Assembly (NCBI GenBank): GCA_034401795.1
Contig: CM067370.1
Span: forward strand, 104,849,387-104,913,386
Length of the DNA: 64,000 nucleotides
Reading direction: 5' to 3'
From: Chaetoderma sp. LZ-2023a
Lineage: Eukaryota; Mollusca; Caudofoveata; Chaetodermatida; Chaetodermatidae
The position numbers and the translations under genes are program-made. Position 1 is the stretch's first letter, and the number at the start of each line of letters is the position of its first letter. This document shows positions 1-64,000 of this stretch, piece by piece. The notes under the pieces were generated by a model. The model ran no database searches and was not told the origin of the DNA. It saw only the letters and a program-made list of their open reading frames with translations.

Positions 1-49
1 ACAGCACACTCTTATCAGCCAAAAGTGGCCTCTGCAGTTGGGTTTGAGA

Positions 50-182
50 AATGTCCATTTGCAGACCAAGAGAAGACAATTTTCCAAAATTTACGACTGG
101 AATGACTGGCGCGATAGCCGAGCAATTAATTCCAGTGGTCAATTTTCAAAAATAGTCTTCTCTTGGTCTGCAAATTGACATA
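50..182. repeat. Family A hairpin (foldback) element, copy 1
   Basis: An inverted repeat whose arms are read from the 'gtccatttgcagaccaaga' box on the left and its reverse complement 'tcttggtctgcaaat' on the right. The tip lies around the 'ggaatgactgg' box near 100-150. The same arms recur at 1311-1443, 1786-1950, 15160-15315 and 16790-16990, so this is an interspersed MITE-like family and not a chance palindrome. There is no coding capacity. From about 185 to 640 I see only low-complexity 'aaaaatgtac' copies and short 'gacaggtg' / 'aaagaaccacc' boxes in opposite orientations. Confidence 0.8.
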
Positions 183-647
183 TTCTTTGAAAAAAAATGT
201 ACATTTTCTTGAAAAATGTACATTTTCTTGAAAAATGTAAAGCTTAAAGGGGTTTAACCCGCCTTATGGAGCACTAATGACAGGTGGTCTCTTAACACAG
301 GTGTCTCACTATATGATACGTATTTAGGGACCACAAGATGGCGGTTCCTTCAGACAGATGTCTCAAGGTACCACAGTCATTTGACCCCACAGACAGGTGG
401 TTTCCAGGACAGGTGTAATTGTACACTTAAGCGATCACCTCTCTTTCGGAGCCAGAATGTGGTAGTTCTTTAAGACAGGTGAGCAAAAGGCCAGATGCCT
501 CAAAGAACCACCTTCATTTTGTCTCCAAAAGTTATTGTCACATAGGCTTATCAAGTGGTTTGTATTAAGAGATCGCTTGTCTATATAGGGATCCAATTCT
601 AGCTAAGTCCCGCATACGTTTGAGTGTGTTCGGATGGATTTATATAC

Positions 648-850
648 TTTAGACTCTGAATTCCCAGAATCCCAATTTCAAGGTAACTCTACAGGTAAGT
701 TGTTGAATTGATTAAAACTAATATTACTCAGAACTGTTCCTACCTATGGCAACAACAGGTGCCAGTCAAAGTAGTTTCAAATATTCAACATAATGTTTAT
801 TAAATTGTACGTTCATCAACGACATACAATTCGTAAACTCGACGGACGTT
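648..850 (+). repeat. Family B MITE-like element, copy 1 (diverged)
   Basis: It carries the family order: 'gaattcccagaatcccaat', then 'ggtaactctacagg', a left hairpin arm 'gttgttgaat', a tip near 'cctatggcaacaac', the right arm 'gtttcaaatattcaaca', then 'tttattaaattgta' and 'gacatacaattcgta'. The same order recurs at least ten times in the window, some copies inverted. No protein is encoded. From 851 to 1075 I see nothing beyond short 'gacgtcat' boxes that also flank other family B copies. Confidence 0.75.
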
Positions 851-1077
851 TCAAGCTGTCGAGTTACAATGCGTCATTATGATTGTGACGCCAGCCGTAA
901 TTAATTATGACGTCATATACTTGAGTGACAGATCTCTAAAATCTCTCTGCTTCAGAAGGTGGGCGCTTACTCAATGTTTCGCCGTCAAATATTCACTTTC
1001 TATATAGGCCTATAGGAAAGAGGTTAACCCAATAACACCCACAGACCATAATAAAACATTCTTTAAGATGTGGTAAA

Positions 1078-1195
1078 TATTATGTTGAATATTCTGAAAC
1101 TAATTTGGCTGGAAGATGTTGCTTCCTATGGCAGCTCCCACCAAACTAGTTTCAAATTATTCTACAATTTTCCTGCGTAGCTGTCTTGAAATTGA
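1078..1195 (+). repeat. Family B MITE-like element, copy 2 (partial)
   Basis: A hairpin runs from 'gttgaatattctgaaact' to 'agtttcaaattattctac' with the tip at 'cctatggcagc', followed by 'gtcttgaaattgaga'. It lacks the gc-box part of the full family B units. Confidence 0.7.
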
Positions 1196-1310
1196 GACAC
1201 CGTGATTTTAAGTGTTAAAAGGTTAATCTACAAAGCATAGCCATTCTTAACAATGTTGAATCCTTTAACACCCAGGCCGGCCAAAATCAGATTCTTCAGT
1301 AGCCTTAAGA

Positions 1311-1443
1311 AATGTCCATCTGGAGGCCAAGAGAAGTATAATTTTGAAAATTTACCACTGGAATGACTGGCTTGATAACCGAGCCAGCCATTCTAGTTGG
1401 ACATTTTCAAAATAGTCTTCTGTTGATCTGCAAATGAACATTT
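1311..1443. repeat. Family A hairpin element, copy 2
   Basis: Arms 'aaatgtccatctggaggcc' and 'ctgcaaatgaacatttt' surround the tip 'gatgaccgag'-like stem 'gactggcttgataaccgag'. It is the same repeat as 50-182, with the right arm somewhat diverged. Confidence 0.8.
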
Positions 1444-1460
1444 TCTTTTTAATTTTTTTT

Positions 1461-1696
1461 GTTGTATTTGACGGTTAACGTGATAATAGTCCTCGATCGT
1501 TATGTGTGCACAATTCATCGTCAATACACCTTTCCCACATTGAGGGTTGATTTAGGTGAATCCCGCCGTAATTACGACAATGTGGGAAAGGTGTATTGAC
1601 GATGAATTGTGCACATAACGATCGAGTACTATTATCACGTTAACCGTCAAATATAACAACTGAGGGTTGATTTAGGTGAATCCCGCCGTAATTACG
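1461..1696. repeat. Near-perfect 82-bp palindrome with duplicated spacer
   Basis: Left arm 1461-1542 (begins 'gttgtatttgacggttaac') is repeated as its reverse complement at 1578-1660 with very few differences. The 35-bp spacer, beginning 'agggttgatttaggtgaat', appears again directly after the right arm (1661-1696). The order is therefore arm, spacer, inverted arm, spacer. This layout fits a recent foldback or template-switch duplication, or a young MITE with long terminal inverted repeats. No coding content. Confidence 0.85.
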
Positions 1697-1785
1697 TCAG
1701 AGTACCGCTGCTGGTTGGTAAAGTAAAAAAACAAGCAGTGGCCAGCATTGAGTTACTATTGCACTGAAAAACACCACAATATGAT

Positions 1786-1950
1786 TACTAAGCCGACCAA
1801 AACCGGTCTCTGCAATGGTCTTAAGGAAGGTCCATTTGCATGCCAATTGAAGACTAATTTCGTAAATTATCAGAAATGGTCTTCTCTTGGCCTGTAAATG
1901 GACATTCAATAAACAAATATTTTGATTTCTTGACCAGATTTAGGCAGCAA
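1786..1950. repeat. Family A hairpin element, copy 3 (tip deleted)
   Basis: Outer arms 'ggtccatttgcatgcca' and 'ggcctgtaaatggacattc' are kept, followed by the family 3' flank 'aataaacaaatattttga'. The central stem with the 'gaatgactgg' box is missing. The flanking 'ccgaccaaaaccggtc' also occurs beside copy 5. Confidence 0.7.
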
Positions 1951-2229
1951 ATGGTTAAAGGCTAATTTATTTATTTTTTTGACATCTTCATCTTCATCCC
2001 CACATCCTTTAGTATCTCGACTGTTGTTACATGTTTGACACCACATATATCAACAGTGATCGCTGAAAACTCTTATTCGAAATAAGATGCGACTTACTCA
2101 GACTATCGTTTTGCCAATGCCGTACAGTATGTATGCACAATTACTGCATTCTACAGCTGTAGTAGTAGTAGAAACATCCTACAGCCTGCAATCAGCCCTT
2201 CTTCGAGTCTGTCTGTCCATTCTTGACTT

Positions 2230-4360
2230 GACTGTACTGAGTCATGCTTTCTTGAGGTCACCTCGTAGCACGCTTAACAGATTTATGCAATGACGTCCTC
2301 TACTGGCTTTGTATTTGCTGGCTTTTAGTAGGGCGAATTTCAAGCCTCTCTGTGTTGGTCTCTTCTGGCCTCATTAGCACATGACCAAACATGGACCACC
2401 TTTGCTGGGAGACTTTTGCGGACAGCGACGATGTATTACACATCTTGTATAGTGATTGCATCGTTGGCAATTGTGCTGCCTGGCCATCGGTGTCCAGTGA
2501 TGATGCGTAGGTGTTTGCGATATCAGGCATTACTTTTGTCTAGAGCTGCCTTTGGAGCTGCCAAGCTGTCACAGTTATACAGCATCAAGGATAGTCTTCT
2601 TGTCAAGGGCATCTTTTATCTACGAATCTTGCAGCTAATGGGAGAAGTTCGTCATGAGGTTTCGCCGATAATACGTCTTTCAAAATTGTGTACAGTACGT
2701 GGTGTGTAGTTAGTAACTCTCAAGGCTCGGGCTGCCCGAAACATTTTGCGACAGTCATCCGTGGCAATGTTTTCATCTGCTACGGAATCCGCTTGCTGAA
2801 TAGCAAGATCTTTTTAGCGTTCGCTCATGTGGCGCAGAATTTTATTCCGTTCCTGGCGTGGTTTGGTGCAGTCTTTCCTTTGGCCACGTTGATAGATGTG
2901 CAGCCATAACGTGTTCTGCTCTGCTGATAGTTTTACTCCTTCAGGGTCATCCGTATACGTAGTTTGGTTGTTTTTTAGAACTCCTGTGATGCTGGTAGCT
3001 GATGATTCCATACATTTCAGTATTTGGTTAGGACTTCGTCTGGATCGGGGCTGACGTCGATGTCAGCTATTTGCTCCCCGAGGGCCTTTTCGTATGACAT
3101 TTGAGTGTCAGTGTCGCTAAATGAGCTTGGGTAGGTTGTAGGCGACTCTACCCTCTTGCCTGATATGGCGGTTATGCATTAGGTAGAGATGGTGCATCTG
3201 AATGCGTGTAACGACAGCCTTACGATCAGAATTGAGGTATGCACCTAAATAGGAACGAGCATCCTGAAGTAGGAGTTTTGTGTCTGTTTTGCATAGTATA
3301 AAGTATATTTGGTTGAAGACAGCTGATGTCGCCTTAGAGTCTTTCGTGGCTTTGCTATCAGCAATGTGTCCTGTTCGTGTTGTCCGGTGACGACATGGGT
3401 GTTTGAAACCCGTATTTGTAGCAAATAGGCCATTGGAACTAAGGAATGCCACCAGTATACTCCATTGTTTTCAGTTTACCAAGCTTGGAGATGAAATCCC
3501 CACACACGAACAGTTGCCATCTGGCTGGGATTATAATGGCAGAGCTCAGCTCTTTATAAAAGAAATCTAATATTGCTGGATTCTCTTTGGCTTCTACGGT
3601 AGTTGGACCATATGCGTTGGCTATGCGACACTTAGTGGTGGTACGTTTTCGCATTGGTATAGCCAGGGCTATGAGTGCAACGTGATCACTGATGTATAAA
3701 AAAAACTAATGGCATGACCCAAGAGCTTTGGTCCGATTAAGAAGCCTAAACCCCGGTATGTTGCCTGTTTTTGCTCCATTAGTACTAGCTTATGGCCTAT
3801 TTCAAGTTGCTGCTCTGAGTGGGTAGCTACCTTAATCTATTGAATGCATGTAATATCGATGTTATGATGTTATGCTATTTACAGTCTGCCCCTAAGGCGT
3901 ACAGGCATGAACAAAACACTAGGTTCAATCTGGATAGATCTTTGCCACCCTTTATACCTGGTTGGAGGTCTCCCAATGTTCGAATTTGCTGGGATCGTTT
4001 TATATAAGCATTGCCAAAGGCCATGCCATTAAGTGATTGCTGGATCTTCATACAGCTTGTTTAGCCAAGTTGCAGGTGATCCCGTCCTTATTTGTTGCAG
4101 TTCGTTCGGTGGCCAACGTGGACATCTCGTCATTGAAATGATTGCGTTGTTGAAACCAATCAAAGATTCTCTCCGTATCTGCTTACTCTCGATTTCACTT
4201 AGATTTTCCAAGTTCTGCCAATTTGTTAGACTAGCCACTACCTTATGAAGAACCGCCCAGCTACCATAAAGCCATTGATGCTTAACGCCTTCAGCTAAGC
4301 CACGTGTGTCCGACCTCCTCGGGCTTTCACTAATTCCACAAGAACGTGCTCTATGCACAA
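2230..4360 (-). mobile_element. Decayed LINE (non-LTR retrotransposon), copy 1
   Basis: On the minus strand, broken frames show two recognisable LINE parts. At 3439-3790 there is an exonuclease/endonuclease/phosphatase-like endonuclease remnant with 'ANAYGPT' and, further on, 'VCGDFISKLG', matching the GDFN block of the family. At 2300-2530 there is a C-terminal 'QRWSMFGHVLMRPEET' block typical of the tail after the reverse transcriptase. No intact reverse transcriptase core is seen between them, so this copy looks internally deleted. The stretch 2240-2920 matches 19640-20930 at base level, so both are copies of one family. The 4029-4358 minus-strand frame may be the N-terminal part, but I cannot identify a domain in it. 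Many stops: a pseudogene. Confidence 0.65.
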
Positions 4361-4439
4361 GTCAGTCCACAACCCAGCCGAATGTTTGTCAATCCTGTGG
4401 ACTGCATGGTGACGTTTAGAATTTTTTTTAGCTGCATGT

Positions 4440-4552
4440 AGGAGTTCTGGTCGGTCGGACGGACGGACGGACTTATGGATGGATGGACGGTCGGTTGGTC
4501 TGTCGGTCAGATGGACGGACGGACGGACGGATGGATGGACGGACAGACAGTC
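4440..4552. repeat. GGAC/GGAT-rich minisatellite
   Basis: Imperfect tandem 'ggacggacggac', 'ggatggatgg' and 'ggtcggtc' units. The same type of tract closes family C repeats elsewhere (13030-13080, 55960-56000, 60380-60420), so this may be the remnant end of such a repeat. Confidence 0.7.
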
Positions 4553-5774
4553 ACAAGAGCTTATTCTGGATGTATCTAAAAATACTGATTAAATTTTGCT
4601 CAAATCTTAACATGTCGAAGCACTGTGCAAAAGGATTTCCAAACGTTGGCCGTGATCCGGATAAGAGAACCTGGATTCGGATAGGATCATATTCTGGATC
4701 TGTGGATATCTCGGAAACTGCTTTTCTGATTTGGCTGAGATTTTAATACATGGAGGTATGTGACCATACACTAGGATTACACAACCTTTATGTGATAAAA
4801 AATCGGGAAAATCCGAAGAAATTCGGAACCCGTAGTAACCAAGATTCTATGGACCTTGTTGTTAGTGTGTTGGTTTAGGAGATCTCGCATCAGCTGTAGG
4901 TAAAATATAGTACTTTTGGCATAATTATTATGTTGTGAGATGTCTTTCCTAGTCGCAGAGCTCTCGCATCGCATGAAGTGCTTGATAAAGTTGATGAAGC
5001 GCAGATTCAGAATTCAAGACTTGGCCGTGCGTGACTCATTTTCTTAATTTGTTTTGTGTTTAGGAATGCATTCATCTAAATAATGCTGCCAGTTGTTTAA
5101 GATCATAAATCTCATTGACTGGAATAGAATCATCTTCGACAACCTGGCAAACGAATTCTTCCAGTTTGTTCAGCTGATGTACGGTTAATTTATCCGTGTT
5201 TTGTAAAGATTCAGAATTGAAGAGTTCGTCGTGAAATGATTAACCTCCAGGGATCATCTTCTGGCGTCTTGTATGCCCTAAGATCGCAATTCTATCGAGA
5301 TCCATCTTATGCGGATGTTTTAACTCGCAAATTTCCCTATTATCACAGGAAACTATTTTGATCGTAATTGAAGTAAATGTTCTGCAAAAAGACAAACATT
5401 AGAAAATATTTAATGTGGCGACCGCGTAAAGAATTTGCATCACGCGCTATCGATCAGGCCTCCCATTCTATAACATTCGGCATATTAGTGAGTAAACATT
5501 GGCAGGAATTGAAAGCATTAGAGTTTGCCCCAGGGTCGCCCCAAAATGGGCTCAAGCTAGTAGTCTATTTTGTTCGGTATTTATTACAAATATTTTCGAG
5601 CAGCTAAAACTTACAACGGACGGCAAAGGTCTAGTACCTGCCAGCAAAGAGAACTTACAATTGTTATGCATAATGAAAAGGTGTCTAATGAAAATCCGTC
5701 TGCCCTTTAATGGACTAGATTGATGAAGAAATTGAAATTGTTTGATTAGTAAATGTACAATTGAGGAATCCAGT
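4553..5774. other. No gene recognised
   Basis: AT-rich sequence with short frames only. I see no splice-bounded conserved exon, RNA gene or clear repeat unit here. Confidence 0.4.
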
Positions 5775-6065
5775 TTTAGCTATGCCCCGCCCATTTTTAG
5801 ATAAGCTCCGCCAACACCTCGTCATGTTGGGATCGATCGATGCCTGAACTCCCTGACTATCAATTTCCAGAAAACTATACAGGCAAGCTGTTGAATATTA
5901 TGAAACTAATATCACTGGGTGCTGTTGCTGGCTCTGCCTTATTAAATAGTAAAGACATACAATTCGGACAACAACGCTTAGTCCGTCATCAATTATGGGT
6001 TCATGACGAACTTATCTACGGCATTCGTGACGTAATTGATTATGACGTCAGACTACGCGTCACGT
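5775..6065 (+). repeat. Family B MITE-like element, copy 3
   Basis: Full-type unit: gc-box segment 'ccccgcccatttttagata', then 'gttgggatcgatcgatg', 'tcaatttccagaaaact', the left hairpin arm 'gctgttgaatattatgaaa', a truncated tip, and the 3' part 'gacatacaattcgga' with 'gacgt' boxes. The right hairpin arm is largely deleted. 6066-6380 holds a further degenerate scrap of family A around 6130-6240 and nothing else that I recognise. Confidence 0.7.
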
Positions 6066-6381
6066 AGTTGCTTATGATGTCATATGATTGATGGATAAAA
6101 TGGAATCCTCCATTGCAAATAATTAGATTATTTTTGGAAATTACCACGGGAATGTCTGTCTCCGTTATTTAGAAATAAAGTCGTGGTCTCTTGCGCTGCA
6201 AATTGTCATGCCCACCGTAAAGGCCGGTTTTGACTTGGATAATACAGGGTAGACCAGCCATCATCTCCCGTAAGGCATATGTCACGTGTCATAATACCAG
6301 CCGTTTAGAACCAATTTTGACCTCTAATGTGGCCGAATGTGATGTGTAGTAAGACAATTCATTCACATATCCTTGTATTAT

Positions 6382-6437
6382 ATTCATTCATTCATTCATT
6401 CATTCATTCATTCATTCATTCATTCATTCATTCATTC
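6382..6437. repeat. (TTCA)n microsatellite
   Basis: An uninterrupted tetranucleotide run of about 14 units, ending 24 bp before the start codon of the CD225 gene. It is likely to be length-polymorphic. Confidence 0.95.
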
Positions 6438-6460
6438 GTCTATTTATAGAAACATTGATC

Positions 6461-7579
6461 ATGCAACCAGTTAGTCACGTGGAGACAGGGGAACCACCAC
6501 CATACACAGAAACTACATCTGCCGTAGGGCCACGATACGCATCATGCATCTGGCCTGCTCGCCAAAATATGTCAAATCTTGAAAAGAGGTTATCATTTGT
6601 GTACACGCCAATAGAAAGGAGCGTATCACTCGTGTACCCGCCACAGGAAGATGACTACCCAATAAAGCCCGGGTGCTTTGACATAGCTAGCAATAGACAT
6701 TGCTTATCATTGCAAATGTCGAGCAGAAGCTCTATACCATCCATTCATCATTGTTCTAATAGCGCGCGTGTACATGATGCTACAGTGATATCGAGAGAGC
6801 AGGAAGTCGTACATATGTATTCTGCTGATGACGAGCCAAGTGCCCCAAGATCCGCTGACCACAGGCCATTTCAAATGAGAGGTAGAAATCCCCCAACTCC
6901 AACGAACTCAGAAATGTACTATAGCGAAACCTGTGACGCACGCAGCAACAATCCTGCAATGCCCAAACGTTTAAGTACATTCTCAATTAACGACGGTTTT
7001 AGACCGGATGAGGAAGATATGTCTATGTGCAATAGGAACTTGGCTATTTCAGAAAATCTACCAATAACCCTCCCAAACTCTGAGCTGTCGATTGACACGT
7101 CAGATGATCTACAATCATCTAATTCAATTCAAGCAGAAAGTACGTGTGATGGGCACTATCATCGTGAATGCAATTTAGCGGCGTCAGGTCCACATACAAA
7201 TTCAAATGAACTCATAGTTGACCAACAGGCTTTACAGTCAGAGCACATACGTGCAACACGTGCGTGCGCATCTCGAGTCTCTTCTTCATCACAAGAGTTC
7301 GGTGGGTATGCGCGTGCAATTAGATGTTGTCACGTGCATTGTAATGACCACATGTATGAAAACATAGGGACCATAAATTGTAACATAGCAGATGTTCACC
7401 AAGACTGTGCGCTATTCCTGAGCTCTGAAACTCCCGCTCTGTGTCAGCAAAGATGCCATGCTGTTGTTCCGGAGGTGTTTCATAATCTGGAACAGGAACA
7501 CACCCACGATAGTTGTACTTTCCATGACGCAACACATGTTCGACAGCACAGTATGCACAATTCTCCACTTGCAGTACGG
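6461..7579 (+). CDS. CD225/dispanin (IFITM-like) membrane protein, exon 1
   Basis: First coding exon of a three-exon gene (with 8847-8978 and 9951-10100; 466 residues in total). It encodes a 373-residue, Ser/His/Cys/Asn-rich, probably disordered cytosolic N-terminus. Visible motifs are PPPY at residues 12-15 (a WW-domain ligand, as bound by NEDD4-type ubiquitin ligases) and PSAP at about 126-129 (the type bound by TSG101/ESCRT-I). I chose the ATG at 6461. An in-frame TTG lies at 6455, and a 'tttatag' acceptor-like site at 6443-6449 suggests an upstream 5'-UTR intron. The exon ends 'gtacgg' before 'gtatga' at 7580, phase 0, matching the next exon. CD225 proteins are small two-pass proteins of plasma and endosomal membranes that act in trafficking and fusion control. 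The long N-terminus is much longer than in IFITMs and more like PRRT-type members. The exact function of this protein is unknown. Confidence 0.75.
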
Positions 7580-7619
7580 GTATGAATATGTATACATGCA
7601 TTATGTTAGCATTGCAACG

Positions 7620-7795
7620 GAGCGATCCATTTCTAGATATGCCCGCCCATTTCTAGCTAAGCACCGCCCATGCTGTGTGCGTTGGGATTAACTATTTATA
7701 TACGTTAAATCCTGAATTCCCAGAATCTCAATTTTACGGTAACTATACAGGTAAGCTGTTGAATATTTTGAAATTAATTTGACTGCGACTTTTCA
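7620..7795 (+). repeat. Family B MITE-like element, copy 4 (intronic, truncated)
   Basis: gc-box segment 'gcccgcccatttctagcta', 'tgaattcccagaatctcaa', 'aactatacaggtaagctgt' and the left hairpin arm 'gaatattttgaaattaatt'. The right arm is lost. It lies in intron 1 of the CD225 gene. Confidence 0.75.
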
Positions 7796-8014
7796 ATGTT
7801 CAAGGCGGAGCTACTAGATACGGCTCTATGCAGTGTGACGCCAGCCTTCATATTTATGACGTCATAATAAATTACGTCACATCTTGGCTGACGTGACAAT
7901 TATAACGACGTTTTAATGACATATTATAACTCCGTCATGAAGCTGGAAATGTCCGTTTAGTCTACGAATTGTCTATCTTTGATGAATTTACAATTGGATA
8001 AACATTCATAGTAA

Positions 8015-8215
8015 TAGTAATTCTTAGGCAGCAACAACACCCAGTCAACTTAGTTTCAAAATATTCAACAACGTGCCTGTATAGTTGCATTGAAATTGGC
8101 ATTCTGGGAATTCATGTTCAAAGTAGATTTAAGTGGATCGCAAGATTCGCAACACACGCAATAAAATAGGCGGGGCTTAACTAGAAATGGGCGTGGTCTA
8201 TCTAGAAACGGACCT
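8015..8215 (-). repeat. Family B MITE-like element, copy 5 (intronic, inverted)
   Basis: It reads in the opposite sense: 'cagtcaacttagtttcaaa', 'atattcaacaacgtgcctg', 'attctgggaattcatg' and gc-boxes 'ggcggggcttaactagaaa'. It forms a long inverted pair with copy 4 in the same intron. Confidence 0.75.
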
Positions 8216-8846
8216 CTCAGTTGTATTAGTGATACTATATACACTCTATGAATGTCAAAGTAGTTGCTGCTTGTATCTTCAGAGTTGTATACAATCAACT
8301 GCATTGTTATTGTGTGCTGATAAAGTCAAGACAAATGTTACATTTAAACTTTCTATTGATTTGTGTATCATGTTGGTACTTTAGATGTCATTATCTCACC
8401 ACATGTTTACTTTGACTATTTCAAAATCATAACGGAGTAATAATAGGCTTAACTTTTATCAGGATGGTAAAAACACAAATTCGGTCAACAAGTGCATTTG
8501 ATGATAATTGGTCGGTCATCTTAGCCAACCTTACTATGGAATACTCCGCCAGAAAGTTTTTAACTGTCTTTTAGAAAACAAGTATGCTGGTTGCTTTTAC
8601 TATGCGTGTTGAACTAAATTTAAAAAAAATCATATTTGCCTCCAGATTATAGGGAAATAAATGTTGCACTTAATTATTGCCCTGATGACATCACAATAAT
8701 ATTCCTGCTATGCGTATTTCCAAGTATGCAACTCTCAACGGAAAGATTGAGATCTGTGAATTCTTACATTCCCACTGAGCCCTTCTTGGAGATTTTCGTC
8801 AGACGTAGACTTACTATGCAAAATTGTTTTATTCTTTTACTTTTAG

Positions 8847-8978
8847 CCACAGCCTGTGATTTCAACCAGCAACGTGGAGTGTTCTGAACCCCCGGACGAT
8901 CACCACATCCTAGCATTACTCGTCACTATCTGCTGTTTCCCTCCAACAGGAGCGCTTGCAATTAGGCGTTCAAAACAG
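8847..8978 (+). CDS. CD225 gene, exon 2 (intramembrane segment)
   Basis: 132 bp, phase 0 at both ends, flanked by a pyrimidine tract ending 'cttttag' and a donor 'gtacat'. It encodes 44 residues, including 'DDHHILALLVTICCFPPTG' and then 'ALAIRRSKQ'. This is the first half of the CD225 domain. In the family the CC pair is a palmitoylation site and the Pro/Gly turn ends the first membrane segment. Neither neighbouring exon alone would make a complete domain, so the three-exon model is supported by domain completion. Confidence 0.85.
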
Positions 8979-9029
8979 GTACATATGTTCAACACCACGT
9001 GACATAGTTATTTCTTCAGCCTTACCCAC

Positions 9030-9430
9030 CGGGAATTAGCTAGAAATGGGCGGGACATAGCTAGAAATTGATCCCCCACTCCATTGTGAAATGCATTAGT
9101 ACGTGATGATAGGCCGATTGATGTCACAATAGAGGAATCCAGTTTATTGATCAATAATATGACGTCATAATGAACAACGGCACATGTAGTCTGACGTCAT
9201 AACCAATTACACCATGAATGGCGTGATTTATCCCGTCAAGTTGTATGAATTGAATGTCTTTACTATTTATTAACATACTGTTGAATATTTTGAAACTACT
9301 TTGACTTGGGGGGCTGTTGTTGCCCTAGGAAATTTTTCTGGAAATTGAGATTCAGAGAGTGCGGGCATTGATTGATCCCTACATGGGGAAAAGCGTGGGT
9401 GGCGAGGTATAGCTAAAACTGGATTCATCC
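9030..9430 (-). repeat. Family B fragments, copy 6 (intronic)
   Basis: gc-box sequence 'gggcgggacatagctagaa' at about 9045, then 'gtctttactatttatta', 'ctgttgaatattttgaaac' and 'ttctggaaattgagattc' at 9255-9350. Parts are scrambled relative to the full unit, as if two copies overlap. Confidence 0.6.
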
Positions 9431-9644
9431 ATTGCCCTGCTAATTCCTGTACCTGGGTATATGGGTTCATCCTGGATACTGGACAAAGTTTCCTCTAATT
9501 AATGAATATTTTCTGCGCTCCGCAAGGTACCAAAGAGGGTTCCAATTTGTCAATCAAGTGTCTGAAAAGTAAATTACTTCACGTGTTAGCTGACGTCATA
9601 ATCATAATGACGTATGCGTTGTCACGGAAATCTGAAAGACTATC

Positions 9645-9925
9645 ACGAAGTGTACAAATTGTATGTCTTTGATGAATTTACAATTTAATCAACATTCAGC
9701 TGAATATTTTGAAAATAATTTGACCGAAGACTGCTGATGGAATAGGGAGCAATATCCGCCAGTGCAATTAGTTTCAAAATATTCAACAGTTTACCACTAT
9801 ATTTACCGTGAAATTTAGATTCTGGGAATTCAGGTTTCAAAGTTTCAAATCGATTTCAACACTTGTAAAAAAGTGGGCGGAGCTTAGTTAGAAATGGGCG
9901 GGGCATAGTTAGAAGTGGATCCTTC
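9645..9925 (-). repeat. Family B MITE-like element, copy 7 (intronic, near full length)
   Basis: Order: 'attgtatgtctttgatgaa', left arm 'ctgaatattttgaaaataa', tip, right arm 'agtttcaaaatattcaaca', 'gattctgggaattcagg', then 'gggcggagcttagttagaa' and 'gggcggggcatagttagaa'. It ends about 25 bp before the exon 3 acceptor, so the 3' end of intron 2 has been largely replaced by repeat. Confidence 0.8.
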
Positions 9926-9950
9926 TATTACCGTTATCTGTTCTTTTCAG

Positions 9951-10100
9951 TGTCGTGTAGCAATGGCTCACGGAGACATGGCCAGCGCTCGAAAGGGGTC
10001 AAAATCTGCTTGGACTCTAATCTTGGTCAGCGTTGGAATGGGATTATCTCTACTGGTCACTGCTATCATCGCCATTGTAGCCGTGTTTGCTTTGACCTAG
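9951..10100 (+). CDS. CD225 gene, terminal exon 3
   Basis: Preceded by the acceptor 'ttcttttcag'. It reads 'CRVAMAHGDMASARKGSKSA' and then a 28-residue hydrophobic segment, ending FALT and TAG. This is the conserved intracellular loop ('GD...A...S..A') and C-terminal transmembrane helix of CD225 proteins. The protein stops directly after the helix, so almost no tail is exposed. The two introns (7580-8846 and 8979-9950) are filled by family B repeats. I saw no AATAAA close downstream; an ATTAAA lies near 10696. Confidence 0.88.
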   Translation, partial: CRVAMAHGDMASARKGSKSAWTLILVSVGMGLSLLVTAIIAIVAVFALT

Positions 10101-10164
10101 GATGACTGACTCTACAAGATGATATCAGCGAAAGCTTAGCCACTTCAGTACACACTCATTGAGC

Positions 10165-10425
10165 AACATAATTAGGAGTCAACTTCACATCCGAATAAGG
10201 AACTCGGAATTGGGAATAAGGAGACAGTTTCGCGCCATAATAGGTAACTAGGAATTGGGAATAAGGAGCCACCTTCACATCCGGATAAGGAACTCAGAAT
10301 TTGGAATAAGGACAAAACTCCACGCCATAATAAGTAACCAGGAATTGGGAATAAGGAGCCACCTTCACATCCGAATAAGGAACTCGGAATTGGGAATAAG
10401 GAGTAAACTTCACATTCTGAAACTG
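10165..10425 (+). repeat. Tandem repeat of alternating ~50-bp units
   Basis: Two related half-units alternate. One carries 'cttcacatccgaataagga', the other 'cgccataataggtaac', and both end 'ggaattgggaataagga'. About five half-units are present. It sits 65 bp after the CD225 stop codon and so would lie in the 3' UTR if the transcript extends this far. Confidence 0.85.
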
Positions 10426-10429
10426 GGAA

Positions 10430-11119
10430 TGGACCACTCCATTTTAGTTATGCCGCACCTATTTCTAGCTAATCTCCACCTACACCGCGCTCGTGTTGGG
10501 ATAGAACGATCTCTGAACTAGAGAGAATCTACTAACTGTAGATTGAGGCGTATATAGCCCAGACATATAGCGTGGGTGAGTGAAACAGACACTAGGGTGA
10601 AATTTTTCAAATTACTAAATATTTACTGCAAATACAACTGCAAAGTACGTAGTAGTAGATGGTAGTGTAAATGTTTATTCGCTAATATATTCTTGATTAA
10701 ACAGAAACCATATGTATACTTTTATTCTTTCATTATAAAATGCTTCATAGCAGCACTCTTCTTACAATTACTAATTTATTCACTAAATGGTGAGCATTAC
10801 AAAATTAATAACATAATATTAACACATACCCCAGGTAGTTGCACCTTGGTATAGAAAATAGCTGGTTATTATCAAGGAAAATTTATTTTCTCACGAATAT
10901 GATTGCCTCGAATATGATTGGCTCGATAACAAACAATGATATAAGATGAAATATACAAAGAGAAATTACACCAAGCAATATATACCTGTCTATAACGTGG
11001 ACATCCCTCGCTAGCCAATGGGATAGTGGTTCGTTAATACGTGCGGTTGTTGCATAGTAATTATAATGAATCATCCACTATCAGTTGTCACCACAAAGGT
11101 ATTTACCATCGCAATGGAC
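10430..11119. other. Family B scrap, then AT-rich sequence without a gene
   Basis: 10435-10520 carries the gc-box part of family B ('atttctagctaatctcc', 'gttgggatagaacgatc'). The remainder is AT-rich with no recognised exon or RNA gene. Confidence 0.5.
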
Positions 11120-11440
11120 AGTCACAGTGTTAGCTATGCTCCGCCCATCTTTAGCTAAGCTCCACCCACACTTCTCCGCGTTGGAATCGATCAATCCCTG
11201 AACTGTCTCACTATCAATTTCCAGAAAACTATACAGGTAAGCTGTTGAATATTTTGAAACTAATTTGATTGGGTGCTGTTGCTGCCTATGGCAGCAAAGC
11301 GCCCGCCCAGTCAAATTAGCTTCGAAATATTCAACAGCATGTTTATTAAATGGTAAAGACATACAATTCGTACACCGTGTCGGACTATTAAGCGTTAAAG
11401 ACAGACTAAATCTAGTCATTCGTGCCATGATTAATTATGA
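11120..11440 (+). repeat. Family B MITE-like element, copy 8 (best full-length copy)
   Basis: The clearest hairpin of the family: 'gctgttgaatattttgaaa' at about 11240 pairs with 'ttcgaaatattcaacagc' at about 11325 around the tip 'gctgcctatggcagc'. Upstream are the gc-box and 'gttggaatcgatcaatcc' segments. Downstream are 'gacatacaattcgtac' and 'gacgtc' boxes. 11441-12144 holds only a family C start-like segment near 11615 ('cctgtatcgctcacctgg') and AT-rich sequence. Confidence 0.85.
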
Positions 11441-12144
11441 CGTCCTCCTACACGTCATTTAGTTGATTATGACCTCAGATGATGGAGAGATAAACTGGTA
11501 CGGTTCATTGCATTGTACTATAAGCGACCGCTTATCATTCTTGATAAGCTTTTGATGGGCCACAGTGTCCCTTATAGACAGGTTTTACTCTAACATTTAT
11601 ACTTCGTATCATGGAAATAAGAGGCTCAAGGGACCTGTATCGCTCACCTGGAACATATAGAAATACCATGGTCCACCACATGCAGAGCCCTATATGTCTT
11701 TACCCGCGTCACTAGACACAAGGATTAATGCGAGCTCTCTTCTTATTTTCCTGCTTAAGACATTTAAAATAATTTTGGTTCTACTGGAGTGATCTTCTCT
11801 TGGTTGGACTATTATTCCACGGGTCGCGAAGAGGCGTTTTCATTTTGTGGTAAAATGCTAAAACGGAATAGCAAGAGTTTTCAAAAACATCGTTTTCAAA
11901 ATGGACACTTTTGACGTATTTTTCAATAACTGGAGCGATATTCGCCAAACTTCGGTGGATGTTTGTCTATGGGGTCCCGAAGATGTGTGGCAATTTCGGG
12001 ATTATAAGCTGAAATGCAACACCAACAGCTTTCAGCAACATTGTTTCCAAAATGAACACTTGATCTCTCTGCAGCCTAATTGAAAAATATATATCAACGA
12101 CCAATCGAAATGCTTAATAGACGTTTTGGAGCCTAGCACTCTGA

Positions 12145-13115
12145 GGTGCTTCCAATCTTAGGAGGAAACTCATTACGTGATTTCCAGAAGTATTTTGGAA
12201 AATCCAAGATAGTCGCTTATATTATACACTTGAATATACGTTCTGGATACTACCACATAAGTCTTACAGAAATCAGACCAGTGATTAAGGAGGGTAGCGT
12301 TTTAAAGGATTTCCAGAGAATTTTCGGATAATCCAAGATGGCCACCAGAAAAATTAACCAATTAAAAATTCTGAATAGAAGTTCAGAAGCCTAGTATGAT
12401 AGGACCATCCCAGCCAAATTTTGTTGAAATATGCCACCCGGTTTTACGTTTTAAAGGATTTCAGGACAATTTTTGGAAACATCAAGATGGCCAGCAAAAA
12501 GATTTACCAATCACGATTCTCTTTGGAAGTCTTGAAGCCAACCACTAAAGGATCGTTCTACTCAACTTTGGTATCGGGTAATTGATTGAATAGGTGTATT
12601 GTTTTAAAGGGTTTTGAAAGATTCCCAGCTAATCCGAGATGGGTTCCAAAATATTGGCCAATCAAAATTCCGAATAGAGTTCTGGACCTTACCGCAATAG
12701 AATCCTTCAAACCAAATTTGGTTACAATCTGCTAAGCGGTTTAAGTGATATGTTTTTTTAAATTGGAAAACCCATGATGGCCAACAAACGTAATGACCAA
12801 TCAAATTCTCATTTTAAGCCCACACCCATAGGATGGTTCCACTCAAGTTTATTTGAAATATGACCATTGATTAGAGAGTAGCGTTTTAAAGGTTCTGGAA
12901 AATTTTCTGAAAATCCAAGACGCCACCAAACATCATTCAATCAAAATTCTGAATAGAAGTTCTAGATCCTACTACCTTAAGATCATTGAGCCAAATTTGG
13001 CTACAATCCACCAATCAGTTTTAAAACAAAAGTTGATGGAAAGACGACGGATGGATGGACAGATGATGGATGGTCACCATGGCATAAGTTCGCTTAAACT
13101 TTCTGGCCAGGAGAG
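12145..13115 (-). repeat. Family C ('aagatggcc') repeat block 1
   Basis: At least four tandem-like, diverged ~230-bp segments, each with 'gttttaaaggattt' / 'ccaagatggcc' / 'ccaatcaaaattctgaata' / 'agttctagatcctac' boxes. The block ends with 'gatggatggacagatgatg', 'ggtcaccatggcataagtt' and 'ggccaggagagctaac'. This terminal structure recurs at 16700-16760, 55970-56030 and 60380-60460. No open frame. I have seen such ends in mollusc-type repeats (from memory, unverified). Confidence 0.75.
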
Positions 13116-13244
13116 CTAACTACTTTTTTTAAGTAAACTACAAGAGAATAGCAATAAAATACAACAAAACTAAATTACATAAACGGTATTAAAGCGTGTA
13201 TTGAATACATTGATGTGACTTGGCCTATACAGAGACAGTAATAG

Positions 13245-13590
13245 AGCGCCCATTTCTAGCTATGTCCCGCCCATTTCTAGCTATATCCCGCCCATTTCTA
13301 GCCATGCCACTCCCATTTCTAGTTATCTCACTCCCATTTCTAGCCATGTCCCTCCCATTTCTAGTTATGCCCCGCCCATTTCTAGCTAAACTCCGCCGCC
13401 ATTTGCATAGATTTTAACACCGAACACTGAATTCCCAAAGTCCTAAGTTCAAGGAAACTATGCAGGTAAGCTGTTAAATATTTTGAAACTAATCTGGCTG
13501 AGCGCATTGGTTGCAGCATTTCCCAGTTAAATTAGTTTAAATTATTCAACAGCATGTTTATTAAATTGTAAATTTACCAATGGCATATAC
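13245..13590 (+). repeat. Family B copy 9 with an internal 20-bp tandem expansion
   Basis: About seven copies of a 20-bp unit 'cccatttctagctatgtcc' (13246-13387) precede an otherwise normal family B unit ('gaattcccaaagtcctaag', hairpin arm 'ctgttaaatattttgaaac', 'agtttaaattattcaacag'). Other copies carry only one to three of these units, so the array is a local expansion of the family's gc-box. Confidence 0.85.
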
Positions 13591-14259
13591 ACTGTTCATC
13601 CCAGTAAAACTGCTTTTGGCCGGTAAGGCTGTCTTCAGGGAATAAAACTATGCGCAGTTTCGAAAAATCTGTGTTCTACATGACGGGTAGGAACAAAATC
13701 AATAAATGTTTAGGTAACGTAGTCTTAAGACGATATAAACAAAATTCTTGCTTTTTTACAATTTGTGATAATTTTCTTAGTTTGTGATATTTTTATAATT
13801 TGTCATAAGTTAGAGAATGTGGTAGAGACTGGGTATTTCTATGCATACTGTTGAAACACATAATAACCTTAACCTTTACACAATAGCATATAGAAGCTTT
13901 CTATGATTAATGTTAACCATCAGTGATACTGTCTTTAGATTATGACTTTCAATTTAAATATCTTCTAAAGTATTTATTTTACAGATACTTATTTCACAGT
14001 CGTGTGGTCGTAAGTCGGATATACCCTCTGTACGAATGAAAGAGACAGACTGTCAGAAACATGAGTGAAATTTATGCAGCTATATTTTTCAGAAAAGTAT
14101 TGGTATTGAGTTTTATTGCCGGAGAAGAACATTATTATGGAAAATAGAAACCCTGGTTACGTACATTGTGCTGCTCATCTCCATATTTGAGATGGATAAC
14201 GTTGAATAAGCGCTTGGTATGTCGGCCTACTACGCTGCAGGTAGTCCTACACATACGTG
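13591..14259. other. AT-rich stretch, no gene recognised
   Basis: No conserved coding segment, RNA gene or clear repeat seen. Confidence 0.4.
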
Positions 14260-15050
14260 TACAAATTATATATGGCCTCCAACCTGTTTATCCGATTGTC
14301 TCGAAAGTGAAAGATTCGAAATCACCATACTCAGAAAACATATAGAAACCCAATTTCGGTTCCAAAATCCATCAAATAAAAAAATTCAATATGCCCGCAA
14401 AACACGATATGTTTTGATTGGTTCATCATGGCCATGTTTTGTTTATATCAATTTCTCTTGAACAAATAGCAATTACTCCCTAATCATATCTCCCAATTTC
14501 AGCCCAATCCGTCCAGCAGTTCTGAGACGAAGTTGTTTTCTCAAAAACTAGGTCATCCAAGATGGCTGCTGAAGCCGATCAGATTCATTTAAACAAACTT
14601 AAAACCATATGGCCCAAGGATGTTTCTGACTAAATTTTCTTAAAATCGGTCGACAGATATATCGAGAAGACCTTTTAAATTTGCTACTGCATTAGTATGG
14701 CAGTTTTGGCGGGTAATAACCAAAGATGGCAACCAAACGGGGTATGTGACAGTTTTGAAAGTGGCAAAACCAAAAGGCTATATAAAACAAATTTCGACTA
14801 CAAAATCCCACAAATAAAAAAATCCACTATGGCTGCCAAACATGCTACATCTTTATTGGTCCAAGACGACCATCAATTTCCATTGAACAACCTTTAATGG
14901 CCCTTAGTCCCTAATCATATCTCCCAAATTTCGGCTCAGTCGGTTCAGATTTTCGCGAGGCGTAATTTTCGAGAAACTAGGTCACTCAAGATGGCTGCCA
15001 AAGAATTAGACCAATCAAGTTGCCTTGAACAAACATAACCCGTGACGCAG
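14260..15050 (+). repeat. Family C repeat block 2
   Basis: Two diverged ~430-bp units (14265-14690 and 14690-15050) share 'ctaatcatatctccca', 'aactaggtcatccaagatg', 'gctgctgaagccgatcaga' and 'gttttgattggttcat'-type boxes. The same order is found at 55600-55800 and 57660-60200. Confidence 0.75.
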
Positions 15051-15159
15051 ATACCGCCATCTTTGTTTACCGCGTATCGCGCGCATTGTACTATGGGACT
15101 GTTTGGGGGCAGTCGATCGTGCAGGTATAAACAAATGCACGTGAATGTATGGTTTTATG

Positions 15160-15315
15160 CTCATATCAGCCAAAAATTACTTCTGCAGTGGTCTTGAGAA
15201 ATGTCTATTTGCAGACCAAGTGAAGAATATTTTTGAAAATTTACCATTGGAATGACTGGCTTGATAACCGAGCCAGTTATTTCAGTGGTAAATTTTCAAA
15301 AATGGTCCAGAATTG
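15160..15315. repeat. Family A hairpin element, copy 4
   Basis: 'aaatgtctatttgcagacc', 'accattggaatgactggct', then the return stem 'gagccagttatttcagtgg' and 'aaattttcaaaaatgg'. The outermost right arm is diverged. Confidence 0.8.
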
Positions 15316-16539
15316 GCCTTCTCCGAAAATCTCCCTTGCCCCACCCTTGCAGCTTATGGCCCCGGGCTGGATTCATGAACCATACTTAAGCATAGGAACA
15401 TGCATAATGATTAAGTGTAACTAACAAATGTAGCATTGTGATTGGGCCATAGCTGATTGTCTACTTTACACAAGGTATACGTTAGGTATGCTTCGTGAAT
15501 ATGTAACACTCCCACCCCACCTACCCACCCATTCATGGACACTACATATATATATTATTTACAAAACAGACACCTACACATCACAGGATTATAGTATGAC
15601 CCATCAGAACAGTCATTCCTGAAAGCTTGATTATTCTACCCCCCCCCCCCCCACTAGCAACAACACCCCACCCAAACACACATTATTATTTATTAACTAT
15701 CTATGGCAATATATAAATAAATAAGTGTCGAAATTTCGTCATTCTTGGCTCAAGTCTTCCTAAGACACCCTCTAGCTATTTCATGTTTAAAAATCAATCA
15801 TTTCAGGTGATTTAAGATCGTTTTTTAAATAATCTATTTGAAATTGGCTGGAGAACGCTCCCCCTGTATAATCAACACAACTCATTGACGAATCAGGCAA
15901 TAATACACAATTTTCTGAAGTAATTTATTTGAAATGCGGTAGAGAACGCCCCCCCCCCCCCCTATATAATCAATGCAATTCATTGAAAAATCAGGCAATA
16001 ATACACACGTTTGATAGCGCCGTCGTGCGTATATTGTTCGTCAATCTCCCCCCTAAATTTGCTTAAACGTCCAATTTTCCCCAAAATATATTCCAAGCCC
16101 TTTTTTCTGCATAGGACCCCAAAAGAAACCCTTTTCACGGCGCTTATGCTTTTAAGATTGTAGGCTAATCCTGTCCTATATACTGTTAGTCAATCTATTT
16201 AGGAAATCCGCTTTACGCGCCATGACGAAAAAAGCTGCATAATTAAAATATAGTTTTTAATAATTTAATTTTAAATAAATAATGCATTTAAGATGCAAGT
16301 TTTGTGAAGCAAACTCAACAATTAGGGAGGGGGGGGGGGAGAAAGACGATATAGCCATAACTACAAGCGACGTTACTGGCCGACGACATTTTAATACACG
16401 CTGCCCCAAACGCTCCCACAACGCGTAGGGTACGCTTCGAAAGTTTGCACGAGTCACGTGGTTAAAATCGGTCATCTGCGAAACGGGTTATGTTTCAGCG
16501 GTTACTATAGATGATGTTTCATGAGATCTAAATCAATCC
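15316..16539. other. Gene-free stretch with homopolymer tracts
   Basis: C-runs near 15640-15652 and 15950-15962 and a G-run near 16328-16340. The segments 15845-15910 and 15915-15990 are imperfect copies of one another ('gaaatgcggtagagaacgc'). No coding signal recognised. Confidence 0.5.
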
Positions 16540-16765
16540 ACATAAAGATTTGTAAAGATGTTTCTAAAAATTGGTTAAAATCCAGGATGGCCGCTGGCAA
16601 AATTGGTCACCTGAAGAAACGTGTGTATCTGTGTTAGAGATGCTCCATGCCAAATATAATTGAAATCAGCCCAGTGGTTCTTGCAGTCATTTAATAAAAA
16701 GATTTACGGACAGATGATGGATGGTCGCTACAACATAAGCTCATTTCCGGGCAGGTGCGCTAATA
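16540..16765 (+). repeat. Family C repeat fragment 3
   Basis: 'tttctaaaaattggttaaa', 'ccaggatggccgctggcaa', 'ccaaatataattgaaatca', then the terminal 'acggacagatgatggatgg', 'tcgctacaacataagctca' and 'gggcaggtgcgctaataa'. This is the 3' end of the family. Confidence 0.8.
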
Positions 16766-16789
16766 ACTGTTAACCCTTTTATGACGAAA

Positions 16790-16990
16790 CCGGCCCAAAC
16801 CGGCCGATAACAGTAGTCTTGAGAAATGTCCATTGGCAGGCCAAGTGAAGACTATTTTTGAAAATTGACCATTGGAATGACTGGCTCGGTAACCGAGCCA
16901 GTCATTCCAGTGGTCAATTTTCAGAAAATAATCTTCACTTGGCTTGAAAGTAGACATTCCATAAGCAAATATTTTAATTTTTTGACAAAA
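16790..16990. repeat. Family A hairpin element, copy 5 (best copy)
   Basis: The stem 'ggaatgactggctcggtaa' / 'ccgagccagtcattcc' is perfect around 16880-16910 and is extended on both sides by 'gaccattgg' / 'ccagtggtc' and by 'ggccaagtgaagactattt' / 'aataatcttcacttggct'. Flanks 'aaaccggccgataacag' and 'aagcaaatattttaatt' match copies 2, 3 and 4. Confidence 0.85.
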
Positions 16991-17246
16991 TTTAGTCACT
17001 AAACTGTTAAAACATTTAAATTGAAAGTCATATGCTAAAGAAAATATCACTTATGGCAAACATTAAATCCATGATTGTTCCATTTCTCTCGCAAACGTGA
17101 AGAAGAAACTGGTCTGCATAGAAGGTATACTTTATACGATAGTTGTGTACAGTTTAAAGTTAGTTGTTCTGGATAGACACACCAAAGAGTTCGAACCTTC
17201 AGCAGGCCTTGCAGAACTGCACGCAGTTTTACTCGCCAAAAGACAT

Positions 17247-17252
17247 TTTATT
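17247..17252 (-). promoter_or_regulatory. Candidate polyadenylation signal of the claudin-like gene
   Basis: AATAAA on the minus strand, about 94 bp downstream of the stop codon at 17346-17348. Position and sequence fit. No transcript evidence is available. Confidence 0.45.
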
Positions 17253-17345
17253 GGTATGTTTAGCGTGATACAATTCAGCCACATTCCTATATTTTAGCAT
17301 GATGGCAGATACTTGAGTGACAGATCAAATCCCTCTTTTCCTGGT

Positions 17346-17503
17346 TTACTCTGTACGACGGTCAGTGACGAGTATTACACCAAAGATGATGAAAAGGATG
17401 CTGGATACGGTACACAACCAGAAAGACCATCCAAACATTGAGCCGTCGAGAACTTGGCCAAATTCGGCACCAAATATTATCACACCAATCAGCGAACAAG
17501 CGC
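17346..17503 (-). CDS. PMP22/claudin-superfamily protein, terminal exon
   Basis: Minus-strand exon starting after the acceptor 'ccctatttaag' and ending at TAA. It reads 'ACSLIGVIIFGAEFGQ', a short extracellular loop 'VLDGSMFGWSF', then a hydrophobic helix 'WLCTVSSILFIIFGVILV' and the short basic tail TDRRTE. This is the end of transmembrane 3, the second extracellular loop and transmembrane 4 of a four-pass PMP22/EMP/MP20/claudin-type protein. The exon begins in phase 1 and completes a Gly codon with the single base left at the end of exon 57213-57356, so both belong to one gene. No PDZ-ligand motif is visible at the C-terminus. A paralogue-level name cannot be given. Confidence 0.8.
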
Positions 17504-17646
17504 CTTAAATAGGGATAAAAGAAATAATAATTAGCGTATAAATTATCTAATTCTAAATTCATATTAGGCCAAGATAGTTTAGTTTAGTTTTGGATGAGAC
17601 AGGAGAGTGTGTGCTTTATTCCGGGAAACTAACTATATCTTAACTT

Positions 17647-17916
17647 ATGTTAGCGATTAGTACCTGCTACTGGATTTCTCCTTGTTCGAAAACGGACCAG
17701 CTGTCTCACGATAGTAGTGCAACAGTCACGGCATCTGCGGACCCCAACATTGACAGAGAATCTGTCACCATGCTAGGCCCTCAGATCAGCGAATCACAAA
17801 CCAGAAGCAAAGAACCACATCTAGAGGATTATAGAGACTCGATACTGAATGGTTACAACGATGGTTACCGGCGGTGGAAGTCACGGTTTATCATGCTACT
17901 GTCTGCAGGTTGTTAG
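17647..17916 (+). CDS. Possible unassigned exon (hydrophilic 89-residue frame)
   Basis: Open frame inside the big intron, on the opposite strand. The middle (residues 25-75) is of ordinary, non-repetitive composition, with segments such as 'DRESVTMLGPQISESQ' and 'LEDYRDSILNGYNDGYRRW'. It is unlike the low-complexity frames around it, and a donor-like 'ctgcaggttgtt' follows. I recognise no family. It could be an exon of an antisense gene, a relic of an element, or chance. Confidence 0.2.
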   Translation: MLAISTCYWISPCSKTDQLSHDSSATVTASADPNIDRESVTMLGPQISESQTRSKEPHLEDYRDSILNGYNDGYRRWKSRFIMLLSAGC

Positions 17917-19619
17917 GACCGGTGTAGTCACAAGGCACTGCGGATGGCTTTCTCTGCCTATCGTGTACACTGCATGGTCTGAGCTATACCTACCTAACGC
18001 TTAGGTGGCGCTCAGACCTTAAGGCGAGGCTACTGACTATTAATACAAGTAGGCTAGATGCTTAACAGTAATTAGTTTTACGGTGCCACATACTTCCTTA
18101 TATGAGAGAATAACTATCAATGCATCTTAAACACAATAATGTACATGGATGTGAGGTGCCAATTGAATCGATGGTCTACCAACATGTTTTGCAGTTAGAC
18201 CACCGTCTCTATCATGGCGAAGTAACGATGCGCCCAATGTGGAGTTTGAGACCCAGCGTGGACGAGTTGGGATGGCTGCCGCGCTGCGATCTTATGCTAA
18301 CAGCCAACTGTTGATTTTGATGGTTTGCAGGTAGTTACTCTCAGAGCTAGTCATAAATGGGGTAGCGGTAAAGGTCTCCAGTTAGCTCTTTGAATGACAA
18401 CCAGGAAAGCTCCTAAATACAACTTAAAATATATAGAGATATACTATTTCTAGTGATATGTACTAACCTAAGTGGTAAACACAAAAAGAATGTTAGTGCA
18501 GAAAAAGTATTAAATTCAGTTAGAATAACAGTTCCCTAATTTAGATGAAATATATGGCATATGACGGCGCTGTCCCTTACATGATTATAATTGAACAAAT
18601 TGTGCACTTATTTTCTGAAAATGCTGGCGTTTGTATAAGTATAGCCAACACAAAGGGAATAATTGAAAATCACATTGCTTTACACAGAAATCACAGAATG
18701 CCGCAAATCACGGGAGAAGACCTGCGTCAGATGTAAAGGCTGCCCATTCCCGGGAACACAGTCCAGCAAAGTTCAACGTATAATGGTATCCAAAAGTAGA
18801 CCAAAATGCTTTTGGCACAATGACACTGAAGATGGTGATTGAAACTGGCATTGGGCACTGGAAGGTTCTGGCCCCCAACCGTGAAATCGTAACACACGAT
18901 CATAGGCGGCTCTTCATGAAGGGTTTGTTGCGCATTAGAAGGGTTTGTTGCGCATTAGCATTTTTAGTTTTAATATTTCCCTCCGGTTGCCCAGGAGCAG
19001 AAGGAATATATAAATCTTTCACTGCCGAATGCTTACCAAAACTCGTCTTGCTGGTCCAGCGACACACTGTATGACATGGATTTCCTGCAAGTTGTGCAAA
19101 TCGGCAGTTAGTTTAATATTAAGAATTGAAGTTACTTCTCCGATACTGCTGTTCATATTCTCTGAGAACCCAATCTCGTAGATTGCACTGAGAGTAATCT
19201 CCAGGTTATATACTTTCGTGACATCATGCGGGGCTGCCCAAACGGGGCAGGGCGTGAACTCTGAGACGCCTACCAGGCCATGCCAATGACGGAAATAGGT
19301 GTAGCTGGTGTTATGCGATGTCGGCCAGTATCCTCAAGACGGGGATGTTAAATTGAAGACATTTCCGGGAGTTCTTAATCCATTTTAATAATTGTCACAG
19401 AATTGCGCGGCAGTCTGAAAGGCCTTTCCAAAGATACTAGATACATAAAGATCTATCCAGGGTTTCGGAGGTAACAGTCTCATTTATTTAAAAATTATGC
19501 ATATGCAATATAGCACGAGAACGGGACTGACTTTCTTGTGTTATCTGAAGACCGTGTAATGAGTCTATCTTGTTCTAAGCCAAAATCCTTAGCTTCATCA
19601 GGTCCAGTTTTGCTATGAG
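17917..19619. other. Intronic stretch without a recognised gene
   Basis: Only short frames. A 19-bp unit 'gggtttgttgcgcattag' is tandemly duplicated at 18922-18959. Nothing else that I can support. Confidence 0.4.
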
Positions 19620-20960
19620 TTTACCGAGTCCTACGTTCTTGAGGTCACCTCGCAGAACGCTTAACATATGTATGCAATGACGTCCTCTCCTGGCTGTATA
19701 TTTGCTGACTCCCAACATGTCAAATTCCAAGGCTCTTTATGCTGGTGTGTCTTCTGGTATCATTAGCACATGGCTACACATCGACCATCTTCGCTAACCG
19801 ACTTTTACAGACAGCTGCAATGTATTACACATCTTGTACAGTGCATTTTTGGAAATTATGCTGTCTGGCCATCAGTGTCGAGTGATGTGCAGATGTGTTT
19901 GTGGTGGCAGGTATCAAGTTTGTCCAGAACTGCCTTTGGAGCTGCCCACAGCTGTTACAGCTAGACACCATCAATGATGCGCAGGTTTCGCTGTATAAAC
20001 GTAATCTTTTTTGTCAAGGGCAGCTTTGATCTACAAATCCATAGCTTCCGAAAGGACTGAAAATCTATGTTCCACATGACGTATGCATGCAGCAATATTC
20101 CAGAGCAGTGAGTCCAGGATATTACTTTTCCTCCTTGGTTCGCCACCATGAATTGAATCGTCATTTTCTTTAGCTTCATGGTTTGTCGATATGAAGTCAT
20201 CGATCTTGTCTCCGATGCAGTATTCAGTAACGTTGGATAGGATATTTCAAATGCCGTTGAGGAGCAGAATGGGACACATATTGGCTGGGGGTGGGGGTGG
20301 TGGGGGGGGGGGGGGGGTCATGTGGCTTCTTGGGTTTGGGTAGCGCGAAAAGTGTGCCTTGGACTACATCATCAATGAGAAAGTGGTGCATAAAAACTGA
20401 ATTGATTAGGTGCATGATAGATTTTGAGATAATGTCACTTGCATATTTGAATTGTTCATTGCTCATGCCACCAGGTCGTGGATACACTTCCATTTTCAGG
20501 GCTTTCAGTGCTTTCTCAACTTATGCTGTTCTAATTGGTGTTAGTAATGGCCTGGGGGAGAACGGGTTCACGGGATCGTCGTCGTGGTGAGTGAACTGTT
20601 CCTTGAGCCATTATCGAATTGATTCGGCTTTGCCCTGGTCAGTCATGATAGTTGCCTTCTGAGTTGTGTACAATGCGTGGTGGTGTGTAATAAGTAATTC
20701 TCAGAACTTTGGCTGCTTCAAACATTTGCTGGCAGTTGTCCATGGTAGTGATTCCATCTGTTTCACCTGTTTGTTACATAGCAAGATCGTTTAACCATTC
20801 ACTGATGTGGTGCAGGATACTCTCCTGCATTGGTTGGTGGATTTTCACGTTGGCCACTTTGATAGATGCGCATCCTCAATATCTCTATTTTAGAAGATGC
20901 AGAGGGAGTGTATTGGAGTCTTTAATATAGAGGCCTCTTCGAATAAAGAATCTGACAGCG
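19620..20960 (-). mobile_element. Decayed LINE, copy 2
   Basis: Base-level match to 2240-2920, for example 'gaggtcacctcgcagaacg' and 'atgcaatgacgtcctctcc'. On the minus strand 20224-20493 shows the start of a reverse transcriptase palm, 'GGMSNEQFKYASDIISKSI' followed by a 'GTLFALPKPKKP' block. This corresponds to the block in LINEs where the first fingers motif precedes the 'pi-Lys' motif. This copy retains reverse transcriptase sequence that copy 1 lacks. A G-run at 20286-20320 interrupts it. Many stops. Confidence 0.6.
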
Positions 20961-21324
20961 AGAAGAGAGAGAAGATCGCTGGAGTGTGGCAACATACTTT
21001 TAGATTTTTTTACCCAAGATTTCAGGCCCTGGTGTTTTATTTTTTGGACGTGAGTATTCTGATTTTTCTCTTCTGCAGTTAACTGGTAATCATTTAATTA
21101 CATAATTTCCAAACAATTTAAGTGGTGGCACCACCGTCAGTCACATGATAATCAGTCCCTCTGCAGTCTGATAGTGCCACGGCCAATAAACAGTACTAGA
21201 CGATGCAAGACGGCACAATATTCAAACAATCTTGAGAAATTGTTATATGTTTTCAATATTCAATTACTTTCGCACCGACAGCCATTTTATGTAATAATCG
21301 CCACTAGTGCATACCAATTGTCAC

Positions 21325-21576
<252 letters not shown>

Positions 21577-21599
21577 TGCGGCTGTATTGTCAGGGACCT

Positions 21600-23536
<1,937 letters not shown>

Positions 23537-23889
23537 CTAACATGCACACAGAGATCATACCATTTTGATCATATTAATGCAACATATGGCAATAAACCCC
23601 TGATAATACCTCTTACTGGGCCGATACTGGACAAACACCTGGCCTAGTAAACTGCATTACCAGAGATAAGCAATTGTATTATGACATAGACTATTTTCGC
23701 GCACACAGATTTTAAATATAACCTACAAACCTATCCTACAAACTTGACGCCCACAACGGGATATTTACTAATTACGAACAATGAATGCTTGCTGAGTTCT
23801 AGCTGTGTAGTCGCACTAGTACAAGCAGGTGCATGTGATCATGTTGCAATAGATGACGTTTCCATATGGGAGGAATACGCACAGGATGA

Positions 23890-25330
23890 ACTAGAGTCAT
23901 GGTAGTGTAGAGAAGGGCAAACGTGATGGAACAGCATTGGAAGAAATCTATTTTAAAAGAATATCAACCAGTAACCATCCCTGGACAAATGACATCCAAG
24001 ATAACATCAAAGATAGTTATGTTAGTACGAATAGTCCTATACATGTACTGCCTCCAGAAACAGCAGGCCAAAAGACCCTGATGTGGTTCACATTTGTCAC
24101 TTATAAGTGACAAAACACCAATATGGAATGATAGCATTGTAGCTCCACTGTACAAGAGAAATCCCACGGTATTACCAATATTCACAAGACTACTGACGCA
24201 AGGCAAAGAATCGACTAGATTATCATTGTGGGAAGCTACAGGTTAATCATAGCTTTAGATGCGACGGCTACACGGATAACTGGTGCATTATATTAGTGGT
24301 CCTACATAGTGCTATGTCAGCACTGATGTGTCTACGGAAGTACATTTGCATTGACGTGGCATGGGAGACATCAGATCAGTATGGACCAGCTACATTGTGG
24401 CAGACGTTGAGTGCCCATTACACATGCACATGCATTAGGCTTTCTCAATAAACGTGTATTGCAGTCTTCACTTCTTACAGTTATTTACATGTATTCTTAC
24501 AGGTGGATTTCACAGACAAAGAAAGTGTAGAGCGCAAAGAGTAAGTAAGTGAAGCAGTTGATATAATTGCATCATATGCAGATGGACAGCCAGCCAGCAT
24601 AACCAATACATTTCAATCACGTCATTGAAGTGCAGCAGGTACTGTCCAAAAGCAATCTATTTGGAAGATTAAATGAGTGAAAAAACCCCATGATAAACAC
24701 ATCCAGATGATGTTTACAAACTAGATACATCAGGTATATGTGTTGCTTATGTTTACTGCTTTAACAAGGACATCAAAATGGAAGCTTGATTGAGAAATAT
24801 TGAAATGTTGACGTATTTCCATGCTCGTGATCATTACAACTATATACGATGGGGCGCATTATATGTAGCAGACATGTTGAACCTGCAAATTATAGGCCCC
24901 AAAACATGGATGTTCTCCGATGTTGGCAACTTATGATTAGAAAACAGAGTTTCGCTTACTGCTATTGATCCAGACCATGACAATGAACAGGAAGAGCAAG
25001 AGTAGGACAGGTTTCATTGATATCACCAGAGGTAATGAACATGATTTAGAGACCTACTTTATTAAAGCTCCCACACTTTCTATCCTTGCTATAGACCAAA
25101 AAGTGTATGCTGGAATTGAGAATAGACTAGCCCACTCCCTCATGAGCTTGATGGAGCAGATTAGTAAGATTAGTGCAAATGTAGCGAATATTGTCAAGAG
25201 CATGACGAAATAGGGCAACCCATTTCTAAAGAATAATACATTTAAGCGTGTGACATTTGCTGTTACTAGTAATGCGATCATTGATATTGACGACCCAGAA
25301 TTATGTTTCCACTAGATTGCCAAGAAAACA
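23890..25330 (+). pseudogene. Relic of an Academ-like transposase (different lineage from 32435-38600)
   Basis: Translated in shifting frames, this stretch contains 'MLTYFHARDHYNYIRW' followed by 'GALYVADMLNL' (about 24800-24890), then 'NRKSKSRTGFIDITRGNEH' (about 24985-25040). Both align by eye with the C-terminal transposase segment of the element at 32435-38600, where 'DRTNYARWLPIYLADMKML' is followed by an 'EQSINLDSKKRGGIIG' block. Upstream, 'VDFTDKESVERKE' and 'SYADGQPASITNTFQSRH' (about 24500-24630) are coding-like but I cannot place them. Stops occur every 20-60 codons, so this is an old relic. No terminal repeats identified. Confidence 0.45.
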
Positions 25331-25469
25331 TTCAGATTTTGAGATGCCCAAAGAAAGAACATGGTATCATACATAAATCAACGGTCAACTTGTAGCAATC
25401 ACACAGGAAAGAAAGTTCCTGTCTAGGTTACTTACAAGTATTGAATGGTCGGTCAGAGCTCGATGGCAA

Positions 25470-28400
25470 GAATGCTATCGGAGATTTTTTAATTTAATGT
25501 AGATGCACCTTCCATCCAGGTGGGCCAATGATGAGTGTTTCAGGGAAGGGGAACCAGGCATTTGATCCCTGCGAAAGCTCATGTTGTATCCCTTGAGTTC
25601 CAGGTATTCGGCTGTGCGATGATCTGGAGTGGCTTGGTCGGCCAGTTGTAGGCTCTCTATGGCCAGTTGTCCCTGGTGGCTCTCAGTCATTATCTGGGCT
25701 TGTGATGCCGTCTCATGGGCGATCTTTCAGGGCTCCTTCACAAAATTTTGCTGGTGAGAGTGGACAGCCACCTCCTTAGAGACGCATGTCTGGGCAGGCA
25801 TTCCCGACACAGCGTACTTGAAGTGGTTGTTGGGTGGTTGGACCACTCCTGGTAGTGGTGTGTCAGGCTCCTCGCCATCGTCGATGGGCGTGTGGTCAAA
25901 AAGACGGGAGCCACCATCATTGCAGTCCATATGCTGCCATGAAGGCAGGATCAGTCATCGACGGTGACTCGCGCGGATGCCGTGTCCTCCCTGGTCGCCG
26001 GGTACTTTTCTGGGAATAGGAAGGGTTGGGTTATGCACGGGGAGAGGGAGGTGTTTGCAGTGATTTGTTGTGTGTACCTAGGGTACATGTAATGGAGGAA
26101 AACGTAGTCGGTGGCTGTTTTTATCGCAGGTTGTTTTCAATCGTTCCTACCTGCATCCAAGTTAAGTGCTCTTGCATGGTATTTTCAGACCGCCTTGAGT
26201 GGCACCAATAAATGCTTGATGGGGTCCAAGGACGACTTTACCGAGTTTCAGACACTGCAGCCGACCCATGTACCTAAGAGGAAAGAGTTTAGGAATTCTC
26301 TTTCGAGTCTGGGTACTGCAGTGGTCTAATGCGACGGCTGTCTGAGAATGGCATGGTTGATTCGAAAAGGATTCCAAATCGAATGGTGATAACCACAGAA
26401 TCGAGTAATTAAATCGTTTTAGCCGGAACTATAATGAACACTGGTACGATAGGCCATCATCATGAAAGGGAGATGCAAGTTCCAATTGTGGCAATGTAGC
26501 TGAGTTTCCTTCGCCATCATGGTGGCGAGAGTTTGAATGAATTTTTCTACCAGACCATCACTACGTGGGTGAAAATGTGTAGTCCACGTTTTTACTATGT
26601 ACAAAAGGCGGCAGAGCTCCTGAAAAAGGCAACTATCGAAGTGTAGTTCCTCGGGAATTCCAAAGCGGGAGAAAACCTGGTTTACCAAGATGATGGCGAC
26701 AGTATCAACCTCTTGGTTTGGGAGGGAAAAAGCTTCTGTGAAATAATCTTGAAGTTATATGCATTTGTCAGGGGACACATTCAAAAGGGGTGCTTACTAT
26801 ATACGTTTGGAGCACAATGGTGAGGGTCTTGGTAGCATGGCGCAGACAGGGGATACATTTATTGGTCCATATATTCATGGCTGCATCCATTCTGATCCAG
26901 TGGGAGCGCAGTCGAATTCATTCGAGGGTGCGGTCATGCGCAAAATGTCCTGCACATTCGTGCAGTTGCTCAAGAACTGTTTTGCGGTAGTTTCGAGGTA
27001 CTATGAGATGGTTCAGGTAATACAGTATTCCGTTATGGAGGTGGAGCTCTTTGAGGTGTTGATGGTAATATTTAGTAGTACTGGAGGCAGAGGAAATTTG
27101 CTTGCGGGAAGGATGTTCGTGGTCATGTAATGAAGTCATGAGGGGTCCAAGATGTGGATCGCTTTCTTGGGTGCGCAAACAGTCGGGTTTCATTTCTTAG
27201 CAGAAAGGAGAGGAAACGACAATTCTTCACTTTCCAAGGATTCAATGGGGAGGTCATCAGCAGGAGAGTTAGTCATGGGCGGGTCTTTGAAGTCCTCAGG
27301 GACAGAATATGGCTCAGGGTGTTTGCGGGATAAAGCATCAGTATTTCCATGCACCTTTTCGGGACTGTGTATCACATCAAATTGAATCCTTTGGAGGGTT
27401 TCTTGCTAATGGGAAATCAGTCTTTCAGGATTATGCAGTTTCTGTAGCCAGTGAAGGGGAGCATGGTCAGTTCACACTGTAAATGGTTTTCTGTAAAGAA
27501 AGTGTTTGAAATGCTTAATGAAATGGACTGCTGCAAGAAGTTCGAGCTTAGTGGCAGTGTAACAATGTTCCGTGCACGAGAGGCAGCGGGATCCATAACA
27601 AAGGACTTGTTCATGCCTATCATAGTCGATCTGTGATAGAACAGCGCCGATACCGGTGTCTGAAGCATCAGTATCGAGGATAAAAGGGCATGAAGGGGCC
27701 GGGTGGCTTAGTATCGGGGCATAGACTAGTTTTTCTTTCAGAAATCTGAAGGCAGCTTTGCATTCGGGGGTCTATAGGAAAATAATGTGAACTTTTTCCA
27801 TGAGTTGGAAGAGGGTGCAGTGATGTTTTATAAATTCAGGAATGTAAGCGCTGCTGTATTGGCAAAGTCCGAGGAAACTACTGTGAGAGAGGGAGTGTCT
27901 TCCAAGCAATGGCAGTGGCTACTTTCGCAGACTGAGTGGAAATGGCTTGGCTGGATACATGACAGAGGAATTTTACTTCCTCAAGGAATAAATGTCATTT
28001 CTTAGGTTTCAATTTTAGGCTAGCAGCGGCAAATGGGTCGAGTCCTTCGCAGAGGTTGCATACTGCATCGGTGGTTCCAAATACTATCATTTCCTCCAAA
28101 TAACAGACGGGTTTTCCATGTAAATTTACAAAGTACACATTCCATTAAATGTTCAAATGTTCCTGGGGCATTGCAGAGGCTATATGGCATCTTTCAAAAT
28201 TGAAAAGGCCCTCAAGCAAGATGAAAGCGGTCTTTGCTTTATCGCGATCGTCCATTTCTACTTGCTGGCATCCACTGGCTAGGTGGTTGAGAGTGCTGAA
28301 TCAGGAAGTGCCGGCGAGGGGTCTAGGGCATGGTCTATGCGTGGAAGTGGGTAGGCATCCTCAAAGCTGCGATCATTCCGGCGCCTATGGTTAATACAAA

Positions 28401-30460
28401 AGTGGCTAAGACGATAGGGCTGGCCTATGGCGAGGTAGATGGTTCAATTATGCCAGATTGCAGCATTTCCGTTACTTTCTGTTGTGCTTCCTGTTCTTTA
28501 TCAGGGTTCTTTCATGGGGCAATAATCTCCGATATCGATGTTATGGTATATCAGATGGATTTTTCCGAGGTCTAAACCCCCGCTAGAGAAGATTTTTGCA
28601 TAATCGAGGAGCATGGTGTAAACTTGACGACTTTGCTCATTGTTCAATCCTTCCATAGTGTGGGAACATACATTTTGCAAATGGGGAGACAGAGGTGGGG
28701 ATGAAGTAGCATTTTTGGAGTAGGCGAAGTCATCTGGTGGATGATAATCATCATGAATGGTATCGGCTTCGAAGTCGGCCACAGATTTGCCCAGCTTCGG
28801 GTGAGAGCCCGGGTGGGGGGTTTCAAAACATATGGAATGCACCCAAAATAATGGGGACTAACTAATTCTCGCAGAGTGGCGACCTCAGCAGTCTGTGTGA
28901 ATTCTTCATCAGATTCTAATATGTTGTAGGGAGAGCGAAGACAAGGATTCAAGGCAGAGACAGAGAATCTCTTCTCGGCCAGGTTCTAACATGGTAGTAC
29001 TAGCAAGGACGACCTCACACATATGGTGCCGGGCGGAGAGTTCATCCAGCACTATTTGGCATCCATTAATTTCTAATTCTTGCCAAGCACAGTGTACAAT
29101 AGCACCACACATGTTAAGGAAATCGATTTCGAGCAGTGCATCATTTGCAGTGTTGGCTACTATGACTCATTGGATGAATCGTAGATCTTCGATTTGTATG
29201 ATGAAGTTGGCGGTTCCAGCCACTTCCAGGGGTGTTCCCGCCACTTCCAGGGGTGTTCCAGCAGCGCAACAAAGGTGGGTGCGTGGTTCCATCAGGTGCG
29301 GTCATAAATGTTCAGGCATAGTGTTGTAGAGACGAGAGCTAAGAATGGTAACAGTGGATCCAGAATTGATGGAGGTGAGAACATGAGTAACACGAATGGC
29401 ACAGTAACAACGAAGGACGCCAGTGCCAGGGAGGGCTGATGGTTTCTAGGACTGGTGGCGGCTGCAGTGAAAAAGTAGGTGGCGGCTGTATTAAAAAAAT
29501 ATGCCTTTAATATGAACTTGACTATTTTTACAAGTTACAGTGCTTCGGCGGCAAAAGTGTGTTCAGTTTGTCCACAGCAGAAACAGTGATCTAATCGAGG
29601 CTGCATGGGCGCTGATCCAGAAGGAGGGCTGGCAGGCATATGAGTGATTGCATAAATTGGATGAATTCCAGCGGAGGCTAATCTAGGGCTAGCTGGTTTC
29701 TGGGTGGCTTACTGTGTCCAAGCAGTGCTCTTAGGCGGGACGGGGATATTTTGTACAGCTTTCAATAAAACGTCCATCTGAGCAGGAGCAGTGTCAGATG
29801 GAGGAGCGGTACTTGTTGGAGAAGGCAGAGTGGTGGAATCAGCGACAATCACGCATTAGAGGCGTATAGCTGATTTTTATTTCCTTACCAAGCCCACGTG
29901 GTCCAGCAACTTTATTTACCATGGCTGCAATGTAGTGTGCTTCTTCTATATTTTCTATTGGGCAGATTCTTCTCTGCGTGGCTTCTGGTTCAAGAAATTG
30001 TTAATGCGTATTGCGGGATTAGTCAATTCTGTGATGTCCCTTATATCCGCCTGATTTAGGTGGATTTAGATCAGGTGCCTACTCAAAGCCTGATCAGAAT
30101 GGAATTTAGGCAGCGAAATCTTCTCTATAAGAAAAGAAAATGCAAGATCCGTTGGAGCAGTTGAAAGGATGGCGGGGTTATCGAAGACTAGAACCATTTG
30201 CTATGGTGTGGGGTGTCCGCGACGAGATTTTTTCAAGCTCGTGTAAGGCGAGATGAGAGACACAGTGAATCAAGCTGTCCTAGTCCTAATGATATTTCTT
30301 ACTCCAAGTGGCTCGTATCCAAGCCGAAGCAGCACAGATCAGTGTCAGAAGACATGCACCGATTGATTGCGGGAACTTCGAATGGGAGCTAAATGTGGAA
30401 AAGCAGCAGAAACGTCCGCTGGCGACTTTACACAATTTGACTGTAGGCCAAGTGAAATGC
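25470..30460 (-). mobile_element. Decayed Ty3/gypsy LTR retrotransposon (internal region)
   Basis: On the minus strand, from 5' to 3', the following can be read in broken frames. A zinc-knuckle relic 'HCFCCGQTEH' is near 29560. The protease region is about 29000-29300. The N-terminal reverse transcriptase lead 'GLDLGKIHLIYHNIDIGD' is near 28540. Reverse transcriptase 'VCYLEEMIVFG' (normally YLDD) is near 28105, followed by 'LKLKPKKCHLF'. RNase H 'TDASDTGIGAVL' is near 27655. The integrase zinc finger is about 26920-27190 and the integrase core tail is at 26419-26688. All are interrupted. No matching LTR pair was found. Its 5' side abuts the younger Ty3 element at 30464, which may have inserted into it. 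Confidence 0.75.
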
Positions 30461-30463
30461 AAT

Positions 30464-32434
30464 TGTGACAGAGTGATGTGCTGTGTCAAAATCACTTGTC
30501 TCAGTCAGGTTGTGTTTTGGGATATGGTTAGGTTTGTCTAAAAATTTCTTTTATATCTTAGGGCCGGATAACTTTAAGGGTAACTTTAAGTTGGCACGTA
30601 GGCAGATGAAATGTATTTCGCGCTGTTTTTGCACGCGAAACTCAGGTTCGCTTCTGATTGGCCGGGCCGCTAGAAATTTGGGTGTTTGGTTAAAGGATGG
30701 TTTAAGATAGCCATTCACATACTGACAAGTCAACTTGGAAGGAATGATTCCATGAATCTAAGTGTGGAATCCTGTTGGTAGATCTGCAAATGGAATAGTG
30801 ACTTTATTTCATTATGTTGCACTTAATTCATTCCGATTCTATAATTTCTTGATGTGTGTGGCTCTGGATTTTCCAATATTCGGCGGCGCTAGTTGTTGGA
30901 GTAATATTGAAAAATACGAAAACTGGTTATATTTCCAATTAGTAATGGTCAACCTGTTCCATCCAATATATACTCCACAGCGTTTATAACCGTGAGACAT
31001 TTGGTTTTACCAGTATAATGAGTGTCCCATCAGGAGTCGGGAGGGTTGGTTAGTTCGAAAACCGGTAACACAATGAAAGGAGTAACTTCGGATTTCAGGT
31101 CGGATTACCCTACTCAAATGTTAGCCTGTTAGGGCTAACATATTTCTGGATCCATGGAGTGAACCAGCTGCTATCTAGTGATCCAGGAATGGTACACTTT
31201 GTAAATATACTGTATTGTTTATTTGTATACTTTGTTATTATATTTTAAAAAGAAAATAAGGTTTTTGATGAATGTAAGTTCTTTTAGCTCTCCTGTTCGA
31301 AGAACAGAATAGTTGACATCACAATGGGTTTTTGTACTGCATGGTTGAAATGCAACCATCTTTCTGAGATTAGCATATAATCTAGCACAGACTATATTAT
31401 TTTGATTAGGTCAATTGACGGCAGATGATGAGGCAGTTCAGACTTTGGAAGGAACAGTTCTGGTGAGATAGTTAGATTTTCTCTCTGATTCTGTCTATTT
31501 GTCTGTGGTGAAATTGTCTACAGTGCTAGGTCTTGGGCATTATTTTGGTCAGAGTTGTTGGTGGAATTAATTCTTATTGATAATAATTGATTTCCGTCAT
31601 CAAATCTGGGTTAAAGGTTGTCTAGGACGATGGTCGATAAGGCACATGTTTTCTTTAAAGGTAGGACAGAATCAGAGTTTGTGGTAAGATCAGTGTGATG
31701 TGTTTCCCCCCTTGTATGCATATGAAGCAAACTTGACTCTCTGAACCCTGGCGTCACAGTATATCAATTACCAGGCAACCGTATAGGTAAGTTATTTGTT
31801 ATTTTGGGGCGAGTGCAACAGGAAACTGTTGATGCCATAGTCAGCATGGTTGATGCCATAGGCTGCTACGGTCCCAGTTTGGTTCGTTTCAAAATATTCA
31901 GCAGAATATTTAATAAATTGTAATTGAGATTTTGAAGTCGCTATTTTGGGTTGAAAGGGTTAAATATTCATGTATCTAAGGTTTAGCTCATAAGTCCATG
32001 GTGTACCGGTTCTGTCGACTGACCTTTGTCCGTCTATTTATCTACCTGTTCGTCAGTTGTCCGTCTTACTTTCCCTTGGCGCACACATATATATATATTT
32101 TTTTGCGCATGTTGAAATCATCACAAATATTTTTATGCATGTTGGAATCGTGACATTTTGAAAATGGAATTCCAATGGTTAATTGGTTTGTGCATCATAA
32201 TTTTCTTGTTACGGTTCATGCTCTCGACCGGACGTTACCGTTACAGATGCTGAGCTTTGCTAGTTCCTTCATTTCTCATTCGACTACAGACGTATGGGTT
32301 AATATTTATTATCCTACAGTTAAAACATCTAGCGCTTGTAGTTAGTATCTATTATCATAATAGGCAAGATATACTTTAAAGTGCAATTATTTAATTAAGC
32401 GCCTTATGTTTGTCATTTTTCTAATTAGTGATCA
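30464..32434 (+). repeat. Left LTR, 5' segment
   Basis: Starts TGTGACAGAG and matches 48242-50476, except for a ~255-bp segment with a TA microsatellite present only in the right copy (48560-48815). It contains a diverged family B unit at 31725-31930. It is interrupted at 32434 by a DNA transposon and resumes at about 38601. Small open frames inside are not conserved between the two LTR copies. Confidence 0.92.
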
Positions 32435-32494
32435 TAGTCCAGGAGCTAAAGCTAGGTCAGAATCGTGACGTAGCACACCCAGTATTCGGAAGGT
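32435..32494 (+). repeat. Academ-like left terminal inverted repeat region
   Basis: Terminal 'tagtccaggagctaa' and, 40 bp further in, 'cacccagtattcggaaggt'. Both blocks have inverted partners at 38530-38600, with non-matching DNA between them. Confidence 0.85.
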
Positions 32495-33239
32495 CTGACA
32501 CTTGCTGTGGCTTGGGGGACATGTCCCACACATTTTAAGCCCTGTTGTACAAACAGATTGTGGTAGCACTAATTAGTTATCCTGATTTCTTTGCATAGGG
32601 GGTGTAGGCTTTGGCTGTATCCACAATGCACAACGATATAAGCATGATCGTGTCATAACTCAAAGTAATATCGTATTAGATTCACCATATATGATATTTA
32701 GACGGATATCGACCTAACATATATCCAACATACATTTTGCATGCATATACCAAAGGCGAGGGTGAAATGTGAAGGTTATATTTTATGTATGTATACTAAC
32801 TCCATCATAGAATCTGTATATCCAGCTGTACCACTGTTGACAAAGCACCCAGGTAATGGTGGTTGGAATGATACAGATGGATGTGGTGGTAATCGGTTTG
32901 GGAAAACAAATTAAAATGAATACTACACCTCACATCGCTCTCATTGTCATTGTCTACATATAATTCAAATTATGCCTGTAACACTTGTTCCGGGGTAATT
33001 TTGTAATTTGACATTACAAGTAAACTGAAAGTTTAATTCACTCATTTTCTCAAATACAAATCTTTTTTTGAAAAGCACATAAGAATGCAAGTGGCATTTT
33101 ATGAATTTGTATTCATGAGAAAGGTTGTTAATACATGCCTTGATTAATAAAGCCTAGTATTGATTTAATATATATGCACACACACTAATTACATTTGCGA
33201 AATAATTACAAGCGCTATATAACTAGCAATTAAGCAAAT

Positions 33240-36200
33240 ATGGACAGTGATAGTTGTGACGAGGAAGTAGCGTTTCATCTTCTCCCAGCAAAGCGTATCA
33301 AAACGACACAATGGACTCGCTGTATTATTTGTCAAGCACATAGTAGCGAAACTGTTAGCAATGCCACTGAAGTCGGCATCTCAAAGTTCATAGAGGCTTT
33401 CCAACACCGGGAGGATGACGTTTATGAAAGACTTAACTCAAATATTGATCAATTAAAACAACTGGATATCGTGTGGCATAGAAACTGTTATGCTAAATAC
33501 ACAAGCAAGCACAATATTAACTTTGCGAAAAGATGATCCATGACACCACCAACTCCTATGCCTCTTGATAAACAAAGTCCAGAAGAATCGACAAGTTTGG
33601 CTAGAGCAGCAAGATCGAGATCATCCCCGATAAACTGGGCAATGTGTATGTTTTGCCAAAAGAACTCACAAGAAAGTCAAGAAATTATTCTCAGTTTCTA
33701 CATTTTCCGCATGCCAAAACATACAAATTGCAGCAGAGAAAATGGCGGATACAGAAATGCTTACCAATATAAGAGGCGTAGAATTAATCGCTTCAGAAGC
33801 CAAATATCATGAAATATGCCGTGCACAGTATGTATCAATGCGCAATGTGATGTATAAATCATACCAAGAAACTGTGAATGAGGATTCGTTCTCCCAATCA
33901 TTCTCGGAGCTGGTAGCAGAGATAGAGTCTGGACTTGTATCAGGAAAAGCTTACAGCATGACATATTTGTTGAGTCGATTCAAGTTTTATCTAAAGAATA
34001 ATGGTGTGACTGCTGACAACTACCGCTCCCAAAGACTGAAGAGCCGATTACAAAACTACTTTCAGGATTCAATCGTTTTTCACCAGCAGCTAAACCCTTC
34101 CAAACCCGAGCTTGTTTATTCCAGTGATATATCTTTAGAAGATGTTATTAATGCAGCTGCCAATGCAGCTGGTGGTAGATCAGCGTATACTGATAGGCCA
34201 CATGGCTCAACTGATACTACTAGCAATGATGTTGACACGTTGTTCCACGCAGCGCAGATTTTGAAGGGAGATTTGGAGGCTTGTGAGGGGATCACCATTA
34301 AACCAGTTGATGTTGACAATCTGACACTCGCAAAAGCAAAGGAAATTATTCCCCAAAGCCTCTACTGGCTGCTGCGGTGGGTTACCACGAATGCAGATTT
34401 AGCACCAGAGCAGTTAGGTAATGTTAGATCAGAATGTGCTAATGAAGGTGATGAGAGGCATGTAATGATGATATGCCAAGACATAGCGCATTGTGTATCA
34501 CACGGGAGAAAGAAAATGCCAAAACACATAAGCCTCGCTATGACAATGAGGCATCTTACAGGTTCCAAACAAGTTGTCACCATTCTGAATCGTATGGGTC
34601 ATAGCGTTTCCTATGATGATATTGAGGTAGTTGACACTAGTATGGCGCTTGAAGTATTAGCTCAATCAACACGGTATGGAGTTGTAATACCAACAAACAT
34701 TGTTCCAAACTCGTTCGTTCAAGTAGCAGCTGATAACAATGATATACTTGAAGAAACCTTAGACGGTAAACAGACAACTCACTCAACGACAATGGTGATG
34801 TTCCAACGAATGCAATTTGGCCCAAGACCAGAGCGTGTCATACATGCTGAACACTCAGTCAGGAGAAGGGCTTTGACTGCACCAGGTACTGAAAACAGAA
34901 TTCTTGATTGTGGGGTGTTTGGTAGAAGACCAGTTGTGACCGCGTTCATAGACACTGTCAAGAAGGATTGGTACCAATGTGATAGCTCAATCCAGGAACA
35001 GGCATTAGTCATGGATCTTGCATGGGCCATCGTTCGAATGTGTCCAATAAAATTGTTTGCGGTAGATCTTGTACCCATGATGACCACAGAAACACAAACA
35101 GTCCCTAGTTGGAGTGGATTTAATGCACTTGTATCATGTGCTAACGCACCTTTTACACAAATCGGTTACTGTCCAATGATTTCCGGATCACCAACTGAAT
35201 TCAATACGGTGTATACGGTCATGAAACAAGTTCAAAGAATGATGACAACACTAGGACAGAATGACTCGGTCATTACATTCGACTTGGCCATATATGTCAA
35301 GGCAAAGGAGATACAGTGGCGATATAAAGAAGAGTTTAGTGACACTGTGATCAGACTGGGGGGATTCCACATTGCGCTAAACTACTTAGCTGTTATTGGA
35401 AAGATGTTTGATGACTCTGGCTTAGAAGATCTCCTCATAGAGGCCAACACATATGGTAGCAGCACGGCTGCTGCTCTACTTAAAGGGAAGTCATATAATC
35501 GAGGAGTGAGGGCTCACAAATTGGTTATGGAAGCACTGCTGCGATTACAATGGCAGTCTTTTTCCAAATGGGTTCAACAAAATGGACAACATGAAGACCA
35601 CATTACTCCAACAGAATTGGAGAGTCTGGATGAGAAAATTAAGATGTGCCGAAGCAGCATTGACGACTTAGACGCACTGCAAGAAAATTTCAAAGAGGTG
35701 TGTATGTACGTGAATAAATTGCAACAGCTGTTCAAATCCTTTAAAGTTGAGTCAAGCTCGAAATCACACCTGTTCGCATTTTGGAACTCATATATTCATA
35801 TGGTAGAGCTGCTGCTTGGATTCATAAGAGCTGAGAGAACTGGAGATTGGCAGGCACACCTATCTGTTACTGCTGCTATGGCGCCATATTTCTACAGCAT
35901 GGACAGAACCAATTATGCAAGATGGCTGCCAATATATCTTGCGGACATGAAGATGCTTCCAAGTACACATCCCCATGTACATGAACAATTCTTGAATGGA
36001 AATCATTCCGTAAGTCGCACAGACCATCCATTCAATCAAGTGTGGACAGATATGGCCTTAGAGCAATCGATTAATTTGGATTCCAAAAAGCGAGGTGGTA
36101 TTATTGGAATAATACAAAAGCCAGGAGCTCTGTAGAGGTGGTTTTTAACTAGCCACGAGAGGGCAGCCATAACAACGGTCACAAAGCAAATGTGTGGGTT

Positions 36201-38104
36201 ACAAGATAGTCACATGTTTGGAGTACATAAGGAAATGGGGACTAATCGAATGAACAGGGATGAAACCGATGTGCAGAAGATACTTTCGATGTTCTCATCA
36301 GATATAATGACCAATCCCTTTAATATTGCGGAAAACGACGACAGCGAGTGTCTTCCGCTTGTAAACATTGCAACTGGCGTGGTATTGCCTAGTGAAATCG
36401 CCAAGAGACTTGTTTCCGCCTGTGACATTGGTAAGGAGATTATGGAAAATTTTGTTCAGGAGCGGCTGGACACTAACACGAGAAGCTTTTGGGACACGTT
36501 GCCACACTTAAAACTTAAAACATTTGCCAGCCTAGCACAGAAGAAAAAACTCAAAACAAATGATGAAAAAATTCACAATGTGAGATCTGACCGCGAACTA
36601 TTTGGTCGATTAATTATTGCCGCAAGGTCCAGAGATGTTGATTTAAAACTAGTGATGACGTATGAACTGTCTACTGTTCCACTATCATTGTCACATACGG
36701 ATGGGACTCTAAAGAAAGAATGTGAAAAGTGTTTTGTTAAGTGAACTAGAAAAGGAAGTAAATGTTGATGGACGGCTTCCACCTGTTGACAAGACAGGTG
36801 CAACCGCTTATGTAGTAGATGGCATGGCAATTGTGCAAATGGTTAAAACTGGAGGTACGTCTACATTTGGAGAATTGGCTGATAAATACTGGCATATCTT
36901 TACAGTTCCACTGAATCAAGAAGACTGCAACAGAGTAGATATAGTTTTTGACAGATATGATAGACTGGAATCTCTCAAAGCGGAAGAGCGGTTAAAACGT
37001 GGGTCATCAACAGCATTGGAAGTAAAGATTGCTGGAGAAAATACTCCCGTTCCAAAGCAATGGGCCAAGTACATCAGCAATCCAAGCAACAAAAGTAACC
37101 TGGTTGCATTTCTCAGCAAGCGGTGGCGTGATACTGGTCCAAATATGCTATCTGCCGACAATTGCGTCATTCTTGCTGGTGGCTTTAACGATGGAATGGA
37201 TGTTGTTGTCATTTCAGCGAACAATTCGTCGTATTTGGAAGAACTTCGATCAGATCACGAGGAAGCAGATACGCGTATGTTGTTGCATGCGCTACATGCT
37301 TCAAAAGACCACATGCGTGTTGTTATACAGTCTCCTGATACAGACGTGGCAGTACTTAGTATATATACGTATCGTTCGCTTCACTGTTCTGAACTATGGT
37401 TCCGTACGGGCACAAAGGACAAATTGCGATACATACCAATACATACAGTTGCTCAAGTACTGGGCCCAGCTATCTGTCTGTCTTTGCCTGGGTTTCATTC
37501 TCTTACAGGTTGTGCTAGTACTAGTGCATTACTTGGAGTCGCTAAGAGAAAAGCATTCAATCACTTAAAGTCATCTGAATGTCATCAGCTTAGCTTAGCC
37601 CAACTCGGCGAACATGTTGACTTATCACCGAATACTGCAATTCTATGTGAGAAATTTGTCTGTGAGTTGTATACCACCAGGGATGTGGGAAAGACAGCTG
37701 ATGAAACCCGTTATTGGCTCTTTTGTCAAAAGAGACAAAGAAATGAAAATCTTCCACCTACATCGAATAGTCTAAAGCATCACACCGAAAGGGCCAATTT
37801 TCAAGCTCTTGTTTGGAGACGTTCATTGCAAGCTGTTCAGAATCTTCCATCTCCAAATGGACATGGCTGGAGTTTAGTGGATGGTCTACTCAAGCCTGTT
37901 CTAATGTCAAAGGATCCTGCTCAATTTGGATTAATTGAACTCACATCATGTAGATGTCAAAAGTCTGCCTGCAAAAGAACAGATCTCTGTCAATGCAAGG
38001 CTAACAATCTACTCTGCACTGAAGCATGCCTTTGTATGGGAGGTGAAATGTGTGACAATGTTCAGCATACAATTGTCGAAGATGACTATGACACGGATGA
38101 GTAA
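33240..38104 (+). pseudogene. Academ-like transposase-nuclease-CXC protein, broken
   Basis: About 1,620 codons. The N-terminus has Cys/His pairs ('CIICQ' ... 'WHRNCYAKY' and a second 'CMFCQ' ... 'YHEICRAQY'), probably DNA-binding zinc modules. The transposase core shows 'ADNNDILEETLDG' (34730), 'TFDLAIYVKAKEIQW' (35278), 'GGFH' (35360) and 'MALEQSINLDSK' with a candidate catalytic Glu at 36061. Next comes a FEN1/XPG-type nuclease with acidic motifs 'YVVDGMAIVQ' (36810), 'DHEEADTR' (37255) and 'SPDTDVAVL' (37335). The normally acidic 'GCD' motif reads GCAS at about 37509. The end is a CXC module, 'CRCQKSACKRTDLCQCKA' and onward (37950-38064). Breaks: in-frame TGA 33534-33536, a frameshift near 33690-33740, in-frame TAG 36133-36135 and a frameshift near 36720. 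It is not functional as it stands, but the frames are otherwise long, so inactivation is recent. Confidence 0.82.
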
Positions 38105-38529
38105 CATTCTCTCATTTGCTCACGTGATAAATATGTCCTGCCAGCTTGTGTAGACATGCACTGCATGTCAGTTAAAAGTTTAATTATGAAAAATGTAGAA
38201 AACATGGGCATTGTTGTAGCTAAGGTATTGCTAGTCACAAGAAGACCTAAGTGCCCCAATATGTACAAAGCAACATACGGGTGTCTTAAACGAGGTTGAT
38301 TATGTATAAATCTGCGATATACGATCACTCCTTTCCATTTTGGTTAAGATTGTATTGATATAACATGCGCTTAAGTTTGTGAAAAATTTACCATTGTGAA
38401 AATTGTTTGAGAGCTACATTCAACACCTATTGTAAATGGGCTTCTCACGGGTTAGTGATACCACAATTTTCTTGTACAACACGGCTCAGAATATACCCAA
38501 GACATCGGTCTAGCATAATATAGAGACAA

Positions 38530-38600
38530 ACCTTCTGAATACTGGGTGTCCTACGAAACCATTCTTCAAGACCCCTTTTGAAAATTGGCTCCCGGACTAT
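38530..38600 (-). repeat. Academ-like right terminal inverted repeat region
   Basis: On the minus strand it reads 'tagtccgggagccaa' from the end, then 'cacccagtattcagaaggt', mirroring the left end with few mismatches. Confidence 0.85.
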
Positions 38601-39325
38601 CAGGGGTGTTTACCTGGGTGTTAACCTGAAGCAGTTCATGGGGTGTTTACCTGTGTGTTAACCTGAAGCAGTTCATGGAATGTTAACCTGAAGCCGTTTC
38701 ATGGGGTGTTTACTTGGATGTCAGAAATTAGATGAAAGAAATTGTTTAACTTTAATTTGTTAGACCTAGATAAGAAATTACCTATCTGTAAAATGTATTT
38801 AGGGCATTATATTTCATGCGAATTATTCTGAGGAAATGGGGAATTTTCCATATTAAAGAATATTTTGTCTTTGGCCAACGTCCCTCCGGGTGGTTATAAG
38901 GATTAAGGGTATTTTATAGCTAAGGTTGTGATCAGTCATATTCTATTTTCAACTTTGATCTCAGGAGATCCTGGTAATTGTTTCATTGGGTTTATTCTGC
39001 GAAATGAAAAAATGATTTTTGCATGTGTAGGGTTTAAGGAATTATGTAATCTATTCAGTATTTTGCGTATTCCATTTGTATAGATATTCGTTGTGGAGCA
39101 GTGAACAAATGGTGAGAGAATTCATTCATTAAAATTCTTACTTAAACTTAATTTTTATATTATTACTCCCATCCCCCATCATTCACGCCTATAGTTAATA
39201 CAAATGGGATTCATTAAGAACCGGTGACCTCTAGCAACTGAATTTTCATTCGTCAATCAAATTGTTATTTTCTCCTTTGGAGATGATTGTTAAAGTTTTT
39301 CTATGGTTGAAGTTGCTACGTCACA
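38601..39325 (+). repeat. Left LTR, 3' segment
   Basis: Resumes the LTR at the second TCA and ends GCTACGTCACA. It holds about three 37-bp tandem units against about seven in the right LTR. It also lacks the ~200 bp corresponding to 50702-50904, with a short 'ggatg' microhomology at the junction. Confidence 0.9.
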
Positions 39326-39327
39326 AT

Positions 39328-39345
39328 TGGCGCTGTGAGTAGGAT
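39328..39345 (+). promoter_or_regulatory. Candidate minus-strand primer-binding site
   Basis: 'tggcgctgtgagtagg' begins two bases after the left LTR end. The TGG start and position are those of a tRNA 3'-end-complementary site in Ty3/gypsy elements. Which tRNA is not determined. Confidence 0.7.
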
Positions 39346-39828
39346 GAATTGTTGTTAAAAATTTGTCAGAATAGGGTGAAAAAGTGTTAAAATTTGTCTT
39401 ATTGGATAAATAAGTTTTGGTTAGGATATTTTTTTTAAGTGAAGTGATTATTGGGATTTTCTGTAGGGTTGGAATTTAGTAGGTGACTGTTCACAATTTT
39501 ACAGTTGACATTTTTGTCATTCAGAGAGGTTAAAAAGGCAAACACCACTGATACAGTATCTAGGTATGGCTGTATACAGATGGTGATTGGTGAGCATTGA
39601 ATCCCAGAAGCTGTGTCAAGTTATAAGATAAGTGATAAGATCTAGTTTGTTTAGTAAGTTAATTTTTTATAAATTAATATACTAGGTAGTAACTTCCATA
39701 CAGTGAATTGTCATCATCAATTTCATGCATTTTTTTATTGGAATTAGTTCTTCCTTGTAACCTTGTTAGGATAGAATGAATGTGTAAATAGAAGTACGAT
39801 TCCTGGATTCATAGTGAACGCTGTTCAT

Positions 39829-40515
39829 ATGAATAAATTTGTTTTGAGTGAGGATTCCAGAGGAAATAATTTCAATTATTATCCTCAACCAGATTTTCAT
39901 GTAGATTATGTCATAAGGTGTGGAGCTACGGTTACATCCCTTATAAAATTGACTGTCATTTATTCAATTAAATACCAGCATTGACGATACTATACATCTT
40001 AAGGTGTGTGTAGGAATCAATGATTTGTTGAGCCATAGGTATCACCAAGATGGAGAAGAGATAATTCTATCCACAGTTTCTGCAGTAGAATTGTGCGCTC
40101 GATTAGTAGAATTTAAACAAGAGCTATTAGACCTAATGTGTATTTTGGATTGATTAACATTCCTCCATTTTCCTTTCTGGAACATATTAAATCCCAAGTG
40201 GATAAAGGAAAATTAGAGTAGTCTGTATTTTCAAAATCGGAGTTGTTACAATATCAAGAGGAATTGAATGACAGAGTGACTGAGGTGAATGACTTTATAG
40301 TCTCAGAAAATCTTGCAGAGAATAGGGTGTTTACTGTATTTTGGCATAAAGATATAGTTCATACTCATTATAAGAAGATTTTCGGTGGGAGTTATAAAAG
40401 GGTGGTAACCTCGTATCATTTCTCTAAACTTTACGATGGCCTGCATGCTAAGTCAGAAGTAAAACGGAAATGGTTCAATTCATTAATGCATGTATTTGCT
40501 AGGGAAAGTAGATAA
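39829..40515 (+). pseudogene. SGNH/GDSL-hydrolase-like ORF upstream of gag
   Basis: Starting at ATG 39829, three pieces in shifting frames carry the ordered SGNH blocks. Block I is 'KFVLSEDSRGNNF' (nucleophile Ser in DS; the usual Gly before Asp is Glu) with 'CGATVTSLI' after it. The block III-type 'VCVGINDLL' is at about 40004. An 'INIPPFSFL' strand is at about 40153. The C-terminal catalytic 'YDGLHAKSEVKRKW' (DxxH, block V) is at about 40435. Esterase-type SGNH domains are known in some LINE ORF1 proteins (for example CR1), but I do not know of one described in Ty3/gypsy. It lies between the LTR and gag in the same orientation. Two frame changes and internal stops break it, so activity of this copy is unlikely. 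Confidence 0.65.
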
Positions 40516-40598
40516 GATTCTGTCTCTTGGAAGTATTTACATTATCTTCACTTTTAGAATTTTAGATATTTTCTTAGGATATATCTATAAGTATTGTC

Positions 40599-41658
40599 AT
40601 GGCTGAAGCTAATGAAATATTAAAACTGAAGGAGGAGTTGAGACTTTTGAAAGAGGAAAAGGAGAATATTAGAATTAAAATGGAAAGTGAGAATGTTGAT
40701 CAGCCTCGGATAGTGTATCTAGCCCCTGAGCGAAAGATAGGCAGGTTCAGCAGTGATCAGAAGCAGATGCCGTTAGATGAGTGGATTGCTGATGTAGAGG
40801 CTTACATTGAGTCTCATGCACTGTCTGCGTCTAGTGCATATCATTTTATTAGAGAGCATTTGGTGGGAATGGCCAAGTTAGAGATAGAAGGGCGTGAGAC
40901 GGTGAAGTCGTCAGAGGATATTTTCAAAATTCTGCGGCAAGTTTTTAATGAGCCCGGAAATATCCACCAGAGAAGGCAGGCTTTCTACAGAAGACGACAG
41001 GCTCCGAGAGAAGGTATTCTTGACTTTTCACATGATATGCTGAGGTTGATAAAGGGTATAGAATTATTAGATGAGAAACAGAAGGAGGATCACGATGATA
41101 TATTAAAATCTCAATTTGCCGAGGGTGTGAGTGATAATGGTTTGACGAGAGAATTGCATCGTAGATTGGCAGAAGTTGGTGAGGAAGACTTCTTCGATCT
41201 TCGTGACTGGGCAATTGAGTGGGAGAAAAGAGGACAGCGGTCTGATTATAGAGCAGAAGGAGGTAAAGAGGTGTGTGTTCGAGAGGCTCAAGCTGAGTCC
41301 GGAGGAAAAGAGACTTATAATGTCCTCAGTAAATGCTGAATGGGTAGCCATGAAGAAACAGTTGGAGTCATTGGAGCAATGATTTCAATCCCAAGATCAG
41401 GCTAACAAGAGGTTGAGTTCCCAAATGGAGGCTATACTTCAAGCTGTAAATCATCCAGAACAGCGTTTGAAACATTGGATTACGGATTATAGATGCTTTG
41501 TGTGTGGAAGTGCTGATCATTTGAGAGATCGTTGTCCACATTTTCAAAGAAATAAAGATAATAATCATCGTGGTGAAGGTAGCAATCGTAGATACCCTCC
41601 AAATCAATATAAAGAAAGGTGTGATCCATCCCGATCAGAGGACAATCAGTTAAACTAA
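40599..41658 (+). pseudogene. gag, broken
   Basis: ATG 40599. It begins with a coiled-coil-like charged segment, followed by a retrotransposon gag capsid-type region ('MPLDEWIADVEAYIESH', 'FRE'-type helices, residues 30-220) and a CCHC zinc knuckle 'CFVCGSADHLRDRC' at about 41497-41538. The reading frame changes near 41240-41300 and has an in-frame TGA at 41380-41382. The Gag polyprotein would assemble the particle and bind RNA through the knuckle. The frame ends at TAA 41656-41658, directly before a slippery heptamer. Confidence 0.82.
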
Positions 41659-41664
41659 AAAAAC
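41658..41664 (+). promoter_or_regulatory. Candidate -1 frameshift heptamer A AAA AAC
   Basis: The heptamer is in the correct phase relative to the gag frame, and a -1 shift there enters the frame of the protease. In this copy a TAA codon in the gag frame lies immediately 5' of it (41656-41658), which would prevent ribosomes from reaching the site in phase. Either the stop is a mutation or the heptamer is fortuitous. Confidence 0.35.
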
Positions 41665-42194
41665 CCATTGTTGCGAGTCAAACAGTGGGTGATGATAAAT
41701 ATATGCCAACTAAAATTAGGGATAATGCTATTGGACAGTGTCCTGAAGGGATTATTTATATTGAAGGGGTACCGTTACCATGCCTCTTAGACAGTGGTGC
41801 GGAAATCTCCACTGTCACGGAGTCATTTTACAATCAATATCTTAAAAGTAAAGAGGTGGTACTCACTGATGTATCTGATTTAATTACGGTTTCTGTAGCC
41901 AAAGGAATGGAACTTCCCTTTCTAGGATATTTTGAAACTGATATCAAGCTTTCAAGTATAATTTTGAGCAAAATGGGTTTTTCTAAGGTTAAAGATCCTA
42001 TTGGGGAGCATATCTCCAAAAGGAAGCAACGATTACCTGGAGTTTTGGGAAGTAATATCCTACGGTTTTTTCATCAGGTCATGTTGGACAATCCTGGTCA
42101 AATTCAAAATTTAGTCCAGGTTCAGGAACATAAATCCTGGTTACAGGTACTGTCTTTGTTCAGAGTTACCCAGAGTGACTCCCGGGATAAATGA
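41664..42194 (+). pseudogene. pol: aspartic protease
   Basis: Frame open from at least 41664. The retropepsin motif 'CLLDSGAEISTVT' is at about 41783-41822 and a C-terminal 'LPGVLGSNILRFF' flap/ILG-like block at about 42035-42070. It overlaps the next frame at 42175-42194, where one frameshift separates protease from reverse transcriptase. It would process the Gag-Pol polyprotein. Confidence 0.8.
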
Positions 42195-44643
42195 TTTAAA
42201 AGTTGGTGTTGTTCGCGTAGCCGGAAGATATCCTATTTGTGTTCCAGCAGGGACTTCCCGGATTATTTCAGGTTCAGCTATGAAATGTCCTAAGGTTGCT
42301 TGTTATCATGCCTTGGTGGAATATTCTAGTGTATTAAGTCATCTTCCAAATGGAGTTTTAGTTAGTCCTGGTTTGGTTCAAGTGACGAATGGTTATGCAC
42401 CCATTAGAGTAGCGAATTTTTCCGATGACGATATATACTTACATCGGGGACAAAGAATTGGTTTATGGAGAAGAAATATCCTTGTGCAAGAAAATAACAG
42501 TAATGTCAAGTCACAGTCAGATGTAGTTGTTCCTACTGAATCAGACATTGATAATCTTATTTCCCAGTTACATGTAGGGGAAAATCTTACTGCAGGTCAG
42601 AGGGAACAATTACGAGTAGTGTTAAGGAAGTTTTATTATGTTTTCAGTAAAGGGGATCATGATTTAGGATACTGTGATATAATCAAACATTCCATTACCG
42701 TGACAGATTCAAAACCCATCCGACTTCCTCACCGACAAATTCCTCCTAATCAATTGGAACAAGTACAAGAATATGTAAACACCCAGTTGAAAGCGGGAAT
42801 TATTAGACCTAGTAAGTCTCCCTATGCATCTGCAGTAGTTTTGGTGAAGAAACCTGATGGTACACTCAGAATTTGCGGAGATTTTTGCCTCCTGAATTCT
42901 AAAACCGTTAAAGACGCCCATCCCTTACCAAGGGTTGAGGAGGCTTTTGATGCCCTAAAGGGATCAAAATACTTCTCAACCATTGATTTGGTGCATGGAT
43001 TTCTTCAATGTGCCATAGAAGAGGAAGCTATCCCGAAAACGGCTTTCTGTGTGGGATTCTCCGGTTTATATAAGTATACCAGAATGCCTATGGGCCTATG
43101 CAATTCCCCTGCGACGTTTTCCCGGATGATGCAGGCTTGTTTAGGGGACCAAAATTTGCTGTCGTTGATTGTTTATCTAGATGATATTCTGGTATTTGGA
43201 AGCTCATTTGAGGAAATGGTAGAAAGGTTAAGTCTGGTATTTGCACGGTTGGAAGGATTTGGCCTCAAAATGAAACCTAAGAAATGTTTTCTATTTCAGG
43301 AAAGGGTAAAATACTTAGGTCATGTTATTTCGAGTGCTGGGATAACTACAGATCCTGATAAAATCTCTTGTATAAAGGATTGGCAAACTCCTAAATCGGA
43401 AATGGAATTAAGATCTTTTGTTGGTTTAGCTTCATATTTCCGTCGGTTTTTGCAGGGATTCGCCCAAGTTGCCAAACCTTTGAATATGTTATTAGGAAGT
43501 TGTAAGAAAAATAAGAAACAGCGGTCTGATGAAAAATCCTTTAAAGAAAAGTGGAAGGCTGAATGTGATAAAGCATTTGCGGATATAAAGGAAATGTTAA
43601 CATCCGATCCTTTATTATGTTATCCTGATTTTTCCTTACCATTTATTGTGGAAACGGATGCAAGTTTCAAAGGATTGGGGGCTGTTCTTTCACAAAAACA
43701 GAATGGGCAAACTGTTGTAATTGCATATGCTAGACGAGGAATAAAACCTTCAGAACGGAACGATGCTAACTATAGTTCAATGAAAATAGAACTTTCAGCT
43801 TTGAAATGGGCCGTGACAGAAAAATTTAGGGATTATTTGATCGGATCAAAATTTACAATTTTTACTTATAATAATCCTTTGGCATATATCAAGACGGCTA
43901 AATTGGGTGTGACAGAGATGATGTGGGTAGCGCAATTAGCCCAGTTTGAGTATGAAATTGTGTATAGTTCAGGCAAAGCCAACGCAAATGCTGATGCATT
44001 AAGACGAATTCCTAATTATCATCGTATAGCCATGCTGAATGAGGAAATGATTACTATTCCAACTTCTATACCATGTAAATTGAGGGAGGTTTTGGTGGAT
44101 TGTCAGGCTGGGGCTGATTTTTCAAATAAATTGCATGTATCTATAAATGAGATTGCTACAGTTCCAAGCACCTTGCCCAGATATGATAATTCGGATTATG
44201 TAAAATTCCAGCAATTAGATCCTGATATTTCTACGTTAATTCATTTTCGGAAATATTCTCAGAAACCAACCAAGAATATGTTAAATCACGAATCTAGAAA
44301 TGTTAAGAAGTTGGTACAGCAATGGGATCGAATTCAAAGTGTTTCTGGAGTATTGTATCGAATCATTTGGGTACATGGAGTACAGATAAGACAAATACTA
44401 CTTCCCACCTTTCTCAGAAAAAAAGTATTAAAAGGTTGTCATGAGGAATTGGGTCATCAAGGAAAAGAACGTACTTGGTTGTTATTAAGATCTCGTTGTT
44501 ATTGGCCTGGTGTGTACCTTGAAGCAGAGCGCCATTGCCATGATTGTCAAAGATGTTTTATTGCGAAAGCCAGTCCTCAGGTTAAGACATCTATGAAACA
44601 TGTTTTTGCAGAAAACCCTTTGGAAATTTTAGCTATTCACTAA
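42175..44643 (+). pseudogene. pol: reverse transcriptase, RNase H and integrase zinc finger
   Basis: 822-codon open stretch. Reverse transcriptase blocks: 'KKPDGTLRICGDFCLLN', 'YFSTIDLVHGFLQ', 'MPMGLCNSPATFSRMM' and the active site 'VYLDDILVFG' at about 43171. The Ty3-type RNase H has 'VETDASFKGLGAVL' and 'SSMKIELSALKWA', but the third acidic position, normally Asp in the 'TDNNPL' block, is Tyr (43867-43869). The HHCC integrase finger 'HEELGHQGKERTW' ... 'CHDCQRCF' is at 44440-44560. It ends at a small indel before the integrase core. Lineage: Ty3/gypsy by domain order (RNase H before integrase). A GTG at 42175 is not a true start; the frame continues the polyprotein. Confidence 0.9.
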
Positions 44644-44644
44644 G

Positions 44645-45800
44645 ATGGAGAAGGCCAGTGATGGGAAAGAGGATGTTCTGGTAATGACAGATGTCTTTAC
44701 CAAGTTCGTACAGTGTATTCCCACAAAGGATCAAAAAGCTAAGACAGTAGCAGAAGCTTTAGTTTCCAATTGGTTTGTTAAGTATGGTATTCCTTTATCT
44801 ATCCATAGCGATCAAGGAAGGGATTTTGAGTCTAAGATTATAGCCGAATTATGTAATTTGTACAATATTAAGAAGACTAGAACTACACCATATAGACCCC
44901 AGGGTAATGGTAAAAAAAGAGACGTTTAATCGTACCTTTCATGATCTACTTCATGTTTTGTCTCCAGAACGGAAAGTTAGATGGCCAAAATATCTACAGG
45001 AGTTAATTCTTGCTTATAATGTTACTCCTCATGCTTCTACAGGATATTCACCTTTCTTCTTGTTATTTGGTCGAGAACCTCATTTACCTGTTGATGACAT
45101 TTTGGTTCCACAGGTCACCTCAGTTCCTTCGGATATTGACGATTGGGTAAGGGATCATAGAGAGCGGTTATACGAGACTCTTCTATTGGTACGGGCAAAG
45201 TCTAGAAAGAAGGCAGATGAGAGAGCCATACGACATAATCAGTTCGTCCGAGAGTGTGTTCTTACTCCAGGAACAAAGGTTTTCATCAAAAATAGAGGTG
45301 TCAGAGGTAGAAGTAAGATTCAAGATCATTGGAAGTCTGAACCATTTGAAGTGTTGCGTAGAATTGATCCTAATGGTCCAATTTATGAGATTAGGTCTTT
45401 GTGGCATCCTATTCAGAAATGTCTTCATATAAAGGAGTTACTTGATTCAAAAGAATTTGTAGAATTAACCGATCATGAGGTTGCAGATGAGATATCAATA
45501 GTGTCTTTGCAGAAGGAGAGTGAGACTGAAGGGGAAGATGATGATTCGGAGTTCTGGAATGTGAATCAGGTGGTTGATGAGTTAAATCGTGTAGTGCCAG
45601 ATTCTAGAGTGAATTCAAGACTACCTGAAATGGAAGATTCAGTTTCGAGTGGGACAGAGATGCCAACCTCTGTGAGCTCAGAAGTTTCGGAAGAGGTAGA
45701 CTCGAGTGTAGCTCCTCGTCGGTCCACTAGAAGCACAGCAGGTCAACACAGTAATCCGTATAATTTACCACAATCTGCTGCAATAAGTCCTAGGATGATG
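44645..45800 (+). pseudogene. pol: integrase core and C-terminal tail
   Basis: DDE residues: Asp in 'VMTDVFTKF' (44690), Asp in 'IHSDQGRDFE' (44810), and Glu directly after a 7-A run (44912-44918) whose length shifts the frame from 44645-44929 into 44907 onward. The C-terminal part continues open: 'YSPFFLLFGREPHLPVDD', the SH3-like 'VFIKNRGVRGRSKIQDHW' and an acidic Ser-rich linker. It then has 'RRSTRSTAGQHSNPYNLP', which is similar to the usual end of Ty3/gypsy Pol proteins. The frame does not stop there but runs into a protein kinase. Integrase inserts the cDNA; this copy is frameshifted. Confidence 0.88.
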
Positions 45801-47057
45801 GAAGCTGTAAGAATTAAGAAAAAGGCAAGCCAAGTTTCTCCATTAAAGATCGGAGAGGTATTATGTGATGTGAAAAAGAAGCAATGGATTATTGGTAATC
45901 AAATTGGTACGGGAGCTTTTGGTGTGGTGTATTTAGCCTCGGATGAGATTGCTAAGCCGGTGGTTAATACAACCTCATATGTAATCAAAGTTGGTTCTAT
46001 GGATGAAAGTCCCTTATTCTGTGAACAAAATGCATATCATCGGTTGTCCCATTCATCAGCAATCGACAAATGGATTGAGACTCATAAGATGAAGTATTTG
46101 GGTGTACCAGAAATTCTTTCTACAGGTATTCATTTTAAGGGTGACGTAAGATTTCGGTTTCTGGTAATGCCACGTTTAAGTACTGATTTCCAAAAGATTC
46201 TGGAATCAACGAAGAAATGTTTACCAGAAAAGGTAGTTTTAACACTTGGTATTCGATTGTTAGACACCTTAGAGTATCTACATACTAATGGAATTGTCCA
46301 TGGTGACATCAAAGCATCAAACATCATGCTAGGATTCCTTAATGGTGAACTCCGAGAACATGAAGTATATCTGGTAGATTATGGTTGTGCACATCCGTTC
46401 ATTAAGGATGGTTATCATGTGGTGTATAAGAAGGATTCAAAAGAAACTCAGGGTGGAACTCTTAAATTTTCTAGCTGTGATGCTGATCAGGGTGTCATTC
46501 CATCTCGTAGTGGGGATTTGGAAAATTTAGGGTACTGTTTGCTTCAGTGGACTTGTGGTCACCTTCCTTGGGAAGATAATCTTAAGGATAAAGATTATGT
46601 CAGGAAGTCCAAATTAGAATTTCGTGCATCGGTTCCATCATCATTGACAGCTGGTTTTCCCAAAGGTAATTCCCCTTTGTATTTATGAAAGTTCTTGTCA
46701 CATGTACATCAATTGGAATATTCAGAACAACCAGATTATAAGAAGTGTCGTCATTTCTTTAGAGAAGCTCTGTTCCAATTAGGTCATAAGAATGAATGGA
46801 TTTTGGAATGGGGTTCAGCCATCCAATCTCTAAAGAGGCATTTTGAAGTCGCAGTCTATGAAAAGTATCAGATTTCGGAAATAGTGTCTATCCCAGTTAT
46901 TTCAAAGATGGACCAAGGGTGCAATACTAACATTAGTATTGCTCCATGTGGTCTGGTTCCCACAGAAACAATGGATTTGAATTCACATGTGAACAAAAAG
47001 TGTCAGCATGTTGACAGTGACTGGTGCCAAGTCGCACCAGGTGTTTATAACATCTAA
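45801..47057 (+). pseudogene. VRK-type Ser/Thr protein kinase domain fused in frame to integrase
   Basis: In the same frame as integrase. Order: lead 'KIGEVLCDVKKKQW' (45845), Gly-rich loop 'IGTGAFGVVYLA' (45905), ATP Lys in 'YVIKVGS' (45987-45989), an alpha-C Glu in 'FCEQNAYHRL', the VRK insert-like 'WIETHKMKYLGVPEI', and the catalytic loop 'HGDIKASNIML' (Asp 46305-46307). Next come the metal-binding 'VDYGCA' (Asp 46377-46379; VRKs have DYG instead of DFG), 'PSRSGDLENLGYCLLQW' and 'GHLPWEDNLKD'. A TGA at 46686-46688 interrupts the C-lobe. The same frame then goes on with 'KFLSHVHQLEYSEQPDY' and an ~80-residue tail to 47057. All core catalytic residues are present. VRK kinases phosphorylate chromatin and nuclear-envelope factors such as BAF in animals. 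Lack of introns and position before the right LTR indicate capture of a host cDNA. It could alter nuclear entry or integration, but that is inference. Confidence 0.9.
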
Positions 47058-48241
47058 TAACCAGGAGTTAGTGTACAGTTAGTGATCGAATTATATGGGT
47101 GGAATCTCGTTCCTCTTAAGATTGATTTTATCTAGGATACGGGCAGGTGAATTACTCGCATGCACGATTTTTTCGGGTGTATTCTGGGTATTGTCGGAAT
47201 TAGGTCGTTTCGAGTGGAAGCTTATATATATATATTCAGATTACTAGATTATGTAAAGTGTGATGTGAATAAAAGTATACTTTATTGGGAGACTTCTATC
47301 TTATCATATATGGGCTGGTGAATTACTCGCTTGCACGATGCTTGGGTGGTATCCTGGCATCGGGTGTATATGGTCAGTGGGATAATTCTGATTTAAGTAT
47401 GTGGATGTCCGCTCCAGTCTTGTATTTTATAATAATATAATGTACATAATATTTGATTATAATTATACTTAGATATCCATCGTAATGGAAATCTTTCAAT
47501 AGAATAAATGTTTATTCTGAGCGGTTCTGATATTTTTATATTATTATTTTATTGAATCCTTTGCGAGATACTAAGGAATCCCAGGTCACTGATAAGTTAT
47601 ATAAGGTTGATGATTATTAAATATCATCATTATTATATTTATTTTATACGAGCTCTACTGAAAGGTAGTGAAATTCATAGTAGTGGTTTTGTGAGGTAGG
47701 TGGAAAGGTGTGTATCGATCCATCTTTGATGGGCGGCCGATGTTGAATAATATATAATTCCCTGAACTTTTAGTCATGGTCTCCCTGAACTAGATAGGTA
47801 CTTCTAGTTATAGGTCCTCTGAACTAATAGTTATAATTATGATTCTTTCGGAAAATATTTCAATTCATGTGTGAGACGTCTTCATGTTATTTCTGTTTTA
47901 ATGGTGGGGCACCCTCATAGTAACATCTTTAGAAGGAAACCATATTAAGCCCTCTACAGTGTGAAGTGTTGGTGGTGTGGCCCACAGTAGTACTTGTGAT
48001 GGGAAACCATAATAGGTCCATACAGTGTGAAGTTATATGGCTGGATAGGATGGTGACCGGAAAGGGGCCTCCTATCGCAGTCTGGTGCATGTTTGTCTTG
48101 TTTATAGAATCTCACATGTGTGGAAGGGCACCTAGCCTGGCTGCATTCTTATATCATATTATGAATTTGTCTGCGGATTTCAGTAGTGAAGGTTGTGGGT
48201 ATGGTTATTGTCGGGATGACAATAAAATCGGTTGGGACGAT
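47058..48241 (+). other. 3' untranslated internal region of the Ty3 element
   Basis: AT-rich, no conserved frame. Two segments, 47145-47230 and 47310-47400, share 'ggtgaattactcgc' and 'tgcacgat' boxes. The base just before the right LTR is only mildly purine-rich ('ggttgggacga'), so the polypurine tract is uncertain. Confidence 0.55.
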
Positions 48242-48589
48242 TGTGACAGAGTGATTTGCTGTGTCAAAATCACTTGTCTCAGTCAGGTTGTGTTTTGGGA
48301 TATGGTTAGGTTTGTCTATAAATTTCTTTTATATGTTAGGGCCGGATAACTTTAAGGGTAACTTTAATTTGGCACGTAGGCAGATGAAATGTATTTCGCG
48401 CTGTTTTTGCACGCGAAACTCAGGTTCGCTTCTGATTGGCCGGACCGCTAGAAAGTTGGGTGTTTGGTTAAAGGATGGTTTAAGATAGCCATTCACATAC
48501 TGACAAGTCAACTTGGAAGGAATGATTCCGTGAATCTAAGTGTGGAATCCTGTTGGTAGATTTGGCCTGTAGTTGGGTAAGTTATGCTC

Positions 48590-48590
<1 letters not shown>

Positions 48591-48674
<84 letters not shown>
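48591..48674. repeat. (TA)n microsatellite in the right LTR
   Basis: About 42 TA units inside a segment absent from the left LTR. Confidence 0.97.
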
Positions 48675-48678
<4 letters not shown>

Positions 48679-50477
48679 GAATAAATATTTAGAATGTTAT
48701 CATCATTATCATACCCTTTCCCCTCCCCTATCAAGTCTAAAATTCCCGTTAAAATATGGGAACCTTTGGATGGACCGCATGGGAAAAGATAGAATTGATG
48801 GGGATGTTTTGAAGTGCAAATGGAATAGTGACTTTATTTCATTATGTTGCACTTAATTCATTCCGATTCTATAATTTCTTGATGTGTGTGGCTCTGGATT
48901 TTCCAATATTCGGCGGCGCTAGTTGTTGGAGTAATATTGAAAAATACGAAAACTGGTTATATTTCCAATTAGTAATGGTCAACCTGTTCCATCCAATATA
49001 TACTCCACAGCGTTTATAACCGTGAGACATTTGGTTTTACCGGTATAATGAGTGTCCCATCAGGAGTCGGGAGGGTTGGTTAGTTCGAAAACTGGTAACA
49101 CAATGAAAGGAGTAAGTTCGGTTTTCAGGTCGGATTACCCTACTCAAATGTTAGCCTGCTAGGGCTAACATATTTCTGGATCCATGGAGTAAACCAGCTG
49201 TTATCTAGTGATCCAGGAATGGTACACTTTGTAAATATACTGTATTGTTTATTTGTATACTTTGTTATTATATTTTAAAAAGAAAATACGGTTTTTGATG
49301 AATGTAAGTTCTTTTAGCTCTCCTGTTCGAAGAACAGAATAGTTGCCATCACAATGGGTTTTGTACTGCATGGTTGAAATGCAACCATCTTTCTGAGATT
49401 AGCATATAATCTAGCACAGACTATATTATTTTGATTAGGTCAATTGACGGTAGATGATGAGGCAGTTCAGACTTTGAGCGCATATATGGAAGGAACAGTT
49501 CTGGTGAGATAGTTAGATTTTCTCTCTGATTCTGTCTATTTGTCTGTGGTGAAATTGTCTACAGTGCTACTAGGTCTTGGACATTATTTGGTCAGAGTTG
49601 TTGGTGGAATTAATTCTTATTGATAAGAATTGATTTCCATCATCAAATCTGGGTTAAAGGTTGTCTAGGACGATGGTCGATAAGGCACATGTTTTCTTTA
49701 AAGGTAGGACAGAATCAGAGTATGTGGTAAGATCAGTGTGATGTGTTTCCCCCCTTGTATGCATATGAAGCAAACTTGACTCTCTGAACCCTGGCGTCAC
49801 AGTATATCAATTACCAGGCAACCGTATAGGTAGGTTATTTGTTATTTTGGGGCGAGTGCAATAGGAAACTGTTGATGCCATAGTCAGCATGGTTGATGCC
49901 ATAGGCTGCTACGGTCCCAGTTTGGTTCATTTCAAAATATTCAGCAGAATATTTAATAAATTGTAATTGAGATTTTGAAGTCGCTATTTTGGGTTGAAAG
50001 GGTTAAATATTCATGTATCTAAGGTTTAGCTCATAAGTCCATGGTGTACCGGTTCTCTCAACTGACCTTTGTCCGTCTATTTATCTACCTGTTCGTCAGT
50101 TGTCCGTCTTACTTTCCCTTGGCGCACACATATATATATATTTTTTTGCGCATGTTGAAATCATCACATATATTTTTATGCATGTTGGAATCGTGACATT
50201 TTGAAAATGGAATTCCAATGGTTAATTGGTGTGTGCGTCATAATTTTCTTGTTACGGTTCATGCTCTCGACCGGACGTTACCATTACAGATGCCGAGCTT
50301 TGCTAGTTCCTTCATTTCTCATTCGACTACAGACGTATGGGTTAATATTTATTATCCTACAGTTAAAACATCTAGCGCTTGTAGTTAGTATCTATTATCA
50401 TAATAGGCAAGATATACTTTAAAGTGCAATTATTTAATTAAGCGCCTTATGTTTGTCATTTTTCTAATAACTGATCA

Positions 50478-50740
50478 GGGGTGTTTACCTGGGTGTTAAC
50501 CTGAAGCAGTTCATGGGGTGTTTACCTGGGTGTTAACCTGAAGCAGTTCATGGGGTGTTTACCTGGGTGTTAACCGGAAGCAGTTCATGGGGTGTTTACC
50601 TGTGTGTTAACCTGAAGCAGTTCATGGGTGTTGACCTGGGTGTTAACCTGAAGCAGTTCATGGAATGTTAACCTGAAGCCGTTTCATGGGGTGTTTACTT
50701 GGATGTTAACCGGAAGCAGTTCATGGGGTGTTTACCTGGA
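50478..50740 (+). repeat. 37-bp tandem repeat within the LTR
   Basis: About seven copies of a unit starting 'ggggtgtttacctgggtg' and continuing 'ttaacctgaagcagttcat'. The left LTR has about three (38604-38720). The unit is not palindromic and has no spacers, so it is not CRISPR-like. Confidence 0.93.
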
Positions 50741-51530
50741 TAGTGTATGAGATTTTTCAGAGACATGGTGCTTTAGTAATGTCATTTCTGAAACTGTCAG
50801 AAATGTTCCTGGATTTGTTTCTGGTATTGTGTTAAATTTAATCTGTATTTGGACATTTCAATATAAAAGAACTTTATACTTACCGGAGTTCACATAAATA
50901 TGATGTCAGAAATTAGATGAAAGAAATTGTTTAACTTTAATTTGTTAGACCTAGATAAGAAATTACCTATCTGTAAAATTTATTTAGGGCATTATATTTT
51001 ATGCGAATTATTCTGAGGAAATGGGGAATTTTCCATATTAAAGAATATTTTGTCTTTGGCCAACGTCCCTCCGGGTGGTTATAAGGATTAAGGGTATTTT
51101 ATAGCTAAGGTTGTGATCAGTCATATTCTATTTTCAACTTTGATCTCAGGAGATCCTGGTAATTGTTTCATTGGGTTTATTCTGCGATGATTTTTGCATG
51201 TGTAGTGTTTAAGGCATTATGTAATCTATTCAGTATTTTGCGTATTCCATTTGTATAGATATTCGTTGTGGAGCAGTGAACAAATGGTGAGAGAATTCAT
51301 TCATTAAAATTCTTACTTAAACTTAATTTTTATATTATTACTTCCATCCCCCATCATTCACGCCTATAGTTAAGACAAATGGGATTCATTAAGAACCGGT
51401 GACCTCTAGCAACTGAATTTTCTTTCGTCAATCAAATTGTTATTTTCTCCTTTGGAGATGATTGTTAAAGTTGTTCTAAGGTTGAAGTTGCTACTTCACA
51501 CAAGGAACGTAGAGAACAAGAAAAGTAGCC

Positions 51531-51899
51531 TTTTTGGCGGGGGGGGGGGGGGGGGTTGATAACATGTCTTCGATCACAGCAACGATTTAATTTCCTTTTG
51601 TTGCATGAAGGGGAGGGCATCACCCACTTACAGAAGCGGCAAAAGGGTGAGCATCCTTATTTGTATTAATTAGTATTCAAAAAGTGACGCCGCTACAATG
51701 CTAGTATTTATCTTCACATTGAGAGGAGTGCGTGATCGTCGTCCACAACTTACGGCTAAGACAAGCGATCTCTTTTTTAGCATTCCTTAAGACAATATAA
51801 ATGGCCCAAGGACCATAGTGTTCACCTAGTTGGTAAGCAACTGTAAACATGTTTATATTAATTAATGCCTGACACTACTGGCCACCAGAGAAAGCTCCA
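51531..51899. other. Flank of the Ty3 element, no gene recognised
   Basis: Starts with a G-run at 51538-51555. The rest is non-repetitive and I see no coding signal. Confidence 0.4.
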
Positions 51900-52440
51900 T
51901 TGGCTCATGCAGCACACATAACAAATGCCATTTACAAATGGGGCAATGGTCACAAGCAAAAAAAGAGGAAATGTAAAAATATTGGCATCCTTGACATTAT
52001 AGACCAACAGCAAAAGTACCATTGGTCAATGGGCCAGTCAGCCATGACAATATTATCAAATAGTTACAGTGTACAAACAGATGCCATTTACAAATGGGGC
52101 AATGGTCACAAACAAATACTTAAGATGGTAATGTTGGTGTCCTTGACCCTATTGACCAATGGGAAGGTACCATTAGCCAATGGGGCAGCCATCCTTGACA
52201 TTAATACAGCAGATGACATTTACCAACGGGGCAATGGTCACAGTAAATAATTTGAATGAGGAGCAAGGATATTGCTGTCATTGACCCTATTCACCAACGG
52301 AAAAAGTACCATTTATTAATGGGCCAGGCATCACTGACACTATTGATAAATAGTTCAAGTATCACAACACTGACATTTATCAAAGTGGCAATGGTGAGGT
52401 CACAGTCAAAGATTTGGATGTGGAAATGCAAATAGATATT
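51900..52440. repeat. Degenerate ~150-bp tandem repeat, about four copies
   Basis: Each copy has 'gccatttacaaatggggca', 'atggtcacaa', then 'cttgac', 'attgaccaa' and 'aagtaccattggccaatgg'-type boxes. Copies begin near 51923, 52080, 52215 and 52370. The frame at 51900-52250 is open by virtue of the repeat and is not a gene. Confidence 0.75.
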
Positions 52441-53032
52441 TGACTGAAGGAACATATCGGCTAAATTTGATTTTAATCTATGCACAATTGGTGAAAACAT
52501 GTATTTTCACCATATGGCTCAATAGTTAAAAACACCTCAATGAACATGAGCTATGGCCGTTGTTTAGGGGCGTGGTCACTTCATATTCATAGCTCCAATA
52601 GATGTTATTTAAAGGAACAGATCTACTAAATTTAGTTGTAATGCATCAATAAATGACTAAATGTGCAACAAACTTACTTTTCCTATATGCTTCAATACTT
52701 TGAAAATATAGCACAGGACATAATTCTGCTATTTGTTGGCGTGACCACTTCATATTCGTAGCCCAAATAGATATTTCCTAAAGGAACATATCTACCAAAT
52801 TTGGTTTTAATCATTTAATAAATGGCGAAATGTGCCACAAACATATTTTCCCCATATGCTTCAATACTCCATAACTCTGCTATTTGTGGGCGTTGCCCAC
52901 ATAGATAGCCCAAATAGATATTGCCAAAAGAACATGTCAACAAATGGTTAAACATGCCACAATTGTTGACAGACGACAGACAACAGACTACAGACAAATA
53001 GCGATTGTATAAGCTCTCCTAGGCGAGCTAAA
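52440..53032 (+). repeat. ~190-bp tandem segment ending in a family C-type terminus
   Basis: Three diverged copies with 'cacttcatattc', 'agcccaaatagatatt', 'ggaacatatctaccaaatt' and 'catatgcttcaatact'. The block ends 'gacagacgacagacaacag' and 'ataagctctcctaggcgag'. The end resembles that of family C, so this may be a separate member of the same superfamily of repeats. Confidence 0.7.
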
Positions 53033-54889
53033 AATGGAACGGCCACTAAGGGTTGGGAAAAATGATAAATGGTGCATAAGGCGATATATCAAGGAATCTG
53101 TAAAGAAAAGAGCACTGGATTGGTTAAACATGGGCAGTACAAGTCCTAGAAGCATGGCAGAATGTCTAGGTTTTACTATTGTGGGCGCTGTTGGATTTTA
53201 ACCAACCTTGGTAAATATAATCCCAAGGCACAATGTCACGCGGTGACTTAATCTTCGACACCCAGAGATTACAAAAGCCAGGTGGACAGAACATCTTAGA
53301 GCAGCTAAAAGTTAGAGCGGTTCCTCGTGGAGAAGTGGTGACAAGAAAAATAATGCGGAGGAAGTCAGTTTGTTTCATCAGGAGTTCTAGTCGCGTGACG
53401 GTCATGCGGTGGAGTTATTCGTTACAAGATGTTTCTCTTGAAAAGTTGGGAATGGCACAGAGGAAGTTGGCCATCACAAGAATGTTCTTTTAGTCACGGG
53501 AGATGTGGCCTTCAGAGCAAGACGATACGAAGCAGCAGAAGCGGAACTCGGTCAGAAGTTATTACTGAACAAAGGCTACCCGAGTTCCTTCCCAGCAAGC
53601 GGTAGGAGGCAGCGGTGTTTCTTGATGATGTTACAGCTTGGTAAAGACCAGTAGGTTCATCCACAGTGGAGTAGATGTCTATTCCTTCTCTTTCGTGTCA
53701 GGAGACGGCGAGAATATTCCGCTCACGAAGTTTCTTCAACAACACAAGAACGGTGGAGGTATCTGAAGGTAAAAGAATTTAGCCTGTTATTTTGGCTGCT
53801 GTTATTTAACGGCCTTTCAAAAAGGAGGTTGTCATGCTGTCGATTGTGTAGATGACATTCCACTCTGAACGGTTTAAGTCAGAAGTCTCGCTGTGCTTTG
53901 TCTGTCAGATAATAGAGCAGAGAAGCGAAACAATTACCATCGACCAGGGTTGTTGGCGAGGCGTCAGCACGAAGCCTGGATGGGTGTCGCAGTGCTTAAA
54001 GTAAAAGAAGTTATTGGTTTCATTGGCGTCTGTCGAGTCCCCGATTCCAGGTCCCATTTACACCATTCTAGGCTGGTTTTTCATTTCAGTCTATTATTGG
54101 TAACTTCCTCCGCTTTTAATTGGTACCCATTTATACTCCTGGTTGGAGAGAGGCACAGAGGAGTGAAGGAGACTGCCTATGTTTCCAGCAATCGTCAGTT
54201 GGCCGAACAGAGACGCGATCCCGGGGTCACCGGATTCACAGCTCAGCTCGTTACCGCCTCCTCAAAAGTGCTTCAAGTCACAGAGCAAGCAGCTTTTATA
54301 CTCTCTGCTCTGCATCTCATTATCTCTTGACGAAAGGCTTACGATATCTTCCGCCAATCGGTGATCGTCTGTACAGAGCCACCGCCCTCAGCAGCGTCCA
54401 GCAGGAGTCCGTGGGTGAATAGTGAGGTCGTACCCTGCACTATCCTGTTCCGGGTACACACAAGAATTCAGGAATTTGGGGGGGGGGGGGGGGGTCGTCG
54501 CTTTGTTCTTGCTTTAACTCGCTGTTGTCATCACGAGGAAGCAGAATTGTCAGGTTTTCCTATTGTACCAAACATTCCTGAAAACTTTTGTGATCATGGC
54601 CATTATTTCAAGGAAGAAGTCGTGCAAAGATTATATATCCAACCTAAAAGTGCCACTCAATCATCAGCATCACGTGAACGTTGCCGTGTCCCACTCTATG
54701 AAAGAAATCCTTCTATTACAGGGGTACTCCCAGGGGCCCGGCGCATGCACAGAGATGGAAAATCGTGGCTTAGACATTCTTGCCTTTCGTGCATGCATTG
54801 AGAATAGCCATCCATAGGGCAGCCATAGTATAGCACGGGCAGGTGGCTTACTGGTTCTGGGTTGGCTAGTCCTTCCCGTTACAAGACCA
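53033..54889. other. Intronic sequence without a recognised gene
   Basis: Ordinary base composition with several medium-length frames on both strands (for example 53893-54330 and 54361-54801). None shows a motif that I recognise, and a G-run at 54478-54494 interrupts the last. Possible relic of an element. No LTR pair or terminal repeats found. Confidence 0.4.
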
Positions 54890-55240
54890 CATAAACTAAA
54901 CTTAGCACGTAAGGCCAGTAGGCTAGACCCATAGATTAGGCTAGGCTATGAGGCTAAGCTTGTAAGCTATGTTATTATGCTATGCTATTAGTCTAGGAGA
55001 CTATTTTAGGCTAGATGTCTAGGATATTAGGCCAGTTGGCTACCGTAGCATGTTAGGCAAGTAGGCTATGTTATCAGGCATGCTAGTAGGTTAGGTTAGC
55101 GTAGTAGGCTACGCTACTAGGCTATGAACGCAAGCTATGCTAGTAACTTAGCATAGACTAGCATATTAGGCTAGACTAGTATGCTGCACAAGGCTAGTAG
55201 GTTAGGATAGTCTAGGCTATAATGGTAGGTGTAGCTTATG
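54890..55240. repeat. 'gctaggcta'-type low-complexity repeat
   Basis: Dozens of degenerate 'gctag', 'taggcta' and 'gctatgcta' units without a fixed period over about 350 bp. Confidence 0.8.
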
Positions 55241-55424
55241 GGCAGGGAATCTATGGGACAGACACACCTCTGGCTAGGGATATCTATTGGCGAATGATAC
55301 AGAAATAAGTATTATTTTAGGTGAAATATGAATGGTTATGAATAGGGCAGTTCTCGTGTCCTTTCATGATTCAATTCTCTTTATCCACCACCCTACCCTC
55401 ACCCCACACCACCCCCAACACACA

Positions 55425-56035
55425 CATGAGCAAGAGGCCCAAGGGGCATGTGTCGCCCACCTGGAATTATTGGCGACTGACACAAGCGAACAAAATGAGA
55501 TGATCCCTGTACAAATTTACCAATCAAATTTCAGTTTTATTAAAATTGGCGCAGTGGTTAATAATTAAGTCTTTATGTTTCTCTCAGAAATTTGCAGGAA
55601 ATACAAGATGTTCGCCAAAAACGTTATATTTTGATTGCTTCATGGAGGACATGGTTTTTTTTACATATCAACTTTCCATGGACAAAGTTTAATGGCGTTT
55701 CGGCCCTAATTATATTAGCCAAATTTCGGCCCGACCCATCCAGCGGTTCTGGAGAAGTTGTTTTTGCAAAAACTAGGTCATCCAAGACGGCCGCCGAACC
55801 ATTTTGGTAATTTAAGTTCCCTCGAACAAACTTGGTTCAAGCTCTTGGCTCTTGCCCTAGATCATATTTCATGAGGTCTGCGTCGAAGGAGTTCCGCCTT
55901 GAAGGAGTACGAAAAACATGCGGAAAACGACTTGAGACAAAGTCATTTAAAGGAAAGGTTGACGGACGACAGAGGGACAGACACACGATGGACGGTCAGG
56001 CTTTCAGGCCAGCTGAGCTAAAATCGGGGAGCAGG
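55425..56035 (+). repeat. Family C repeat block 4 (complete-looking)
   Basis: It starts 'caagaggcccaaggggcat' with 'cgcccacctggaattattg', passes through 'ccaagacggccgccgaacc', and ends with 'gacggacgacagagggaca', 'gatggacggtcaggctttc' and 'ggccagctgagctaaaat'. Start and end thus carry related 'cacctgg' / 'ccag-tgag' blocks in inverted orientation. About 610 bp, no coding capacity. Confidence 0.8.
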
Positions 56036-56214
56036 AAATTTGCTACGCCAAGGGCCACTGTTCATATAGATCTAGTAAGAAACGAATGATCATAGAGAAC
56101 CGTCAGTCTGCTGCTACGATGATACCCTCATTTGCATATGTAATCAACACTATACTATCTGAAACAAGCATTATATTGCTTTGCAATATATGTCCCCTAC
56201 CTGGTTTAACTCAA

Positions 56215-57120
56215 TGGAAAATTGACTAAAATGTCTGAAATTCTAACCTGCTCTATAGCTCCCTATACTAAAACAACCTACCCATTCTCATTTGAATCCC
56301 TTGAAGGTGGACGAAAAAACGTGCGGAAAGCAGATATTTTTCGTATTTCACAAGCCGAAAGGGGACGTAACTCCATCAAAATTGACGCAGATCCACGAAA
56401 CTCGAACTTGATCTGTAATTTCTCACAACAAAGAAACGTACTAATTCTCAGTTGAATATCTTGAGATTGAGGAAAAAAGTGCGAAAAACTAATATTTTTC
56501 GTATTTCACACGTCGAAAAGGGCATAACCCCATGAAAAATGAACGAAAATGTCTGAAACTTGCTCTGTAACTCGCTATGATAAAGCAGCATAGGGCCTAC
56601 CAATTCTCACTTGAATATCTTGAAGGTGTGTGGACAAAAGTGCGGGAAGCTCATATTTTTCTTATTTATTAAGACGAAAGGGGGCATAACCCCATAAGAA
56701 AATTAACGCATACGCCAAAAACCCGACCTTGGTCTGTAACTTATCAAAACAAAGCAATGAAGCAAATATCAGTAGAATATCTTGAAAAAGTGTGGAAAAC
56801 TAATCTTTTTTCGTATTTCATAAGGCGAAAGGGGGCACAACTCCATGAAGAATTGACGAAAATGTCTGAAACTCGAACTTGCTCTGTAACTCCTTATACT
56901 AAAGCGATTTACCGATCTTTCCCTAAATATCTTGACGAAGTGCGAAAAAAGTGTGGTAAGCTGATATTTTTCGTATTTCTTAAGTCAAAGGGGGGCATAA
57001 CTCCTTCAAAAATTGGCACATATACCTTAAACTCGAACTTGGCCTGTACCTTCTCATAACAAAGCAATGTACCAATTCTCAGTTGAATAGCTTGAAGGAC
57101 TGCGAAAAAAGTGCAGGAAA
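56215..57120. repeat. ~157-bp tandem repeat with ~315-bp higher-order period
   Basis: About six units, each with 'cgaaagggggcataac', 'ctcgaacttg-tctgtaact', 'accaattctcagttgaata', 'tcttgaagg' and 'atatttttcgtatttc'. Alternate units carry 'gaaaatgtctgaaa' (56228, 56541, 56859) or 'acgcatacgccaaaa'-type sequence (56383, 56704, 57016), giving a dimeric period. The array ends about 95 bp from the splice donor of the claudin-like exon. Confidence 0.85.
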
Positions 57121-57212
57121 CCAAATGCGACAGGCGGAGTCTACCAGCCTTCACATCAAAAATGCTAAAACATTATAAAGGTAGATCAGCGGATAAGCTA
57201 TCGATCACTTAC

Positions 57213-57356
57213 CTGCAGCAAAAGGTGCAACATTAGTCAATGTCAGAACAATTGTCGGACAGTTAGGCAGATAGATGTGCAAGCTCAGTAGAATGACAGC
57301 GGCAAAGCCAGCGATTAGAGCCAGACACACCATCGCCTGTACGGCTTCAAACCATG
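57213..57356 (-). CDS. PMP22/claudin-superfamily protein, internal exon
   Basis: 144-bp minus-strand exon between acceptor 'ctacatttttag' and donor 'gtaagtgat'. The peptide runs 'WFEAVQAMVCLALIAGFAAV' (transmembrane 2 preceded by the family's aromatic-x-x-A-x-Q-A pattern), 'ILLSLHIYL', 'PNCP', then 'TIVLTLTNVAPFAAG' (start of transmembrane 3). It ends with one base that joins the terminal exon at 17503 in phase to give a Gly. Together the two exons encode TM2 to the C-terminus of a four-pass protein of about 200 residues. The first exon or exons (TM1 and the W-GLW-C-C loop) must lie upstream, probably beyond 64,000. Such proteins act in septate or tight junctions or as membrane regulators. 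The exact role is open. Confidence 0.8.
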
Positions 57357-57489
57357 CTAAAAATGTAGATAAAGATAATAGTGACTGTAAAATAAGATGG
57401 TAAAACATAATTCCTGTAATTACCACAAATATTTCATCTTCATAATATAGCCAGTGATCAAGATATATGCAAGTATCAAAATTCCATTA

Positions 57490-60460
57490 AAGTGATCCAG
57501 GTGAACAAGAGGCCTATATCGCTCAACTGGAATTATTGGCCCCTGGCACAACCGAACAAAACGAGATGACCACTAGAACAATTTACCAATCTAATTTCTG
57601 TTAAAATCGTTTAGCCATATTTTATTCAAATTGGTAAGAGTTGTTAGTAAGCAGAATTTTATGATTCTCTCAGATCAGAAATCGTCCGAAAATCCAATAT
57701 GGACGCCAACCACGCTACATTTCGATTGATCCACGGCGGACATAGTTTTTTCCCTTAAAAAATCTTTAAGGGGCCTTATTCCATAATAATCTCTCAAATT
57801 TGGTCCAAATCCATTCAGCTGTTCTGGAGTAGTCGTTTTCGCGAAAACTAGGTTATCCAAGATGGCCACCAAACCCTTTGGCTAATCAGGTTCCCTCGAA
57901 CAAACTCAGTTCAACTCTTGCTGTAGATGATATTTCATGAGCTTTGAATCAATCCACCAAGTGATTTCGGAGACGACGATTTTTAAATGTTTCTAAAAAT
58001 TTACCAAATTGGCCGTGGTTTCGGAACATCGGCTTCCTTTGAACAAACTCGGATCTCTATGCCATAAAGATGTTTTATGCCAAATATAATTGAAATCAGC
58101 CAAGTGGATATCGAGATATTTTTAATTTCCTATTGCTTTTAGTATGCGAGTTTTTGGCAGGAAATCGATACAAGATGGCCCGAAACCATTTATCCAAAGG
58201 TTTTCGAAAGTGGAAGTTTGAAATTAGCATACCCAAAAACCTATGTAAAACAAAAAATGTCTGAAATGGCCGCCAAACATGCTACATTTTGATTAGTCAA
58301 CGGCTTCTTTTTTACGTATTAGTTTACCGTGAACAAATTTTAATGGCTCTAATCATATCTACCAACTTCCGGTCTAATCCGTTCAGCGGTTCTGGAGAAG
58401 TTCTGTTCGCGGAAACTATGTCATCCAAGATGGCCACCAAACCATTTGGTAAATCAAGTTACCGTGAAGAAACTTAGTACAACTCCTCCCTTAGATGATA
58501 ATTCATCAGTTTTGAATCAATCCCTGAGGTGGTTTCGGAGATTTTTAAAGACGTTTCTAAAGATCTGCCAAATCCAAGATGGCCGCCGGCGAAATGTGGT
58601 ACACCGAAAATTGTATGCTTACTAGAGGATGCTTTGTGCAATTCGGGCCTGAAGTGAGTGCTCGCTCAGAGTATACAAGAGACCCAAGGGGCCTGTATCG
58701 CTCACCTGGAACATAGGCATTTAAACTCGAAAGGCGATCGGCTATAAGTAGAGGTTCTGGAGTTGTTTTTGTGAAAACTAGGTCATCCAAGATGGCTATT
58801 AAAATACTTTTGCCCTAGATGTTTCACGAGTCTTGAATTAATTTCGCAAGCGGTTTCGGAGATTTTTAGACGTTTCTAAAAATCGACCAAAACCCAAGAT
58901 GGCCGCTGGCTAAATTGGCTGATCGGCTTCGTTTGAACAAACTTGAATCTCTATGCTTTAAGGATGCTTCCTGCCAAATATAATTGAAATCGGCCCAGCA
59001 GTTCTCGAGAAGACATTTTAAATTTCTCATTGCTTTAGTACGAGAGCTTTTGGCGGGAAAATGATCCATGATGGCTGCCAAACCGTTTATCCAACAGTTT
59101 CAAAAACTGCAAATTTGAGACCAGAATAAGAAAAACCATATATAAAACCAATTTCAGCCTTAAAATCCATCAAATAAAAAAATCCAATGTGGCCGCCAAA
59201 CACTATATTTTGATTGGCTCACGGTGGCCATCTTTTTTATGGATCAACTTCCCTTGAACAAACTTTAATGGCCCTTAGTCCCTAATCATAACTGCCAAAT
59301 TTCTGCCCGATCCATTCAGCGGTTCTGGAGAAGTTGTTTTCCCTAAAACTAGGTCAACCAAGATGGCCGCCGAACCATGGGACCAATCAAGTTCCCTTGA
59401 ACACACCTGGCTCAGCTCTTGCCCTAGATCATATTTCTTGAGGTTTGCATCAATCCCCCAAGTGGTTCCGGAGAAGATTTTTAAAGACGTCTCTAAAAAT
59501 CGGACGAAATCCAAGATGGCCACCATCCCAATTGGCTGATCAGCTCCGTTTGAACAAACTTGAATCTCTATGCCCTTCAATCCATCAAGCGGTTTCGGTG
59601 AAGATTTTAAGACGTTTATAAAAATTGGCCAAAATCCAAGATGGCCGTCGGCCAAATTGGCCGATCGACTTCGTTTGAACAAACTTGAAACAGAACACCC
59701 TAAGGATGTGTCCTGCCAAATATAATTGAAATCGGCCCAATAGTTCTCGAGAAGACATTTTAAATTTCCCATTGCTTTAGTACGGGAGCTTTTGGCGGGA
59801 AAATGATCCAAGATGGCCTCCAAACCGTTTATCTGATGGTTTCGAAAATTGTAAATTTGAGATCAGAATACCCAAAAACATACATAAAACGAATTTCGGC
59901 ATCAAAATCCATCAAATTAAAAAATCCAACAAGGCCGCCAAACACGCTATATTTTAATTGGTCCACAGAGGACATGTTTTACCGGTTCATCATCCTCTGA
60001 ACAAATTTTAATGGCCCTTGGTCCCTAATCATGTCTGCCAAATTTTGCCCCGATCCCTTCAGCGGTTCTGGAGAAGTCGTTTTCGTTAAAACAAGGTCAA
60101 CCAAGATGGCTGCCAAACCATTTGACCAATCAAGTTCCCTTGAATAAACTTGGTTCAGCTCTTGCCCTAGACCATATTTCATGATGTTTGCATCAATCCC
60201 ACAAACGGTTTCAGAGATTTCCTAAAATCGGCCAAAATCCAAGATGGCCGCCTGCCAAATTGGCTGATCGGCTTCGTTTGACCAAACTTGGATCCCTATG
60301 TCCTCAGGATGCTTCCTGCCAAATATAATTGAAATCGGCCCAGTGGTTCCTGAGAAGAAGCCATTTAAAGGAAAAGTTGACGGATGGACGACGGACGGAC
60401 ACACGACGGACGGTCGCCATGGCATATGCTCACTTGGCCTGAAGGCCTGGTGAGCCAATA
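57490..60460 (+). repeat. Family C repeat block 5 (~3 kb, multiple units)
   Basis: It starts 'gaacaagaggcctatatcg' and ends 'ggacggtcgccatggcata', 'tgctcacttggcc', 'ggcctggtgagccaataa'. Inside are five or more ~400-bp units with 'ttctggagaagttgttttc', 'aggtcatccaagatggccg', 'ccaaatataattgaaatcg', 'tgatccaagatggcc' and similar boxes. A second start-like segment lies at 58680, so at least two insertions are nested or joined. Frames such as 59275-59823 (minus) are by-products of the repeats and differ between units. Confidence 0.8.
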
Positions 60461-61289
60461 ATACAGACCCGTGTAGAAATATGGTAGACCAATTTTCGTT
60501 CCGCTGGGAAAATTTGTTTTTTTAATTTTCCCAAAAAAGATTTCTGCCAGAATTTTCATCATTCAAAACAGCATTTGAACATATCAAAATATTTCGGGGT
60601 TTTGTTCAGGATCTCCACTACTTCCAATATTATTAGTGTTGTCATTGCACATAAATGTATTTGCCTGGAACAGTCGCGTAAATAGTGAAATGTTACCGAT
60701 TTGTATTACTCAAGTTTTTTATTTTTTTTACCAAAATCTGTTCGGCTAGTATATATCTTGTTTTCATTGTTTATTGCGTGGCCGCTCACGGCTACGATTA
60801 TATGTGGGTTGTGTCTATAATTGCATATAGGCGCGGCCATTTTGCGCAAAGGATTGTGGTCTCCATCAGCTAACTAGAGAGATAGATAGAGCGTACCTCT
60901 ATTTTTAGTTGGAACCATAGATTTAGGATATATAGTGGCTAGATCGCTCGTACGCATACGCTCACTATTGGGCGGGGGGGGGGATAGGAGTGATGTCGCG
61001 ACCGCTGGATCTTCACCGACTGACTTGACATCTGACGCAGACAATCAGATATGTATATAGCCTCCAAGTCAGTAAATTCTTTTTTTGTTAATTGGAATAG
61101 AAATTCTGCTTAAATAGCGTGCAAAATATGGAACTACAAAACTACAGTAAAAATAAATAGGGGAAATACGGTAATAAGTGAGCACATATTTCAGCACCAC
61201 CCCCCCCCCCCCCCTCCCCCCCCCCCACCCCCTTCCACTCCCCAGTAGGGTGACGTCACAGTCAAAATACTTAATGACTGGCATAGCTA
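60461..61289. other. No gene recognised; homopolymer tracts
   Basis: AT-rich with a G-run near 60972-60981 and a C-rich tract at 61198-61230. No conserved coding signal. Confidence 0.4.
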
Positions 61290-61460
61290 AGCCCAACAGG
61301 AACATTTAAGTCCTTCAACTGTACGAATTAAAGAGCTTTACTATTTAATAAGCAGCAGCATCCAGTCAAATTAGTTCCAAAATATCCAAGAGCTCACAAC
61401 CCCCACCCCCCCCTCCCATAGTTACCATGAAAGGGGGATTCTGGGAAGTCATGGTTCAAA
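61290..61460 (-). repeat. Family B MITE-like element, copy 11 (partial)
   Basis: 'ctgtacgaattaaagagct', 'ttactatttaataagca', 'cagtcaaattagttccaaa', then 'gattctgggaagtcatgg'. It lies directly upstream of, or is interrupted by, the LINE that follows. Confidence 0.6.
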
Positions 61461-62824
61461 GTATATATATAAATCACGACGACAACCTGTTTAAGTCTAT
61501 ATGCTTGGCCTCAACGTGGCGCAGGGGTGTAACCCACTGGGTGTCAATCCAGACATTTGGAGGGGCTAACCAGAGCATTATGCACAACGCTAATGAAATG
61601 ACACTTGGAGATCGAATCAACCGAAATGGTGCTCGCCTTGTGAGGATCCGCCAGGCAGGTGCAGCGCCGGGCTCCACGCCTCGAAGGAGCCCACCCTCAG
61701 CTACTGGAGGTCCCATCAACTCGTCTTGTGGAGCCAGGGGACGAGGATGGAGAGCTACTGGCCAACCGATAGAGAAAACCAACCCCAAAGAGAACCCTAG
61801 TATCAACATCATGCACTGGAACGCAGAAGGGGTTACCAACAAGAAATCTGAGCTCGAACAGTTCCTGTACGAAAACAACATTGATTTCTGCTGCATCCAA
61901 GAGACACACCTGCAAGAAGGTAAACAATTTAAGATCAGAGGCTACCAGATTTTCCGGTGTGATCGAAGAGGAAGAAAGAAATGTGGGGTGATCACCTTGG
62001 TCCGAAACAGCGTGAACGCCAGCCAGATCAAAACCTTTATGGAAGAGGCAGAATATATCAAGATCAAGGTAGCAACCAGCAACTCTGTGATTGACATTGT
62101 CAATTATTACTGCCCTAATGACAAGAATCTCTCACTTGACACAATCCAGGTCCCGGACTGCCACTTCCTCATTGCGGGAGACTTTAATGGCCAGTCCCAG
62201 AGCCGGGGATACAGAACACTTGATAAACGAGGAGAAGACATTGAAGCATGGCAAGATGAAAAGCACCTTTTACTTGTCAACGATCCCACATATAAGCCTA
62301 CCTTCTACCCACGCCGGTGGCACTCGACAACAACGCCGGACTTGGCATTTTGTACAGAAGACATTCACAGAAACCTCAGCAGAGTGGTCGGATCGCCATT
62401 AGGAGGAAGCGACCACCACCCAGTCCTCCTCTCTCTTTCTGGAGGTATTTCGACAAGTACACCGCAACATCCAAGGTGGAACTACAAAAAGGCAAATTGG
62501 AGTCTGTTCGGCATTCGTTCCAGTGAGCTTACCCAAAATATAGCAGTAGAAGGGAGAAACATCAACAATGTGGTCAAGGAATTTAATTCAAGTATCCTCA
62601 AGGCTGCCAACGAAGTGATTCCTCGAGGGTTCAGGAAAAACTACCGCCCCTACTGGACAACAGAACTGCAAGCAGCACATGATAAACTAGACAAGGCCAG
62701 AGAAGATGCAGAGGGTAATCCCCGTCATGAAAACCACTTCACGCTACAACAAACTAAAGCCAGGTATCTAAAGACCAAGCTGGAGGCCAAAAGAAGAAGC
62801 TGGAGGGAAGACGGCAGGGTTTAA
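61427..62824 (+). pseudogene. LINE ORF2 N-terminal part: endonuclease
   Basis: 465-codon frame. From residue ~125: 'INIMHWNAEGVTNKKSEL' (Asn of the family's start motif), 'CCIQETHLQEG' (catalytic Glu), 'VNYYCPNDKN', 'FLIAGDFNGQS' (GDFN block), 'TPDLAFCTED' and 'GGSDHHPVLLSL' (catalytic His in SDHHP). This is a complete exonuclease-endonuclease-phosphatase domain, which nicks the target for priming. The first ~120 residues are low-complexity and may not be translated. The frame ends at a TAA at 62822 where a frameshift separates it from the reverse transcriptase; 'KLWRLTKALN' in another frame (about 62840) continues the normal order. Confidence 0.85.
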
Positions 62825-64000
62825 TTTAGAGACACACCACAAAGCTATGGAGACTGACTAAAGCACTGAATGATGAGGGTGTCGGGGGAGAGAAGATTAC
62901 TCTTGAAGAAGATTTGCGAAGGCATATGCAAAAGAAAGCAACATTTCTATACCACGGATGCGTCAAAAAGAGGTTAGAAAAGAGCAAAAGGAAAGAACAG
63001 ACACCAACACTCACGATGCAATGAAAGTTGACATTAGTTTAGCAGAACTGAAGAAGGTTATCCGCCAATTGAAGAAGAAGAAATCTCCCAGGCCAGATGG
63101 CATTACGAATCAAATGATCCAACACCTTGGTAATGCATCTCTCCGCAAGTTGCTAGACATCTTTAATCTCAGTTGGACCAATGGAGAGGATCCTCAGTGC
63201 TGGAAGGAAGCCAGAATGACTCCTATTCTGAAAAAAGGGAAGAACAAGACGAAAGTGCTGAGCTACCGTCCTATCAGTCTTACAAGCTGCATATGTAAGA
63301 CCATGGAGCGCATCATCAACCAGCGGTTGCAGTGGTACCTGGAGTCGGAGAACATTATAGTTTCAGAGCAGGCCGGCTTCAGAAGATACAGGAGCACCGA
63401 AGATCAAACAACACATCTTGCACAGGTCATAGAGGACACTTTTCAAGCCAAGAAGGTGATGCTAGCTGCCTTTATCGATCTGCAGAAGGCATTTGACAAG
63501 GTGTGAAAGGATGGCCAACTCGTGAAGCTCCGGTGCACAGGCATCGGTGGCAACATGTTCCGATGGACCAAGTCGTACCCACACAATCGCAGAGCTAGGG
63601 TGCTGGTGGATGGACAATCTGGACAGAATGTATTGCTGAGACAAGGGGTGCCACAAAGCGGAGTATTATCACTAACTCTGTTCATACGCTTCATTAATGA
63701 CATTGTAGCAGAGCTGCCCAATGGGATCCAAGCAGCCCTCTATGCAGATGACCTCGTACTCTGGTGCACCGAGGAGTACACAACGACTGCCACGTACAGA
63801 ATGCAGCTCGCCTTGGACAGAATTACAGCTTGGGCCAATCGCTGGTGTATTACCATCAACAAAGAAAAATCATCAGCCATGCTATTCTCACTGTCCACCA
63901 AAACCAAGGTTGGCAATCTGACACTGGGCGGTACTCCACTCGAGTACGAGGACCATCAGCCATACCTGGAAGTCACCTACGACAGAAGATTAACATGGAA
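61480..64000 (+). mobile_element. LINE (non-LTR retrotransposon), runs off the right edge
   Basis: Contains an apurinic-type endonuclease frame followed by a reverse transcriptase, described separately. This is the youngest LINE in the window, with only a few disabling changes. 5' boundary uncertain; the 3' end is outside the window. Confidence 0.85.
62958..64000 (+). pseudogene. LINE ORF2: reverse transcriptase, one stop, truncated by window edge
   Basis: 'KKKSPRPDGITNQMIQHL', 'SYRPISLTSCICKTME', 'EQAGFRRYRSTEDQTTHL' and 'AAFIDLQKAFDKV' precede an in-frame TGA at 63504-63506, at a place where Trp is usual. The same frame goes on with 'QGVPQSGVLSLTLF' and the active site 'ALYADDLVLWC' (63741). 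Consistent with a Jockey/I-like LINE by motif order; clade not resolvable by eye. The domain continues past the window. Confidence 0.85.

What the first reader, a model, noticed from the sequence alone, without database searches (positions are those of the whole stretch)
45801..47057. A Ty3/gypsy retrotransposon that encodes a VRK-family protein kinase fused to its integrase
The sequence shows an uninterrupted frame from the integrase core through the usual Pol tail ('RRSTRSTAGQHSNPYNLP') into a kinase with all catalytic residues and VRK-specific features ('HGDIKASN', 'VDYG', 'PSRSGDLENLGYC', 'LPWEDNLKD'). It lies between integrase and the right LTR of one element. Cellular VRK1 phosphorylates BAF (established knowledge), a factor that blocks autointegration of retroviral cDNA and bridges chromatin. 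A cargo VRK could therefore help the element's own cDNA integrate or enter the nucleus (inference). I know of no described retrotransposon with a VRK domain.
Basis: partly seen in the sequence, partly recalled or inferred. Interest (0 to 1): 0.93.

Follow-up and report, generated by a model that had tools for sequence, protein, structure and literature searches.

The report
Retrotransposon lineage carrying VRK kinase domain
A group of virus-like jumping genes in an animal genome has long carried, at the end of its own integrase, a copy of the cellular kinase VRK1, an enzyme whose best-known target is a protein that binds and traps foreign DNA.

Summary
Confirmed in substance, corrected in detail. 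Window 30464-51500 holds a Ty3/gypsy element with 3.26-kb LTRs; a VRK1-type kinase follows the integrase tail in frame. This copy is broken (integrase core between 44643 and 44907; in-frame TGA in the kinase at 46686). It is not a chance insertion: the genome holds 12 copies of the family (the 11 others 95-98% identical in DNA), all with integrase joined to the kinase, and gypsy pol lies upstream on the same strand in 42 of 45 VRK loci examined. At least five groups share the junction tail or its spacing. Kinase and integrase divergence co-vary (Mantel p 0.0002). Variants shared between copies have dN/dS 0.19 in the kinase, single-copy variants 0.63; VRK1-invariant columns are strongly retained. 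The host's own VRK1 is a separate gene with introns. Three protein-database searches listed no protein with both domains; five paper searches found no description. Best mechanism (inferred): the integrase-linked kinase travels with the element's cDNA and phosphorylates host BAF, as poxvirus B1 does. Published retrovirus work points the other way, and within some groups the kinase looks neutral or loop-altered, so function stays open.

The parts
30464..32434 (+). left LTR, first part (begins TGTGACAG)
   Evidence: 97-98% identical to 48242-50477
32435..38598 (.). nested DNA transposon that splits the left LTR (not part of the element): terminal inverted repeat TAGTCC / GGACTA, target duplication TCA, ORFs 33634-38104
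   Evidence: DUF6589 match below the Pfam cut-off
38599..39325 (+). left LTR, second part (ends GTCACA; lacks about 200 bp present in the right LTR)
39327..39343 (+). primer-binding-site-like stretch TTGGCGCTGTGAGTAGG, conserved right after the LTR in two other copies
   Evidence: L072, L074
40599..41336 (+). gag frame from its ATG (a CCHC zinc knuckle follows at 41494-41535 in another frame)
   Evidence: read directly from the sequence, no Pfam hit
41625..42191 (+). aspartic-protease-like frame (LLDSGAEIS)
   Evidence: Pfam matches under cut-off
42115..44640 (+). reverse transcriptase, RNase H, integrase zinc-binding domain
   Evidence: PF00078, PF17919, PF17917, PF17921
44644..44906 (+). integrase core, broken in this copy (stop and change of frame)
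44907..45800 (+). integrase C-terminal part, in frame with the kinase
45717..45770 (+). conserved pol tail RRSTRSTAGQHSNPYNLP just before the kinase
   Evidence: kept in three other groups of elements (L021, L022, L026)
45840..46685 (+). VRK1-type kinase domain (residues of P0121: K63, E75, HGDIKASN 167-174, DYG 193-195, PSRSGDLE, LPWEDNL)
46686..46688 (+). in-frame TGA that cuts the kinase in this copy
46689..47057 (+). end of the kinase C-lobe and a short non-basic C-terminal tail, same frame, up to its stop
48242..51500 (+). right LTR (TGTGAC...TTCACA)

Best explanation
A Ty3/gypsy LTR retrotransposon lineage acquired a spliced (intronless) VRK1-type kinase coding sequence long ago and kept it as the C-terminal domain of pol, right after integrase. 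It is inherited with the element and, in the window's family and between groups, held by purifying selection (shown). Most likely mechanism (inferred): the kinase stays with, or is packaged beside, integrase in the particle and the integration complex. There it phosphorylates the Ser/Thr N-terminus of host BAF bound to the element's cDNA, so that the cDNA is not cross-bridged and trapped at membranes, as the poxvirus B1 kinase does for viral DNA. Shown: fusion, copy number, co-inheritance, selection, retained catalytic residues, and a host BAF with a canonical N-terminus. Inferred: protein made and active, co-packaging, BAF as target, benefit to transposition.
For: 12 family copies, all with integrase sequence joined to the kinase. 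Integrase and/or RT upstream on the same strand in 42 of 45 VRK loci (39 of 42, 3 of 3 by adjacency; one further locus examined, L049, proved to be CK1-alpha). One open frame crosses the junction in 10 of 12 family copies and in 3 of 16 divergent loci. Junction tail kept in three other groups. Kinase and integrase identities co-vary: 13 loci, 77 pairs, rho 0.61, p 0.0002. Family kinase dN/dS 0.19 for variants shared by 2 or more of 11 copies (13 syn, 9 nonsyn) against 0.63 for singletons (32 and 71; Fisher p 0.026); 0.20-0.27 between groups where dS is not saturated, though dS there is 1.3-2.2. VRK1-invariant columns kept in 369 of 494 cells of 14 divergent kinases, against 1188 of 2993 elsewhere. 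Host VRK1 is a separate multi-exon gene. Host BAF begins MSSTSQKHRNFV. B1 or VRK1 phosphorylation of BAF blocks its DNA binding (PMC4063967, passages).
Against: [quoted passage not shown] not held) suggests that VRK activity harms a retroviral complex. The kinase lacks the basic tail of cellular VRK1. Group D (L023, L030, L033) has lost the glycine loop and group C (L022, L032) has part of it changed; single catalytic residues are changed in 6 of 14 divergent copies. Within groups kinase dN/dS is 0.34-0.82 (B), 0.53-1.06 (A'), 0.72-1.04 (C) and 0.93-1.04 (D). rejects one clade of kinase-bearing integrases, so losses or exchanges must be assumed. No expression or activity data.
Confidence: 0.5

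Rival explanations
1. The kinase acts on chromatin or serves as a chromatin tether: linked to integrase, it phosphorylates histones or binds nucleosomes at the target site, like the chromodomain at the same place in chromoviruses.
For: Same position as the chromodomain of chromoviruses (recalled). A VRK1 chain of entry 7tan (a nucleosome complex as I recall) is among the best sequence matches.
Against: The basic C-terminal tail by which VRK1 is thought to hold nucleosomes (recalled) is absent: the tail at about 46800-47057 is not basic (sequence). Columns invariant in VRK1s are retained where a mere tether would not need all of them.
Confidence: 0.2
2. The kinase phosphorylates the element's own Gag, integrase or RT, or other host factors, and so times assembly, uncoating or nuclear import.
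For: Fusion inside pol would place it in the particle; kinase-integrase co-inheritance.
Against: No direct evidence either way; VRK1 is best known for BAF and histone substrates (established knowledge).
Confidence: 0.2
3. Passenger: a captured kinase without function that is copied along.
For: Within groups A', C and D kinase dN/dS reaches about 1 (0.53-1.06, 0.72-1.04, 0.93-1.04), and many copies, this one included, carry stops. In bdelloid LTR elements the extra enzymatic ORFs showed no significant departure from neutrality (PMC5408684, passage).
Against: Shared-variant dN/dS 0.19, between-group dN/dS 0.20-0.27, VRK1-invariant columns kept, several groups keep the fusion. Within-group values near 1 are also what decay after insertion gives.
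Confidence: 0.06
4. Non-catalytic role in some groups: a pseudokinase that binds BAF or another VRK partner as a decoy.
For: Group D (L023, L030, L033) has SHTQRS, SHKQRS and SDKQRS in place of the glycine loop, and its VAIK lysine reads M, R and K; group C reads RQEGSG and SHEGSG.
Against: Groups A, A', B and L034 keep most of the glycine loop; the HxD and DYG aspartates are kept in nearly all copies where they are covered.
Confidence: 0.1
5. Repeated independent captures of VRK1 mRNA by different gypsy elements.
For: Integrases of kinase-bearing elements are not one clade (p-AU 1.9e-7).
Against: The element kinases sampled form one side of a branch in the careful tree, though weakly supported (90/70, unrooted); the junction tail and its spacing are conserved. 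The integrase tree rests on short pieces that cover different halves.
Confidence: 0.15

Closest known systems
Cellular VRK1 (vaccinia-related kinase 1)
   Same: 40-51% identity over the kinase domain in the hits aligned or listed, VRK motifs, same predicted fold
   Different: Intronless, fused to integrase, no basic C-terminal tail, apart from the sampled animal VRK1s in the trees
Poxvirus B1 kinase
   Same: A VRK-type kinase encoded by a selfish element; B1 inactivates BAF (PMC4063967, passages; PMC7378220, passages)
   Different: DNA virus, free kinase, not fused to integrase; BAF targeting is not shown here.
Phalaenopsis Ty3/Gypsy elements with an AlkB m6A demethylase domain (PMC9289625, passages)
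   Same: A Ty3/gypsy lineage that fixed a host-derived enzyme with conserved active-site residues
   Different: Separate ORF, plant host, RNA demethylase, shown active in vitro
Bdelloid rotifer LTR retrotransposons with GDSL esterase or DEDDy exonuclease ORF3 (PMC5408684, passages)
   Same: Invertebrate LTR elements with extra enzymes after pol
   Different: Other enzymes, separate ORF3, 0 occurrences of 'kinase' in the text, no departure from neutrality reported
Chromoviruses (Ty3/gypsy with a chromodomain; recalled)
   Same: Extra domain at the integrase C-terminus
   Different: Reader domain, not an enzyme
Retroviral oncogenes such as v-src (recalled)
   Same: Kinase captured by a retroelement
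   Different: Recent captures, not a long-kept pol domain

Membership tests
Ty3/gypsy (Metaviridae) LTR retrotransposon | RT and RNase H before integrase in pol | tested here: met
   PF00078, PF17919, PF17917, PF17921 in this order, integrase C-terminus after them
Ty3/gypsy (Metaviridae) LTR retrotransposon | LTRs with TG...CA ends and a primer-binding site after the left LTR | tested here: met
   TGTGAC...GTCACA, then TTGGCGCTGTGAGTAGG; tRNA partner not identified
Ty3/gypsy (Metaviridae) LTR retrotransposon | Target-site duplication of 4-6 bp | tested here: inconclusive
   TATA/TATA at the C1 copy; CAAT/CAAG at the window copy; only these two copies had both flanks
VRK kinase family | Best sequence match to VRKs rather than to other CK1-group kinases | tested here: met
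   VRK1 284 bits, VRK2 233, VRK3 139, CK1-delta 82
VRK kinase family | Fold closest to VRK structures | tested here: met
VRK kinase family | Catalytic Lys, Glu, HxD Asp, Asn, DYG Asp | tested here: met
   all present in the window kinase; of 14 divergent element kinases, 8 show no change at those of the five sites that are covered
VRK kinase family | Basic C-terminal tail of VRK1 | tested here: not met
   tail at about 46800-47057 is not basic (sequence), unlike the bivalve VRK1 tails; so 'VRK kinase domain', not a VRK1 orthologue
VRK kinase family | Kinase activity on BAF | not testable with these tools
   needs an assay
Endogenous retrovirus with env | env gene after pol | tested here: inconclusive
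   No frame of 100 aa or more lies wholly between 47058 and the right LTR; one of 138 aa (47933-48349) runs into the LTR and was not searched; decayed env not excluded

The most novel reading that the evidence does not exclude
An ancient retrotransposon lineage carries an integrase-tethered VRK kinase as its own countermeasure against BAF-type trapping of cytoplasmic DNA, convergent with poxvirus B1, and this has been kept long enough to split into at least five groups in one animal genome.
Probability: 0.35. Interest if true: 0.92.

Novelty: new variant of a known kind. Interest (0 to 1): 0.82.

Why it matters
LTR retrotransposons seldom keep an enzyme taken from the host. Here a kinase whose best-known substrate binds and clusters foreign DNA is fused to integrase and kept across several groups, with signs of selection. 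It would make testable whether BAF restricts retrotransposon cDNA, and whether retroelements, like poxviruses, evolved a kinase answer to it. It also gives a natural integrase-kinase fusion for asking what phosphorylation does at an integration complex.

Tried and rejected
Rejected: a chance processed pseudogene inside one element (12 family copies and 33 divergent VRK loci examined; 42 of these 45 with gypsy pol upstream). Rejected: LTRs of 0.7-1.0 kb, my own first reading, corrected by other copies. Rejected: an intronless gene at C9:121182572 as a domesticated VRK; by its sequence it is CK1-alpha (the name is my reading, no family search was run). Led nowhere: other species. Protein one search (kinase region, proteins of about 338-1075 aa) listed 120 of 173 hits, none over 51% identity; one search (X-padded, about 725-2306 aa) gave 6 hits; one search (alignment of integrase-kinase pieces,990 candidates scored) gave 64 hits, 0 of which show both integrase and kinase domains in the precomputed Pfam column. 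Whether the lineage occurs elsewhere is open, because transposon proteins are often left out of protein sets. Papers: searches listed 6, 0, 1, 0 and 1 papers, none on a kinase domain in an LTR retrotransposon (judged by title and start of abstract). The integrase tree does not settle single gain against repeated gain: short pieces of different halves, and L041, counted as kinase-free, is a truncated integrase. A DNA search with the 5' half of the LTR and one with a middle piece of the kinase did not complete.

Full report

CORRECTIONS. This copy is broken. The pol frame ends at 44643 and the frame changes before 44907, inside the integrase core, and an in-frame TGA at 46686-46688 cuts the kinase. 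The LTRs are 3.26 kb with ends TGTGAC...GTCACA. The right one is 48242-51500. The left one is 30464-32434 plus 38599-39325, split by a 6.2-kb DNA transposon with inverted ends TAGTCC/GGACTA and a TCA duplication. Stretches around three other kinase copies were read (C1, C11, C15). C1 and C15 show this LTR before the leader and at the far end; C11 shows it before the leader, and 188 bp of it at the edge of the other stretch. The C1 copy has a TATA duplication; the window flanks read CAAT/CAAG. The two LTRs of the window element differ by K2P 0.017 over 2,568 aligned bases (20 transitions, 24 transversions).

MANY COPIES, MANY GROUPS. A DNA search with the kinase gave 30 matches and a protein search 77 matches in the genome. 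Twelve loci belong to the window's family (the 11 others 95-98% identical in DNA); all 12 have integrase sequence directly upstream, though one (L028) is rearranged. The others match the window kinase with 28-66% identity over the pieces found. I examined same-strand sequence upstream of 46 kinase loci: 43 and 3 by the coordinates. One (L049) reads as CK1-alpha, which leaves 45 VRK loci. Gypsy pol lies upstream in 42 of 45: integrase in 40, and RT alone in L031 and L057, the latter with weak support (E 1e-4). The three without are L036, L054 and L058. Three further places were not examined (C3:74498183, C13:115550244, and C1259, which looks like a duplicate contig of C761). The host's own VRK1, with exons kilobases apart on C15:80032392-80044048, was not counted. 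C75 and C79 are near-identical contigs and were counted as two loci.

ONE JUNCTION. A single open frame crosses from integrase into kinase in 10 of 12 family copies (window; 9 others) and in 3 of 16 divergent loci (L021, L022, L026). The pol tail RRSTRSTAGQHSNPYNLP is kept as RRSTRRTAGQHSNVHNLP, RRSSRWMDGPHSNPFNLP and RWSTRSTAGQHSNPCNLP in three other groups. In 33 of the 37 loci that have integrase upstream, matched integrase ends within 120 bp of matched kinase; in L050, L055, L059 and L064 the distance is 200-488 bp. I name the groups A (window family), A' (L024-L027), B (L020, L021, L035, L037), C (L022, L031, L032) and D (L023, L030, L033), with L034 apart. Kinase and integrase identities co-vary among 13 loci (77 pairs, rho 0.61, Mantel p 0.0002, the floor of 5,000 permutations), and the same groups appear in both halves of the matrix. 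In the careful tree the 12 element kinases stand on one side of a branch against 24 animal VRK1s and the host's, with modest support (90/70; unrooted). Against a simple single gain, the integrase tree rejects one clade of kinase-bearing elements (p-AU 1.9e-7; 15 kinase-bearing and 8 kinase-free loci and 9 database proteins). That tree uses short stop-free pieces from different halves of integrase, and one kinase-free locus (L041) is truncated. I read this as one old gain with losses, or occasional exchange, and leave it open.

SELECTION. Within the family (11 copies), kinase variants shared by at least two copies have dN/dS 0.19 (13 synonymous, 9 nonsynonymous), and single-copy variants 0.63 (32 and 71); Fisher p 0.026. 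Integrase gives 0.33 and 0.97, p 0.029. The last 122 residues (46689 on) show no such contrast (0.62 against 0.56, few sites). Kinase dN/dS between the window family and L024, L026, L027 and L020, and between L021 and L022, is 0.20-0.27, at dS 1.3-2.2, so near saturation; three further pairs were saturated. Columns invariant among 39 aligned kinases are kept in 369 of 494 cells of 14 divergent element kinases, other columns in 1188 of 2993 (Fisher p 2e-48). Results against: within groups kinase dN/dS is 0.34-0.82 (B), 0.53-1.06 (A'), 0.72-1.04 (C) and 0.93-1.04 (D). Group D has lost the glycine loop, group C has part of it changed, and 6 of 14 divergent kinases have a change at one or more of five catalytic sites. 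Old dead copies would look like this too, but group D may be a pseudokinase.

HOW IT MAY WORK. The kinase is made, if at all, as the end of pol, so it should travel with integrase. The best-known VRK substrate is BAF. The host has a BAF gene whose product begins MSSTSQKHRNFV, in line with the Ser/Thr-rich N-terminus that VRKs phosphorylate. Poxvirus B1 or VRK1 phosphorylation stops BAF from binding DNA, and B1 protects viral DNA in this way (PMC4063967 passages; PMC7378220 passages). I therefore favour a B1-like role on the element's cDNA. Against it, BAF protects retroviral DNA from autointegration (same passages), and a cited paper (title only; not held) reports that VRKs disrupt the MLV preintegration complex. 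An element with its own VRK must then depend less on BAF, or use the kinase at another step, or have another substrate. The kinase tail is not basic, unlike that of cellular VRK1, which speaks against a nucleosome-tether role (sequence; the role of the tail is recalled).

NOVELTY. Three protein searches listed no protein with both integrase and VRK. Paper searches found no description. Closest in kind are Ty3/gypsy elements of orchids with an AlkB domain (PMC9289625, passages) and bdelloid LTR elements with extra enzymes (PMC5408684, passages). It is a new variant of a known kind: a retrotransposon with a captured enzyme, here a kinase fused to integrase.

Noticed in passing
window 32435-38598: A 6.2-kb DNA transposon nested in the left LTR: inverted ends TAGTCC/GGACTA, TCA duplication, a 114-bp subterminal inverted repeat (70%), frames of 833, 202 and 463 aa with a Cys-rich end; only a DUF6589 match below cut-off. 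Family not identified.
   Followed up: partly
C11:263731113-263747245, C9:117480961-117486332, C11:10778797-10784250: LTRs of the same family 4.4-5.9 kb apart on one strand, too close for a full element: possible short non-autonomous relatives or LTR tandems; 160 LTR candidates, 40 scored.
   Followed up: no
L023, L030, L033: A group of kinase-bearing elements whose glycine loop is replaced (SHTQRS, SHKQRS, SDKQRS): possible element-borne pseudokinase.
   Followed up: partly
L036 (C1:43270793-43271404): A VRK-like intronless stretch with no gypsy sequence found in its locus or in 3.1 kb further upstream (L062); best match among the element queries is a group C kinase.
   Followed up: partly
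L022 (C2:103008990-103009223): A second partial kinase copy right after the first in a group C element.
   Followed up: no
P0003 (Pinctada imbricata, 980 aa): A predicted protein with FLYWCH and MULE-transposase domains followed by an ordinary VRK1: either a gene-model fusion or a second kind of transposon-VRK association.
   Followed up: no
C75/C79, C761/C1259, C829/C906: Contig pairs with the same matches: probably unpurged duplicates in the assembly, so copy counts may be slightly high.
   Followed up: no
L075 (C9:121181300-121184000): Intronless open frame of 340 aa that reads as CK1-alpha: a retrogene or a single-exon gene.
   Followed up: partly
window 61352-63998: Non-LTR retrotransposon with endonuclease and RT (PF03372, PF14529, PF00078).
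   Followed up: no
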